Source: a virus. From it: a stretch of 37,579 bases of DNA. Positions 1 to 37,579 of the stretch are shown here, piece after piece (position 1 is the first letter of the stretch; each line of letters opens with the position of its first letter). The stretch covers positions 1-37,579 of IMG/VR virus record IMGVR_UViG_3300044729_004440; one strand, written 5' to 3'. The translations under genes were made by a program, and so were the position numbers. The notes beneath the pieces were generated by a model that saw nothing but the letters and a program-made list of their open reading frames with translations, made no database searches and was not told the origin of the DNA.

Positions 1-828
1 TTTGACATGAGCTACCCGCGCGGAGCCGAGAGCTACGCGCGTCGGCTCATGGACATCACGGGCGAGGCGATGGTCAGCCACAACCTCGCGGGCGATGCGC
101 CGCGCGCGGACGTGAGCATGACCGAGGACCTCTACCCGTTCCGCAACGTGCGCGCCTCGTACGCGTACTCGGTCGACGACCTCGAGCGCGCGGCCTTCGC
201 GCGCGTGGCCCTGCCCACGTGGAAGCGCGAGGCGTGCATCGAGGTCATAGCGCGCAAGATCGACTCGATCGGCCGCTCCGGCACCGTGAGCGACACCGAG
301 GGCGCAGCGAAGCTCACCGGCCTCTTCAACAACGCGAACGTCCCGGTCCTCACGCTGACGAACGGCGAGTGGCTCACGGAGACCGACGCGGCGAAGATCA
401 TCGCCGACCTCGACGAGATCGAGGCGACGATCATCACGCAGAGCAAGGACACGCAGCCCGACGCGTACACGCTCATTCTGCCGACCCTCTACGAGGGACG
501 GCTGACCACGATGCGCGCTGCGACGGACTCCGACATCTCGGTGATGGAGTTCTTCCTCCGCCGTTCGCGGCTCATCCGGCGCATCGTGCGCTGGGGCTCG
601 CTCGACAGCGCGGTCTCCCCGGAGATCAAGGCCTCGGACGCGCCGCAGGCGGTGTGCATGCCGATGGACCAGTCGCGCGCCGGCATCTACTGGCCGATGC
701 CGATCTCCTACGAGGAGAACACCCCGCAGATGAAGGGATGGGAGTGGCTCGTCGAGGCTCGCGCCCGCCTGGGCGGCGTCGAGTTCAGCCGCCCCTTCTT
801 CTCGCTCTACGTCGAGAACCTCGACTGA
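1..828 (+). CDS. Major capsid protein (DUF2184-like), 5' partial
   Basis: Encodes the C-terminal part of a major capsid protein that resembles the DUF2184 capsid family used by small-genome myoviruses. The frame is open to the first base of the window, so the Met at position 7 need not be the true start; family members are usually somewhat over 300 residues against 273 visible here. The stretch around TLILPTLYEGRLTTMR followed by a run of basic helix residues, and the C-terminal segment ending LFSLYVENLD-like (actual SLYVENLD), are compatible with the HK97-type P and A domains. Its position, directly upstream of head-tail adaptors, supports the call. Family assignment is from recognition rather than a search. 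Confidence 0.75.
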   Translation, partial: FDMSYPRGAESYARRLMDITGEAMVSHNLAGDAPRADVSMTEDLYPFRNVRASYAYSVDDLERAAFARVALPTWKREACIEVIARKIDSIGRSGTVSDTEGAAKLTGLFNNANVPVLTLTNGEWLTETDAAKIIADLDEIEATIITQSKDTQPDAYTLILPTLYEGRLTTMRAATDSDISVMEFFLRRSRLIRRIVRWGSLDSAVSPEIKASDAPQAVCMPMDQSRAGIYWPMPISYEENTPQMKGWEWLVEARARLGGVEFSRPFFSLYVENLD

Positions 829-839
829 GCTGAGCACCC

Positions 840-1187
840 ATGAACCTCACCAACGCAGGCAAGGGAAGCATCACGCTGCCGCTCCGAGAGGGGCCGGACG
901 GTGCGCTCTTCCCTGCCCGCGTGCGTCGCGACGGCACGCTGGCGCCGGCCGTGCCGTGCATCGTGGCCTCGAGCGAGAGCATCGAGATCCCCTCGTGGTA
1001 CCTCGACGCGCTCCTCGAAGAGCCTGGCCACGCGGCCCGCATCGAGCGCGGGCAGATCGTCATCACCCACGAGCAGCCCGAGCCCGAGCAGGTCTCGCAG
1101 CCCGAGCCCGAGCAGGTCTCGCAGCCCGAGCCCGAGCAGGTCTCGCAGCCCGAGCCCGAGCGCCGCCATCGGAAGCGTCGAGGCTGA
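840..1187 (+). CDS. Small phage protein with Glu/Pro repeat tail
   Basis: A 115-residue protein of unknown function between the capsid gene and a head-tail adaptor. Residues 1-78 form an ordinary mixed sequence. Residues 79-107 are a tandem repeat of the octapeptide QPEPEQVS (three full copies and a partial fourth), followed by a basic end, RRHRKRRG. The acidic repeat next to a basic tail suggests an extended, non-globular C-terminus. A head-decoration or adaptor accessory role is only a guess from position. The stop (1185-1187) lies 1 nt before the next start at 1189. Confidence 0.65.
   Translation: MNLTNAGKGSITLPLREGPDGALFPARVRRDGTLAPAVPCIVASSESIEIPSWYLDALLEEPGHAARIERGQIVITHEQPEPEQVSQPEPEQVSQPEPEQVSQPEPERRHRKRRG
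1074..1160 (+). repeat. 24-bp in-frame tandem repeat
   Basis: Three perfect 24-bp units (1074-1097, 1098-1121, 1122-1145) and a 15-bp partial unit encode QPEPEQVS repeats. The units are identical at the DNA level, which suggests recent expansion. Copy number could vary by slippage without breaking the frame. Confidence 0.95.
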
Positions 1188-1188
1188 C

Positions 1189-1476
1189 ATGCCTCTGACG
1201 CGCACACAGTTCTTGACGCGTCACCCGGAGTTCGCGAAGACCGACGGGACGCAGATCGACGCCGCCCTCACCGACGCAGCGAACGCGCTCGACGAGGACG
1301 TGCTCGCAGGCGAGTTCGATCGCGCGTGCGCCCTCTACGCCGCGCACTCGCTGTCACTGAGCCCGGCCGCGCAGAAGGCGCGGCTCAACGCATGGAGCTC
1401 CGAGACGCCCTACTCGGCGCAGCTCGACGAACTGCGGCGCAAGGCGGGCACCTCCTACCGGCTGATCCTCGACTGA
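1189..1476 (+). CDS. Head-tail connector protein (DUF4054-like)
   Basis: A 95-residue protein of the short helical head-completion type (DUF4054/gp6-like). It begins MPLTRTQFLTRHPEF and contains a central helix with an acidic face (TDAANALDEDV), a CALYAAHSLSLSP segment typical of these adaptors, and a C-terminal WSSETPYSAQLDELRRK helix. Such proteins sit on the portal ring and join head to tail. The ATG at 1189 follows the previous stop by 1 nt, and the gene lies between the capsid and gp10-like genes, as expected. Confidence 0.7.
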   Translation: MPLTRTQFLTRHPEFAKTDGTQIDAALTDAANALDEDVLAGEFDRACALYAAHSLSLSPAAQKARLNAWSSETPYSAQLDELRRKAGTSYRLILD

Positions 1477-1478
1477 CC

Positions 1479-1898
1479 ATGGCACCCCGCGCTCACGCTC
1501 GCGTTCGCGACATCGACCGAGGCTTCCGACGCTACCGTCGTGAGGCAGCGGGCGTATCCGTCCCGCGCCTGGTCGTAGGGGTGACCGAAGAGAGCGGCCG
1601 CGAACGGCACGCAGACAACGGCGCGACCTCGGCCGCGGTCGCGCTGTTCGTCGAGTTCGGCACGCGACGCCAGGCGCCGTCGCCATTCCTGCGCACCGCG
1701 GCGCACACGGTCTCCGGCGACGCGCGAGACGCGTGCATCGTGGTGGCCGAGCGTGGGCCCAGTGCTGCCGCCGCGCGCGACGCGCTCGATGCGCTCGGGC
1801 GCGAGGCTGCCGCTCGTGTGCGCGACCAGGTCGAGGCGATGGGCCTCGTCGACGAGGGCGTGCTGCGGGATGCCATCGGCCACGAGGTGCGGTCGTGA
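1479..1898 (+). CDS. Tail completion / neck protein (HK97 gp10-like)
   Basis: A 139-residue protein of the HK97 gp10-like tail-completion family. The diagnostic segment is VEFGTRRQAPSPFLRTA (about residues 52-68), matching the usual 'EFGT..APxPFLRPA' signature. It is followed by a long C-terminal helix (ARDALDALGREAAARVRDQVEAMG). These proteins act at the head-tail junction or tail terminus. The ATG at 1479 lies 2 nt after the preceding stop, and its own stop overlaps the next GTG start, so the neck genes look translationally coupled. Confidence 0.75.
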   Translation: MAPRAHARVRDIDRGFRRYRREAAGVSVPRLVVGVTEESGRERHADNGATSAAVALFVEFGTRRQAPSPFLRTAAHTVSGDARDACIVVAERGPSAAAARDALDALGREAAARVRDQVEAMGLVDEGVLRDAIGHEVRS

Positions 1899-2461
1899 GG
1901 CCGTCGTGGTCGGACATCCGCGCGCTCTTGCTCACGTGGGCGACCGCCCGATCCGGCATCGACACGGCCGGTGGCGCTCGGTGGGCCGACGAACCGCTCG
2001 AGGTGGCCCACGGACCCACCGTCGAGCTCTCGGTGCTCGGCACGGTGCGCCGCGGGACCGACGAGACCGTCTACGACGATGACGACGACGTGGTCGTGCC
2101 CACCACCGGCGGGCACCGCGAGCTCGTGCTGCAGGTCGCGATCGACTCGGACGACCAGACGCTCGACGCCAGTTCGGTGGCTATCGCGGAGCGCTTCGCC
2201 ACGCTCGCGACGGGGCCCGTGTCGCTGGCGCAGCTCGAGTCCGTAGGGCTGGGGCTGCTCTCTGTCGGCGACGCCGTCACCTACTCGGTGCGCGATGCCG
2301 GCGGCCGGGCGCATCCGCGCTCCGTGCTCGAGGTGCGTCTCTCGTTCGTGAGCGCGGTCGAGGACGACGCGATCCCCTTCATCGAGTCGGCGCACGCGAC
2401 GGGCACCGTCACGCGCCCCGGCGCCACCGCGATCACCGTCCCCGTGGCGGTCACGTCCTGA
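1895..2461 (+). CDS. Phage neck terminator protein (gp12-like)
   Basis: A 188-residue protein starting at GTG 1895 (GTGA overlap with the previous stop). It resembles the LIC_12616/neck-terminator family that ends the tail tube beneath the neck. Visible features are an N-terminal SWSDIRALLLTWA helix, a beta-rich middle with an acidic DDDDDVV loop, and a C-terminal VLEVRLSFVSAVEDD strand typical of tail-terminator folds. Its position directly before the sheath gene agrees. The family call is moderate because the N-terminal part is divergent. Confidence 0.6.
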   Translation: MRPSWSDIRALLLTWATARSGIDTAGGARWADEPLEVAHGPTVELSVLGTVRRGTDETVYDDDDDVVVPTTGGHRELVLQVAIDSDDQTLDASSVAIAERFATLATGPVSLAQLESVGLGLLSVGDAVTYSVRDAGGRAHPRSVLEVRLSFVSAVEDDAIPFIESAHATGTVTRPGATAITVPVAVTS

Positions 2462-2471
2462 GGAGCGAGCC

Positions 2472-3806
2472 ATGCCGGTCGATCTGAGCGAAGTCGTCGA
2501 CGTCTCCATCGCAGCTGACACGCGCGTCGTGACGCGCGCGGGCTTCGGTGTGCCGATCCTCGTCGGCTACCACACGCGCTGGGGCGACCGCGTCCGGAGC
2601 TACACGCGCCCCGCGGACATGCTCGCGGACGGGTTCACGACGTCGGACGCGCTGTACAAGGCGGCGGTCGTCCTGTGCTCGCAGCCGACGCGTCCGCCGG
2701 TCTTCAAGATCGGCCGCCGCGCAGGCGCGCCCGCGCAGACCGTCCGCTACACGCCGACCTCGGCGGTGGAGGGCGTCATCTACTCGGGGAGCATCGGGGC
2801 GGAGGAGTGGACGCGCACGGTGCCGGCCGCGTCGTCCATCTCGGCCGAGTGCACCGCGATCGCCGCCGCGATCAATGGGCTCTCCGGCGCGTTCACCGCG
2901 ACCGCGTCCACCACGTACGTCGACGTCGCGACCGACGTCGCGGGCGTCTTCTTCGCGCACCACAGCTGGGGCACGGAGAACGTCGCCGCGGGCCTCGAGC
3001 TCGAGGACCGCACGCCGGTGCCTAGCACGAGCCTGCAGACCGACCTCGCGGCGATCTACGCCGCGGACTCGGACTGGTACGGCCTCGACATCGTCGACGC
3101 GCACAGCGAAGCGCAGATCGCCGACGCGGCGCTCTGGGCCACCGCGAACAAGGTGCTCTACATCGCCCCGAACTTCTTCGCGGGCGTGGGCAAGAGCGGC
3201 ACGACGACGGACGTCGCGAGCGACATGCAGGACCTCGCGTACCGCAACGTCTCGATCTGGTACGTCGAGAACGGATGCGACCAGGGGTTCGCGGCCGGCC
3301 TGCTCGGCAAGTGCCTCCCCTACGACCCGGGCTCCGAGACCTGGGTCTTCAAGGAGATCACAGGCGTCGAGGCGGACGAGATGTCCACGACCCGTGCCGC
3401 GGCCGCGCACGCGAAGTACGCCAACACGTACCAGCCCGTCGGCGGCTTCAACATCACGCGCAAGGACGGCGTCGTCGCTTCGGGCGAGAAGATCGACGTC
3501 ATCCGCTTCGTCGACTGGCTCGAGGCGCGGGTGAAGGAAGCCGTCTTCGGCCTCCTCGTCGCGGTCCCGAAGCTTCCGTACACCGATGCGGGCCTCGCGC
3601 AGATCGCCGGCGCCATCAAGAGCGTCCTGCTCGAGGCCGAGCGTGTCGGAGGTCTCGACGTCGGCACGAGTTACGTCTCGGTCCCTCGCGTGTCGAGCAT
3701 CTCGAGCGCCGACCGCGCGCTGCGCGATGCGACGGGCATCACCTTCGGCGGCCGGCTCGCTGGCGCCGTCCACCACGCGACCCTGCGCGGTCAGGTCTCG
3801 GTCTGA
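2472..3806 (+). CDS. Contractile tail sheath protein (DUF3383-like)
   Basis: A 444-residue tail sheath protein of the DUF3383 family found in small myoviruses. It polymerises around the tail tube and contracts on infection. Visible family traits are an N-terminal segment with RAGFGVPILVGYH, a middle segment with DWYGLDIVDAHSEAQIADAALWA, a TTRAAAAHAKYANTY helix, and a C-terminal domain with ISSADRALRDATGITFGGRLAGAVHH. A Shine-Dalgarno-like GAGGAG lies upstream of the ATG. Its presence, with the tube gene next, is the main evidence that the phage is a myovirus. Confidence 0.88.
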   Translation: MPVDLSEVVDVSIAADTRVVTRAGFGVPILVGYHTRWGDRVRSYTRPADMLADGFTTSDALYKAAVVLCSQPTRPPVFKIGRRAGAPAQTVRYTPTSAVEGVIYSGSIGAEEWTRTVPAASSISAECTAIAAAINGLSGAFTATASTTYVDVATDVAGVFFAHHSWGTENVAAGLELEDRTPVPSTSLQTDLAAIYAADSDWYGLDIVDAHSEAQIADAALWATANKVLYIAPNFFAGVGKSGTTTDVASDMQDLAYRNVSIWYVENGCDQGFAAGLLGKCLPYDPGSETWVFKEITGVEADEMSTTRAAAAHAKYANTYQPVGGFNITRKDGVVASGEKIDVIRFVDWLEARVKEAVFGLLVAVPKLPYTDAGLAQIAGAIKSVLLEAERVGGLDVGTSYVSVPRVSSISSADRALRDATGITFGGRLAGAVHHATLRGQVSV

Positions 3807-3838
3807 GCTGAGAGCGCCTCGAGGCGCGGGAGCACCAC

Positions 3839-4282
3839 ATGGCAGAGCAGCTCTACAACTACGCCCCGGGGTCGAACGTCCTGACGATCGGGACCTCGCG
3901 CATCGAGGGCTTCGGGCCGGACGACGCGATCACGATCGAACCGGGCGACGACGCCTCCACCACGCAGGTGGGGATCGACGGTCAGGTGACGCGCACGGTC
4001 GTCACCAACAAGACGGGCGTCGCGACCATCACCCTCAAGCAGACGTCGCGCGCCGGGCGCGTCCTCGAGACGCTGCTCGCGCTGCAGGACGACGGTGCGA
4101 ACGGCGCCGACGTGAGCGCCTTCTACTATCGCGACGCCGGCACCGGCGAGGAGCACACGGCCGAGCAGTGCTTCATCGAGCGGCGTCCCGACTACGCCTT
4201 CTCGAAGGAGGCTGGCACGCGTGAGTGGCGCCTGCGCCTCGTGAACTGGCGCGTGTCCTACGCCGAAGAGGTGGCCGGGTGA
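3839..4282 (+). CDS. Tail tube protein (DUF3277-like)
   Basis: A 147-residue tail tube protein, DUF3277-like, that forms the inner tube of the contractile tail. It starts YNYAPGSNVLTIGTSRIEGFG and has a 'TQVGIDGQVTRT...TITLKQTSRA' beta-sandwich core and a C-terminal WRLRLVNWRVSYAEEVAG, all characteristic of this family. A GGGAG Shine-Dalgarno lies 6 nt before the ATG. It follows the sheath gene and overlaps the chaperone gene by 4 nt (GTGA). Confidence 0.85.
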   Translation: MAEQLYNYAPGSNVLTIGTSRIEGFGPDDAITIEPGDDASTTQVGIDGQVTRTVVTNKTGVATITLKQTSRAGRVLETLLALQDDGANGADVSAFYYRDAGTGEEHTAEQCFIERRPDYAFSKEAGTREWRLRLVNWRVSYAEEVAG

Positions 4283-4719
4283 GCGCGGAGCGCGAGATCG
4301 GAGGGCACACCTTCCGCTTCACGAAGCTCGGCTACCGGCGCGCGCGCGCGGTGCTCGTGCGCACGGCGAAGGTGCTGGGTCCGGCGATGTCGGGCCTCAG
4401 CACGCTCGACCCGGCGAAGCTCTCCGTCGCCGACATCGGCAGCCTCAGCGGCGCGATCACCGCAGCGCTGGACTCGCTCACCGACGACGACCTCGAGTTC
4501 GTGACGCAGGCGTTCGGAGAGCACTCGTCGATCAAGGTCGGAGAGGCGTGGGCACCGCTCGCCGACGAGGCGAAGCGAGGCGTGTACTTCGATCGCGCCG
4601 GACTCGGCGTGTACTTCGCGTGGCTCCGTGCTGCGTACGAGGTGACCTACGGCGATTTTTTCGCCGAGCTGCGCGCCGCCGCCAAGAGCAAGCCCGGCGG
4701 CGGCACCCAGGCGCAGTGA
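4279..4719 (+). CDS. Tail assembly chaperone (upstream product)
   Basis: A 146-residue protein from GTG 4279, located between tail tube and tape measure, the fixed position of tail assembly chaperones. It begins with a short beta segment (GGHTFRFTKLGYRRA) and is helical afterwards. Codons 126-128 read GAT TTT TTC and create the heptamer T TTT TTC in the correct phase for -1 slippage. That frame is open into the next gene up to 4910. The predicted fusion is about 210 residues, analogous to lambda gpG-GT. The role (coating the tape measure during tube assembly) comes from the family and position. Confidence 0.75.
   Translation: MSAEREIGGHTFRFTKLGYRRARAVLVRTAKVLGPAMSGLSTLDPAKLSVADIGSLSGAITAALDSLTDDDLEFVTQAFGEHSSIKVGEAWAPLADEAKRGVYFDRAGLGVYFAWLRAAYEVTYGDFFAELRAAAKSKPGGGTQAQ
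4656..4662 (+). promoter_or_regulatory. Putative -1 programmed ribosomal frameshift site
   Basis: The heptamer T TTT TTC is phased X XXY YYZ with respect to the frame of the chaperone gene at 4279. Slippage by -1 enters the frame of the gene at 4716-4910, which is open from well upstream. A run of six T is conspicuous in such GC-rich DNA. Frameshifting at this gene pair is widespread in tailed phages. Confidence 0.7.
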
Positions 4720-4910
4720 GCGTTCCGCTCCCGGTCGACATCGACTGGGAGCTCTGGCGGCTGCTGACGGACCCACGGGTCCACGCGAGCAAGAGAGAGA
4801 TCGAAGAGGAGTGGACGCTCGACGACGTGCTCGATGCGCACGCCGTCCTCGACGCGAAGGACCACGCCGACTGGCTGGCAAACAGGCCCCGACCAAAGGG
4901 CGCGAGGTGA
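4716..4910 (+). CDS. Tail assembly chaperone, second (T-like) segment
   Basis: A 64-residue product from GTG 4716 (GTGA overlap with the preceding stop). Alternatively it is made as the C-terminal part of a -1 frameshift fusion with the upstream chaperone. It contains DIDWELWRLLTDPRV, then EIEEEWTLDDVLDAHAVLDAKDHADWL, a pattern common in the small downstream chaperone ORFs of myoviruses (DUF6889-like from memory). It ends 4 nt before the tape measure start. In tailed phages the corresponding segment recruits tail tube subunits to the tape measure. Confidence 0.7.
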   Translation: MSVPLPVDIDWELWRLLTDPRVHASKREIEEEWTLDDVLDAHAVLDAKDHADWLANRPRPKGAR

Positions 4911-4914
4911 ACAG

Positions 4915-6486
4915 GTGGCCCAGGGTTCCATCATCGTCCGTGAACTCATCGCGATGCTCGGCTTCGAGCTCGATGAGGATGCGCTCGACGAGTGGGACGC
5001 TCGCGTCACTGGCATCGCCCGCGACGTCGCCACCACGGTGGCTGCGATGGGCACGGCGGTGGTCACCGCGGCAGCCGCGGCGACGCAAGAGCTGATCTCG
5101 ATGGGCGACGAACTCGGGGACGCTGCCGTGCGAACGGGCATGTCTGCGCGCGAGCTCGCGGAGTGGGACCACGTTGCTCAGCTGTCCGGCACCAGCGCCG
5201 AGGCCGTGCGAGGTGTGCTGTCTCGCCTCCCTGGGGTGATGGATCGAGTCGCGTCCGGCAACCGCGCCATGCGCTCGACGTTCAGCGAGTTGGGCGTGAG
5301 CGTGACTGGCGCGGACGGGGCGATGCGGTCGAGCGGCGACGTGCTGCAAGACCTCATCGGCGGTCTGGCGCGCATCGCGAACCCCGCGCAGCGAGCTGCC
5401 ATGGCCACGCGCGTCTTCGGTCGCCGCGGGGCTGAGCTCGCAGGGCTCTTCGAGCAGGGGTCGGACGGTGTCGCCCGCCTGCGCGGCGAGGTGCGCGCGC
5501 TCTACGGGGACGACCTCGAGGGCTTCGTCGAGGCGGCGGGTCGCGCGCAGGACGCAGAGGACCGGCTCGCGCTCACGTTCCGCGCATTCGCGGTCTTCGT
5601 CGGGTCGCAGGTGCTACCGGTCGTCGCGGAACTCATCGAGGGCGCAGTGACGGGCGGGCGCTCGTTCATGGAGTGGGCGCGGGGCACGACCGTGGTGCGC
5701 GCCGCGCTCATCAGCTTGACGGCAGTGGTGAGCGCGACAGCGGTCGCGGCCACGGCGCTCGCGCTGAGCACGATCGAGATCTGGGGCCCGGTCGCGCTCG
5801 GAGTCGGCGCGGTCGTGGCGGCCATGGTGCTCCTTGGCCTGGCGATCGACGACATCCTCACGTTCTTCGAGGGCGGCGACTCGATCTTCGGACAGATGCT
5901 CGGCGACGACGCGAAGGAGGTCCTTCGGTTCGTGCGCGAGATGACCGAGCTGATCCGCAAGGACCTCGCTGAGATCACCGGCGACGTCGACTTCAGCTGG
6001 GTCGACCTCCTGCGGATGACGTTCGAGGTGCTCGTCTCGGTGGTGGGCACCGCGATCATCACGCTCCTCGTCGCGACGCGCATGGTCACGGGCCTGGCTC
6101 GCACGGTGCGCGAGCTCGGAGAGGCCGTGCACACGTGGATCTCCGGTGCCTGGCAGGAGGCATCGCAGCGCGTGGCCACGTTCGTCGCTGAGGCCATCAG
6201 CGGCATCGCCAGGGTGCGCGGAGCTCTCTCGGGCGTCGCTGGCATGCTCGGCATCGACGTGGGCGGCGTGTCTGGCGGCGCGGCGAAGGCCTCGCCGGCT
6301 GCGGTGACGGCGACGCCGTCGAGCTCGACGCGCTCGAGCACCAGGACGGTCAGCATCGGCGACATCGTCGTGAACGGCGCGGCCGACCCGGGGGCGGTCG
6401 CCTCCGAGGTGCACTCGCGCATCACCGCGTTCTTCGACGACGAGGCCGACGCCGCGCGAGACGACCTCGTGCCGGAGGCCGCATGA
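4915..6486 (+). CDS. Tail tape measure protein
   Basis: A 523-residue tape measure protein that sets tail length and is probably ejected with the DNA. Start GTG 4915 is preceded by AGGTGA at good spacing. Residues 1-150 contain DELGDAAVRTGMSARELAEW and AMRSTFSELGVSV, then a helical NPAQRAAMATRVFGRRGAEL segment typical of TP901/Mu-type tape measures. Hydrophobic helices lie near residues 260-320 (ALISLTAVVSATAVAATALA and WGPVALGVGAVVAAMVLLGLA). The C-terminus is Ser/Thr-rich. Its short length predicts a short tail. The stop overlaps the next start (ATGA). Confidence 0.85.
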   Translation: MAQGSIIVRELIAMLGFELDEDALDEWDARVTGIARDVATTVAAMGTAVVTAAAAATQELISMGDELGDAAVRTGMSARELAEWDHVAQLSGTSAEAVRGVLSRLPGVMDRVASGNRAMRSTFSELGVSVTGADGAMRSSGDVLQDLIGGLARIANPAQRAAMATRVFGRRGAELAGLFEQGSDGVARLRGEVRALYGDDLEGFVEAAGRAQDAEDRLALTFRAFAVFVGSQVLPVVAELIEGAVTGGRSFMEWARGTTVVRAALISLTAVVSATAVAATALALSTIEIWGPVALGVGAVVAAMVLLGLAIDDILTFFEGGDSIFGQMLGDDAKEVLRFVREMTELIRKDLAEITGDVDFSWVDLLRMTFEVLVSVVGTAIITLLVATRMVTGLARTVRELGEAVHTWISGAWQEASQRVATFVAEAISGIARVRGALSGVAGMLGIDVGGVSGGAAKASPAAVTATPSSSTRSSTRTVSIGDIVVNGAADPGAVASEVHSRITAFFDDEADAARDDLVPEAA

Positions 6487-7178
6487 TCCTCTCGTACGAG
6501 CGAGCGGAGGTCGTGGACACCGTCGAGTTCGACGTGACGCTCCGTGAGACGTGGACCGCGGAAGCCGACGTGCCCACGCGCCCGGTGGAGTCAGGCGCCG
6601 ACGTGGCCGATCATGTCGTACCAGGCGCGCAGCGCTTCTCGGCTGTCGTCGTCGTCACCGATACGCCCATCGTCGCGCCAGCGACGCAGATGTACGGGGT
6701 CGTGGGCACGATCGAGCAGCAGGAGATCGCTCTCGGCTCTCTGCCTCGGATGCGCCGCGGCGCGAGCGGAAGCACGCCCGCGGAGTACGAGCGCGCGAGC
6801 ACATCCGTACGCGTTTCCACCCTGCGCTGGTCGGAGCGGTTCTCTCGCGTCGAGCGTGTGCTCGAGGTGCTCGACACCATCCGCCGCGAGGCGCTGCGCT
6901 GCACCGTCATCACGACCGTGCGCGAGGCCGGCGACCTCTACATCACACGCGTGCACGCTCCACGGAGCGCGACCAAGAGTATCGAGATCACACTCGACTT
7001 CGTTCAGGTCCGCGTCGCCGAGTCGGCAACCGTCGATGTGCCGGAGCCGGAGGAGCCGCGCGCGCGCCCGCAGGTCGATGCCGGACGTCAGCGCACGACC
7101 GAGGTCACGGATGCGGTGACGCGCGAGCGCGCCACGTCTGCGCTCGCAGCAATCGCAGCTGCCGCGGGAGGTGCGTGA
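6483..7178 (+). CDS. Dit-like / baseplate hub-associated tail protein
   Basis: A 231-residue protein directly after the tape measure. It matches the Dit-like N-terminal fold: 'VESGADVADHVVPGAQRFSAVVVVTDTPI' resembles the usual 'I.DH....P..f...g.vs..P' core, and 'LDTIRREALRCTVITTVREAGDLYITRVHAP' matches the later strands. These proteins form the ring joining the tail tube to the baseplate hub. The C-terminal 50 residues are charged and Ala-rich and probably disordered. It overlaps both neighbours by 1-4 nt. Confidence 0.65.
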   Translation: MILSYERAEVVDTVEFDVTLRETWTAEADVPTRPVESGADVADHVVPGAQRFSAVVVVTDTPIVAPATQMYGVVGTIEQQEIALGSLPRMRRGASGSTPAEYERASTSVRVSTLRWSERFSRVERVLEVLDTIRREALRCTVITTVREAGDLYITRVHAPRSATKSIEITLDFVQVRVAESATVDVPEPEEPRARPQVDAGRQRTTEVTDAVTRERATSALAAIAAAAGGA

Positions 7179-7516
7179 TGCTGGCCATCACACTGCCCGT
7201 CTCAGCGTCGACGCCGCGCGTGCGGCAGCGCGTCCAGCTCGACGGCGCCGAGTACCTGCTGGACACGTCGTGGTCCGCGCGAGCCGCAGCGTGGACGATG
7301 ACGCTCGCCGACACCGAAGAGCACCCGATCCGCGCGGGGATGTTCCTGCGCCGCGGGCACCGGCTCCTCCGAGGCCTCGCTGATGCGCGACGCCCCGCCG
7401 GCGAGCTCGTGGTCGTCGGTCGCGAGGAGCGCCTCGGTCTCGACTCGTTCGCCGCCGGCGACGCGAGCCTGGTCTACGTCACCGAGGCCGAGCTCGCCGA
7501 GATGGGGGTCGCATGA
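7178..7516 (+). CDS. Baseplate plug protein (Pam3 gp18-like)
   Basis: A 112-residue beta-rich protein starting at ATG 7178, one base into the preceding stop (TGATG). It resembles the small plug protein of cyanophage Pam3-type baseplates: 'RQRVQLDGAEYLLDTSWSARAAAWTMTLADTEEHPIRAGMFL' followed by a 'PAGELVVV...GDASLVYVTEAEL' end. In that family it lies inside the hub channel beneath the tube. Gene order (Dit-like, plug, hub, spike) supports the call. Confidence 0.65.
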   Translation: MLAITLPVSASTPRVRQRVQLDGAEYLLDTSWSARAAAWTMTLADTEEHPIRAGMFLRRGHRLLRGLADARRPAGELVVVGREERLGLDSFAAGDASLVYVTEAELAEMGVA

Positions 7517-8331
7517 CCATCCTCTTCCGGCGCCGCTACGTCCTCACGGTGCACGACCTGGAGATCACAGGTCTCGACATCGCGTTCTCGGTCGAGCGCA
7601 CACTGCGGCGCGAGCCGAACCGCGCAAGCGTGCGCGTCTGGAACCTGTCGGAAGACCACCGCGCGTCGATCGGTCGGATGGAACGTGTGCGCGTGCGCCT
7701 CGAGGCCGGCTACGAGCAGGCCTCCGGGGTCATCTTCGACGGCTACCTCGTCGAAGGGCTCTCCCGCAAGGACGGGGCGTCGTGGGTCACCGGGCTCCGC
7801 TCGGGCGATGGTCACCACGCAACGCGCTCCTCGCGAATCTCCTGGTCGTTCCGCGCCGGCTCCTCGCTGAGCGCGCTTCTCGAGCGGACTGCCGCTGCGA
7901 TGGGCGTCGGCCTGGGGAATGCGCTCGACGCGTTCGGCCGCGCCGGCACGCCGGCTGGCACGCTCCTCGAGCAGGGGGCGGTCTCGGGGCGAGCGGACGA
8001 CGTGCTCTCGCACCTCTGTGACGCGTGCGGGCTCGAGTGGTCGATCCAAGGCGGCGTGCTGCAGGTGCTAGATCGCAGCGGCGCTCTTCGCCGATCAGCC
8101 ATCGTGCTCGATCCCGGCACCGGCCTCGTGGGAAGCCCACACGTCGACTCGCGCGGGCGGCTGCACGCCGAGGCCCTCATGGTTCCGGAGATCGAGCCGG
8201 GCCGTCTCGTTTCCCTGCGCAGCGCCCACGTCGAGGGCGTGTGGCGTGTGACGAAGGCGACCTTCGCGGGTGAATCGACTGGCAAGCAGTGGGGCGTCGC
8301 CATCGAGGCGGAGCCGGAGGGACGCGCGTGA
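7513..8331 (+). CDS. Baseplate hub protein
   Basis: A 272-residue hub protein (gp27/gp44 type). It begins with a tube-like beta domain (LEITGLDIAFSVERTLRREPNRASVRVWNLSEDHRASI...VRVRLEAGYEQ...IFDGYL), which is diagnostic of phage hub N-domains. A middle domain contains 'LSALLERTAAAMGV' and 'SHLCDACGLEWSIQGGVLQVLDR', and a closing 'AEALMVPEIEPGRLVSLRSAHVEGVWRVTKATFAGES' strand set resembles other hubs. The trimer would bridge the tube to the spike. It overlaps plug and spike genes by 4 nt each. Confidence 0.8.
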   Translation: MTILFRRRYVLTVHDLEITGLDIAFSVERTLRREPNRASVRVWNLSEDHRASIGRMERVRVRLEAGYEQASGVIFDGYLVEGLSRKDGASWVTGLRSGDGHHATRSSRISWSFRAGSSLSALLERTAAAMGVGLGNALDAFGRAGTPAGTLLEQGAVSGRADDVLSHLCDACGLEWSIQGGVLQVLDRSGALRRSAIVLDPGTGLVGSPHVDSRGRLHAEALMVPEIEPGRLVSLRSAHVEGVWRVTKATFAGESTGKQWGVAIEAEPEGRA

Positions 8332-8996
8332 CCATCTCCGCGACCCTCACCCGGCTCGTGCGCGACGCCATTCGCGCCGCGCTCTTCGACGTTCACACGG
8401 CCTTCCCGGCGCGCGTCGAGGGCGTGAGCCGCGACTCGATCGGCTGGCGCGTCGACGTCAAGCCGCAGTACTACCGCTTCCTCGCGAAGCGCGGCGGCGG
8501 CGAGGTGCGCGAGGAGTTGCCCGTCATCCCCGACGTGCCCGTGCTCTGGCCGGCGGCCGGCGGCTGGGGCATCGCGATGCCGATCGAGGTGGGGGACCAC
8601 GTCCTCGTCGTTGCGAGCGAGCACGCGATCGGGCAGTGGCGCGCGCGAGGAACGCTCTGCGACCCGCAACTGCGCGAGCGTCATGGTCTGTCGGGCTGCA
8701 TCGCGATCCCTGGCGCGGGGACGGCTGTCCGCGCGTTCGCCGATGGCGTGTCCGCCGCGGCTCAGGCAGGCATCATCATCGGCAAGGACGGCGGGATCCA
8801 GATCGCCATCTCCTCGACGGAGATCAAGCTGGGACGCAGCGCGAGCAAGGCGCCAGCGACCGCGCCCGAGGTCTTCACCGAGTTCACCAAGATCAAGACG
8901 ACCCTCGACTCGCTCAGCGGCGCGACGTTCGGCACGCCCTACGTCGCGCCCCTGGACGCGTCCGCGATCGGCGCGTCGAAAGTGAAGGTGGAGTGA
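8328..8996 (+). CDS. Central spike protein (gp138-like)
   Basis: A 222-residue baseplate spike. Residues 15-110 match the Gp138-type OB-fold N-domain: a 'FPARVEGVSR...WRVDVKPQYYRF' start, then 'EELPVIPDVPVLWPAAGGWGIAMPIEVGDHVLVVASEHAIGQWRA'. A short beta-helix-like C-terminal part contains 'GIIIGKDGGIQIAISSTEIKLG', as in membrane-piercing needles. Start GTG 8328 overlaps the hub stop (GTGA). The protein would cap the hub and pierce the outer membrane. Confidence 0.8.
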   Translation: MTISATLTRLVRDAIRAALFDVHTAFPARVEGVSRDSIGWRVDVKPQYYRFLAKRGGGEVREELPVIPDVPVLWPAAGGWGIAMPIEVGDHVLVVASEHAIGQWRARGTLCDPQLRERHGLSGCIAIPGAGTAVRAFADGVSAAAQAGIIIGKDGGIQIAISSTEIKLGRSASKAPATAPEVFTEFTKIKTTLDSLSGATFGTPYVAPLDASAIGASKVKVE

Positions 8997-9400
8997 TGGA
9001 CTTCGCCATCGCAGAGACCGTGTCTGCAGCCAACCCCATCGCGGGCGACCTGTCGTTCGACGCTGTCGCCCAGCCGGAGTTCGTCACCGGCGTGGAGGCC
9101 ATTGCCCAGGACGTGCGCACGAGGCTGCGCTGGTTCAAGGGCGAGTGGTTCCTCGACGCGCGCACCGGGTTCCCGTGGTTCCAGCGCGTTCTCGGACAGA
9201 AGGTCACTGAGCGCGTCGTCGAGTTCTTCCTGCGCCGGACCATTTCCGAGACACCTGGTGTCGCGCGGATCGCCTCGATGCGGGTGTCGATCGACCGTCG
9301 GACCCGTGAGCTCACGGCGTCCTTCTCGGCAGTGGCCACGAGCGGTGCAGTGATCGACTTCTCTGACTTCGTCCTCGGCGACGTCGCGGAGGTCGCATGA
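8996..9400 (+). CDS. Baseplate wedge protein, gp25/W-like
   Basis: A 134-residue protein of the gp25-like baseplate wedge family. The signature 'VRTRLRWFKGEWFLDARTGFPWFQRVLGQK' (about residues 37-66), followed by 'FFLRRTISETPGVARIASMRVSIDRRTRELTASFSA', is typical of this lysozyme-unrelated wedge fold that initiates sheath assembly. Start ATG 8996 shares a base with the spike stop (TGATG), and its stop overlaps the J-like gene (ATGA). Confidence 0.85.
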   Translation: MDFAIAETVSAANPIAGDLSFDAVAQPEFVTGVEAIAQDVRTRLRWFKGEWFLDARTGFPWFQRVLGQKVTERVVEFFLRRTISETPGVARIASMRVSIDRRTRELTASFSAVATSGAVIDFSDFVLGDVAEVA

Positions 9401-10593
9401 CCACCTACGGACTCACGTCCTTCGGGTTCTGGCGCAAGCCGCTCGAGCGCATCGTCATCGAGCTCGAGGAAGACCTCAGAAGCGAACTCGGCGAGGAGCT
9501 GAACACGAAGTCAGGCCCGATGCACCAGTTCATCGGGACCTTCGCCAGCCCTCTTGCCGAGCAGTGGGAGTTGCTCGAGCTCGCCTCAGCGTCCATCGAT
9601 CGCGGCGCGGCCGAGGGCGCGCTCCTCGATGCGCTCGGCGCCCTCACCGGCACAGCCCGAGACGCAACTCGGCCGAGCACCGTCACGCTCACCCTCACCC
9701 TGTCCGCCGCGTGCACCGTGCCAGCCGGATCGGTCGTGTCGCGCTCAGGCGATCCGACGGTCCGCTTCGTCACGACCGAGGCCGTCACGGTCGGCGCAGC
9801 TGGCACGGAGACCGTCACGGCGGAGAGCGAAGGCGACGGGGCGATCGAGGCCCCCGCTGGCACGCTCACCGTCATCGAATCGCCCGTGTCCGGCTGGGCG
9901 AGCGTGACGAACGCCGCAGACGCGACGCTCGGGTCGGCCCAGGAGACCGACGAGGCTTACCGGGCGCGACAGGTTGCCGAGCTCGAAGCGAGCGGCGCGG
10001 GCACGATCGACACCATCCGCGCGCGCGTCCAGCGGGTCGACGGCGTGATCGATGTCCTCGGCTACGAGAACCGCACCGACGAGCCGGACGGCGCGGGGCG
10101 ACCCGCGTACAGCTTCGAGATCGTCGTGTGGGACGGGTCGCCAGCCGCGGCATCGAACAACGACATCGGTGCGGCGATCTGGGAGACGCAGCCCGCGACC
10201 GCGCGTTCCTACGGGGCCACGTCGGTCACCGTCGCCGATGAGGCGGGCGGACCGCAGACGGTCCTCTTCTCGCGCGTCACCAAGCGCAACGCGTACCTCG
10301 AGGTGCAGATCACAGCCTCGACCGCGCTCGGCTGGACGAGCGGTCTCGCGGACACGGTGAAGTCGGCCCTGGCGGCCTGGGGTGACGCGAACCTCGGTGT
10401 CGGCGACGACGTCGTCCGTTCGCTCCTCTCGCGTGTGGTGCACGACACCAGCGCGTCGATCACCAACGTCTCGGCCGTGCTCACGGGATGGACCGCGAGC
10501 CCGCTGACCGCGGCTGATCTCACCGTCGGCGAGCGCGAGGTCGCCGACATCGACACGGCACGGATCGTCGTGACCGTCACCGTGGTGCCCTAA
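9397..10593 (+). CDS. Baseplate J-like wedge protein
   Basis: A 398-residue J/gp47-family wedge protein. It has the N-terminal 'LEEDLRSELGEELNTKSGPMHQFIGTFASPLAEQWELLELASASIDRGAAEGALLDALGALTGTARDATRPST' region, a central beta-domain (TVPAGSVVSRSGDPTVRFVTTEAVTV...GDGAIEAPAGTLTVIESPVSGW), and the family's 'QETDEAYRARQVAELEASGAGTIDTIRARVQRVDGV' hallmark (about residues 185-220). It forms part of the iris of the baseplate. The stop is TAA and overlaps the next ATG by 1 nt. Confidence 0.9.
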   Translation: MTTYGLTSFGFWRKPLERIVIELEEDLRSELGEELNTKSGPMHQFIGTFASPLAEQWELLELASASIDRGAAEGALLDALGALTGTARDATRPSTVTLTLTLSAACTVPAGSVVSRSGDPTVRFVTTEAVTVGAAGTETVTAESEGDGAIEAPAGTLTVIESPVSGWASVTNAADATLGSAQETDEAYRARQVAELEASGAGTIDTIRARVQRVDGVIDVLGYENRTDEPDGAGRPAYSFEIVVWDGSPAAASNNDIGAAIWETQPATARSYGATSVTVADEAGGPQTVLFSRVTKRNAYLEVQITASTALGWTSGLADTVKSALAAWGDANLGVGDDVVRSLLSRVVHDTSASITNVSAVLTGWTASPLTAADLTVGEREVADIDTARIVVTVTVVP

Positions 10594-11498
10594 TGCCCGT
10601 CACCGTACTGACCAAGACCGACGAGTCGATCGGACGCGAGAAGCAAGAGCAACCGCTCAACACACTTGTGCCCGTCGACCTCGATTTCTACGAGACAGCC
10701 GAGGAACACGAGCGCCAGAAGGACGCGCTCATCGAGCACGCGAACGCGATCAACGACCTCGAGGACAGCGTCGGCTCGATCCCAGGAGCCATCCTCTACG
10801 ACATGCCCATCGCGACCGCGAGCGTGGGTGTCGCGGTTCGGTTTCGCACGAACGGCGACACGGGCACGCCGTCGGGCACCGCGGCGAAATCGCTTGTCGC
10901 GTACGAGTCGTACCCGAACAAGCAGGCACTGCGGCTGTCCGCCACCGGCCTCAATGGCGGGCTCGTGTGGCCCGTGCTCCACGGCATCACGCTTCCCGAG
11001 GAGTACATCTTCGAGGTGGAGATCGCTGGCCTTGACGCGGCCAGCGGAGGCAACAAGGGCCTCATCTTCGCGATGTGCGATTTCTACTCCGAGTCCGGAG
11101 TGGATTCGGTGCGCGGGCTTGTGCACGAGCACTATCGCGGGTTCGGCCAGGTCGACACGCGAACGGTCGCGCGCCTCACCGGCCCATACGCTGCAGTCAA
11201 CAACGTCATCACCACGAGCGGCTGGCCGAACTTGCCCAACTACAGGCAGCGAACGCCCCTCGCCCGCTACCACGTACGTCGCAAGCTAACAGGCGGGCTC
11301 GGGACGCCGGCTCAGTGGTCGCTGCGAGCGGTTCACGAGGGCAACGGCAGTTCCGATCTGCCGTTCCACCTCAGCGGCGTCGTCAACCCGCAGACCGACT
11401 TCGACGGAAGGACCTTCGACGAGATCGGCATCGGCGTCTTCGGGGCGTCGGGCAACATGAACATCGACATCGCGAGACTGCGCATCCGCGCCGCCTGA
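10593..11498 (+). CDS. Unknown protein in baseplate cluster
   Basis: A 301-residue protein not recognised. Residues 1-55 are charged and helical (DESIGREKQEQPLNTLVPVDLDFYETAEEHERQKDALIEHANAINDLEDSVGS), suggesting a coiled-coil or attachment segment. Residues 60-300 are beta-rich with aromatic-glycine turns (YIFEVEIAGLDAASGGNKGLIFAMCDFYSESG; QWSLRAVHEGNGSSDLPFHLSGVV; RLRIRAA end), similar in texture to lectin-like jelly rolls. It is inserted between the J-like and I-like wedge genes, which are usually adjacent. A baseplate-attached appendage or receptor-binding protein is plausible but unproven. Confidence 0.75.
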   Translation: MPVTVLTKTDESIGREKQEQPLNTLVPVDLDFYETAEEHERQKDALIEHANAINDLEDSVGSIPGAILYDMPIATASVGVAVRFRTNGDTGTPSGTAAKSLVAYESYPNKQALRLSATGLNGGLVWPVLHGITLPEEYIFEVEIAGLDAASGGNKGLIFAMCDFYSESGVDSVRGLVHEHYRGFGQVDTRTVARLTGPYAAVNNVITTSGWPNLPNYRQRTPLARYHVRRKLTGGLGTPAQWSLRAVHEGNGSSDLPFHLSGVVNPQTDFDGRTFDEIGIGVFGASGNMNIDIARLRIRAA

Positions 11499-11504
11499 GG
11501 AGCC

Positions 11505-12176
11505 GTGCCGACGTCATTTCCACACAGCTTCGGGTACGACCCCAGCATGACGAGCGTGGCGGGCACATCGCTCGCGCTCGATCTCACGCACGTCGATCGC
11601 GCGCACACCCGGCTGCTGACGCAGTTCAAGGGCAAGCCGCGGATCGAAGGCGTCGTCCGCGCGCTCGTCCGCCAGGTCGTGCACCTCGAGGTGGCGACGT
11701 GGCAACTGCTCGTCGAGCGCCTGCTCTCGACCGCTGCTGGCCAGGTGCTCGACCGACTGGGCGAGATCGTCGGAGTGCGGCGCGCTCCAGGCGCGAACGA
11801 CGCGCGACACCGTCGACGCATCGGCGTGGAGATCAGCGTGCTCAGGTCTCGCGGTACCGCGGGAGACCTCATCGGCATCGCGCGCCTCTACTCGGGCGAA
11901 ACCGACGTGGCCATCGACCAGAGACTTCCGTGCGAGGCCGCGGTGGTGCTCGCGTTCCAGCTCGACGGCGACGAGTGCTTCGAGCTCGCGCGGCTCATCA
12001 CGCGAGCCAAGCCGGCCGGACACCGGGTCACGACCGAGTACCTCGTGCAGCCAGTGGCGGAGTCCCTCGCGTTCTCGAGCGAACTCTCTACTTGGGAACC
12101 AGGCAATGACGCGACCGGGTTCGGCTGGTCGGGCGATGCAACGCTCGGCGGCTCGCTCGCCGGCGTGACGGAGTGA
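11505..12176 (+). CDS. Baseplate wedge / tail protein I-like
   Basis: A 223-residue protein starting at GTG 11505. The middle region 'VVRALVRQVVHLEVATWQLLVERLLSTAAGQVLDRLGEIVGVRRAPGANDARHRRRIGVEISVLRSRGTAGDLIGIARLY' has the pattern of gpI/DUF2612-type wedge proteins ('LE.a...l...r.ld.A.G.qLd.lG.ivg..R....D..yr..i...i..n.s.Gt..dl'). These connect the wedge to the tail fibres. The C-terminus is short and beta-rich (ESLAFSSELSTWEPGNDATGFGWSG). The following gene is a fibre-like protein, which fits this adaptor role. Confidence 0.75.
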   Translation: MPTSFPHSFGYDPSMTSVAGTSLALDLTHVDRAHTRLLTQFKGKPRIEGVVRALVRQVVHLEVATWQLLVERLLSTAAGQVLDRLGEIVGVRRAPGANDARHRRRIGVEISVLRSRGTAGDLIGIARLYSGETDVAIDQRLPCEAAVVLAFQLDGDECFELARLITRAKPAGHRVTTEYLVQPVAESLAFSSELSTWEPGNDATGFGWSGDATLGGSLAGVTE

Positions 12177-12178
12177 CG

Positions 12179-13330
12179 ATGGCGACTCGACCCCTCAGCG
12201 TGCCCACCTGGGCGACCGACGAGACCTACACGGCCACGGGCGAAGCGTGGGACGACGAGCCCACCAAGGTCGCGCCCGCGCCCGCCAAGCAGGCCGAGGG
12301 CGTCGAGCCCGGCGAGCGCTTCCCCGCCGATCACTTCAACTGGATATTGAACAAGCTCGGCGGCTGGGCGGCCTACCTCGCGATGGTGCCGCTCGTGAAC
12401 TGGATCATCCGCACGCACGCCACGTCCGGCACCCCCACCGCGGCGGTCGCGGTGGCGACGAGACCGTGGCTCGGAGAACTCGACGCCTTCATGGCCATCT
12501 TCGCCGCGGGCGGTGGCGGTCGGGCGCAGCGATCGACAGACGGCGTCTCGTGGACAGACCTGTCCGGGTCGCTGACTGGCACTCTGAACGACATCGCGTG
12601 GATGGGCGGCAGCGTCAACAAGTGGCTCATCGCGGCGAACGGCGGCGTCATCTACCACCACGCGTCCAACACCGGCGGCGCCTGGACGACGGCCGGCCCC
12701 GGCTCGGGCGACCACTTCAACGCCATCGCCGCCAACGACGACGGCGACCTCGCGATCGCGGTCGGCGAGAACGGCCGCCTGTACTCCTCGACGAACGGCA
12801 CCGCGTGGACGAGTCGCACGAGTGGCACCGCGGAAGACCTCCGCGACGTCGCCTATGGCGGCGGCCGATGGGTGGCAGTCGGCACCGGCGCTGGAGTCGA
12901 CGACTGCATCATCACTTCCACCGATGGCACCACCTGGTCGAGCGTTGCGCTCGGTCCGGCCACGACAGTCACCCACGTCGTCTACGACGCCGAGTCCGAG
13001 AAGTTCCTCGTCTTCGCTGGGACGGACGTGAGGCAGATCGACGCAGCCACCGGCACGCTGTCCGCGAGCGTCGGCACGCTGACGTCTGCCCCGACGGCAG
13101 TTGCTGCGGACGGCGACGGCACCGTCATCGTCATCTCGAGCATCTACATGCAGGTCAGTTCGGACGCGGGCGTGACGTGGACCGCCCAGACATGCGTGAC
13201 GCAGGGGACGAGCGTGCTCACGAGCTTCGACGGCCTGTGCTGGAATCCCACCCTCGGGTGCATGATGGCGGTGGGTGAGGACGGGGCCGCTGGCGCGCCG
13301 ATCGTGGCGCAGTCGATGAGGACGCGGTGA
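12179..13330 (+). CDS. Tail fibre/spike with beta-propeller-like repeats
   Basis: A 383-residue protein. ATG 12179 is chosen because GGAG lies 5 nt upstream; GTG 12173 in frame is the alternative. The N-terminal 75 residues include 'PGERFPADHFNWILNKLGGWAAYL', a segment common in phage tail fibres. From about residue 105 onward it has repeated 'STDGVSWTDLSGS', 'SSTNGTAWTSRTSGT', 'STDGTTWSSV' and 'SSDAGVTWTAQ' motifs. These are Asp-box-like sialidase/BNR repeats indicating a beta-propeller. No catalytic residues can be assigned. Likely role is receptor or polysaccharide binding. Confidence 0.75.
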   Translation: MATRPLSVPTWATDETYTATGEAWDDEPTKVAPAPAKQAEGVEPGERFPADHFNWILNKLGGWAAYLAMVPLVNWIIRTHATSGTPTAAVAVATRPWLGELDAFMAIFAAGGGGRAQRSTDGVSWTDLSGSLTGTLNDIAWMGGSVNKWLIAANGGVIYHHASNTGGAWTTAGPGSGDHFNAIAANDDGDLAIAVGENGRLYSSTNGTAWTSRTSGTAEDLRDVAYGGGRWVAVGTGAGVDDCIITSTDGTTWSSVALGPATTVTHVVYDAESEKFLVFAGTDVRQIDAATGTLSASVGTLTSAPTAVAADGDGTVIVISSIYMQVSSDAGVTWTAQTCVTQGTSVLTSFDGLCWNPTLGCMMAVGEDGAAGAPIVAQSMRTR

Positions 13331-13740
13331 TGGACGACATTCCCGACACGGGCACGGGCCGCGCACGAGCGCAGGCGCACGAGCCGGGCACGCGTTCGAG
13401 CGAGAACGCGATCGACCTCGCGGCGATCAAGGCGACGCTCACCGCAGCGGATCGCACCGCGGCGATCTGGCGCGGACTCGGGTCACTCGCGGCGACGATC
13501 GCAATCTCGATCGCCGGCTGGGCGCTCTCGCTCGCGCAACAGGCCGCCGTCGACCACGTGCGCGTCGAGCGCCTCGAGGCCGTCGAGAGCGGCAGGGCCG
13601 ACCGCATCGAGCGTCTCGTCGAAGAGCAGGGCCGCCAGCGCGCCGTGCTCGAGCAGATGCAGGAAACGCTGCGCGAGGTCCGAGAGGACCTGCGCGACCT
13701 GGCACGCCGCAACCCCGGCGGGGAACGAGGATCACGATGA
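13330..13740 (+). CDS. Single-span membrane protein with coiled coil
   Basis: A 136-residue protein starting at ATG 13330 (overlapping the previous stop; an in-frame GTG is at 13327). It has a hydrophilic N-terminus, one predicted membrane span around residues 52-68 (LGSLAATIAISIAGWALSLA), and a long charged helix (VERLEAVESGRADRIERLVEEQGRQRAVLEQMQETLREVREDLRDLARR). Such proteins are frequent next to holins and fibre genes in phages, but the function is unknown; lysis or membrane anchoring are options. The stop overlaps the next start. Confidence 0.7.
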   Translation: MDDIPDTGTGRARAQAHEPGTRSSENAIDLAAIKATLTAADRTAAIWRGLGSLAATIAISIAGWALSLAQQAAVDHVRVERLEAVESGRADRIERLVEEQGRQRAVLEQMQETLREVREDLRDLARRNPGGERGSR

Positions 13741-14576
13741 AGCTCCCCCGTCTCGAATGGCCGACGGCCGTCGTGCTCGTCGCGGTGATCGCGGCGATCG
13801 TCGCTGTGTGGATCACGGCACCCGACCATCGCGGCGACATCCTCGCCGCGCTCGGCACCACAGGCGCCGCCGTGCTCGCGCTCATGCGCGCGCTGTTCCC
13901 GCCCCCGCCTCCCCCGCCCGCTGCCCCGCCGAGCCCTGGCGGCGACAGCGACGGCCCGCCGACGCGCCCGCGCCGCGTGACGATGCCCTCGACCGCTGCC
14001 CGCGTCGGCTTCGACGCGAGCGAGAAGCGCGCGCTCGACACCTCGCTCAAGCTGCTCAACGCGTGGCACCGCGAGACGCGCCGTCGCATCCCGCGCCTCG
14101 CTGCGATGCACAAGGCCGGTGCGATCGCGCTCGTCTCGATGCTCCTCGCCCTCACCGGCTGCGGCGCCTCCGCGCTTCGCACGCACCAGACGATCGCGAC
14201 CATCGCGCGCGTGTCGGTCGTCGCGGCACACCCCGCTATCGATGCCGCGTGCGAGGTGCGCATGCACCAGTGCACCGACGCCACGTGCCTCGATGGCGTC
14301 CGTCGCGACTGCGAGACCGCGATCATCGCGCGAGGCGTCGTGCACGAGGCGGTCGAGTCGTACGTCGACACGATCAAGATCGCTGCGCACGCCGAAGAAG
14401 GCCGCGTCGGCCCGGCCCTCGACACCGCGCTCACGATGCTCGCGCGCGCGTACGAGACGGCACGCGACACCATCGCGCGGACGACGGGCTACCAGCTGCC
14501 CGAGCTGCCTCCCGAGGCGCTCGCCATCCTGCGCGCGCTCGCGTCTGGCGCGGCATCGCTCGCGGGGGGCGCGTGA
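13737..14576 (+). CDS. Holin-like N-terminus fused to lipoprotein-like domain
   Basis: A 279-residue protein with an unusual plan. Residues 9-26 (WPTAVVLVAVIAAIVAVW) and 36-52 (ILAALGTTGAAVLALMR) are two membrane spans, as in small holins. They are followed by a proline-rich linker (PPPPPPPAAPPSP) and a basic helix. At residue 124 an in-frame Met opens a near-ideal lipoprotein signal peptide (MHKAGAIALVSMLLALTGC, cysteine 142). After it come Cys-containing and helical segments (CEVRMHQCTDATCLDGVRRDC). The second half could be made separately by internal initiation, although no strong Shine-Dalgarno precedes 14106. A lysis role (holin/spanin) is inferred. Confidence 0.7.
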   Translation: MKLPRLEWPTAVVLVAVIAAIVAVWITAPDHRGDILAALGTTGAAVLALMRALFPPPPPPPAAPPSPGGDSDGPPTRPRRVTMPSTAARVGFDASEKRALDTSLKLLNAWHRETRRRIPRLAAMHKAGAIALVSMLLALTGCGASALRTHQTIATIARVSVVAAHPAIDAACEVRMHQCTDATCLDGVRRDCETAIIARGVVHEAVESYVDTIKIAAHAEEGRVGPALDTALTMLARAYETARDTIARTTGYQLPELPPEALAILRALASGAASLAGGA

Positions 14577-14785
14577 GCGTCGCTCCGGCCCTCGTCGCGA
14601 TGACGCTCGCGCTCGCGTCGCCGTTCGCGTGCGGCATGCCCGCGCTCGACACCGGGCGGCAACGGCTCGACTCGACGCCCTACCGCCACGAGCGCGCAGA
14701 GAAGGCCCGTCCGGGCAGCGGAACCAAGCGAACCTACAGGCGTCGTCGCGCCCGCGAGCGCGCACGGATGGAGGCCCTTCGATGA
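14573..14785 (+). CDS. Small secreted or lipoprotein-like protein
   Basis: A 70-residue protein from GTG 14573 (GTGA overlap upstream, ATGA overlap downstream at 14782). Residues 3-18 are hydrophobic (VAPALVAMTLALASPFAC), giving a signal-peptide-like start with a Cys after SPFA; the lipobox is imperfect. The remainder is strongly basic (KRTYRRRRARERARM). It may belong to the lysis cassette as an Rz1-like component, but nothing beyond size, signal and location supports that. Confidence 0.5.
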   Translation: MSVAPALVAMTLALASPFACGMPALDTGRQRLDSTPYRHERAEKARPGSGTKRTYRRRRARERARMEALR

Positions 14786-15264
14786 CGATCGACCCCACAA
14801 TCATCACGATCCTCGTCGAAGCCGCGAAGGCTGCGGGGCCGCTCCTCGCCGGCTTCCTCGAGGCGCTCGCGGACGACCACCGCGAGGCCGTGCTCGACGC
14901 GCTCGAGCGGGACACGAAGGCGCTCGACGCGGTGCCGTCCACGGCCGAGGCGCTCGCTTCGATCGCCGCGATGTACGAGCGCCACCGCGCCCGCGTCCAG
15001 GCGCACGAGCAGGGGCACGCGAACGCGATCATGGAGCGCATGCGCATCGCTCCGACGACCGAACTCGCGCTCCGCAACCTCGCGGCCTCGCACACGCTCT
15101 CGTCGGAGGAACGCGTCGAGGTGGGCATCGCGCATCGCCTCGTGCGCGCCGCGCTCGACGGGCGCCTCGCGATCACGCCGGGCCCGCTCGATCCGCCGAC
15201 GCTGCCCGGCGCCGCACCGCTGCCGCTCGCCCTCTCCGGCGAACCGAACCACTCGGAGGACTGA
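14782..15264 (+). CDS. Hypothetical phage protein
   Basis: A 160-residue protein, function unknown. It begins with a mildly hydrophobic helix (TIITILVEAAKAAGPLLAGFLEALA), continues as a charged helical protein (MYERHRARVQAHEQGHANAIMERMRI), and ends in a Pro-rich stretch (PGPLDPPTLPGAAPLPLALSG). No catalytic motif is visible. It is coupled to the upstream gene by ATGA and followed after 2 nt by the next gene. Placement between lysis-like and fibre genes gives no firm role. Confidence 0.65.
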   Translation: MTIDPTIITILVEAAKAAGPLLAGFLEALADDHREAVLDALERDTKALDAVPSTAEALASIAAMYERHRARVQAHEQGHANAIMERMRIAPTTELALRNLAASHTLSSEERVEVGIAHRLVRAALDGRLAITPGPLDPPTLPGAAPLPLALSGEPNHSED

Positions 15265-15266
15265 CC

Positions 15267-15602
15267 GTGGCGAAGACGATCACGCACCGCGCGGGAGACA
15301 CCTTCTCGCGATCGGCGACCTGGAAGGTGGGCGGTGTCGCCGTCGACCTCACGGGCTACACCGTCGCGTGCGACATCGTCACCGCCGCGGGCCGCACGCT
15401 CGTCGATGCAGCCGACGTCACGATCGACGCTGACCAGGTGGCGAACCCGGGGAAGTTCACGATCGAGGTGCTCGACACGGATGCGTGGTCGCCGGGCGTG
15501 CGCCTCGCGTTCTTCGTGCGCTTCACGTCGCCGTCGGGACACAAGCGCAGCTCGCCGTGGTGCCTCATCGACGTCCTCGCGGACGCGCCCGAGGCCGCGT
15601 GA
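15267..15602 (+). CDS. Small beta-sandwich tail accessory protein
   Basis: A 111-residue protein from GTG 15267. The pattern '[47 protein letters not shown]...[42 protein letters not shown]' is that of small Ig-like/BppU-N-like domains often encoded next to phage tail fibres. It probably acts as a fibre base or adaptor. The stop overlaps the collagen-like fibre start (GTGA), suggesting the two are made together. Confidence 0.65.
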
Positions 15603-16498
15603 GCGAGTCGACGCTCATCCTGCGCGACGCTGGCAGCGAGCTCGTCATCGAAGGCGACGACGGTGCGGAGCTCACGCTCGTCGGCGACTCCGAGGTGCTC
15701 GAGGTCGACATGGGCACGATGGGCCCGCAGGGGCTCACCGGGCAGAGCGCGTACGAGCTCGCGGTCGAGGAAGGCTTCGTGGGCGACGAGGCCGCGTGGC
15801 TCGCGTCGCTCGTGGGCCCGCAGGGTCCGACCGGCGCGACTGGTGCAACCGGCGCGACAGGTCCAGCGGGACCTACGGGCGCCACGGGCCCGGCAGGCCC
15901 GCAGGGAGATCCTGGCCCGACGGGCGCGACAGGGGCCACCGGTCCGACGGGCGCCACCGGCCCCGCTGGACCGCAGGGCGACCCCGGGCCCACGGGTGCG
16001 ACCGGCGCAACCGGGGCGACGGGGCCTGCGGGCCCGAAGGGCGACACGGGAGACACCGGGCCCGCGGGCTCGACGGGGCCTGCTGGGCCGACCGGCGCAA
16101 CAGGACCGGCAGGTCCCACTGGTGCAACTGGCCCAGCAGGGCCCGGCGTGCCTGTCGGCGGCACCGCTGGTCAGCTGCCGGTCAAGGCAAGCGGCACTGA
16201 CTACGACGTCGCATGGACCGACCCGCCCATTCGCGGACGCGCCACGCTCGACTTCGGCACGCGAGGCACGGTCGCGAGCGTCAGCGTTGCGAGCGCCACC
16301 GTCACCGCGACCTCGCGCGTGATCGCGAGCATCGCTGCGGTTGCGAGCGCCGACCACACCGCCGACGAGGCGCTCGCAGAAGACATCGAGGTCCGCGTCG
16401 GCCCGATCACGGCCGGCGTCGGTTTCGACGTGCGCGGCATCGTGCGGAGAGGCCGCACAAGCGGCGAGTTCTTCGTCGACTGGATTCAGCTCACCTGA
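15599..16498 (+). CDS. Collagen-like tail fibre protein
   Basis: A 299-residue fibre protein from GTG 15599. The N-terminal ~75 residues form a globular segment (including [37 protein letters not shown], a motif common at fibre bases). About 105 residues of uninterrupted Gly-X-Y repeats follow ([13 protein letters not shown]..., up to GPAGPG), predicting a collagen-like triple helix. The sequence '[24 protein letters not shown]' is the usual transition in phage fibres. The C-terminal ~90 residues are beta-rich and probably the trimeric tip. Confidence 0.85.
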
Positions 16499-16507
16499 GA
16501 GGCAGAC

Positions 16508-17950
16508 ATGGGACTAGGCATCCTCTTCGAGAACGGCGGCCCGGAGCTTCGCGGCGACACGGGCGCAGCGCGCGTGGTGCTGTACGACGCGGACGGCACG
16601 CCGCTCGTCAAGGACACGCGCACGCTGGTCGCGACGAAGCGCGGGCTGCCGATCGCAGGCTACCAGGAGGACGTCCTTCGACCGCTGCGCGTGGGCGGCC
16701 TCGGCGGCGTCGCGCTTTCTCGCGTCAACGCGCTCCTCTTCCACGACCTCGTGGACGGCGCCGCTGTCAACACCCAGCAGTGGACGCAGACGCTGACGAC
16801 GATGACCGTAACGCAAGCCGCGCCCGGCGTCGTCACGATGAACGCGGGCAACTCCGTGGCGGCTACCGTTGTCGCTGCCCACACCAGCCTCGCGCGCTTC
16901 TTGAAGCCTCGTGAGGGCGTGGTCCGCATGAGCGCGCGCGTGCGCTTCGACTGGAACGCAGCCGGATCGACGATCCAGATCGGCTTCGGCACGGCCTCGA
17001 CCACGGCCGCGCAGCTCGTAGACGGCCTATTCCTTCAGGTCAGCACGAGCGGGACGATCCGCCTCGTCTACGTGACGAGCAGCGCGGACACCGCGTCCGT
17101 CGATACGGGCGTCTCGATGGGCGTCAGCGCCGCCGACGTGAAGCCGACATACTGGTACGACGTCGACCTCTATTGGCAGGACGATTCATTTCGCGTCGTG
17201 ATGTGGGAAAGCAACGGCTCGACCGCGACTGAGCCCGTCATCGACTCGACGCTGAACTACACGCAGACGCAGATCCGCCACACGTCGCAGCGATCGCTGC
17301 CGGTGCTACTCCGCGTCCTCAACGTCACCGCGCCCGCGAGCGCAAACCGCCTCCTCTACTCAGAGGTGGCGGTGATGCAGCAGGACATCGACGAGGGCCG
17401 CCTCTTCCAGCACGCCCTCGCGCGCGCGGGGCGCTCGACGCTGCTGAACCCCACGTCCGGCGCGCAGCTCGCGAACTACGCGAACAGCGCCGCGCCCGCA
17501 AGCGCAACGCTCAGCAACACGGCGGCCGGCTACACGACGCTCGGCGGTCAGTGGCAGTTCGCCGCCGTGGCCGGCGCGGAGACCGACTACGCTCTCTTCG
17601 CCTTCACGGTGCCTACGGGCATGACGCTGCACGTGACCGGCGTGCGCATCGAGACGTTCGTCACCGGTGCTGCCGTTGCCACAACGGTCACATCGCTACA
17701 GTGGTTCATCTCGCGCTCTGCGGCCGTCACGCTCGCGACGAACACGTTCCGCAAGACGCTCGGGTGTCAGTCGCTCGCGGTGGGTCACGCGATCGGACAG
17801 GTCGCAGCGCCCATCAACTGGCAGACCGATACTCCGTTCGTCGTCGAGTCCGCGCAGGTCCTCCACCTGGGTCTCAAGATGCCGGTCGGGACCGCGACGG
17901 CATCGAGCGTCATTCGCGGAGTCGCGGTCATCGAAGGATACCTGGAATGA
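16508..17950 (+). CDS. Large tail appendage / adhesin
   Basis: A 480-residue protein after the collagen-like fibre, with AGAGG upstream of the ATG. It appears to have three parts. Residues 1-75 are an anchoring region. A jelly-roll-like region at about 80-285 (FHDLVDGAAVNTQQWTQT...MSARVRFDWNAAGSTIQIGFGTA...YWYDVDLYWQDDSFRVVMWE) resembles carbohydrate-binding modules. The C-terminal region at 300-480 (TTLGGQWQFAAVAGAETDYALFAFTVPTGMTLHVTGVRIE ... VIRGVAVIEGYLE) resembles modules repeated in other phage appendages. Likely host recognition; no enzymatic motif seen. Confidence 0.75.
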   Translation: MGLGILFENGGPELRGDTGAARVVLYDADGTPLVKDTRTLVATKRGLPIAGYQEDVLRPLRVGGLGGVALSRVNALLFHDLVDGAAVNTQQWTQTLTTMTVTQAAPGVVTMNAGNSVAATVVAAHTSLARFLKPREGVVRMSARVRFDWNAAGSTIQIGFGTASTTAAQLVDGLFLQVSTSGTIRLVYVTSSADTASVDTGVSMGVSAADVKPTYWYDVDLYWQDDSFRVVMWESNGSTATEPVIDSTLNYTQTQIRHTSQRSLPVLLRVLNVTAPASANRLLYSEVAVMQQDIDEGRLFQHALARAGRSTLLNPTSGAQLANYANSAAPASATLSNTAAGYTTLGGQWQFAAVAGAETDYALFAFTVPTGMTLHVTGVRIETFVTGAAVATTVTSLQWFISRSAAVTLATNTFRKTLGCQSLAVGHAIGQVAAPINWQTDTPFVVESAQVLHLGLKMPVGTATASSVIRGVAVIEGYLE

Positions 17951-18138
17951 TCACGATCACTCTCACGGGCGGCGACCACGGCGGCATCACGGCCGAGGTC
18001 ACCCAGGCAGGCGACCGCGTGCGCATCGCATCGCGCGCGCGCGATGCCGTCTACGAGGCGCGCGAGGTCGAGGATCCGGAGACGGGCGAGATCTCGCTCG
18101 TCGGCGTCTTCGTCGGCCTCGAGCGGCGCACGCCGTGA
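17947..18138 (+). CDS. Small hypothetical protein
   Basis: A 63-residue acidic beta-rich protein (ITITLTGGDHGGITAEVTQAGDRVRIASRARDAVYEAREVEDPETGEISLVGVFVGLE). Its ATG overlaps the preceding stop (ATGA) and its own stop overlaps the next GTG start. Function unknown. The tight coupling to the adhesin gene and to the lysis genes supports it being real. Confidence 0.6.
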   Translation: MITITLTGGDHGGITAEVTQAGDRVRIASRARDAVYEAREVEDPETGEISLVGVFVGLERRTP

Positions 18139-18224
18139 CCTGCGTTCTCCTCACGCTCGGATGCGTGCTCGCGCTGGGCCTCGCGCTCGTGTGGATGGCG
18201 CTCACGGGAGGGCCGAGGCGATGA
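18135..18224 (+). CDS. Tiny single-span membrane protein
   Basis: A 29-residue product from GTG 18135 (GTGA with the upstream stop; 4-nt ATGA-type overlap with the endolysin ATG at 18221). Nearly the whole peptide is hydrophobic (VLLTLGCVLALGLALVWMAL) with a basic end, GGPRR. A minimal holin or lysis regulator next to the endolysin is possible. Evidence is only hydrophobicity, coupling and location. Confidence 0.45.
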   Translation: MTCVLLTLGCVLALGLALVWMALTGGPRR

Positions 18225-18862
18225 CGATCCTCGACTGGCGCTCGAGCGCCGACTACTCGCAGCTCACGCGCCGCGCGAACAGCGGCACAGCGAAGGCGCT
18301 CTTCGATGCGAAGGGGCGCGTCGTGATGAGGGAGCCGTCGCGCGTCGACGGGATCTGCTGGCACATCACCGCGTGCCTCTTCGGAGTCTCGCCCGCCGCG
18401 GTCGCGCGCCACGGCGGCGATCGCCGTCGAGCCCGCAACGAACGCACGCGCCGCATCCCTGCGCACGCGACCCTCTTCCGCGACGGCGACGCGGTCGTGC
18501 CCTTCGGCCTCCTCGCGCACCTCTACCACGGCAACGGGTGGAACCCGACCAAGCTCGGCATCGAGATCGAGAGCGCGGACGGCACGATCACGCCCGAGCA
18601 GATCGCGACGTGCGGCGAGCTCGTGCCGTGGCTCATCGCCGAGGTCGCGCGCGAGGGCGCGGAGCTCTCGTCGAGCTGCGCGCACCGCTCGAGCAACGGC
18701 ATCAAGCCGAACGACCCGGGCCCGATCGTCTGGCGGGAGATCGTGATCCCGCTCTCAGAGCGCCACGGCCTGCACCGCATCATCGACCCCGTGCCGCCGA
18801 GTACGCGCACCGTGCGCCAGGGGCTGCCGATCCCGAAGAGCTGGGACCCGCTGGGGGCGTGA
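18221..18862 (+). CDS. Endolysin, N-acetylmuramoyl-L-alanine amidase
   Basis: A 213-residue peptidoglycan amidase of the Amidase_2/PGRP/T7-lysozyme type. The expected zinc ligands are present: His48 in GICWHITA, His155 in SSCAHRSSNG, and Asp165 in NDPGP; Lys162 lies in the usual place before the third ligand. 'LYHGNGWNPTKLGIEIES' corresponds to the core strand. It lacks an obvious signal peptide, so it would need a holin. It closes the late operon. The final 25 residues are a Pro-rich tail without a recognisable wall-binding domain. Confidence 0.85.
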   Translation: MTILDWRSSADYSQLTRRANSGTAKALFDAKGRVVMREPSRVDGICWHITACLFGVSPAAVARHGGDRRRARNERTRRIPAHATLFRDGDAVVPFGLLAHLYHGNGWNPTKLGIEIESADGTITPEQIATCGELVPWLIAEVAREGAELSSSCAHRSSNGIKPNDPGPIVWREIVIPLSERHGLHRIIDPVPPSTRTVRQGLPIPKSWDPLGA

Positions 18863-18880
18863 CGCAACACCTCGCTCTCC

Positions 18881-18897
18881 CGCGCCGATACGGCGCG
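18881..18897 (+). terminator. Hairpin after endolysin
   Basis: A perfect 7-bp inverted repeat (CGCGCCG / CGGCGCG) with a 3-nt loop lies 18 nt after the endolysin stop. There is no T-run, so it is at best a weak or factor-dependent terminator. It also precedes the small ORF at 18899. Confidence 0.3.
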
Positions 18898-18898
18898 C

Positions 18899-19048
18899 AT
18901 GCCCGCACCACGTCTCTCCGCGACCTCAGCCTACCTCGTGGCCGCCTGGCCCGCCCTGGGCCTCGCCCTGCTCGTCGTCGATGGCGATGCAATGCTCCTC
19001 GACGAGCACGGCCTGCTCGTGCGGCGCGTGCCCGTGGGGCGGGCGTGA
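18899..19048 (+). CDS. Small putative membrane protein
   Basis: A 49-residue reading frame with one hydrophobic stretch (AYLVAAWPALGLALLVV) followed by a charged C-terminus (LLDEHGLLVRRVPVGRA). It lies between the endolysin and attP on the late strand. There is no clear Shine-Dalgarno. It could be a lysis accessory gene, but chance in GC-rich DNA cannot be excluded. Confidence 0.35.
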   Translation: MPAPRLSATSAYLVAAWPALGLALLVVDGDAMLLDEHGLLVRRVPVGRA

Positions 19049-19051
19049 GCC

Positions 19052-19072
19052 GGTACCCCGCAGGTACCCCGC
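19052..19072. repeat. Left arm-type site pair of attP (candidate)
   Basis: Two direct copies of GTACCCC with an 11-bp period lie about 95 bp left of the tRNA-derived core. The same arrangement occurs once on the other side (19227-19246). Paired short direct repeats flanking the core are what tyrosine integrases with an N-terminal arm-binding domain recognise. Confidence 0.55.
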
Positions 19073-19166
19073 GCACGCGCCGTCAGCGCCCGTCGAGCGC
19101 CGTCACGCATCGCCGTCTCGCTCGGGAAAATCGCTCAAAACGCTGACGATCCGTTCAGGCGCGCCA

Positions 19167-19211
19167 CCCTTGCCAAGGTTGAAGTCGAGGGTTCGAATCC
19201 CTTGTCCCGCT
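19167..19211 (+). other. attP: attP core: 3' half of tRNA-Gly(GCC)
   Basis: The segment contains the anticodon loop TTGCCAA with anticodon GCC, the variable loop, a T-arm (GAGGG-TTCGAAT-CCCTT) and the 3' acceptor strand ending GTCCCGCT. No matching 5' acceptor (GCGGGAC expected) or D-arm is present upstream, so it is not a functional tRNA. Integrases commonly use the 3' half of a tRNA gene as core, so that integration restores the host tRNA. The position next to int supports attP. The host tRNA would apparently lack an encoded CCA, since TTA follows. Confidence 0.75.
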
Positions 19212-19226
19212 TTAAGATCGGCGCGC

Positions 19227-19246
19227 GGTACCCCGCAAGTACCCCG
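19227..19246. repeat. Right arm-type site pair of attP (candidate)
   Basis: A second copy of the motif GGTACCCCGCARGTACCCCG, 16 bp to the right of the core. With 19052-19072 it gives four GTACCCC boxes, two per side, in the same orientation. Confidence 0.55.
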
Positions 19247-19788
19247 GAGCCGCGTCACAGCGATCCATCGCAACGCGCTCGTGTCCCATCGTGCGCCAGC
19301 AGTCCTCGCGGCTCGCGGGCCGCGTTCCCAGCGCACGCGGTCGATGATCTCCGTGCTTGGCTCGTAGAGCCCAGGCAGCATGCGAAGCGCACGGTTGCCG
19401 CTGGTGTGCTCGCGCCCCTTCACTAGCGCCGCGGGCACCCAGCCCGCCGCCAGGTAGCTCGACCCTCGCTCGTCCACGCGCGTGTAGCTGATCCCGAGCT
19501 GCACGCCGGCACCGTCCATCACGCGCCCGCATGCGCCGAGGATGCGTGAGGCGGTTTAGCGTGGAGCGCCTGGTCCGACGCAGACGCGGGTCACCTCCCA
19601 CACCTCCGACGACGACAGGCCGGGAGCCGTCGCCTCGCCCATGAGCGCGACGGCGACGCGTTCGCCGTCGAGGTACGCGCCGAGCCGGAAGACGTCGGCG
19701 GGAGCAATCCCGCGTCGGTGGTGCGAGTGGTGCTCGCGCACGAACGCAACCGCGTCTGCGCGACGGCACGGGCGAATCGCGAGCGCGC

Positions 19789-20961
19789 TCACCGTCGCTC
19801 CAGACGCACAACGTCTGCGACGCGTGCGATCGCTGCCGCGCGCTCCTCGACGCGCACATGCGCGTAGTGCTGGCGCATCGCCTCCGAGCTGTGTCCCGTG
19901 ATCGCCTTCTGGACGTCGGCCGAGGCGACCACGCGCAGCACGTCGTTCAGCGTCCTCCTCAGCCCGTGCGGCGTGAGTCGGCGCTCAATGCCTGCGGCGA
20001 CCATCGCGCGGCGCAGGGGGCGCGCGATGGTGGTGCCGTAGCGCGGGGTCCCGACGTCGCTCGGGAAGACCCACTCGCTGACCGCGACGATCTCGCCGCG
20101 CGCGATCGACTCTTCGCGGGCGCGCAGCTCGAGCGCCGCGCGCTGCTCTCGCAGCACATCGACCACAACGGGCGCGAGCGGCACGCGTCGCACCGCGCCC
20201 GTCTTCGTTCTCTCGCGCACATGCCCGCGCACAGCCGAGCGGCGCACCGTGATCACGTCGCCGTCGATGTCCGACCAGCGCAGCGCGGTCGCCTCGCTCG
20301 TGCGAAGGCCGGTGAGGCCCATGAGCGCGATCAGCGCGTACCACGCGGGGGCCGTCTCGCGCAGCGCCACGAGGAGCGCGCCGAGCTCGGTCGCGCTGAG
20401 CACGTTCGGGTCGCTGTCGTCGTACGCGGGCGGCTCGGGTAGCGCGCGCAGCCTCGACGCGGGCGAGGGCCCGAGGCGCAACTCGACGCACGCGTCGGCG
20501 AGCACGGTGCGGAGGACGCGCAGCCATCCGTTGACGGTGCGTGCGCCGTACGTGCGCCCGTCGCCGTAGGTGCGAGCCGCGGCCTCGTCGCGCCACGAGA
20601 CGCACGCGTCCGGCGTGATCGCGTCGACGTACCACGCGCCGAGCGTCGGCAGGATGTGATCCTCGAGAGCGACGGCGTACCTATCGAGCGTCGCGACGGA
20701 GAGCGCGGTCCGCTTTCTCGCGAGCCACGAGCGCGCGTAGTCCGACAGCTTCGTGCGCGTCACCCTGCCCCGCTCGCGCACCTCGGCGCGCATCTCGGCC
20801 TGGACGCGCAGCGCCTCCCGCAGCGACCCCGGCACGAAGCGCGGGCGGTCCACCTCCTGCCCCGTCCGAGGGTCGCGGACCCGCACACGAACCACGTGCC
20901 CGCCCTCCGTCGAGCGGATGCCCGGGTGCGCGGTCGGCTTCGTGTCTCGTCGCTTCGGCAT
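19789..20961 (-). CDS. int: Tyrosine-family site-specific integrase
   Basis: A 390-residue tyrosine recombinase. Residues 18-60 (GGHVVRVRVRDPRTGQEVDRPRF...) are an AP2-like arm-binding domain and 71-165 a core-binding SAM-like domain. The catalytic residues are visible: Arg220 (GLTGLRTSEA), Lys253 (RTKTGAVRR), His332 and Arg335 (TPHGLRRT), His357 (TGHSSE) and nucleophile Tyr366 (MRQHYAHV). It lies beside the tRNA-Gly-derived core and would integrate the phage there. The stop overlaps the start of the Mom-like gene (ATGA). The 5' 281 nt are overlapped by the excisionase frame. Confidence 0.95.
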   Translation of the reverse strand: MPKRRDTKPTAHPGIRSTEGGHVVRVRVRDPRTGQEVDRPRFVPGSLREALRVQAEMRAEVRERGRVTRTKLSDYARSWLARKRTALSVATLDRYAVALEDHILPTLGAWYVDAITPDACVSWRDEAAARTYGDGRTYGARTVNGWLRVLRTVLADACVELRLGPSPASRLRALPEPPAYDDSDPNVLSATELGALLVALRETAPAWYALIALMGLTGLRTSEATALRWSDIDGDVITVRRSAVRGHVRERTKTGAVRRVPLAPVVVDVLREQRAALELRAREESIARGEIVAVSEWVFPSDVGTPRYGTTIARPLRRAMVAAGIERRLTPHGLRRTLNDVLRVVASADVQKAITGHSSEAMRQHYAHVRVEERAAAIARVADVVRLERR

Positions 20962-21142
20962 CGTCTCGTCTCCTCACGAACCACGCGTCGAGCGTGGAGC
21001 GCCGCCACATCCGGATGCCCTTCGGGCCGCGTCCATCCTCGCGCAGCTCGCCAGCGCGCGCGAGGTCGCGCACGCGCGACTCGGAGAGCCGCAGGTACGC
21101 GGCGGCCTCGTGCGCGTCGAGCCACGGATCCAGCGTGCTCAT
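20681..21142 (-). CDS. xis: Excisionase-like HTH protein
   Basis: Start ATG 21142 is chosen because GAGGTG lies about 6 nt upstream. Residues 1-55 (STLDPWLDAHEAAAYLRLSESRVRDLARAGELREDGRGPKGIRMWRRSTLDAWFVRR) are a complete MerR-type/excisionase winged helix. The frame has no stop for another ~95 residues and therefore overlaps the int gene out of frame by 281 nt. That extension is Arg/Gly/Ala-rich and looks like a by-product of int codon bias. The product would bind attP/attR and direct excision. Confidence 0.75.
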   Translation of the reverse strand: MSTLDPWLDAHEAAAYLRLSESRVRDLARAGELREDGRGPKGIRMWRRSTLDAWFVRRRDDAEATRHEADRAPGHPLDGGRARGSCAGPRPSDGAGGGPPALRAGVAAGGAARPGRDARRGARAGQGDAHEAVGLRALVAREKADRALRRDAR

Positions 21143-21215
21143 CCGAGCACCTCGGATCGGAGGCTTGCGCACGCCTGGAGAGCCCGCGCGATCACGTCAT
21201 GGAAGGTCCTCGCGG

Positions 21216-21779
21216 TCATCGCCCCTGCCCCACGAGCGAGCGGCCGGCGATGGCGCTCACCATCGCCGCGCGCGCAACGTCGGTGCGTGCAGCGGCGCGC
21301 GCCACGCCGATCGCGTCCGCCGCGTGCTCGCGCACTGCCTTCGGCAATTCGTCAATCTGCGGCCACATGGCACGAGCGCGTCGGACCATCGCGTCCTTGC
21401 TCGCGTTCGGCCCGCCCGCCAGCGCGCGCTTGGCGTCGTACGCCGTAACCTCGACGAGCGGTAGACCGGCGCGTGTGCGCAGGACGCCGCGTGTCAGTCC
21501 GTGCGCGAGCCCGAGCGCGTGGGCCGCGCGGGCGCCCTTTTGCCCGCCCGGCAGCTCGTAGGCCGCCACGTCGCACTCGAGCGCCGTGCGCCAGAGCAGG
21601 ACGATCAGATCGTCGAGGCGGCGCGCGTCGTCGCTGCCGACGTGGAGCTGGCGCTTCTTCGTCTCTTTCTTCGTCGTCCACACCCCCGCGCGGACGCCGA
21701 CGACGTCGTCGCCTGAGTCGACGTCGACGAGCGCCCAGCCCATCGCCGCGAGGCCGATATCGATGCCGAGGATTTTCAC
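21216..21779 (-). CDS. RuvC-like Holliday junction resolvase
   Basis: A 187-residue RNase H-fold resolvase. Visible motifs: 'MKILGIDIGLAAMGWALVDVD' with the first acidic residue (Asp7), 'VAAYELPGGQKG' carrying the second Glu, and 'EHAADAIGVARAA' with the C-terminal acid pair region typical of RuvC. Phage versions resolve recombination and replication branches before packaging. The start overlaps the stop of the helicase gene (ATGA). Arg/Lys-rich segments between strands fit DNA binding. Confidence 0.85.
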   Translation of the reverse strand: MKILGIDIGLAAMGWALVDVDSGDDVVGVRAGVWTTKKETKKRQLHVGSDDARRLDDLIVLLWRTALECDVAAYELPGGQKGARAAHALGLAHGLTRGVLRTRAGLPLVEVTAYDAKRALAGGPNASKDAMVRRARAMWPQIDELPKAVREHAADAIGVARAAARTDVARAAMVSAIAGRSLVGQGR

Positions 21780-23236
21780 GCTACACGCAGTCTTTCTGCG
21801 AGCGCCGTGTTGCGCGCCGCGTCCTTCGTCTCCTTCACCGCTCGCTCAAGCCCCGCCTTGTCGCCGACGACGACGACGCCCACGCGGGCGCGAGTGATCG
21901 CCGTGTAGAGCAGCTGTCGCGTGAGCATCATCGTGTGCGTCGAGTGCACGAACACCACGACCCACGGCCACTCGCTGCCCTGGCTCTTGTGGATGGTGAG
22001 CGCGTACGCGAGCGAGAGCCCCTCGGCCTTGCTCTTGCTGTACTCGACGAGCCTCTCTCCGCGGCCCTCGGGGTAGCGCACGCCCATGCCGGGCGGCAGC
22101 GCGCCCTTGCCCGCGCACCGCTCGCAGTCGCGCTCGATGGTGCGGCGCGCGTCCTCGTCGTCGATCTCGACGGTCTTCTTCCCCTCGCACACCGGGCACG
22201 TCACGGGCTTGTCGCGCACCCACGCGACGCGCCCGCACTCGCCGTTCATCACGCTCAGGTGGTAGTCGTTGCTCGTCTGGATGACGCGGTCGCCCTCACG
22301 GAGGGTGAACGGGCCGACCTTCCACGCGGGCACCTCGCCCGCGGGCGCGGGGTTGAGGAGCGCCTGCAGGCGCACGTTGAGCGCCTCGCCGCCCGCGGGC
22401 CCGACGCGCTGCGGGATGAGCACTTGCACCGCGTCGCCGATCGCGCCGCGCTGCGCCGGCAGGTGCTTCGTCACGACATCGACGAGCGCCTGCGCGGCCT
22501 TGTCGCGCTCCTCGGCGCGCATCCACACGAAGTCCTTGCGCGTCGCGAGGTCCGGCAGCTCGCCCGCGAGGATGCGCGGCGCCTGCGAGCACACCCACGA
22601 CTCGGCCGCGGCGCGGTGCAGCTTCTCGAGGCGCGCGACGGGCACCACGCCGGCCTCGATGAGGTCGCCGAAGACGCGGCCCGGGCCGACGCTCGGCAGC
22701 TGGTTCACGTCGCCGACAAGCACGAGGCGCGTGCGCTCCGGATCGATCGCCTGAAAGAGCGCGTCGGCGAGCTCGACGTCGAGCATGGACGCCTCATCGA
22801 TGACGACGAGCTCGTGCGTGAGCGGCCGCTCGGCGTGGTGGTTGAAGCCCATGCCGTCCCCGGTGGGCCCGTACGCGAGCAGACGGTGCACCGTCGTCGC
22901 GTCGCGCCCGGTCGCCTCGGACATCCGGCGCGCAGCCTTGCCCGTCGGCGCAGCGAGCGCGTAGCTGACGACGTGCCCTTTGCCGGCGCACGCCTGGCAC
23001 GTGTCCTCGTAGCTGTCGCCGCCCCACTCGTCGGGCACATCCACGACGCCGCGCCCCTTGCACGCGGGGCACGTGGTGCCGCCCGCGGCGTCGATGCGGT
23101 CGAGCGCGGTGCGCAGGCACGTGGTCTTGCCCGTGCCGGGGCCGCCCGTGATGACGCCGAGGCGGGCGGTGCAGACGAGCGCGACGGCGCGCTCCTGCGA
23201 CGGGTCGAGCTCGATGGTGGTGGGCGTGGTGGTCAT
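21776..23236 (-). CDS. recD2: RecD2 helicase, C-terminal motor half, with zinc inserts
   Basis: A 486-residue SF1B helicase. Residues 1-30 are the RecD2 lead-in, Walker A GGPGTGKT is 31-38, motif Ia APTGKAARR is at 96-104, Walker B VVIDEAS is 144-150, motif III GDVNQLPSV is 175-183, and late motifs are IHKSQGSEWPWV (415-426) and LYTAITRARVGVVVV. The usual RecD2 N-terminal OB/HhH domain is absent and is encoded separately at 24504-25427. Two DnaJ-like zinc modules are inserted: C56/C59/C80/C83 between Walker A and motif Ia, and C347/C350/C371/C374 in the C-terminal half. Start ATG 23236 has AGGAA upstream. Confidence 0.9.
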   Translation of the reverse strand: MTTTPTTIELDPSQERAVALVCTARLGVITGGPGTGKTTCLRTALDRIDAAGGTTCPACKGRGVVDVPDEWGGDSYEDTCQACAGKGHVVSYALAAPTGKAARRMSEATGRDATTVHRLLAYGPTGDGMGFNHHAERPLTHELVVIDEASMLDVELADALFQAIDPERTRLVLVGDVNQLPSVGPGRVFGDLIEAGVVPVARLEKLHRAAAESWVCSQAPRILAGELPDLATRKDFVWMRAEERDKAAQALVDVVTKHLPAQRGAIGDAVQVLIPQRVGPAGGEALNVRLQALLNPAPAGEVPAWKVGPFTLREGDRVIQTSNDYHLSVMNGECGRVAWVRDKPVTCPVCEGKKTVEIDDEDARRTIERDCERCAGKGALPPGMGVRYPEGRGERLVEYSKSKAEGLSLAYALTIHKSQGSEWPWVVVFVHSTHTMMLTRQLLYTAITRARVGVVVVGDKAGLERAVKETKDAARNTALAERLRVA

Positions 23237-23535
23237 CGTCGGTTCCTCGGGACGTACTCGGCGAGCGAGGCGCTCGGCGTCATGCGCGGGGCGCGCGACC
23301 GCGGCTTGGGCGGCGCGACTTGCACATCGAGCGCGGCGGCGCGCGCTGCGCCGTCGGGGCAGTCGACGCAGTGCACGTGGCGCGCGGCGGAGACGGAGCC
23401 GGGTGAGGGCGCGAGCGATGCGGCCTCGTCGCGAGCGCGGGCGTGGTGCTCGGCGCACGCGCGGGCCGAGAAGCGGCCGCGGTACGGCGCGCAGACGATG
23501 CGGTCGTCGGGGTGCATGGGCAGCGCGGGCTTCAC
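23233..23535 (-). CDS. Small Cys-containing protein
   Basis: A 100-residue protein from GTG 23535 (GTGA overlap; ATG 23517 is an alternative). It has Cys residues in VCAPYRGRFSARACAEHHARA and HVHCVDCPDG, a possible zinc site, followed by a basic Pro-rich tail (APPKPRSRAPRM). It sits directly upstream of the helicase gene with a 4-nt overlap. Function unknown. Confidence 0.6.
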   Translation of the reverse strand: MKPALPMHPDDRIVCAPYRGRFSARACAEHHARARDEAASLAPSPGSVSAARHVHCVDCPDGAARAAALDVQVAPPKPRSRAPRMTPSASLAEYVPRNRR

Positions 23536-23798
23536 GGGGCACCGCCGAGGCTCGTGTCGCCGTTCAGCCATCGCACGAGGTCGGCAACCGCTGCGACCCA
23601 GCTGCGCCGCTGGCACTCGTCGCCGCCCGCCGCAGCGAGGCGCGCTTGCTCGAGGTGGTGTTCGACCATGAGCCCGCGCGCGTAGCCGCGGGCATCGCGC
23701 ACGTACGAGAGCACCCGTGCGGGCGCTCGGCCGACGTGCACCACGCCGGCCGCCTTGAGGACGCCTCCGTGGAAGAGGTGGGCGGGCGGGGCGCTCAT
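23532..23798 (-). CDS. Small hypothetical early protein
   Basis: An 88-residue protein from ATG 23798 (ATGA overlap). Contains 'HLFHGGVLKAAGVVHVGRAPARVLSYVRDARGYARGLMVEHHLEQARLAAAGGDECQRRSWVAAVADLVRWLNGD', largely helical after a short beta hairpin. No family recognised. Coupled to both neighbours in the early operon. Confidence 0.6.
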   Translation of the reverse strand: MSAPPAHLFHGGVLKAAGVVHVGRAPARVLSYVRDARGYARGLMVEHHLEQARLAAAGGDECQRRSWVAAVADLVRWLNGDTSLGGAP

Positions 23799-24340
23799 TC
23801 GGCAGCCTCGGCGCGAGAGACGGCTTCCTGCGCGGCGCGGAGGCGGGCGCGGCGGGCGTGTTGATGGCGAGCCCACTCCGCGCGGCGCTCCTCGAGCGTC
23901 ATCGCCGCGCGGCGGTCACGCTGCTTCTGCATGAGCTCCTCCTTGTGCGCGGCGTAGTAGGCCTTTCGCTTGGCTCTCTCGCGCTCATCGCGCTCGGCGC
24001 GGGTCGCTTCCGAGCGTGCGCGCGTGAGAGCGAGGCGCTCTTCGCGCGACAGCATGCCGTCGCGGCGACGACGAGCCTCCGCGGCCTCGCGCTCCCGTTG
24101 CCACACGTCCGGCTTGGAGCGCGACTTCCTCTTCGAGATCGCGTTCGGGCTGCTCGAGTAGATGTGACCGCTCCTCGCGGGCTTCGGCGCGAAGGGCCTC
24201 GCTGGCGCCGGGAGGACGCGAGGTCCTTCGTCGTACCAGGCGAGAACGCGAGGCGGCGCGGCATCGCCGAGACGCAGCACGACGGCCTCGATCGCGTCGC
24301 GCCAGATTCGTCGCGCCTGTCGCATCGTCGGCACCTTCAC
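23795..24340 (-). CDS. Basic coiled-coil DNA-associated protein
   Basis: A 181-residue protein from GTG 24340. Residues 1-65 contain an ordered start (MRQARRIWRDAIEAVVLRLGDAAPPRVLAWYDEGPRVLPAP). From about 90 on it is a very basic helix with 'RKAYYAAHKEELMQKQRDRRAAMTLEERRAEWARH', similar to the Arg/Tyr/His-periodic helices found in front of HNH or other nuclease domains in phages. No HNH or GIY-YIG catalytic core is present, so a nuclease is not claimed. Nucleic-acid binding is likely. Confidence 0.6.
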   Translation of the reverse strand: MKVPTMRQARRIWRDAIEAVVLRLGDAAPPRVLAWYDEGPRVLPAPARPFAPKPARSGHIYSSSPNAISKRKSRSKPDVWQREREAAEARRRRDGMLSREERLALTRARSEATRAERDERERAKRKAYYAAHKEELMQKQRDRRAAMTLEERRAEWARHQHARRARLRAAQEAVSRAEAAE

Positions 24341-24507
24341 GACTTCCCCGCCTTCTCGCGCTCGTCGTACGCGCGCAGCAGCTCGGCGAGCACGTCGCCG
24401 CGCACGTCGCAGCGGTCTGACTCGTCGAGCGGCGCGCGCTTCGCTTCGGCGCGCCACCACTCGATGGAGCCTTCGCCCTCGGTCCAGGTGGGCTTGCGGT
24501 TCGTCAC
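24337..24507 (-). CDS. Small acidic early protein
   Basis: A 56-residue product from GTG 24507 (GTGA overlap with the RecD2 N-terminal gene). It reads VTNRKPTWTEGEGSIEWWRAEA, then KRAPLDESDRCDVRGDVLAELLRAYDERE. It is helical and charged. Unknown function; it lies within the segment that separates the two RecD2 halves. Confidence 0.55.
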   Translation of the reverse strand: MTNRKPTWTEGEGSIEWWRAEAKRAPLDESDRCDVRGDVLAELLRAYDEREKAGKS

Positions 24508-25427
24508 GCCGCCCTCCGCTGCTCTGCGCCGCCTCGCGCGCCCAGCATCGCCAGCGCGCGCCGCGCCACGCCCTGCTCGGCGCGGTGTGTCGTCGCCAGG
24601 TAGACGCGGCTGCCCTCCTGGATGACCACGCCGAGGCCCACGGCGCGCCAAAGCTCGCGGGCGACGATGTCGCGCGCCAGGCCGAGCGTGTCGCTCGCGA
24701 TGGCCAAGAGCGCCCCCGAGACGACGTAGCAGTGCCCGGCGCCCTCGGCCTCGCTGAGCGTGTGCATGAGGCACGCGCGGATGCGGCTCGGGTGGTCGCT
24801 CGGCGTGCCCATACGGCGCGCGACCTCGTCGGCGCGCCGGAAGCCGAAGCCCTCGACGACCTCGGCGAGCCGGAACGGGTCGGCGCGCAGTTCGGCGACG
24901 ACGGCGCCCTTCCATGCCTCGCGGCAGCGGCTGATCTGATACTCGCTCAGGCCCCAGCCGCGCAGCGTGACCATCTCCTCGCGCTCGCCCTGCACGCGCC
25001 GATACTCGGCGCCGATCTTCTCGGCCGCCTCCGCGGTGATGCCGCGCACCTCGACGAGCTGCTCGGGCGTGCGCTCGAGCACGTCCCACAGCGCCGGGAT
25101 GCCGTACCGCTCGACGAGCTCGGTCGCGCGCTTGCGCCCGACCGCGGGGAGCTTGCTGGCGATCCACGCGATCGCCCCCTCCGCGCTCGACGGCACGATC
25201 GTCGAGATCGTGCTCGCCTTGAACTGCTTGCCGTACTGCGGGTGCACGTCCCAGCGCCCGCGGCACTCCACGGTCGTGCCCTCGTCGATGCCGAGCACCG
25301 TGCCCATCACGGCCACGGCGGCGTCGCCCGAGCCCCCGCGCACCATCGCGCGGCCCCAGCCGTCCTTGAGCAGCTTCACCGAGGCCACCTGGCCGCGGAG
25401 CACGTCGAGGTCAGGCGCGGGACGCAT
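24504..25427 (-). CDS. recD2: RecD2 N-terminal OB/helix-hairpin-helix half
   Basis: A 307-residue protein corresponding to the N-terminal half of RecD2 (YrrC). It has an OB-fold (VASVKLLKDGWGRAMVRG ... VECRGRWDVHPQYGKQFKASTI), tandem HhH segments (LPAVGRKRATELVERYG ... VRGITAEAAEKIG), then the RecD2-specific 'DPFRLAEVVEGFGFRRADEVARRMG' and 'RIRACLMHTLSEAEGAGHCYV'. A winged-helix-like end ('ELWRAVGLGVVIQEGSRVYLATTHRAEQGVARR') stops where the helicase core would begin. No Walker motif is present. The motor is encoded four genes downstream at 21776-23236. Start ATG 25427 overlaps the upstream stop (TGATG). Confidence 0.85.
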   Translation of the reverse strand: MRPAPDLDVLRGQVASVKLLKDGWGRAMVRGGSGDAAVAVMGTVLGIDEGTTVECRGRWDVHPQYGKQFKASTISTIVPSSAEGAIAWIASKLPAVGRKRATELVERYGIPALWDVLERTPEQLVEVRGITAEAAEKIGAEYRRVQGEREEMVTLRGWGLSEYQISRCREAWKGAVVAELRADPFRLAEVVEGFGFRRADEVARRMGTPSDHPSRIRACLMHTLSEAEGAGHCYVVSGALLAIASDTLGLARDIVARELWRAVGLGVVIQEGSRVYLATTHRAEQGVARRALAMLGARGGAEQRRAA

Positions 25428-25990
25428 CACACCACCTCGTACCGACCGAAGCGCTGCCGGAAGTCGCCGAGTCCGATCAGCGCACCAGACACCGATGCGA
25501 ACTCGCGGACCGTCGCCTCGTCGATCATCGACTCGACGTACGCGAGATCGATCGCCAGCCTCCAGCCCGTGGGGATGCGGGGACGCGTGCGGATCACGCG
25601 CGCCTGACCAACTTTCACGGATCGACGGTCGCGATACTGCGGGTCTGCCCACAGCGCGTCGAGATCCTTTGGAAGACCGAAGTACGCGCGATCGTTGATC
25701 GCAGTCACAGCGCGCTCGATCAGCTTGCCGCTCTTGGACATGCGCGCGCCGTCCTGGATGGACCGGACCACGTTCCACGTGGGCATATGCACGCCGCCCT
25801 CATCGTCGTAGTAGAGGCCGGCTTCCCACTCGACGCGCGCGATGTCGTGCTGCGCCTCGGCAGTCTTTTTGTCCTTGCGCTTCGTCATGCGCGCCAGTTC
25901 GACCGCCGCTGGATTCAGCGGGTCACACGCAACATCGGAGTGCAGAAGGAGTGGCCGAGTGCCACGGATCGTCAGCTTCATCGTCTTCAT
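25427..25990 (-). CDS. Conserved phage protein, possible RAMP-like fold
   Basis: A 187-residue protein from ATG 25990, preceded by AAAGGTGGG at good spacing. It begins MKTMKLTIRGTRPLLLHS, has a charged helix (RMTKRKDKKTAEAQHDIARVEWEAGLYYDDEGGVHMPTWNVVRSIQDGARMS), and ends with IGLGDFRQRFGRYEVV. The Gly-rich basic end resembles the G-rich loop of RAMP/Cas7-type RNA-recognition folds, and I recall similar proteins in other phage recombination modules. That fold is only a suggestion. It sits between an unknown gene and recD2-N, so a recombination or replication role is likely. Confidence 0.6.
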   Translation of the reverse strand: MKTMKLTIRGTRPLLLHSDVACDPLNPAAVELARMTKRKDKKTAEAQHDIARVEWEAGLYYDDEGGVHMPTWNVVRSIQDGARMSKSGKLIERAVTAINDRAYFGLPKDLDALWADPQYRDRRSVKVGQARVIRTRPRIPTGWRLAIDLAYVESMIDEATVREFASVSGALIGLGDFRQRFGRYEVV

Positions 25991-26024
25991 TGGAAACCCA
26001 CCTTTCTTGCTCACAAGAGCCCTT

Positions 26025-26109
26025 GCCTCGCCAGGCCCGGCCAAGCCGTGCCAGGCCTCGCCGAGCCAGGCCAGGCCCGGCCATGCCGAGCCAGGCCTCG
26101 CCGAGCCAG
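26025..26109. repeat. GCCNN pentanucleotide array 1
   Basis: Seventeen consecutive pentamers of the form GCCNN with no slip in register (GCCTC, GCCAG, GCCCG, GCCAA, GCCGT ...). The first three bases are invariant while the last two vary. On the early-operon strand it reads NNGGC repeats and lies in the untranslated gap before the gene starting at 25990. Confidence 0.9.
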
Positions 26110-26173
26110 ACCCGAACCCACGCTCGGGTACCGCCCCCGAGATCGCTTGCCGTGGATGTTCACCAGAACCCTC

Positions 26174-26213
26174 GCCGAGCCGCGCCATGCCGTGCCCCAC
26201 CTGGCCCAGCCAT
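26174..26213. repeat. GCCNN pentanucleotide array 2
   Basis: Eight further pentamers, seven of them GCCNN (one diverged to ACCTG), separated from array 1 by 64 bp of unrelated sequence and not in phase with it. It ends next to the stop of the gene at 26224. The 233-bp gap 25991-26223 holds no other feature that I can see. Confidence 0.8.
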
Positions 26214-26223
26214 GGCACGAAGT

Positions 26224-26733
26224 TCAACGCCTCGCCTTCCCGAGCGCGCGCAGCGGCGCTCGCAGAGAATCGAGGTGCGCCTCGATGTCGGAAGCGCGAC
26301 GGCGCTCCTCGTCACTGAGCATCTGAGTTGCGACGTTGGAGGCGCGGCTCGCGCCCGACGACAGCGCTTTACGCGCCTCTCGCAGAGCGTCCTTCTGCGC
26401 CCTGTCGGCCTGCTCTCGCGGAGTCACAAGCTCGTACTCTCCAGGCTTCGTGGACTGGAGGTCTCGCTTGCAGTTCTTGAGCAGTTCCTTCCGAGCACTG
26501 AGCAACAGAGACGCGAAGAGAAGGCGGTTCTTCTCGCACCTCCGGACGTAGTCCTTGTCTCGCTCGCCGGGGCCACGAACTGGCACCTCGCTCAACCCGG
26601 CAGCGGTGTAGAGCGCGGCGGTTGGGATGGACTCGCCGTACTGCATTTGAAGCACACGGGTCACGATGCCGGCCCAGGGGCGCGGGTTGGATTCCTGGTG
26701 TGCAGTCGTTGTCGAAGAGCCTGAGTCGAACAT
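26224..26733 (-). CDS. Hypothetical early protein
   Basis: A 169-residue protein with a perfect GGAGG Shine-Dalgarno before ATG 26733. It contains 'WAGIVTRVLQMQYGESIPTAALYTAAGLSEVPVRGPGERDKDYVRRCEKNRLLFASLLLSARKELLKNCKRDLQ' and a basic helical C-terminus (RAQKDALREARKALSSGASRASNVATQMLSDEERRRASDIEAHLDSLR). No family recognised. Neighbours are recombination proteins, so an accessory DNA-binding role is possible. Confidence 0.65.
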   Translation of the reverse strand: MFDSGSSTTTAHQESNPRPWAGIVTRVLQMQYGESIPTAALYTAAGLSEVPVRGPGERDKDYVRRCEKNRLLFASLLLSARKELLKNCKRDLQSTKPGEYELVTPREQADRAQKDALREARKALSSGASRASNVATQMLSDEERRRASDIEAHLDSLRAPLRALGKARR

Positions 26734-26748
26734 TGATCCTCCTTCGGA

Positions 26749-26832
26749 AGAGCGCCCGCGGAATCGAACCGCGGAGCGAGTCACCACCCGTGGCGGATGA
26801 GGCCGGGCGGTGACGCGCTGCCGATCGCGCTC
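26749..26832 (-). other. tRNA-like element (class II cloverleaf, imperfect)
   Basis: On the minus strand a perfect T-arm (CGCGG-TTCGATT-CCGCG, B-box GGTTCGATTCC) is followed by a 3' acceptor strand that pairs 6 of 7 bp with GAGCGCG at the other end. Between them are a 3-bp D-stem, a 3-bp stem with loop CTCATCC (CAT at the anticodon position), and a 4-bp variable arm (GGGT/ACTC). The weak anticodon stem and the absence of the D-loop GG make a functional tRNA doubtful. It may be a decayed tRNA or a tRNA mimic. Confidence 0.3.
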
Positions 26833-26916
26833 GAAGCGCCGGTCTCTCCCGGCTGTCACGCCTGTTGCCCGAGGCCTCGGAGGGGCCCGTCCAGGTCGGC
26901 GTTCACCCAGATTCGA

Positions 26917-27834
26917 TCACCCGAACCGCGTCTCGGTCTCGGGCTGCGCGCTCTTGCTCGCGTCGGCGAAGCGGTCGCCGCCGTTCGCGCCGAACTCGAA
27001 GGACGTGTCCTCGGTGGCGGCGCTGTCGTGTCCGTCGGAGGCGTCGGCGACCTCGCGCACGCGGTCGAGGTAGAGCTCGCGCACGCCGCGCGCGGTCTCG
27101 GCGAGGAACTGGATCTCCTCCACCGGCAAGACCTTCGGCTCGCCCTTCTCGTCGCGCACGACCTCGAAGACGGGCACCGCGTAGTTGCCGCTCTTGTTGG
27201 CGATCATCTCGGCGCTCATCTGCGTCTCGAAGGCGAAGAGCGGGATGTTGGAGCGCGCGCCGTTCACGACGCGCTTGCCGAGGAAGTACTTGTTGAGGAA
27301 GGCCTTCCAGGGGTCCATCGCGGTCTTCTTCGCGCGGAGCATCACGAGCTCGCCCGTGTCGCGCTCCATCGCGACGACGTTGTGCACGTCGCCGCATCGG
27401 CGCGTGCGCTTGCCGTTCTCCATGCGCCACTGCGCGTCGGGGCACCCGACGCACGCGCGCGTCGTGCCGTCCTCCATCGTGCCGGTGACGTTGTCCCAGC
27501 TCGAGCATCGGCGCTTCGTCCCCTCGCCCTGCACGAACTCCGTCCACGCGCGCGACTTGTGCAACACGAGCAGCACGAGGCGCTTCGTCTTCTCCGTCTT
27601 CTCGGTGACGGTGTTCACCCACACCGACTTCGGAGGCACCTCGCCGTCGATCATCCCGTTGAAGTTCAGCGTGATGCTCGCGAGCCGGAAGTCGCTCGCG
27701 TCGGCCTCCTCGAGGCCGGTCACGCCGACGTCGATGCCGCCGAGGATGTCTGCGCGCGCCATGCTGCTCGGCGTGCTCGTGGCGAGCGCGGTGGTCTCGC
27801 TCGGCGTAGTGTCGTTGCTCTTCTTGCTTGCCAT
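26917..27834 (-). CDS. Putative zinc-binding ssDNA-binding protein
   Basis: A 305-residue acidic protein from ATG 27834. After a Ser/Thr-rich start it has a beta-rich core (FRLASITLNFNGMIDGEVPPKSVWVNTVTEKTEKTKRLVLLVLHKSRAW). A Cys cluster follows (KRRCSSWDN ... TRACVGCPDAQW ... RRCGDVHNVVAMER), then 'MDPWKAFLNKYFLGKRVVNGARSNIPLFAFETQMS', and an acidic tail. The layout (OB-like core, structural zinc site, acidic C-terminus) and position beside RecD2 and a Cas4-like nuclease suggest a phage SSB. This is inference, as no direct family signature is known to me. Confidence 0.55.
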   Translation of the reverse strand: MASKKSNDTTPSETTALATSTPSSMARADILGGIDVGVTGLEEADASDFRLASITLNFNGMIDGEVPPKSVWVNTVTEKTEKTKRLVLLVLHKSRAWTEFVQGEGTKRRCSSWDNVTGTMEDGTTRACVGCPDAQWRMENGKRTRRCGDVHNVVAMERDTGELVMLRAKKTAMDPWKAFLNKYFLGKRVVNGARSNIPLFAFETQMSAEMIANKSGNYAVPVFEVVRDEKGEPKVLPVEEIQFLAETARGVRELYLDRVREVADASDGHDSAATEDTSFEFGANGGDRFADASKSAQPETETRFG

Positions 27835-27835
27835 G

Positions 27836-27869
27836 GTTCGTTCGTTCCTTCGTTCGCTGGTTCGTTCGT
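27836..27869. repeat. GTTC/GAAC microsatellite before start codon
   Basis: A 34-bp tract built from GTTC units (GTTCGTTCGTTCCTTCGTTC ...) just upstream of the ATG at 27834. On the coding strand it reads GAACGAAC repeats and replaces a normal Shine-Dalgarno. Unit number could change initiation efficiency by slippage. Confidence 0.7.
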
Positions 27870-27881
27870 GGTGCTGGTTGT

Positions 27882-29051
27882 TCAGGCGACCTCGGGTAGG
27901 AGGTCGGAAAGGTCGAGGCCGCGGAGGGCGCGGTCGATCTGCGCGGCGGTCGTCTCGCTCACGTGCCCATCGCCCAGGCACTGCTGCCGGAATGGGCAGC
28001 GGCCGCACTGCTCGCCGAGCTGCTCCACGAAGCGCCCCATGCGCACGGTGCCGACGATGGTGCGCAGCGACACGCGCAAGCGCGCGACGTCGTCGGGGCT
28101 GCGCCGCGATTCGAGCCAGATGGCTTCGGCCGCGGGCTCGCGGTCGGTCGGCGTGGCCGACCAGATCGTGTCCTTGCCCGCGCGCTTCTTCGTAACGAGC
28201 CCGTCCTCGGCGAGCGCGCGCAGGGCGCCGCCGATCGAGTGCGTCGAGACCGGCCAGCCGCGGCGCGCCACGCGCACGAGCAACTCCTTGCTCGTGTCGC
28301 TCGACTCGCGGACCGCGGCGAGCACCGCACGCAGGCGCTCGTGCGATGCGTACGAGCGCAGGTGCACGATGTGGATGCTCTCGGGATGCAGGCCAAGACG
28401 CGTCTCGCGCTCGGTGCCCGGCCAGAGCACGCCCTCGCGGAGGGCGTGGCTGTAGATGCCCGTCTGGTAGCCGTGGTCGAGCACGACCTGGTGCGGCCGC
28501 CGCTCGCCCGTCTTCCAGTCGGCCAGCGCCACGGCGCGGCCGGGCTCGGCGCCGCGCGGCTCGTAGACCAGATCGATGGTGCCGCCGAGCGTGTAGCCGT
28601 CGAGCTCGACGACGAAGGGCGCCTCGATGGCGATGATGCGCGCAGCGCGCTCGCTGACGGTGCGAAGCGCGCCGAGCACCATCCAGCGCGCGACGATGCG
28701 CTCGTGCTGGGGCGACGCATCGCCCCAGTCGATGGGGCGGCCCTCGGCGGCGCGCACGAGCTCCTCGTCGAGCACGGCGTCGACGCGCTGGGGCGATGGC
28801 AAGCGGCCCTCGAGGACGGCGCTGGCCATGGGCTCGCGCCCGAGGGCGCGCTCGATCACGCGGTGCACGGCCGTGCCGACGGTCGGGCGCCAGTGGGCCG
28901 TCGCGCGCTCGCGCTCGATGCCCGCGGCCTCGGCGTCGCGCTCGTAGCGGTAGCGGCGGCCGCACCCGTCCTGCGAGGCGAAGGCGCCGAGGGCGGATTG
29001 GCGGATCGGGTCGGCAGCGGTGCCGAAGCGCCGGTAGTCCCAGGCGGTCAT
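27882..29051 (-). CDS. Cas4/RecB-like PD-(D/E)XK nuclease with winged-helix insert
   Basis: A 389-residue nuclease. Core motifs: His63 in GTAVHRVIE, Asp160 in GGTIDLVYEP, Asp178-x-Lys180 in ALADWKTGE, and Gln196/Tyr200 in YQTGIYSHAL. Four cysteines arranged as in Cas4/AddB (Cys30, then Cys349, Cys352, Cys358) predict an Fe-S cluster. Between core and terminal cysteines, about residues 236-310, a winged-helix-like insert is visible (TSKELLVRVARRGWPVSTHSIGGALRALAEDGLVTKKRAGKDTIWSATP). In phages such nucleases process DNA ends for recombination. There is no CRISPR array or cas1 nearby, so an adaptation role is not suggested. Confidence 0.85.
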   Translation of the reverse strand: MTAWDYRRFGTAADPIRQSALGAFASQDGCGRRYRYERDAEAAGIERERATAHWRPTVGTAVHRVIERALGREPMASAVLEGRLPSPQRVDAVLDEELVRAAEGRPIDWGDASPQHERIVARWMVLGALRTVSERAARIIAIEAPFVVELDGYTLGGTIDLVYEPRGAEPGRAVALADWKTGERRPHQVVLDHGYQTGIYSHALREGVLWPGTERETRLGLHPESIHIVHLRSYASHERLRAVLAAVRESSDTSKELLVRVARRGWPVSTHSIGGALRALAEDGLVTKKRAGKDTIWSATPTDREPAAEAIWLESRRSPDDVARLRVSLRTIVGTVRMGRFVEQLGEQCGRCPFRQQCLGDGHVSETTAAQIDRALRGLDLSDLLPEVA

Positions 29052-29713
29052 GCGGCTTCCGCAGTGGCTGGCTCGAATCCGGCCGCGACATCGAGCTCAC
29101 GCAGGAACCCGGAGAACCGATCGCGAGCCGTGTTCCACGAGCACAGGTACGGCGGCCTCAGGACCGCGTCCGAGAACGCCACGCCGAAGGAACGGCCCTG
29201 TCCGTGGTCGTGGCACTTCGCGCACGGAGCGCTCGTCGGCGCGAACTCGCCGAGGTGCCAGTCGCGTTCGCATGAGCCGAACAAGTCCCGTCGCTCGATC
29301 GCGAGCGCGACGAGATCGGCGCGCGTGACGAGCTGCGATTGTATGGGCGGGAGACCGAGCGTCTTGCGCACGACCTCGTCGATGCGAGCCGCCACCGTCT
29401 CGAAGTCGGAGACGTCGCGCGAGATGCCCGCAACCATCGCCCGCTTGAGCGGGGACACGATGTCGCCGTAGTACGCCTCGGCTGCGTCGTGGAGCAGGCC
29501 CTCACGCACGATCGCGGGCGGCGCGCCCCACGAGGCGAGAAGGTCAGCTACGAGCATCGAGTGATGCGCGACCGAGTAGGGTTCGCCCGAGGTGTGGCCG
29601 TTGAACCGCACGATGCGCGAGAGCGCGTGTGCGATGTCGTCGACTCGGATCATGTCCGGCTTCGGATCGAGAAGGTCGAAGGGAATCCCGCTCACCGTCT
29701 GCACCCACGTCAC
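29048..29713 (-). CDS. HD-domain phosphohydrolase (YfbR-like)
   Basis: A 221-residue HD hydrolase. 'VRFNGHTSGEPYSVAHHSMLVADLL' carries the first His, 'REGLLHDAAEAYYGDIVSPLKR' the HD pair, and 'VTRADLVALAIERRDL' the closing Asp, the order found in YfbR/5'-deoxynucleotidase proteins. A Cys pair insert (CAKCHDHG) follows near residue 163. Phages use such enzymes to adjust dNTP pools. Coupled by ATGA to the nuclease gene downstream. Confidence 0.8.
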   Translation of the reverse strand: MTWVQTVSGIPFDLLDPKPDMIRVDDIAHALSRIVRFNGHTSGEPYSVAHHSMLVADLLASWGAPPAIVREGLLHDAAEAYYGDIVSPLKRAMVAGISRDVSDFETVAARIDEVVRKTLGLPPIQSQLVTRADLVALAIERRDLFGSCERDWHLGEFAPTSAPCAKCHDHGQGRSFGVAFSDAVLRPPYLCSWNTARDRFSGFLRELDVAAGFEPATAEAA

Positions 29714-29931
29714 GCGTCACCTCCACGCACCACAAAGGCAGCGCGGCGCACCGCGCTGCGGAACACAGGGTCGGCGGACAGCGCGGCGATCGCCGCGACC
29801 ATGCCGAGGTTGCTCGCGGTCGGAAGCGCAGCGCGCACGCGCCCACCGCCCGCGCACTCGCAGGTGCGCGCGCTCGTCTCAGTGCACGGCTCGAGGCAGA
29901 GCGCGCACCACGTCACGGAGCCGCGGCTCAT
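29710..29931 (-). CDS. Small zinc-finger-like protein
   Basis: A 73-residue protein with four or five cysteines in its first 26 residues (TWCALCLEPCTETSARTCECAGGG), consistent with a zinc ribbon or treble clef, followed by a hydrophobic helix (LGMVAAIAALSADPVFRSAVRR). ATGA overlaps on both sides. Function unknown. Confidence 0.6.
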   Translation of the reverse strand: MSRGSVTWCALCLEPCTETSARTCECAGGGRVRAALPTASNLGMVAAIAALSADPVFRSAVRRAAFVVRGGDA

Positions 29932-30272
29932 CGCGCGTGCTCCGCGTTGCGGAACAGGTCGGCCAGCGCCTCGGCGAGGTCGGCGCCCGAGCCATAGAGG
30001 ATCGGCGCGCCGCGCCGCTCGCCAGCGATCCGCACCGCGTGCCCATCGGCGGGCACGAACGACGCATGCATGCGCGTGATGCCCGCGGCACGGATGCGCC
30101 GCTCGGTGGCCAGGAGCGACGCGGCGACCGCGCGCTCGAGCAACTCGGCCGGCATCGGCTCGCGCGGCGTGGTGGCCCCGCCCGCGCGCGGCATGTCCGC
30201 CAGCGCGAGGATCGGCCGGTGCGGTGCACGCGCACTGGGGCGCCGCACGAACGGAACGACCCGGCCGCTCAC
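29928..30272 (-). CDS. Small hypothetical early protein
   Basis: A 114-residue protein from GTG 30272 (GTGA overlap). After a Pro/Arg-rich start it reads 'MPAELLERAVAASLLATERRIRAAGITRMHASFVPADGHAVRIAGERRGAPILYGSGADLAEALADLFRNA', a compact alpha/beta pattern. No family recognised; it lies between two zinc-motif genes in the early operon. Confidence 0.6.
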   Translation of the reverse strand: MSGRVVPFVRRPSARAPHRPILALADMPRAGGATTPREPMPAELLERAVAASLLATERRIRAAGITRMHASFVPADGHAVRIAGERRGAPILYGSGADLAEALADLFRNAEHAR

Positions 30273-30769
30273 GCCGCCCTCCCGAAGAGCATCACGGTGC
30301 TCAGCGGCAGCGTGCCCGCGCCCTCACACGTCGTGCACGCCACGTGGCGTGCGTCCGCGCGCTCGGTGCCGTCGGGCCAACGCTCGCAGTCGTAGCCGCG
30401 CCCGTCGCAGTCGTAGCAAGGCGCGGTCGCGGCAGCGACGCGCGCGCCGCATCGCCGCGAGCGCTCACGCGTCGCGCGACCGTAGCGGACGGTGCCGGGG
30501 CCACCGGGGGCGACGCGCGGCGACGAGCTGCGCGAGAAGCGCCAGTACTCGACGTTCGCGAGGTTGCGCGCGTGCTCGATCTCGACCGCGAGCTCGGCCG
30601 GCGTCATCGCGCGCAGCTGCTCGTCGGTGGGCGCGCTCGTCGCGGGCTCGTGCCCGCGACCGTGGCAGTGCGTGCAGCCGTCGCCCACGCAGCGCGCGCA
30701 CGCCTCGTCGTCGCTCCCCGTGTCGATGTGGTCCGCCGAGTAGCGGGCCGCCTGCGTCGTCGTGCTCAT
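30269..30769 (-). CDS. DnaJ-type zinc-finger protein, first early gene
   Basis: A 166-residue protein; ATG 30769 is preceded by GGAGG at 5-nt spacing. It carries CxxCxGxG-like motifs at both ends: CARCVGDGCTHCHGRG (residues 25-40) and CYDCDGRGYDCERW ... CTTCEGAG near the C-terminus. The middle is charged and helical (DEQLRAMTPAELAVEIEHARNLANVEYW). DnaJ-type zinc modules without a J-domain are common in phage early genes, with unclear roles. It is the first gene after the predicted leftward promoter. Confidence 0.7.
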   Translation of the reverse strand: MSTTTQAARYSADHIDTGSDDEACARCVGDGCTHCHGRGHEPATSAPTDEQLRAMTPAELAVEIEHARNLANVEYWRFSRSSSPRVAPGGPGTVRYGRATRERSRRCGARVAAATAPCYDCDGRGYDCERWPDGTERADARHVACTTCEGAGTLPLSTVMLFGRAA

Positions 30770-30815
30770 GCGGGCCTCCATCGCCGCGCATCGCTTCGTG
30801 CGGTGCGTCGTGGCG

Positions 30816-30833
30816 ATAGCAGGTTTCTACTGG
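30816..30833. promoter_or_regulatory. Operator OL1-like (site A)
   Basis: ATAGCAG-GTTT-CTACTGG fits the palindrome CCAGYAG-N4-CTRCTGG (right half perfect). It covers the -10 of the leftward early promoter. Confidence 0.75.
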
Positions 30834-30852
30834 ACCTCGGCCCGACTCGCAA
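30824..30852 (-). promoter_or_regulatory. Leftward early promoter (PL-like)
   Basis: On the minus strand TTGCGA, a 17-bp spacer, then TAGAAA. The predicted start near 30817 gives a leader of about 48 nt before ATG 30769. The layout is the same as that of the cro-like promoter at 32850-32878. Confidence 0.6.
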
Positions 30853-30866
30853 CAGGTTTCTGTTCG
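30849..30866. promoter_or_regulatory. Operator OL2-like (site B)
   Basis: GCAACAG-GTTT-CTGTTCG, an internally symmetric variant of the same palindrome (AACAG/CTGTT). Its centre is 33 bp from site A, the same spacing as sites D-E. It covers the -35 of the leftward promoter. Confidence 0.7.
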
Positions 30867-30870
30867 GCCG

Positions 30871-30886
30871 TGTGAGATTGCTCACG
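30871..30886. promoter_or_regulatory. CRP/FNR-type palindrome
   Basis: TGTGA-GATTGC-TCACG is close to the TGTGA-N6-TCACA consensus of CRP-family regulators. It lies between the early operon and the lipoprotein gene. Whether the host has a matching regulator is unknown. Confidence 0.35.
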
Positions 30887-30947
30887 GTAGGCCCTGCTCG
30901 GGTCGTGGATGCTCGGTGTGCCGTCGACGTGGGACGGGGAGGTCACC

Positions 30948-31379
30948 GTGAAGCTGTTGATCTGGGTCTCGATGGCGCTTGTCGCAGCGCCTGGGTGTTG
31001 CTTCTGTCCCCCCGGACCTTCCGGGCCGCCGTCGACGTACGTGTCCGCACCGAGCGCCCCTGTGCCTGCTGGGCCGGCGATCGAGACCTCGGCGTGCGCG
31101 GTGCAGGACTCCTACCAGGAGAACGAGGTGGCAGCAGCTCAGACCTATCCGCCTGGCGCCCACATCATCGTCACGGGCGTGGTCGACAGTGTGGGCGTCT
31201 CGCTCGGCGACACCATCATCCATCCGCGGCGATGCATGTTCGCGATGGTTCGTCTCCGTGAAGGGCAGCAGTCGATTGCGGCGACGCTGCGCCCCGGGGA
31301 CCGGTTCCGCGCGGACTGCACGATGGGCACCTACGTGCTCGCGGCAAGCTTCGACGACTGCACGGTGACCGTCGAATGA
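30948..31379 (+). CDS. OB-fold lipoprotein (tRNA_anti-like)
   Basis: A 143-residue protein; GTG 30948 has GGGGAGG 5 nt upstream. Residues 1-16 are a signal peptide (KLLIWVSMALVAAPGC) with an imperfect lipobox before Cys, then a Pro-rich linker. 'QDSYQENEVAAAQTYPPGAHIIVTGVVDSVGVSLGDTIIHPRRCMFAMVRLREGQQSIAATLRPGDRFRADCTMG...DDCTV' follows the tRNA_anti-like OB-fold pattern. It is carried in the immunity region on the strand opposite to the early operon. Expression from a prophage and a superinfection-exclusion role are possible, by analogy with phage exclusion lipoproteins. Confidence 0.7.
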   Translation: MKLLIWVSMALVAAPGCCFCPPGPSGPPSTYVSAPSAPVPAGPAIETSACAVQDSYQENEVAAAQTYPPGAHIIVTGVVDSVGVSLGDTIIHPRRCMFAMVRLREGQQSIAATLRPGDRFRADCTMGTYVLAASFDDCTVTVE

Positions 31380-31549
31380 CGCGCGCCGCGATGGCCGTGG
31401 TGGCGGTGATCTGGGCGTCCGGCTGTTCGACGACGACGTGCCCCTGCGAAGACGCGGCGGTCGACGCGGCGGTCGACGCCCCGCCGGCGAACGGAACGAT
31501 CATCATCACCGTGATCGAGCCGGATGCGGGGCCGAGGGAGGCCTCGTAG
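31376..31549 (+). CDS. Small lipoprotein
   Basis: A 57-residue product from ATG 31376 (ATGA overlap with the OB-fold lipoprotein), stop TAG. It has a short signal peptide (MTRAAMAVVAVIWASGC) with lipobox ASGC, then STTTCPCEDAAVDAAVDAPP and a beta-like end (GTIIITVIEPDAG). Coupling to the previous lipoprotein suggests that they act together at the membrane. Confidence 0.6.
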   Translation: MTRAAMAVVAVIWASGCSTTTCPCEDAAVDAAVDAPPANGTIIITVIEPDAGPREAS

Positions 31550-31552
31550 AGC

Positions 31553-32251
31553 GTGTCAGTCCGAGCCCGCGCGGATCGACGATCGATCCGTATGGCAGGA
31601 CCGGAGGAGTGGGAGGGTGCAGCCGCTGAGCTGCTCGATGCGACGTGCACGACCGCGCCCGTTGACGCGCTGGAACTCGCGGCGGCATGTGGCCTCGAGG
31701 TGCGCACTCGCCCGCGTGCCGGCGCCATGCTCGACGGATCGTTGCTCTGGGTCGAAGACCGGGCGCGCCCCGAGCGGCTCCAGGGGCTCATCGCGCACGA
31801 GCTCGGCCACCTGGCGCTCGACCGCGCGCGCATCGAGCAGAGCGAACGCGGGGCGACGTACGTGGGCGGCGCGCTGCGCCTGCCTCGGCGCGAGATGCTG
31901 CGCGACCTTCGCGAGACCGCGTGGTCGATCGCGGCGCTCCGTGAGCGCCATCCACACGCGAGCGCGACGGCGATCGCCGTGCGCATCACGCAGCTGCGCA
32001 CGGCGTGTGTCGCGCTCTTCGACGTCGCCGGGCGCGTGCGACCATGGCGCGTCGCCGGCGAGAACATCGGACGCGACCTCGCCGCGCGTCCGACCGCGCT
32101 CGAGCACGAGCTCGCGCTCGAAGCGTGGCAGGAGGGGCGCGAGGTGCGCCGCGGCGAGCTCGTCGTGGCCACGCCGCTGCGGGACTACGCGCCCGGCGAG
32201 CACCGCGTGCTCGTCGTCGGGCACGCGGCTGAGCTCAGGGCGGCCGCGTGA
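31553..32251 (+). CDS. ImmA/IrrE-type metallopeptidase
   Basis: A 232-residue protein from GTG 31553 (GGAGG 11 nt upstream; ATG 31592 is an alternative). The HExxH zinc motif is HELGH at residues 82-86 within 'LQGLIAHELGHLALDRARIEQSE', typical of ImmA/IrrE proteases. The remainder is helical (MLRDLRETAWSIAALRERHPHASATAIAVRI). In ICEBs1 and related elements ImmA cleaves the repressor to trigger induction. Here it converges on the repressor gene, with 5 nt between stops, making a similar induction step plausible. Confidence 0.8.
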   Translation: MSVRARADRRSIRMAGPEEWEGAAAELLDATCTTAPVDALELAAACGLEVRTRPRAGAMLDGSLLWVEDRARPERLQGLIAHELGHLALDRARIEQSERGATYVGGALRLPRREMLRDLRETAWSIAALRERHPHASATAIAVRITQLRTACVALFDVAGRVRPWRVAGENIGRDLAARPTALEHELALEAWQEGREVRRGELVVATPLRDYAPGEHRVLVVGHAAELRAAA

Positions 32252-32256
32252 GCAGC

Positions 32257-32802
32257 TCAGCGGCGAGGCTTCGCGGGCGGGAGGCGACGCTGCCCGCGCG
32301 CCTCGTCGATCTTCGCAGCGATCGGCTCGCCCCGTCGCTCGACGACCTTGCCAGCGTCCTCGGCGAGCCACCCGCGGTGAGCTATCTCGAACGCCCCGAT
32401 CGCCATGTCGCCACTGCTGAGACGGATCGAGCGAAGACGCTTCGCGTGCTCGTCGCTCACGGGCCGCCCGATGGCCGCCTGCCCGGCGATGTAGGCCTCG
32501 GCGTTCGGGGTCCCGCGAGCGTCGTCGCGGTCCACTGTGCGCCCGACGAAGTCGCGGTAATCGGGCGCGTCGCCGAGCGACTCGTCGGTGAAAAACCGAG
32601 GTCGGATGTCGAACGCTTCGATCATCCGCGCGATCTTGTCCTCCTTCGGACACGTGACGCCGTTGATCCACTGCGTGACGGCGGACTGGCTGTAGCCGAG
32701 GCGCTTCGCGATCGCGTCTTGCGCCTGCCCATCCCGGCCATTCATCTGAACGAGGGCGGCACGCATGCGCCGTCCACCAAGGGGCCAACTGGTCGCCGTC
32801 AT
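32257..32802 (-). CDS. Phage repressor (HTH, CI/ImmR-like)
   Basis: A 181-residue DNA-binding protein. The HTH is DAIAKRLGYSQSAVTQWINGVTCPKEDKIARMIEAF (about residues 34-69), followed by 'DIRPRFFTDESLGDAPDYRDFVG'. There is no S24 Ser-Lys peptidase domain, so self-cleavage is not expected. ATG 32802 is preferred because the predicted promoter (TTGGAC-17-TAGTAA) would start transcription next to it, giving a near-leaderless message; ATG 32766 is the alternative. It is divergent from the cro-like gene, with three operators between. Confidence 0.75.
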   Translation of the reverse strand: MTATSWPLGGRRMRAALVQMNGRDGQAQDAIAKRLGYSQSAVTQWINGVTCPKEDKIARMIEAFDIRPRFFTDESLGDAPDYRDFVGRTVDRDDARGTPNAEAYIAGQAAIGRPVSDEHAKRLRSIRLSSGDMAIGAFEIAHRGWLAEDAGKVVERRGEPIAAKIDEARGQRRLPPAKPRR

Positions 32803-32816
32803 CAGAAACTTACTAG
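32799..32816. promoter_or_regulatory. Operator OR3-like (site C)
   Basis: TCATCAG-AAAC-TTACTAG, 5 of 7 matches in each half-site. It overlaps the repressor start codon and the -10 of the repressor promoter, the position expected for negative autoregulation or Cro binding. Confidence 0.65.
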
Positions 32817-32838
32817 GCGCTGCATGGAGCGCGTCCAA
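32810..32838 (-). promoter_or_regulatory. Repressor promoter (PRM-like)
   Basis: On the minus strand TTGGAC, 17-bp spacer, TAGTAA. Seven bases after the -10 comes ATG 32802, so the transcript would be almost leaderless, as for lambda cI from PRM. Confidence 0.6.
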
Positions 32839-32853
32839 CCAGTTTTCTGTTGC
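32836..32853. promoter_or_regulatory. Operator OR2-like (site D)
   Basis: CAACCAG-TTTT-CTGTTGC, the same palindrome class as site B. It overlaps the -35 elements of both divergent promoters. Centre-to-centre spacing is 33 bp to site E and 37 bp to site C. Confidence 0.7.
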
Positions 32854-32878
32854 GCTCGCCGCGCACGTCCAGTAGAAA
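32850..32878 (+). promoter_or_regulatory. cro-like gene promoter (PR-like)
   Basis: TTGCGC, 17-bp spacer, TAGAAA; predicted start around 32885, 3 nt before ATG 32888. Its elements match the leftward early promoter almost base for base. Confidence 0.6.
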
Positions 32879-32886
32879 GCTGCTGG
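32869..32886. promoter_or_regulatory. Operator OR1-like (site E)
   Basis: CCAGTAG-AAAG-CTGCTGG, the most symmetric copy (full CCAGYAG/CTRCTGG). It covers the -10 of the cro-like promoter and ends 1 nt before the ATG at 32888. Confidence 0.8.
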
Positions 32887-32887
32887 T

Positions 32888-33175
32888 ATGCCCGACGATG
32901 TCGAACGGTTGCCCGCTGTCGAGCGGTTCAAGGCATGGCGCGCGTGGCGCGGATGGAGCCAGTCCGAGGCGGCCGCCGCGCTGGGGTGCTCGCAAGCGCT
33001 CGTGAGTCAGATCGAGCGGGGCGACGCTGTCGTCTCCAAGCTCGCGCTCGCCGTCCGCATCGAGCACGCCTCGAAGGACTGGCCCGAGGGGCCGATCCGC
33101 GTCGCTGAGTGGGTGGCTGCCGACGAGCACCCGACCACCATCGCCACGCCTGCCGACCTGCCGGAGTGCGCGTGA
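32888..33175 (+). CDS. Cro-like HTH regulator
   Basis: A 95-residue protein with an XRE-type HTH (RFKAWRAWRGWSQSEAAAALGCSQALVSQIERGDAVVSKLALAVRIEH, residues 13-60). It has a short C-terminus without other domains. It is transcribed divergently from the repressor from a promoter covered by operators D and E, so it is the first rightward early gene and a natural Cro counterpart. It is coupled to the next gene by GTGA. Confidence 0.8.
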   Translation: MPDDVERLPAVERFKAWRAWRGWSQSEAAAALGCSQALVSQIERGDAVVSKLALAVRIEHASKDWPEGPIRVAEWVAADEHPTTIATPADLPECA

Positions 33176-33687
33176 GCGGCGCGCCCACCACTGCGCAGGC
33201 GCGTCGTGAGGCGCGAAGGTCCACCTGGGCCGTCTTCCTGCACGCACTGCTCGCGCCCGCGGGCGCGGTGTCGCAGGCCGAGGCCGCGCGCCTCACGGGC
33301 GCGGGGCTCACCAAGATCGCGCAGTGGTGCTCGCCCGAGCACGCGTCGCAGATGCCCGTGAGCGACGTCGAGGCGCTGCCGGAGGCGGCGCGCATCGCAG
33401 TCGTCGAGCGCATCCTCGGGCCCGGCTACCGCGTCGCGCGCGTCGAGGCCGAGGCGAGCGTCGGCGACGACCTGCGCGCGATGGCGCGCATCGCTCAGCA
33501 GGGAGGCGAGGTCGTGGCGCGCTATGCGGCCGCGCTCGCCGACGACAACATCTCGCCCGAAGAGGCGGGGCAGATGCTGCCCGTGGTGCGCGAGCTCGCG
33601 CGCTCGCTCGCGACGCTCGAGCACGACCTCGTCGAGACGGTGAAGGAGCGTGGCCGGCGGCGGCTGCGCGCGGTGGGTGGGCGATGA
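33172..33687 (+). CDS. Phage regulatory protein (CP76/CII-like)
   Basis: A 171-residue protein from GTG 33172. The N-terminal half has an HTH-like 'AGAVSQAEAARLTGAGLTKIAQWCSPEHASQMPVSDVEALPEAARIAVVERILGPGYRV'. The C-terminal half is a helical bundle (VGDDLRAMARIAQQGGEVVARYAAALADDNISPEEAGQMLPVVRELARSLATLEHDLVETVKERG) with the 'DG/DN.is..E' pattern of CP76-type regulators. Position after cro fits a CII-like activator of replication or lysogeny genes. Confidence 0.65.
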   Translation: MSGAPTTAQARREARRSTWAVFLHALLAPAGAVSQAEAARLTGAGLTKIAQWCSPEHASQMPVSDVEALPEAARIAVVERILGPGYRVARVEAEASVGDDLRAMARIAQQGGEVVARYAAALADDNISPEEAGQMLPVVRELARSLATLEHDLVETVKERGRRRLRAVGGR

Positions 33688-33711
33688 CCGCGCCCGCCAA
33701 GACCTGCGTCG

Positions 33712-34002
33712 ATGTCTTCGCCGATGCCGCCGACGATCGAGGCGCCGACGAAGAAGGTCGAGGTTCAGATCACACTCGAAGGCGAGCCCGAGGTGTTGGC
33801 GGTGATGCTGACGCGGTGGCGAGTGCTGACCGCAGAGCAGGTTGTGGCTCTCGATCGTCTGGCCGACGGATGCGTCGGGACGCCGAACCTCAGCTCGAAG
33901 ATCCAGGCCTGTCGCTCTGTCTGGGATGGGGCGACGAGGCAACTGACGAAGGCGCTGACCTGTGTGGACCCGATGGTCCCCGTGGTCGTTCGAGAAGAGT
34001 GA
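33712..34002 (+). CDS. Small hypothetical replication-region protein
   Basis: A 96-residue protein (ATG 33712; ATG 33724 also in frame) reading 'TKKVEVQITLEGEPEVLAVMLTRWRVLTAEQVVALDRLADGCVGTPNLSSKIQACRSVWDGATRQLTKALTC'. It is a plausible alpha/beta fold with ordinary composition. An overlapping frame from ATG 33684 has a better Shine-Dalgarno, but its sequence after the first 15 residues looks like noise, so I prefer this frame. Function unknown. Confidence 0.55.
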   Translation: MSSPMPPTIEAPTKKVEVQITLEGEPEVLAVMLTRWRVLTAEQVVALDRLADGCVGTPNLSSKIQACRSVWDGATRQLTKALTCVDPMVPVVVREE

Positions 34003-34010
34003 CGAGCGTA

Positions 34011-34031
34011 CCGGGCGACACGTGCGCCCGG
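34011..34031. terminator. Hairpin 1 before primase gene
   Basis: Perfect 7-bp inverted repeat CCGGGCG / CGCCCGG with a 7-nt loop, 8 nt after the preceding stop. No T-run follows. Confidence 0.35.
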
Positions 34032-34039
34032 CTGTTCTG

Positions 34040-34071
34040 CCCACTCGAGCGCGATGGTGCGCTCGAGTGGG
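34040..34071. promoter_or_regulatory. Hairpin 2: perfect 13-bp inverted repeat
   Basis: CCCACTCGAGCGC and GCGCTCGAGTGGG form a 13-bp perfect stem with the 6-nt loop GATGGT. It is too long for chance and lies 83 nt before the primase-helicase start. It could be an operator, an RNA hairpin, or an attenuator; the 152-nt gap 34003-34154 holds no convincing gene. Confidence 0.5.
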
Positions 34072-34154
34072 AGTGATGTCCCGCAAGACGACAACCCCCA
34101 AACAACCCAGCTCGCCGCACGCAAACCTCGGGCGGCGGGCACCTCTCGGCGCCG

Positions 34155-36728
34155 ATGGCGATGAACGACACCACGAGCTCGACGACATCGCGGCAAGGGC
34201 AGCTGATCGCGCTTCCGGCGCGCAAGCGCTCGCTGAGCGAGGCGCATCGCCTTCACCTTGCCGCGTCGGGGCTCACGGACGAGAGCATCGCCATCGGCGG
34301 CTTCTACACGGAGCGCGATCCTGGTTCGATCGCCGGCATCCTGCATTGGCGCAGCTGGCCGCGCGGGCGCGGCGACGTTCTCGTCATCCCCTTCTCGCTG
34401 CCGGGCCAGAGCGAGCCCTTCTTCGCGCGCGTGCGCCCCGACCAGCCGCGCGCGAACGAGAAAACAGGCAAGGTCGTCAAGTACGAGCAGCCCAAGGACA
34501 CGCCGATCGCCCCCTACTTCCCGGCGCGGGCAATCGCCGGCGGGTGGCTCGCCGACGTCGCGCGCCCGCTGGTGTTCACCGAGGGTGAGAAGAAGGCCGC
34601 GCTGCTCGATCAACTGGGCTTCGCTGCCGTGGGTGGCACTGGCGTCTCGTGCTTCCACGACGCGCAGCACCGGCACGACGAAGGCAGCTACCGCCTGCAC
34701 GAGCTCATTCGCAAGCACGTCATCGTGACCGGCCGCGTGTGCTTCATCGCGTTCGACTCGGACGCCAAGAGCAACGACCAGGTGATGCGATCGGCGGACG
34801 TGCTCGCGGCGATGCTCCGCTCCGAAGGCGCCGCCGATGTGCGCTTCGTCGAGATTCCCGAAGGTGATGGCGGGGCGAAGCTGGGCATCGACGACTTCTT
34901 CGTGCGCGCCGGCGAGGCGCCCACGCGCGCGCTCTTCGAGACTGCGGCCTCGGTGACCGGCCAGCTGGGCGGGGACCGCTTCACGCTGCTCACGAGCTTC
35001 CGCGCGCTCGCCGGCCTGCCCGTCGACGAAGCGCTCCGCATGCCCTCGGGCTACGACCTCGGTCGCGCAGGCGAGCTCACGAGGTGGACCGACGAGGGCA
35101 AGGCCGAAGTCGTCGAGCGCGCGCCCATCTTCATCGCGCGCTTCGTGACCGACCTCTACACCGGCCACGAGAAGGCCGAGCTCGTGTTCCGCCGCGCGGG
35201 TGGGTGGCGCACGGTGCAGGTCGAGAGGCGGGCCATCGCCGACTCACGCATGCTCGTCGCCGAGCTCGCGCCCGTGGGCGGCCCCGTCGACAGCAACACG
35301 GCCAGCGACGTCGTGCGGTGGCTGCGTGACTTCGAGGCGGTGAACGAGCGCCGCATGCCACGCGCCACATCGCTCGGGCGATGTGGGTGGCACCGTGTCG
35401 ACGAGCACGTGGTGTTCGCGCTCGGCGGCGAGGTGCTTGCACGCGAAGGCGCGGACCCGAGGGTCGTCGTCGAGCGCGGAGCTGACCGCGCGCGCCTGTG
35501 GCGAGGGCTCCATGTCGCGGGGAGCTACGAGGGGCACCTCGAGGCGCTGCGGCGAGCGTGGGATGCCTCGCCCATCTGCGCGGCCGCCATCTGCGCTGCC
35601 CTCGCTGCGCCCCTCCTGCGTCCGCTCGCGGCCCCGCTCTTCGCGGTGCACCTCGCCGGCGACAGCTCGAGGGGCAAAAGCTCGATGCTCAAGGTCGCAG
35701 CGAGCGTCTACGGGGCCCCGCAGGACGAAGAGTGGGTCACGAGCTGGAACGCCACCTCGGTGGGCCACGAGGTGCGCGCCTCGCTGCTCTGTGACCTCCC
35801 GCTCTGCATCGACGAAGCGGGCGTCGTGGAGCCGAAGGAACGAGAGCGCGCGGTCTACATGCTCATCAACGGCGTGGGGCGTGTCCGCGGCGCGAAGGAA
35901 GGCGGGCTTCGCGAGGGGCACTCGTGGCGCACCGTCGTGCTCTCGACGGGCGAGCGCATGCTGGCCGAGCAGGAGGCAGCAACGGGCGCGCAGGTGCGCG
36001 TCCTGCAGTTCCTCGTGAGCGGGTTCGGCAAGCTCGATGCGCCGGGTGTAGATGGGCTGCGCAGGGCCTGCGAGGAGAACCACGGCCAGGTCGGCATCGA
36101 GTGGCTGGGCGCGCTGCTCGAGACATCCGACGAGGAGTGGGTCGCGCACCGGGCGGCGCTCAGGGCACGCACCAAGGCGCTACAGGAACGAGCGCGCGAG
36201 CCGCTGCGGGCTCGACAGGCGGGCTTCTTCGCGCTGCTCGAGCATGTGGAATCCATCGCTCACTCGGTGCTCGGCATCGGTCGAGAGAACGGGGCCACGA
36301 TGAGGGCCCTCTTCGAGACGCCTGGCGACGCGGGTGTCGTCGTGCAGACGGCGGCCGCGCGTGCGCTCGACACGGTGCGCGAGTGGCTCGCGCGCTCCCC
36401 GCGCAGCTTCCCGCGCCTCGTGACGAGCTCGTCGGGGCAGCGCGTGCCCAAGCGGGACGGGCCGCAGAGCGATGTCTGCGGCTACGTCGACGACCACGAC
36501 AACGAGGTCCTGCTCGTGCCCGGCGCGCTGCGTGGCTACCTCGGTGAACGAGGGATGGACGCGAACATCGTCACGCGCGAATGGCGGGCAGCGGGCCTCC
36601 TGCGGTGCGACGAGGGCCTGTGCACCACGACCGCGCGCATCGACGGCAAGAAGGTCCGCGTGATGGCGCTCGGCGGCGAGCACGCTGGCCTCGAGGAACC
36701 AAACACCGACTGGGGTGGCGATGGGTAG
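34155..36728 (+). CDS. Primase-helicase (DUF3854 Toprim-like + DUF927)
   Basis: An 857-residue replication protein. The N-terminal third is a DUF3854/Toprim-like primase: 'LTDESIAIGGFYTE', 'PLVFTEGEKKAALLDQLGFAAVGGTGVS' near residue 140, and 'RVCFIAFDSDAKSNDQVM' near 195. A DUF927-type ATPase follows, with Walker A GDSSRGKSS near residue 501 and Walker B DLPLCIDEAG near 550, and a C-terminal region with YVDDHDNEVLLVPGALRGYL. It is the only visible replication initiator or motor in the window. The stop overlaps the next gene, which carries the iteron-like cluster. Confidence 0.85.
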   Translation: MAMNDTTSSTTSRQGQLIALPARKRSLSEAHRLHLAASGLTDESIAIGGFYTERDPGSIAGILHWRSWPRGRGDVLVIPFSLPGQSEPFFARVRPDQPRANEKTGKVVKYEQPKDTPIAPYFPARAIAGGWLADVARPLVFTEGEKKAALLDQLGFAAVGGTGVSCFHDAQHRHDEGSYRLHELIRKHVIVTGRVCFIAFDSDAKSNDQVMRSADVLAAMLRSEGAADVRFVEIPEGDGGAKLGIDDFFVRAGEAPTRALFETAASVTGQLGGDRFTLLTSFRALAGLPVDEALRMPSGYDLGRAGELTRWTDEGKAEVVERAPIFIARFVTDLYTGHEKAELVFRRAGGWRTVQVERRAIADSRMLVAELAPVGGPVDSNTASDVVRWLRDFEAVNERRMPRATSLGRCGWHRVDEHVVFALGGEVLAREGADPRVVVERGADRARLWRGLHVAGSYEGHLEALRRAWDASPICAAAICAALAAPLLRPLAAPLFAVHLAGDSSRGKSSMLKVAASVYGAPQDEEWVTSWNATSVGHEVRASLLCDLPLCIDEAGVVEPKERERAVYMLINGVGRVRGAKEGGLREGHSWRTVVLSTGERMLAEQEAATGAQVRVLQFLVSGFGKLDAPGVDGLRRACEENHGQVGIEWLGALLETSDEEWVAHRAALRARTKALQERAREPLRARQAGFFALLEHVESIAHSVLGIGRENGATMRALFETPGDAGVVVQTAAARALDTVREWLARSPRSFPRLVTSSSGQRVPKRDGPQSDVCGYVDDHDNEVLLVPGALRGYLGERGMDANIVTREWRAAGLLRCDEGLCTTTARIDGKKVRVMALGGEHAGLEEPNTDWGGDG

Positions 36729-37521
36729 CGCGCAGCAGTCGATCTTCGGCTTCGAGGTGGAACAGGTGGAACGGGTTGGAACGGGTGCGCCCGTGTCTGC
36801 CCGTTCCACCTCCAATCGTCCGAAGAGACTGACGAAAACCACCGTCGTTCCGTCGATGGAACAGGTGGAACGGCCAGCGGAGACATTCCTACACGCGCGC
36901 GTGAGCGAGGGTGATGGGGTCGTGTGCGCGCCCGCGCGCATTAGTGATGTAGTGGATACCCGTTCCACCTGTTCCACCTGTTCCACCGATGCGAAAACCC
37001 TTGTGGGACAAGGGAATGAGGTGGAACGGGTGGAAGCGACGGAACCCGTTCCACCCCGTTCCACCGAGGAAAACAGCGAGATTCTCTCGCTCGAGGTGCG
37101 CTATCTCGCCGACCTGCCCGTCCCGTGCACGCTCACGCTCGACGTGCGCGGTGTGGGCGAGGTGCTGGTCTCGACGTCGCGCACGCGCGTCGAGCTTGAG
37201 CGCAGGGCTGGGCGCCCCGTGTGGGCGCCTCTGGGCTTCGAGTTGGCCGCCTATGCCGTGCAGGAGGACCGAGCGCGACCCGAGGACTGGCAAGGCTGGT
37301 GCGCGCGCCTGCGGGCGCGTGGGTGGCGCCTCGACGAGCGGGAGGCGTTCGGTGGTGCAGCGGGCGTGGAGGACGCGTGGAGGGCCGCCCGGCGCACGGG
37401 CGCGCCCCAGGAGCCACGCATCGCGCTGAGGCGCCTCCTGCGCCTCGTGGGGGCGCACCTCGTGTCCTGCGAGGTCGAGGGCGCGCCGAGCGCCCAGGAG
37501 AGCGCGGAGGTGGCGTGGTGA
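36721..37521 (+). CDS. Unknown protein overlying iteron-like repeats
   Basis: A 266-residue frame from ATG 36721 (overlaps the primase stop; GTG 36715 is an alternative). The first ~115 residues are low complexity because of the DNA repeats (EVEQVERV, SMEQVERP, RSTCSTCSTD). From about residue 120 the sequence looks like a real domain: 'ILSLEVRYLADLPVPCTLTLDVRGVGEVLVSTSRTRVELERRAGRPVWAPLGFELAAYAVQEDRARPEDWQGWCARLRARGWRLDEREAFGG'. Function unknown. The start could lie downstream of the repeats, with the repeats serving DNA-level roles. Confidence 0.6.
   Translation: MGSAQQSIFGFEVEQVERVGTGAPVSARSTSNRPKRLTKTTVVPSMEQVERPAETFLHARVSEGDGVVCAPARISDVVDTRSTCSTCSTDAKTLVGQGNEVERVEATEPVPPRSTEENSEILSLEVRYLADLPVPCTLTLDVRGVGEVLVSTSRTRVELERRAGRPVWAPLGFELAAYAVQEDRARPEDWQGWCARLRARGWRLDEREAFGGAAGVEDAWRAARRTGAPQEPRIALRRLLRLVGAHLVSCEVEGAPSAQESAEVAW
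36756..37065. repeat. Iteron-like cluster of GGTGGAAC octamers (candidate ori)
   Basis: Ten perfect copies of GGTGGAAC or its complement GTTCCACC start at 36756, 36765, 36803, 36864, 36962, 36971, 36980, 37020, 37048 and 37058, plus near copies at 36775, 36855, 37029 and 37038. Neighbouring copies are 9-10 bp apart, about one helical turn, and occur as direct runs in both orientations. A CCCTTGT/ACAAGGG hairpin (36998-37014) lies inside. The position just after the primase-helicase suits a replication origin. Confidence 0.7.
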
Positions 37522-37579
37522 TGGCATCCCACCGGGCAGGGGTCGGCGGTTACGCAGGCACGAAAATTCCGCCCCGGGC
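37521..37579 (+). CDS. Start of a further gene (3' truncated by window)
   Basis: ATG 37521 overlaps the previous TGA by one base (TGATG), and the frame stays open to the window end, giving MASHRAGVGGYAGTKIPPR. Too short to identify. By phage gene order it may lead towards packaging genes. Confidence 0.4.
   Translation, partial: MASHRAGVGGYAGTKIPPR

Follow-up and report, generated by a model that had tools for sequence, protein, structure and literature searches.

The Adele paper (PMC12846349) describes a -1 frameshift that is conserved in Vandenendeviridae and Andersonviridae, together with its invariant GTTTTT, and the announcements of the Felix O1-like phages Moogle and Mijalis mention a frameshift (PMC4319497, PMC5543628). 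Frameshifting in related chaperones is therefore already reported (PMC12846349), and the locus analysed here is very probably a new example. It is carried by an IMG/VR virus record of 37,579 bases, analysed at its full length and referred to as the window. The window shares with the two families a homologous sheath, the gene order sheath, tube-type protein, tail assembly chaperone (TAC) and tape measure, the -1 relation and the place of the poly-T site. In Escherichia phage wV8, the site reads AGT TTT TTC, a heptamer identical to that of the window, whereas PAK_P2 and similar phages have GTT TTT one codon later. Gene 15 of phage Pam3 (ON014755) carries the nonamer GAT TTT TTC and a -1 C-domain alignable with that of the window, but the C-domain is unannotated in the record and the upstream element is weaker (-4.3). 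The window phage is far diverged from the Vandenendeviridae and Andersonviridae (best sheath identity to a named phage, 34%) and has a GC content of 71%.

Phage lambda is a siphophage. Its two chaperone forms, gpG and gpGT, are described as being made in unequal amounts by -1 slippage shortly before the first open reading frame (ORF) ends (Xu, Hendrix and Duda, cited in PMC5009743), and a figure legend in the same source names Lys tRNA. In an HK97-like chaperone cluster, 6% and 7% frameshifting is given for two genes (PMC3711429). The slip proposed for the window, like that of lambda, is located near the end of the first chaperone ORF, but the N-terminal product (TAC-N) falls in a different chaperone family (PF21822).

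The frameshift signal of Escherichia coli dnaX has spacings of 10 nt and 5 nt. It is composed of a Shine-Dalgarno-like element, a heptamer and a downstream hairpin (PMC3711429), and the same three-part layout is found in the window. The two differ in the heptamer (A_AAA_AAG in dnaX, T_TTT_TTC in the window), in the gene, which is unrelated, and in the outcome, as slipping truncates the product in dnaX and would extend it in the window. The general idea of an upstream element is not new, because PRFect, trained largely on tail chaperones, is described as taking a ribosome binding site ahead of the slip into its score (PMC10885494). Our literature search, which reached few subscription papers and neither Xu 2004 nor Baranov 2006, found no conserved upstream Shine-Dalgarno-like element reported for this chaperone lineage, which is not proof of novelty. 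Judging from the sequence comparisons reported here, a -1 ribosomal frameshift on T_TTT_TTC very probably yields the pair formed by TAC-N and its extended form, TAC-NC.

Results

The tail module and the chaperone locus

The tail module of the window comprises, in order, the sheath, the tube-type protein, TAC-N, a small second frame ending at 4910 and the tape measure (Table 1). The tube label rests on the family PF11681 and on position. The window phage, which is of high GC, appears to have a contractile tail. TAC-N matches PF21822 (E 8e-11), phrog_1613 (E 8.6e-7) and phrog_1688 (E 7.5e-6), and its gene lies between the tube-type and tape-measure genes, as membership in the TAC -1 frameshift class demands. 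Matches and placement both agree with the initial annotation, which had named a tail chaperone pair. Among the BFVD matches of TAC-N are proteins named 'tail assembly chaperone' (E 3.4e-4 and 6.2e-4), and the tape measure chaperone of Moogle is matched at E 4.2e-3.

Table 1. Features of the chaperone locus and of the neighbouring tail genes (positions in the window).
Feature	Positions	Strand	Details
Tail sheath gene	2472..3806	+	phrog_205, E 1.3e-83; DUF3383
KPP10_Orf10-type structural gene, tube position	3839..4282	+	PF11681, E 8.1e-12; phrog_280 'virion structural protein'
TAC-N, tail assembly chaperone	4279..4719	+	146 aa in the zero frame; starts at a GTG within a GTGA overlap with the tube-type gene
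GAGGTGA, Shine-Dalgarno-like	4639..4645	+	ends 10 nt upstream of the heptamer; anti-SD duplex -7.2 kcal/mol
Slippery heptamer T_TTT_TTC	4656..4662	+	codons TTT 4657-4659 and TTC 4660-4662; position kept in relatives
TAC-C, -1 frame extension	4662..4910	+	basic linker, then three-helix domain; core WELWR from 4746
Predicted stem-loop	4668..4717	+	begins 5 nt past the heptamer; its 3' arm has a 6-nt bulge; -30.7 kcal/mol
GTG able to start TAC-C alone	4716..4718	+	GTGA overlap with the TAC-N TGA; best anti-SD energy -4.8
Tape measure gene	4915..6486	+	phrog_8125, E 6.4e-28; PhageMin_Tail

In the frame of the ORF at 4279-4719, positions 4654-4662 read GAT TTT TTC, which places the heptamer in X_XXY_YYZ phase. 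The zero frame ends at the TGA at 4717-4719, while the -1 frame, entered at the slip site, meets no stop before the TGA at 4908-4910 and gives a TAC-N/TAC-C fusion of 210 residues. The phase of the heptamer and the entry of a -1 slip into the downstream frame had thus been read correctly in the initial annotation. The predicted tryptic junction peptide of the -1 fusion is AAYEVTYGDFFR, and its zero-frame counterpart is AAYEVTYGDFFAELR.

The T-run of the heptamer is the only homopolymer of T or A in the whole window that reaches six bases, and in this respect its earlier description as exceptional stands. By occurrence, however, the heptamer is mildly unusual: TTTTTTC is found once on the two strands, whereas 100 dinucleotide shuffles contain 0.12 copies on average and 12 of them have at least one. 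It is the in-phase placement at a homologous position, rather than the occurrence of the heptamer, that carries weight.

In the AlphaFold2 model of TAC-N (mean pLDDT 88.9), slip residues 127-128 open the last helix, so the fusion would keep the fold that precedes it. The TAC-C model features a linker without secondary structure and three helices (pLDDT 92-97 in blocks over residues 31-80). TAC-C of the window matches phrog_4625 (E 0.0018). Among 27 TAC-C sequences, five match DUF6889 (best E 2.1e-5), and 10, seven, five and five match phrog_4364, phrog_3976, phrog_16972 and phrog_4625, respectively, families without annotated function. Neither domain gave a convincing match when its sequence was searched against solved structures. 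A fold search with the C-domain gave no match with E <0.001, the best being an uncharacterised protein of Pseudomonas phage phiPsa267 (E 0.17), and DUF6889 is not mentioned in the literature searched.

Other features of the window lie outside the tail module. The record starts with the major capsid gene, after which the ORF 840-1187 contains a perfect 24-nt tandem repeat (1073-1161, 3.7 copies) encoding repeated QPEPEQVS. A GC-rich tandem repeat of period 72 (15851-16113) is perhaps collagen-like and part of a tail fibre gene, which is a guess. Near the record end, a large ORF (34155-36728) carries DUF927 and DUF3854 domains.

Relatives of the window and the -1 relation

The window sheath matches 1206 phage records, all at less than 60% identity (best about 34% among named phages), and the best identity among fetched contigs is 42%. 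No relative was found in single-protein scans of viral contigs with the window TAC-N and sheath, and no match was obtained when genome contigs were scanned with the sheath or phages were searched by tblastn with TAC-N. Relatives were found through sheath alignments in place of single-protein scans, and loci were accordingly picked via the sheath, not via the slip site. The sample consists of annotated stretches of 12 named records and of sheath-bearing contigs from viral and genome collections. The viral contigs are the best 80 of 371, the best 80 of 579 and the best 80 of 548 confirmed places, among the matches listed, and the sheath scan of the genome collection contributed 10 places. Certain contigs entered twice. 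Together with the window, the loci number 240 (L002-L240 being the relatives).

Iterated profiles detected TAC-N in 213 loci, TAC-C in 200 and both, in the expected order, in 198. L070 was counted on a match inside a stretch dense with overlapping ORFs. TAC-C is in the -1 frame relative to TAC-N in all 198 loci having both domains, as in the window, and not in the -2 (+1) frame of the Mu type (PMC5009743). In the Chaseviridae phages LA93P1 and Fifi44 and in cyanophage Pam3 (L009, L010 and L013), the -1 C-domain is present and unannotated in the records.

The loci left out are 27 of the 240 without TAC-N, two of them with a TAC-C match, and 15 with TAC-N alone. Eight of these 15 contigs end before the slip site, and six reach it, all six featuring T_TTT_TTN. 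The Barbavirus L008, also with TAC-N only, has no T-run at the site; by eye, its nearest T_TTY is T_TTC_GCA, seven codons past the Gly-equivalent. As to the 27 loci without TAC-N, 17 have less than 1200 nt beyond the sheath match. L050, L068, L069 and L171, as well as the Firmicutes contigs L236, L237, L239 and L240, also lack TAC-N. In phage D6E (L006) and Listeria phage B054 (L011), where no TAC-N was found, the chaperone looks to be of a different type, with the second frame in +1 or -2.

Conservation of the slippery site

The TAC-N sequences were clustered greedily at 70% identity, which left 111 representatives. T_TTY sites, in which a T stands directly before a Phe codon (TTT or TTC) lying no more than two codons from the aligned position, occur in 105 of them, a figure to be read with the relatedness of the representatives to one another in mind, and with the fact that the TAC-N profile, seeded with 45 T-run sequences and ending at the slip codons, could favour similar sites. 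The other representatives carry C_CCT_TTA (two), C_CCT_TTC (two), T_TTA_AAA (one) or none of these (one), such that five of the six without T_TTY have another X_XXY_YYZ site. A slippery T_TTY is thus conserved in relatives at the same codon, give or take two codons; conservation of the heptamer had been proposed as a check along with the signal itself. Elsewhere in the same TAC-N genes, T_TTY is found in 561 of 9975 five-codon windows (5.6%). The commonest heptamers are TTTTTTC (41), TTTTTTA (14), TTTTTTG (9) and TTTTTTT (9).

Conservation holds at high GC. T_TTY is present in 46 of the 47 representatives with at least 58% GC (44 with TTT), compared with 3.5% of control windows, and of 3130 other Phe codons in these loci, 90 are in T_TTT and six in T_TTT_TTN. 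The codon preceding the slip Phe in the 46 loci is GAT (24), GGT (7), AGT (4), AAT (3) or TCT (3), with GTT, CCT, CGT, GCT and ACT found once each; the pre-slip T is part of the T_TTY definition, and the T share expected for those residues is 0.21. While the residue before TTT changes (D, G, S, N, A, P, T or R), its codon always ends in T, even in loci of 60-70% GC, which suggests that the constraint on the slip site acts on the nucleotide sequence. At the second slip codon, any of F, L, S, R, W, I, T and G is found. In PAK_P2-type loci, the site is GTT TTT, which moves T_TTT downstream by one codon and leaves the A-site codon unconstrained. Together, these observations suggest that slipping needs little more than a conserved U_UUY read by a single Phe tRNA.

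In L100, L058, L121, L192 and L217, T_TTA_AAA, C_CCT_TTA or C_CCT_TTC replaces the T-run at the same place; these look like separate changes of the slippery heptamer. L102 (6263-6885) features a -1 TAC pair with T_TTA_TTC at the site and no standard slippery heptamer. This locus was omitted from the stimulator and start-codon tests, which consequently include 110 representatives rather than 111.

Upstream and downstream elements

The exact arrangement GAGGTGA-N10-TTTTTTC is also present in 12 other fetched loci on 10 contigs. To each representative we assigned the best anti-SD duplex ending 8-14 nt 5' of the heptamer, and compared it with synonymous shuffles made by local codon use. The mean over the 110 representatives is -4.98 kcal/mol versus -2.92 kcal/mol in shuffled sequences, and none of 1000 shuffles is as strong. 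Duplexes at or below -5 kcal/mol are found in 62 loci, compared with 29 on average and 39 at most in the shuffles, while 295 control Phe codons show no upstream excess (-2.24 vs -2.47). In a position scan (40 shuffles), the excess is located 9-14 nt upstream (z -8 to -9); z is -3 at 17 nt and ranges from -2.7 to +1.8 farther out. The excess persists in each of four GC bins, as well as when averaged across 79 clusters linked at 45% identity. Codon choice follows the same trend: at the upstream site, Glu-Val is encoded by GAG GTN in 29 cases and by GAA GTN in one (25 commonest pairs listed), whereas elsewhere GAG GTN accounts for about half.

By itself, the upstream element of the window is not significant, since 31% of synonymous shuffles reach -7.2 kcal/mol because codon use in the window already favours it, and 11 of the 110 loci reach the 5% level singly. 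The element at -5 is missing in 48 representatives. It is present in 48 of 73 T_TTT_TTN sites, 5 of 15 T_TTT_NNN, 3 of 3 T_TTC, 2 of 2 CCCTTTA, 0 of 2 CCCTTTC and 0 of 1 TTTAAAA, and in 4 of 14 GTT TTT sites, not all from the family of PAK_P2. The mean upstream strength of these 14 sites is still beyond all 1000 shuffles. A nearby ATG, GTG or TTG is found in only 11 of the 62 loci with the element, which is therefore not generally a start signal.

Downstream of the heptamer, the predicted stem-loop at 4668-4717 has a z of -3.26 (2 of 200 shuffles as low), and folding of 4663-4720 gives -31.8 kcal/mol (z -2.61; 1 of 200 shuffles). In the family, folding of 36-nt windows peaks at +4 (mean z -1.05 vs -0.14 at control positions) and fades by +12, with z below -2 in 23% of the loci versus 8% of controls. 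Neither stimulator is universal, as evidenced by these percentages and by the 48 loci devoid of the upstream element. In the window, the heptamer is preceded at about 10 nt by an anti-SD element and followed at about 5 nt by a predicted hairpin, but it reads T_TTT_TTC and not A_AAA_AAG; for this reason, the cassette is not filed as a dnaX-type member, although by analogy it may work like dnaX.

Alternative readings of the locus

The main alternative holds that TAC-C is a separate gene translated from GTG 4716 and coupled to TAC-N through the GTGA overlap, the T-run being incidental. The overlap is real, TAC-N too starts at a GTG in such an overlap (4279-4282), and some anti-SD pairing is present upstream of GTG 4716 (Table 1). 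The initial annotation had suggested that this start and the frameshift could coexist. However, start codons counted between the slip site and the conserved C-core in the 110 representatives, window included, tell against a separate gene: 82 lack ATG, GTG and TTG, and 92 lack ATG and GTG. Mononucleotide shuffling leads one to expect about 60 loci with at least one ATG or GTG and about 50 without, whereas 18 with such a codon are observed. Five of the 110 have ATG or GTG within 12 nt of the TAC-N stop, and the window, having this GTG, is in the minority. A start before the C-core with anti-SD of -5 or lower is found in 2 of 110 representatives, compared with 92 of 109 for the best candidate start of TAC-N. 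In the window, the first two bases of the GTG are paired in the predicted hairpin, at its 3' end. Across the sequences compared, the family does not conserve a separate GTG start, and we judge GTG 4716 to be minor or unused, although separate initiation may take place in the window phage. Of the earlier suggestion, the overlap stands and the coexistence of two modes is weakened; that TAC-C is a separate gene is highly unlikely.

The T-run could also be kept solely for a Phe-Phe requirement of the protein, given that Phe is nearly invariant at the first slip codon in 27 aligned TAC-N sequences. Codon choice speaks against this notion. The 12 structural-module ORFs of the window (7-12176) contain three TTT, slip codon included, and 91 TTC (91 of 94 Phe codons), yet TTT is used at the slip site; the corresponding counts for Asp are 31 GAT and 162 GAC. 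Moreover, the preceding residue varies around a constant third-base T, and the second slip codon need not encode Phe, which leaves this explanation with a negligible probability.

Transcriptional slippage on homopolymer runs does occur (PMC5009743), and RNA polymerase slippage on the T-run might alter the transcript length and allow the fusion to be made by ordinary translation. The bacterial runs described in that source are of 9 A or T, whereas the run in the window is of six, and relatives maintain the frame relation with four or five T, CCCTTTA/C or TTTAAAA. We consider this explanation hardly credible. Homopolymers are error-prone and the record is a metagenomic virus contig, but a sequencing or assembly error splitting one gene is extremely improbable, as the -1 relation recurs in 198 of 198 two-domain loci, in many contigs and several named phages.

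Discussion

The anatomy of the signal and its conservation were observed directly; from them we infer that a -1 slip takes place, how often it does so and what the two stimulators contribute. Most ribosomes would read TAC-N to its stop at 4717-4719. A minority would slip back by one base on T_TTT_TTC, with the Phe tRNA on UUU or UUC re-pairing with UUU, and would go on to 4910 to yield the 210-residue TAC-NC. In this product, the chaperone fold would be kept to around residue 126 and be followed by a basic linker and a small helical C-domain. If the parallel with lambda gpG/gpGT holds, the tape measure protein may be covered by many TAC-N molecules, and the few TAC-NC molecules may serve to recruit tube protein. 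Slipping is probably made more frequent by the Shine-Dalgarno-like element ending 10 nt before the heptamer and by the hairpin that begins 5 nt after it, as in E. coli dnaX.

For the lineage at large, we find it reasonably likely that three statements hold jointly: that DUF3383-sheath myophages broadly share a three-part signal with the dnaX layout, that their slip site can be reduced to U_UUY with the A-site codon free, and that DUF6889 and phrog_4364, phrog_3976, phrog_16972 and phrog_4625 represent the frameshift-encoded C-domain.

In several records, the C-half is unannotated or is reported as a 'hypothetical protein' with a start codon that is probably never used. Recognising the frameshift mends such annotation and offers a likely function for orphan families. 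If the upstream element is real, the family would provide more than 100 natural variants of one cassette, in which stimulators are strong, weak or absent and slip sites are full or minimal. Such a set would allow a direct test of the effects of an internal Shine-Dalgarno and of the A-site codon on bacterial -1 frameshift rates.

Follow-up and report, generated by a model that had tools for sequence, protein, structure and literature searches.

The window analyzed here, a 37,579-nt stretch of viral DNA (IMG/VR record IMGVR_UViG_3300044729_004440), derives from an uncultivated, contractile-tailed phage whose tail sheath is ~34% identical to those of the nearest isolated phages. Two minus-strand genes, 26224..26733 and 25427..25990, are separated by a gap that contains two arrays of pentamers, and the repeat unit on the transcribed (minus) strand is GGYNN. 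The tract of putative guide RNA (vrRNA) 1, at 26172..26211 (-), has 8 units with the NN series TG CA GG AC AT GC TC GA, and that of guide RNA (vrRNA) 2, at 26023..26112 (-), has 18 units with the series CT TC GA CT TC AT CG CT CT TC GA CT AC TT CG CT GA AA, in which eight different dinucleotides occur. In a window-wide count of triplets on the strand as presented, 17 consecutive GCC were found at an exact 5-bp period (26025-26107); by the same measure the longest period-5 run of any other triplet was 4, and GCC at periods of 3, 4, 6, 7 and 8 formed runs of at most 3. Runs were 2–5 long in sixty order-2 Markov simulations and never exceeded 5 when the gap was dinucleotide-shuffled 500 times, so that runs of the observed kind are absent from shuffled sequence. 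An earlier note on this DNA had described 17 plus 8 strict GCCNN pentamers. The arrays and their period of 5 are real, but the GCC is not strict: one unit of the 8-unit array and the first unit of the 18-unit array carry GGT, and GGY as the triplet gives 18 plus 8 units. A tandem repeat scan of the window also located a 40-bp duplication (95% match) inside the 18-unit array, and part of the repetition is therefore recent.

Each repeat tract is followed directly by a short hairpin on the minus strand, GGG-TTC-TGGT-GAAC at 26158..26171 for vrRNA 1 and GGG-CTC-TTGT-GAGC at 26009..26022 for vrRNA 2. Both are weak by z-score, with energies within the range of shuffles. The two tails share their layout, a GG followed at the same offset by a 4-bp stem (GTTC-TGGT-GAAC vs. 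GCTC-TTGT-GAGC), and their stems differ by one compensatory difference. Pooled folding of the 35 nt following 338 arrays gave no excess of structure over the upstream sequence, as tails vary between lineages and some arrays continue. A further hairpin, ACCCGA...TCGGGT at 26110..26129 (-), lies just before guide 2 (z of only -1.17) and is a possible 5' boundary or processing element of that guide. An Rfam search returned no match at the arrays, and no hammerhead ribozyme was found in 13 sources.

The gene at 25427..25990 (-), here called vipr, encodes a protein of 187 aa that matches phrog_4652 (E 1.8e-45) and is homologous to the Vipr protein of Escherichia phage SUSP1 (33.7% identity over 193 aa, E 2e-29, using the fetched SUSP1 genome). 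When its AF2 model (pLDDT 95.8) was compared with the PDB by Foldseek, Csm3/Cas7-type subunits from CRISPR complexes of types III and VII ranked first (E 3e-6); Z reached 11.2 across 148 residues. The product is thus predicted to be a small single-domain RAMP homologue with an RRM core and a G-loop; the C-terminal glycine loop is the most conserved region of the family. This fold prediction agrees with the suggestion, made from the letters alone, of a RAMP-like gene next to the arrays. The gene at 26224..26733 (-), which would be transcribed ahead of the guide RNAs, encodes a vap-like accessory protein of 169 aa (phrog_5926, E 7.8e-13). Its AF2 model (pLDDT 90.6) comprises a helix and a wing-like hairpin followed by long helices; the model had no significant match in the PDB, and a DNA-binding role is for this reason only tentatively suggested. 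Directly after vipr, the 24504-25427 (-) product looks by eye like a RecD2-type helicase in its N-terminal part only, with no motor domain recognizable, and might be a further accessory protein. Elsewhere in the window, in the structural gene region, a collagen-like Gly-x-y coding repeat with a 72-bp period (15851-16113) is probably a tail-fibre segment.

VIPR (Viral Interference Programmable Repeat) is a phage-encoded RNA-guided system related to CRISPR, described in a 2026 preprint, and combines a RAMP protein (Vipr) with a vap gene and with guide RNAs (PMC13142463). The guides have YNNGG repeats, 9–16 of them as reported for the SUSP1 and P. fulva clades, and a structured tail; their NN bases are reported to pair with double-stranded DNA, one base being skipped per repeat, and binding to repress transcription (PMC13142463). 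In SUSP1 and in a P. fulva prophage the guide RNA was shown to be expressed and to co-purify with Vipr, and in SUSP1 the one-base skip rule and NN-specific targeting were shown as well; in nature the systems are reported to be directed against competing phages, satellites and prophages (PMC13142463).

With a vap-family gene near vipr and sense-strand GGYNN arrays of 8 and 18 units between them, the locus is read as a VIPR locus closest to the SUSP1 type (type II), at a probability of about 0.93. It shares with the SUSP1 system a single small RAMP protein, GGYNN guide RNAs with a probable 3' tail, a GGYNN array just upstream of vipr, a vap of the same family (the SUSP1 protein matches a profile built with the window vap), and the lack of a CRISPR array, none being detected in the window by the tandem repeat scan. 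The two differ in gene order, guide-vipr-vap-guides in SUSP1 vs. vap-guide-guide-vipr here, and the window has short tail hairpins and two guides whose lengths fall just outside the reported 9–16 units, which are a range and not a defining limit. Likeness to the Cas7/Csm3 backbones of class 1 CRISPR-Cas lies in the RAMP fold with its C-terminal glycine loop, and by this analogy the protein would be expected to coat its guide RNA; no Pfam cas match was obtained among the proteins around the locus.

By homology to the tested systems, we infer expression, complex formation, a target and an effect in the window phage along the following lines. A minus-strand transcript would carry the two guide RNAs, on which the RAMP protein Vipr (25427-25990) would assemble as a row of subunits, one on each GGY, leaving only the NN dinucleotides exposed for pairing. 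The NNs would jointly define a target in double-stranded DNA, every third base of which would go unread, the complex bound there would repress transcription, and the 26224-26733 product would act as an accessory protein. The earlier note had proposed a filament-forming protein, for example a recombinase or annealing protein, as the ligand of the arrays; binding by some protein arranged along the repeats is very probable, whereas a recombinase or annealing protein is unsupported. Targets of the window system are likely to be competing phages, satellites or prophages. A more elaborate variant of VIPR, in which the 18-unit guide owes its unusual length (36 specifying bases) to internal duplication so that one RNA may act as two related guides, and in which the order vap-guide-guide-vipr links guide 2 with the leader of vipr and adds self-regulation, is considered rather unlikely.

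In order to place the arrays in a wider context, viral contigs were scanned blind, without protein knowledge, for a DNA pattern of ten GCCNN units. At least 120 stretches were recovered, and comparable arrays are thus present in many other phages. Among the matches listed, arrays occurred in contigs of 39–76% GC, often several per contig and with freely varying NN, so the heterogeneity is general despite the duplication in the window. All ORFs of the 120 listed stretches were clustered without prior expectation and a profile was built from the top family. A single dominant family emerged, which includes the window gene 25427-25990, and the profile search placed this vipr family (phrog_4652) in 88 of the 120 listed stretches; 53 of 54 aligned members matched phrog_4652, whose annotated function is unknown. 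A listing seeded with only the window protein comprised 53 loci, the window among them. In 52 the GGYNN strand of the array is the sense strand of vipr; in the sole exception (L073, 468-955) it is the opposite strand, i.e., arrays and gene are divergently transcribed. Only one of the 21 loci carrying both genes, L076, shares the vap-first order of the window. Related-locus searches gave no matches, whether the query was the window protein or an alignment of 22 members, and in 249 Pseudomonas genomes phrog_4652 was matched once, with no array in the short stretch around that match.

Heterogeneous arrays of at least nine units in viral contigs fell in vipr-family loci in 224 of 258 cases. In bacterial contigs the vipr family was present in only 5 of 120 matched loci; 7 of the 10 arrays in those loci were heterogeneous, against 4 of 122 elsewhere, the rest being low-diversity repeats. 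This contrast is a useful internal control for the link between array and vipr. The earlier note's idea of a triplet kept fixed by selection, with the other two bases free to vary, is borne out. Array lengths in the other array-carrying loci ranged from 8 to 30 units, with up to nine arrays in one locus and arrays often downstream of the vipr and vap genes. Unbroken arrays of 29–30 units, about twice the published guide length (L057, 2673-2824; L042, 3464-3606; L060, 4371-4513), could be explained by staggered overlapping guides, which are mentioned for VIPR (PMC13142463). In some 28 viral loci heterogeneous GGYNN arrays were present with no phrog_4652-like gene in the DNA covered (L020, L028, L032, L041, L050, L057, L062, L067, L068 and L075 among them). 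Two of the 28, L056 and L112, contain or border on a vap-family gene close to a gap or the end of the contig. Such loci may be truncated, or may encode Vipr types too divergent for the profile.

Relatives among isolated phages were found by Vipr protein similarity alone: Felixounavirus wV8, Mycobacterium phage LittleE, Pseudomonas phages LESphi2 and Medea1, Gordonia phage MakoManhole and the M. abscessus prophage prophiBWHA-1. Sense-strand GGY arrays adjoin the vipr-family gene in wV8, LittleE and LESphi2, and in LittleE and LESphi2 hairpins with other stems stand at the same place as in the window. The array of MakoManhole has 7 units, that of Medea1 is imperfect, and none was present in the stretch examined around the prophiBWHA-1 gene. 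In all six isolated phages examined the gene following vipr belongs to phrog_5926. In wV8 (L252, 3440-5430), GGT-rich guide arrays lie on both sides of gp95-gp94; some of this array DNA is annotated in GenBank, where its sole label is repeat DR_4. The first array is closely preceded by a good sigma-70-like promoter (TTGACA, 16 bp, TATACT).

The arrays might instead serve as an autoregulatory platform, the RAMP protein coating (GGYNN)n in its own mRNA leader with the NNs as mere spacers. Sites of TRAP (trp RNA-binding attenuation protein) are NAG-NN repeats in RNA, and the fixed triplet with a two-base spacer resembles them; guide 2, moreover, directly precedes the vipr start. TRAP differs in its protein fold and in its triplet, and in VIPR the spacer bases carry information. 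Arrays that often lie downstream of the vipr and vap genes, and number up to nine per locus, are hard to reconcile with a leader function, and NN-specific targeting has been shown for the homologous SUSP1 system (PMC13142463). Autoregulation, the first hypothesis entertained, was dropped on the strength of that report and of the downstream arrays, and is now held to be very improbable; the plain mRNA-leader idea of the earlier note gives way likewise to the published guide RNA, in which the variable bases specify a DNA target (PMC13142463). Still less credible is the view that the arrays are double-stranded DNA sites for a filament-forming phage protein. The triplets do stand at half-turn spacing, but their orientation is fixed relative to vipr, tail hairpins follow the array, the neighboring protein has a RAMP-type RNA-binding fold, and RNA co-purifies with the homologous Vipr (PMC13142463); the half-helical-turn reading of the DNA is displaced by the published mechanism, in which a guide RNA specifies the DNA target (PMC13142463). 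Least probable of all, and already contradicted by the eight different dinucleotides among the 18 NN and by the concentration of heterogeneous arrays in vipr loci, is an origin as functionless low-complexity DNA produced by slippage, for which the 40-bp internal near-duplication and the mostly plain, low-diversity pattern matches in bacterial genomes may be cited.

Under the VIPR reading, targets were sought by scanning viral contigs with 8- and 9-unit segments of both guides, with one skipped base; matches were chance-like and included no convincing target. Skips of 0–4 bases were compared within the sequences collected and none stood out, as was to be expected with targets unlikely to be among the sequences compared. 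Two LESphi2 guides searched against the 249 Pseudomonas genomes gave two matches with two mismatches, about the number expected by chance. Neither comparison reproduced the one-base skip rule. These outcomes, the repeat numbers of 8 and 18 and the weak energies of the tail hairpins count against the VIPR reading.

Within the searchable literature VIPR has so far been described only in the 2026 preprint (PMC13142463), and the general phenomenon, striking as it is, is already described. The window led to VIPR independently, from raw DNA, and recovery of the Vipr family by a protein-blind pattern scan (88 of 120 listed viral contigs) supports the link between repeat and protein drawn in the preprint. 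(GGYNN)n with diverse NN offers a simple DNA signature for VIPR loci in metagenomes. A VIPR guide reads two bases of every five, compared with five of six in class 1 CRISPR, and VIPR represents a non-contiguous principle of RNA guidance that has been proposed to be older than CRISPR (PMC13142463).
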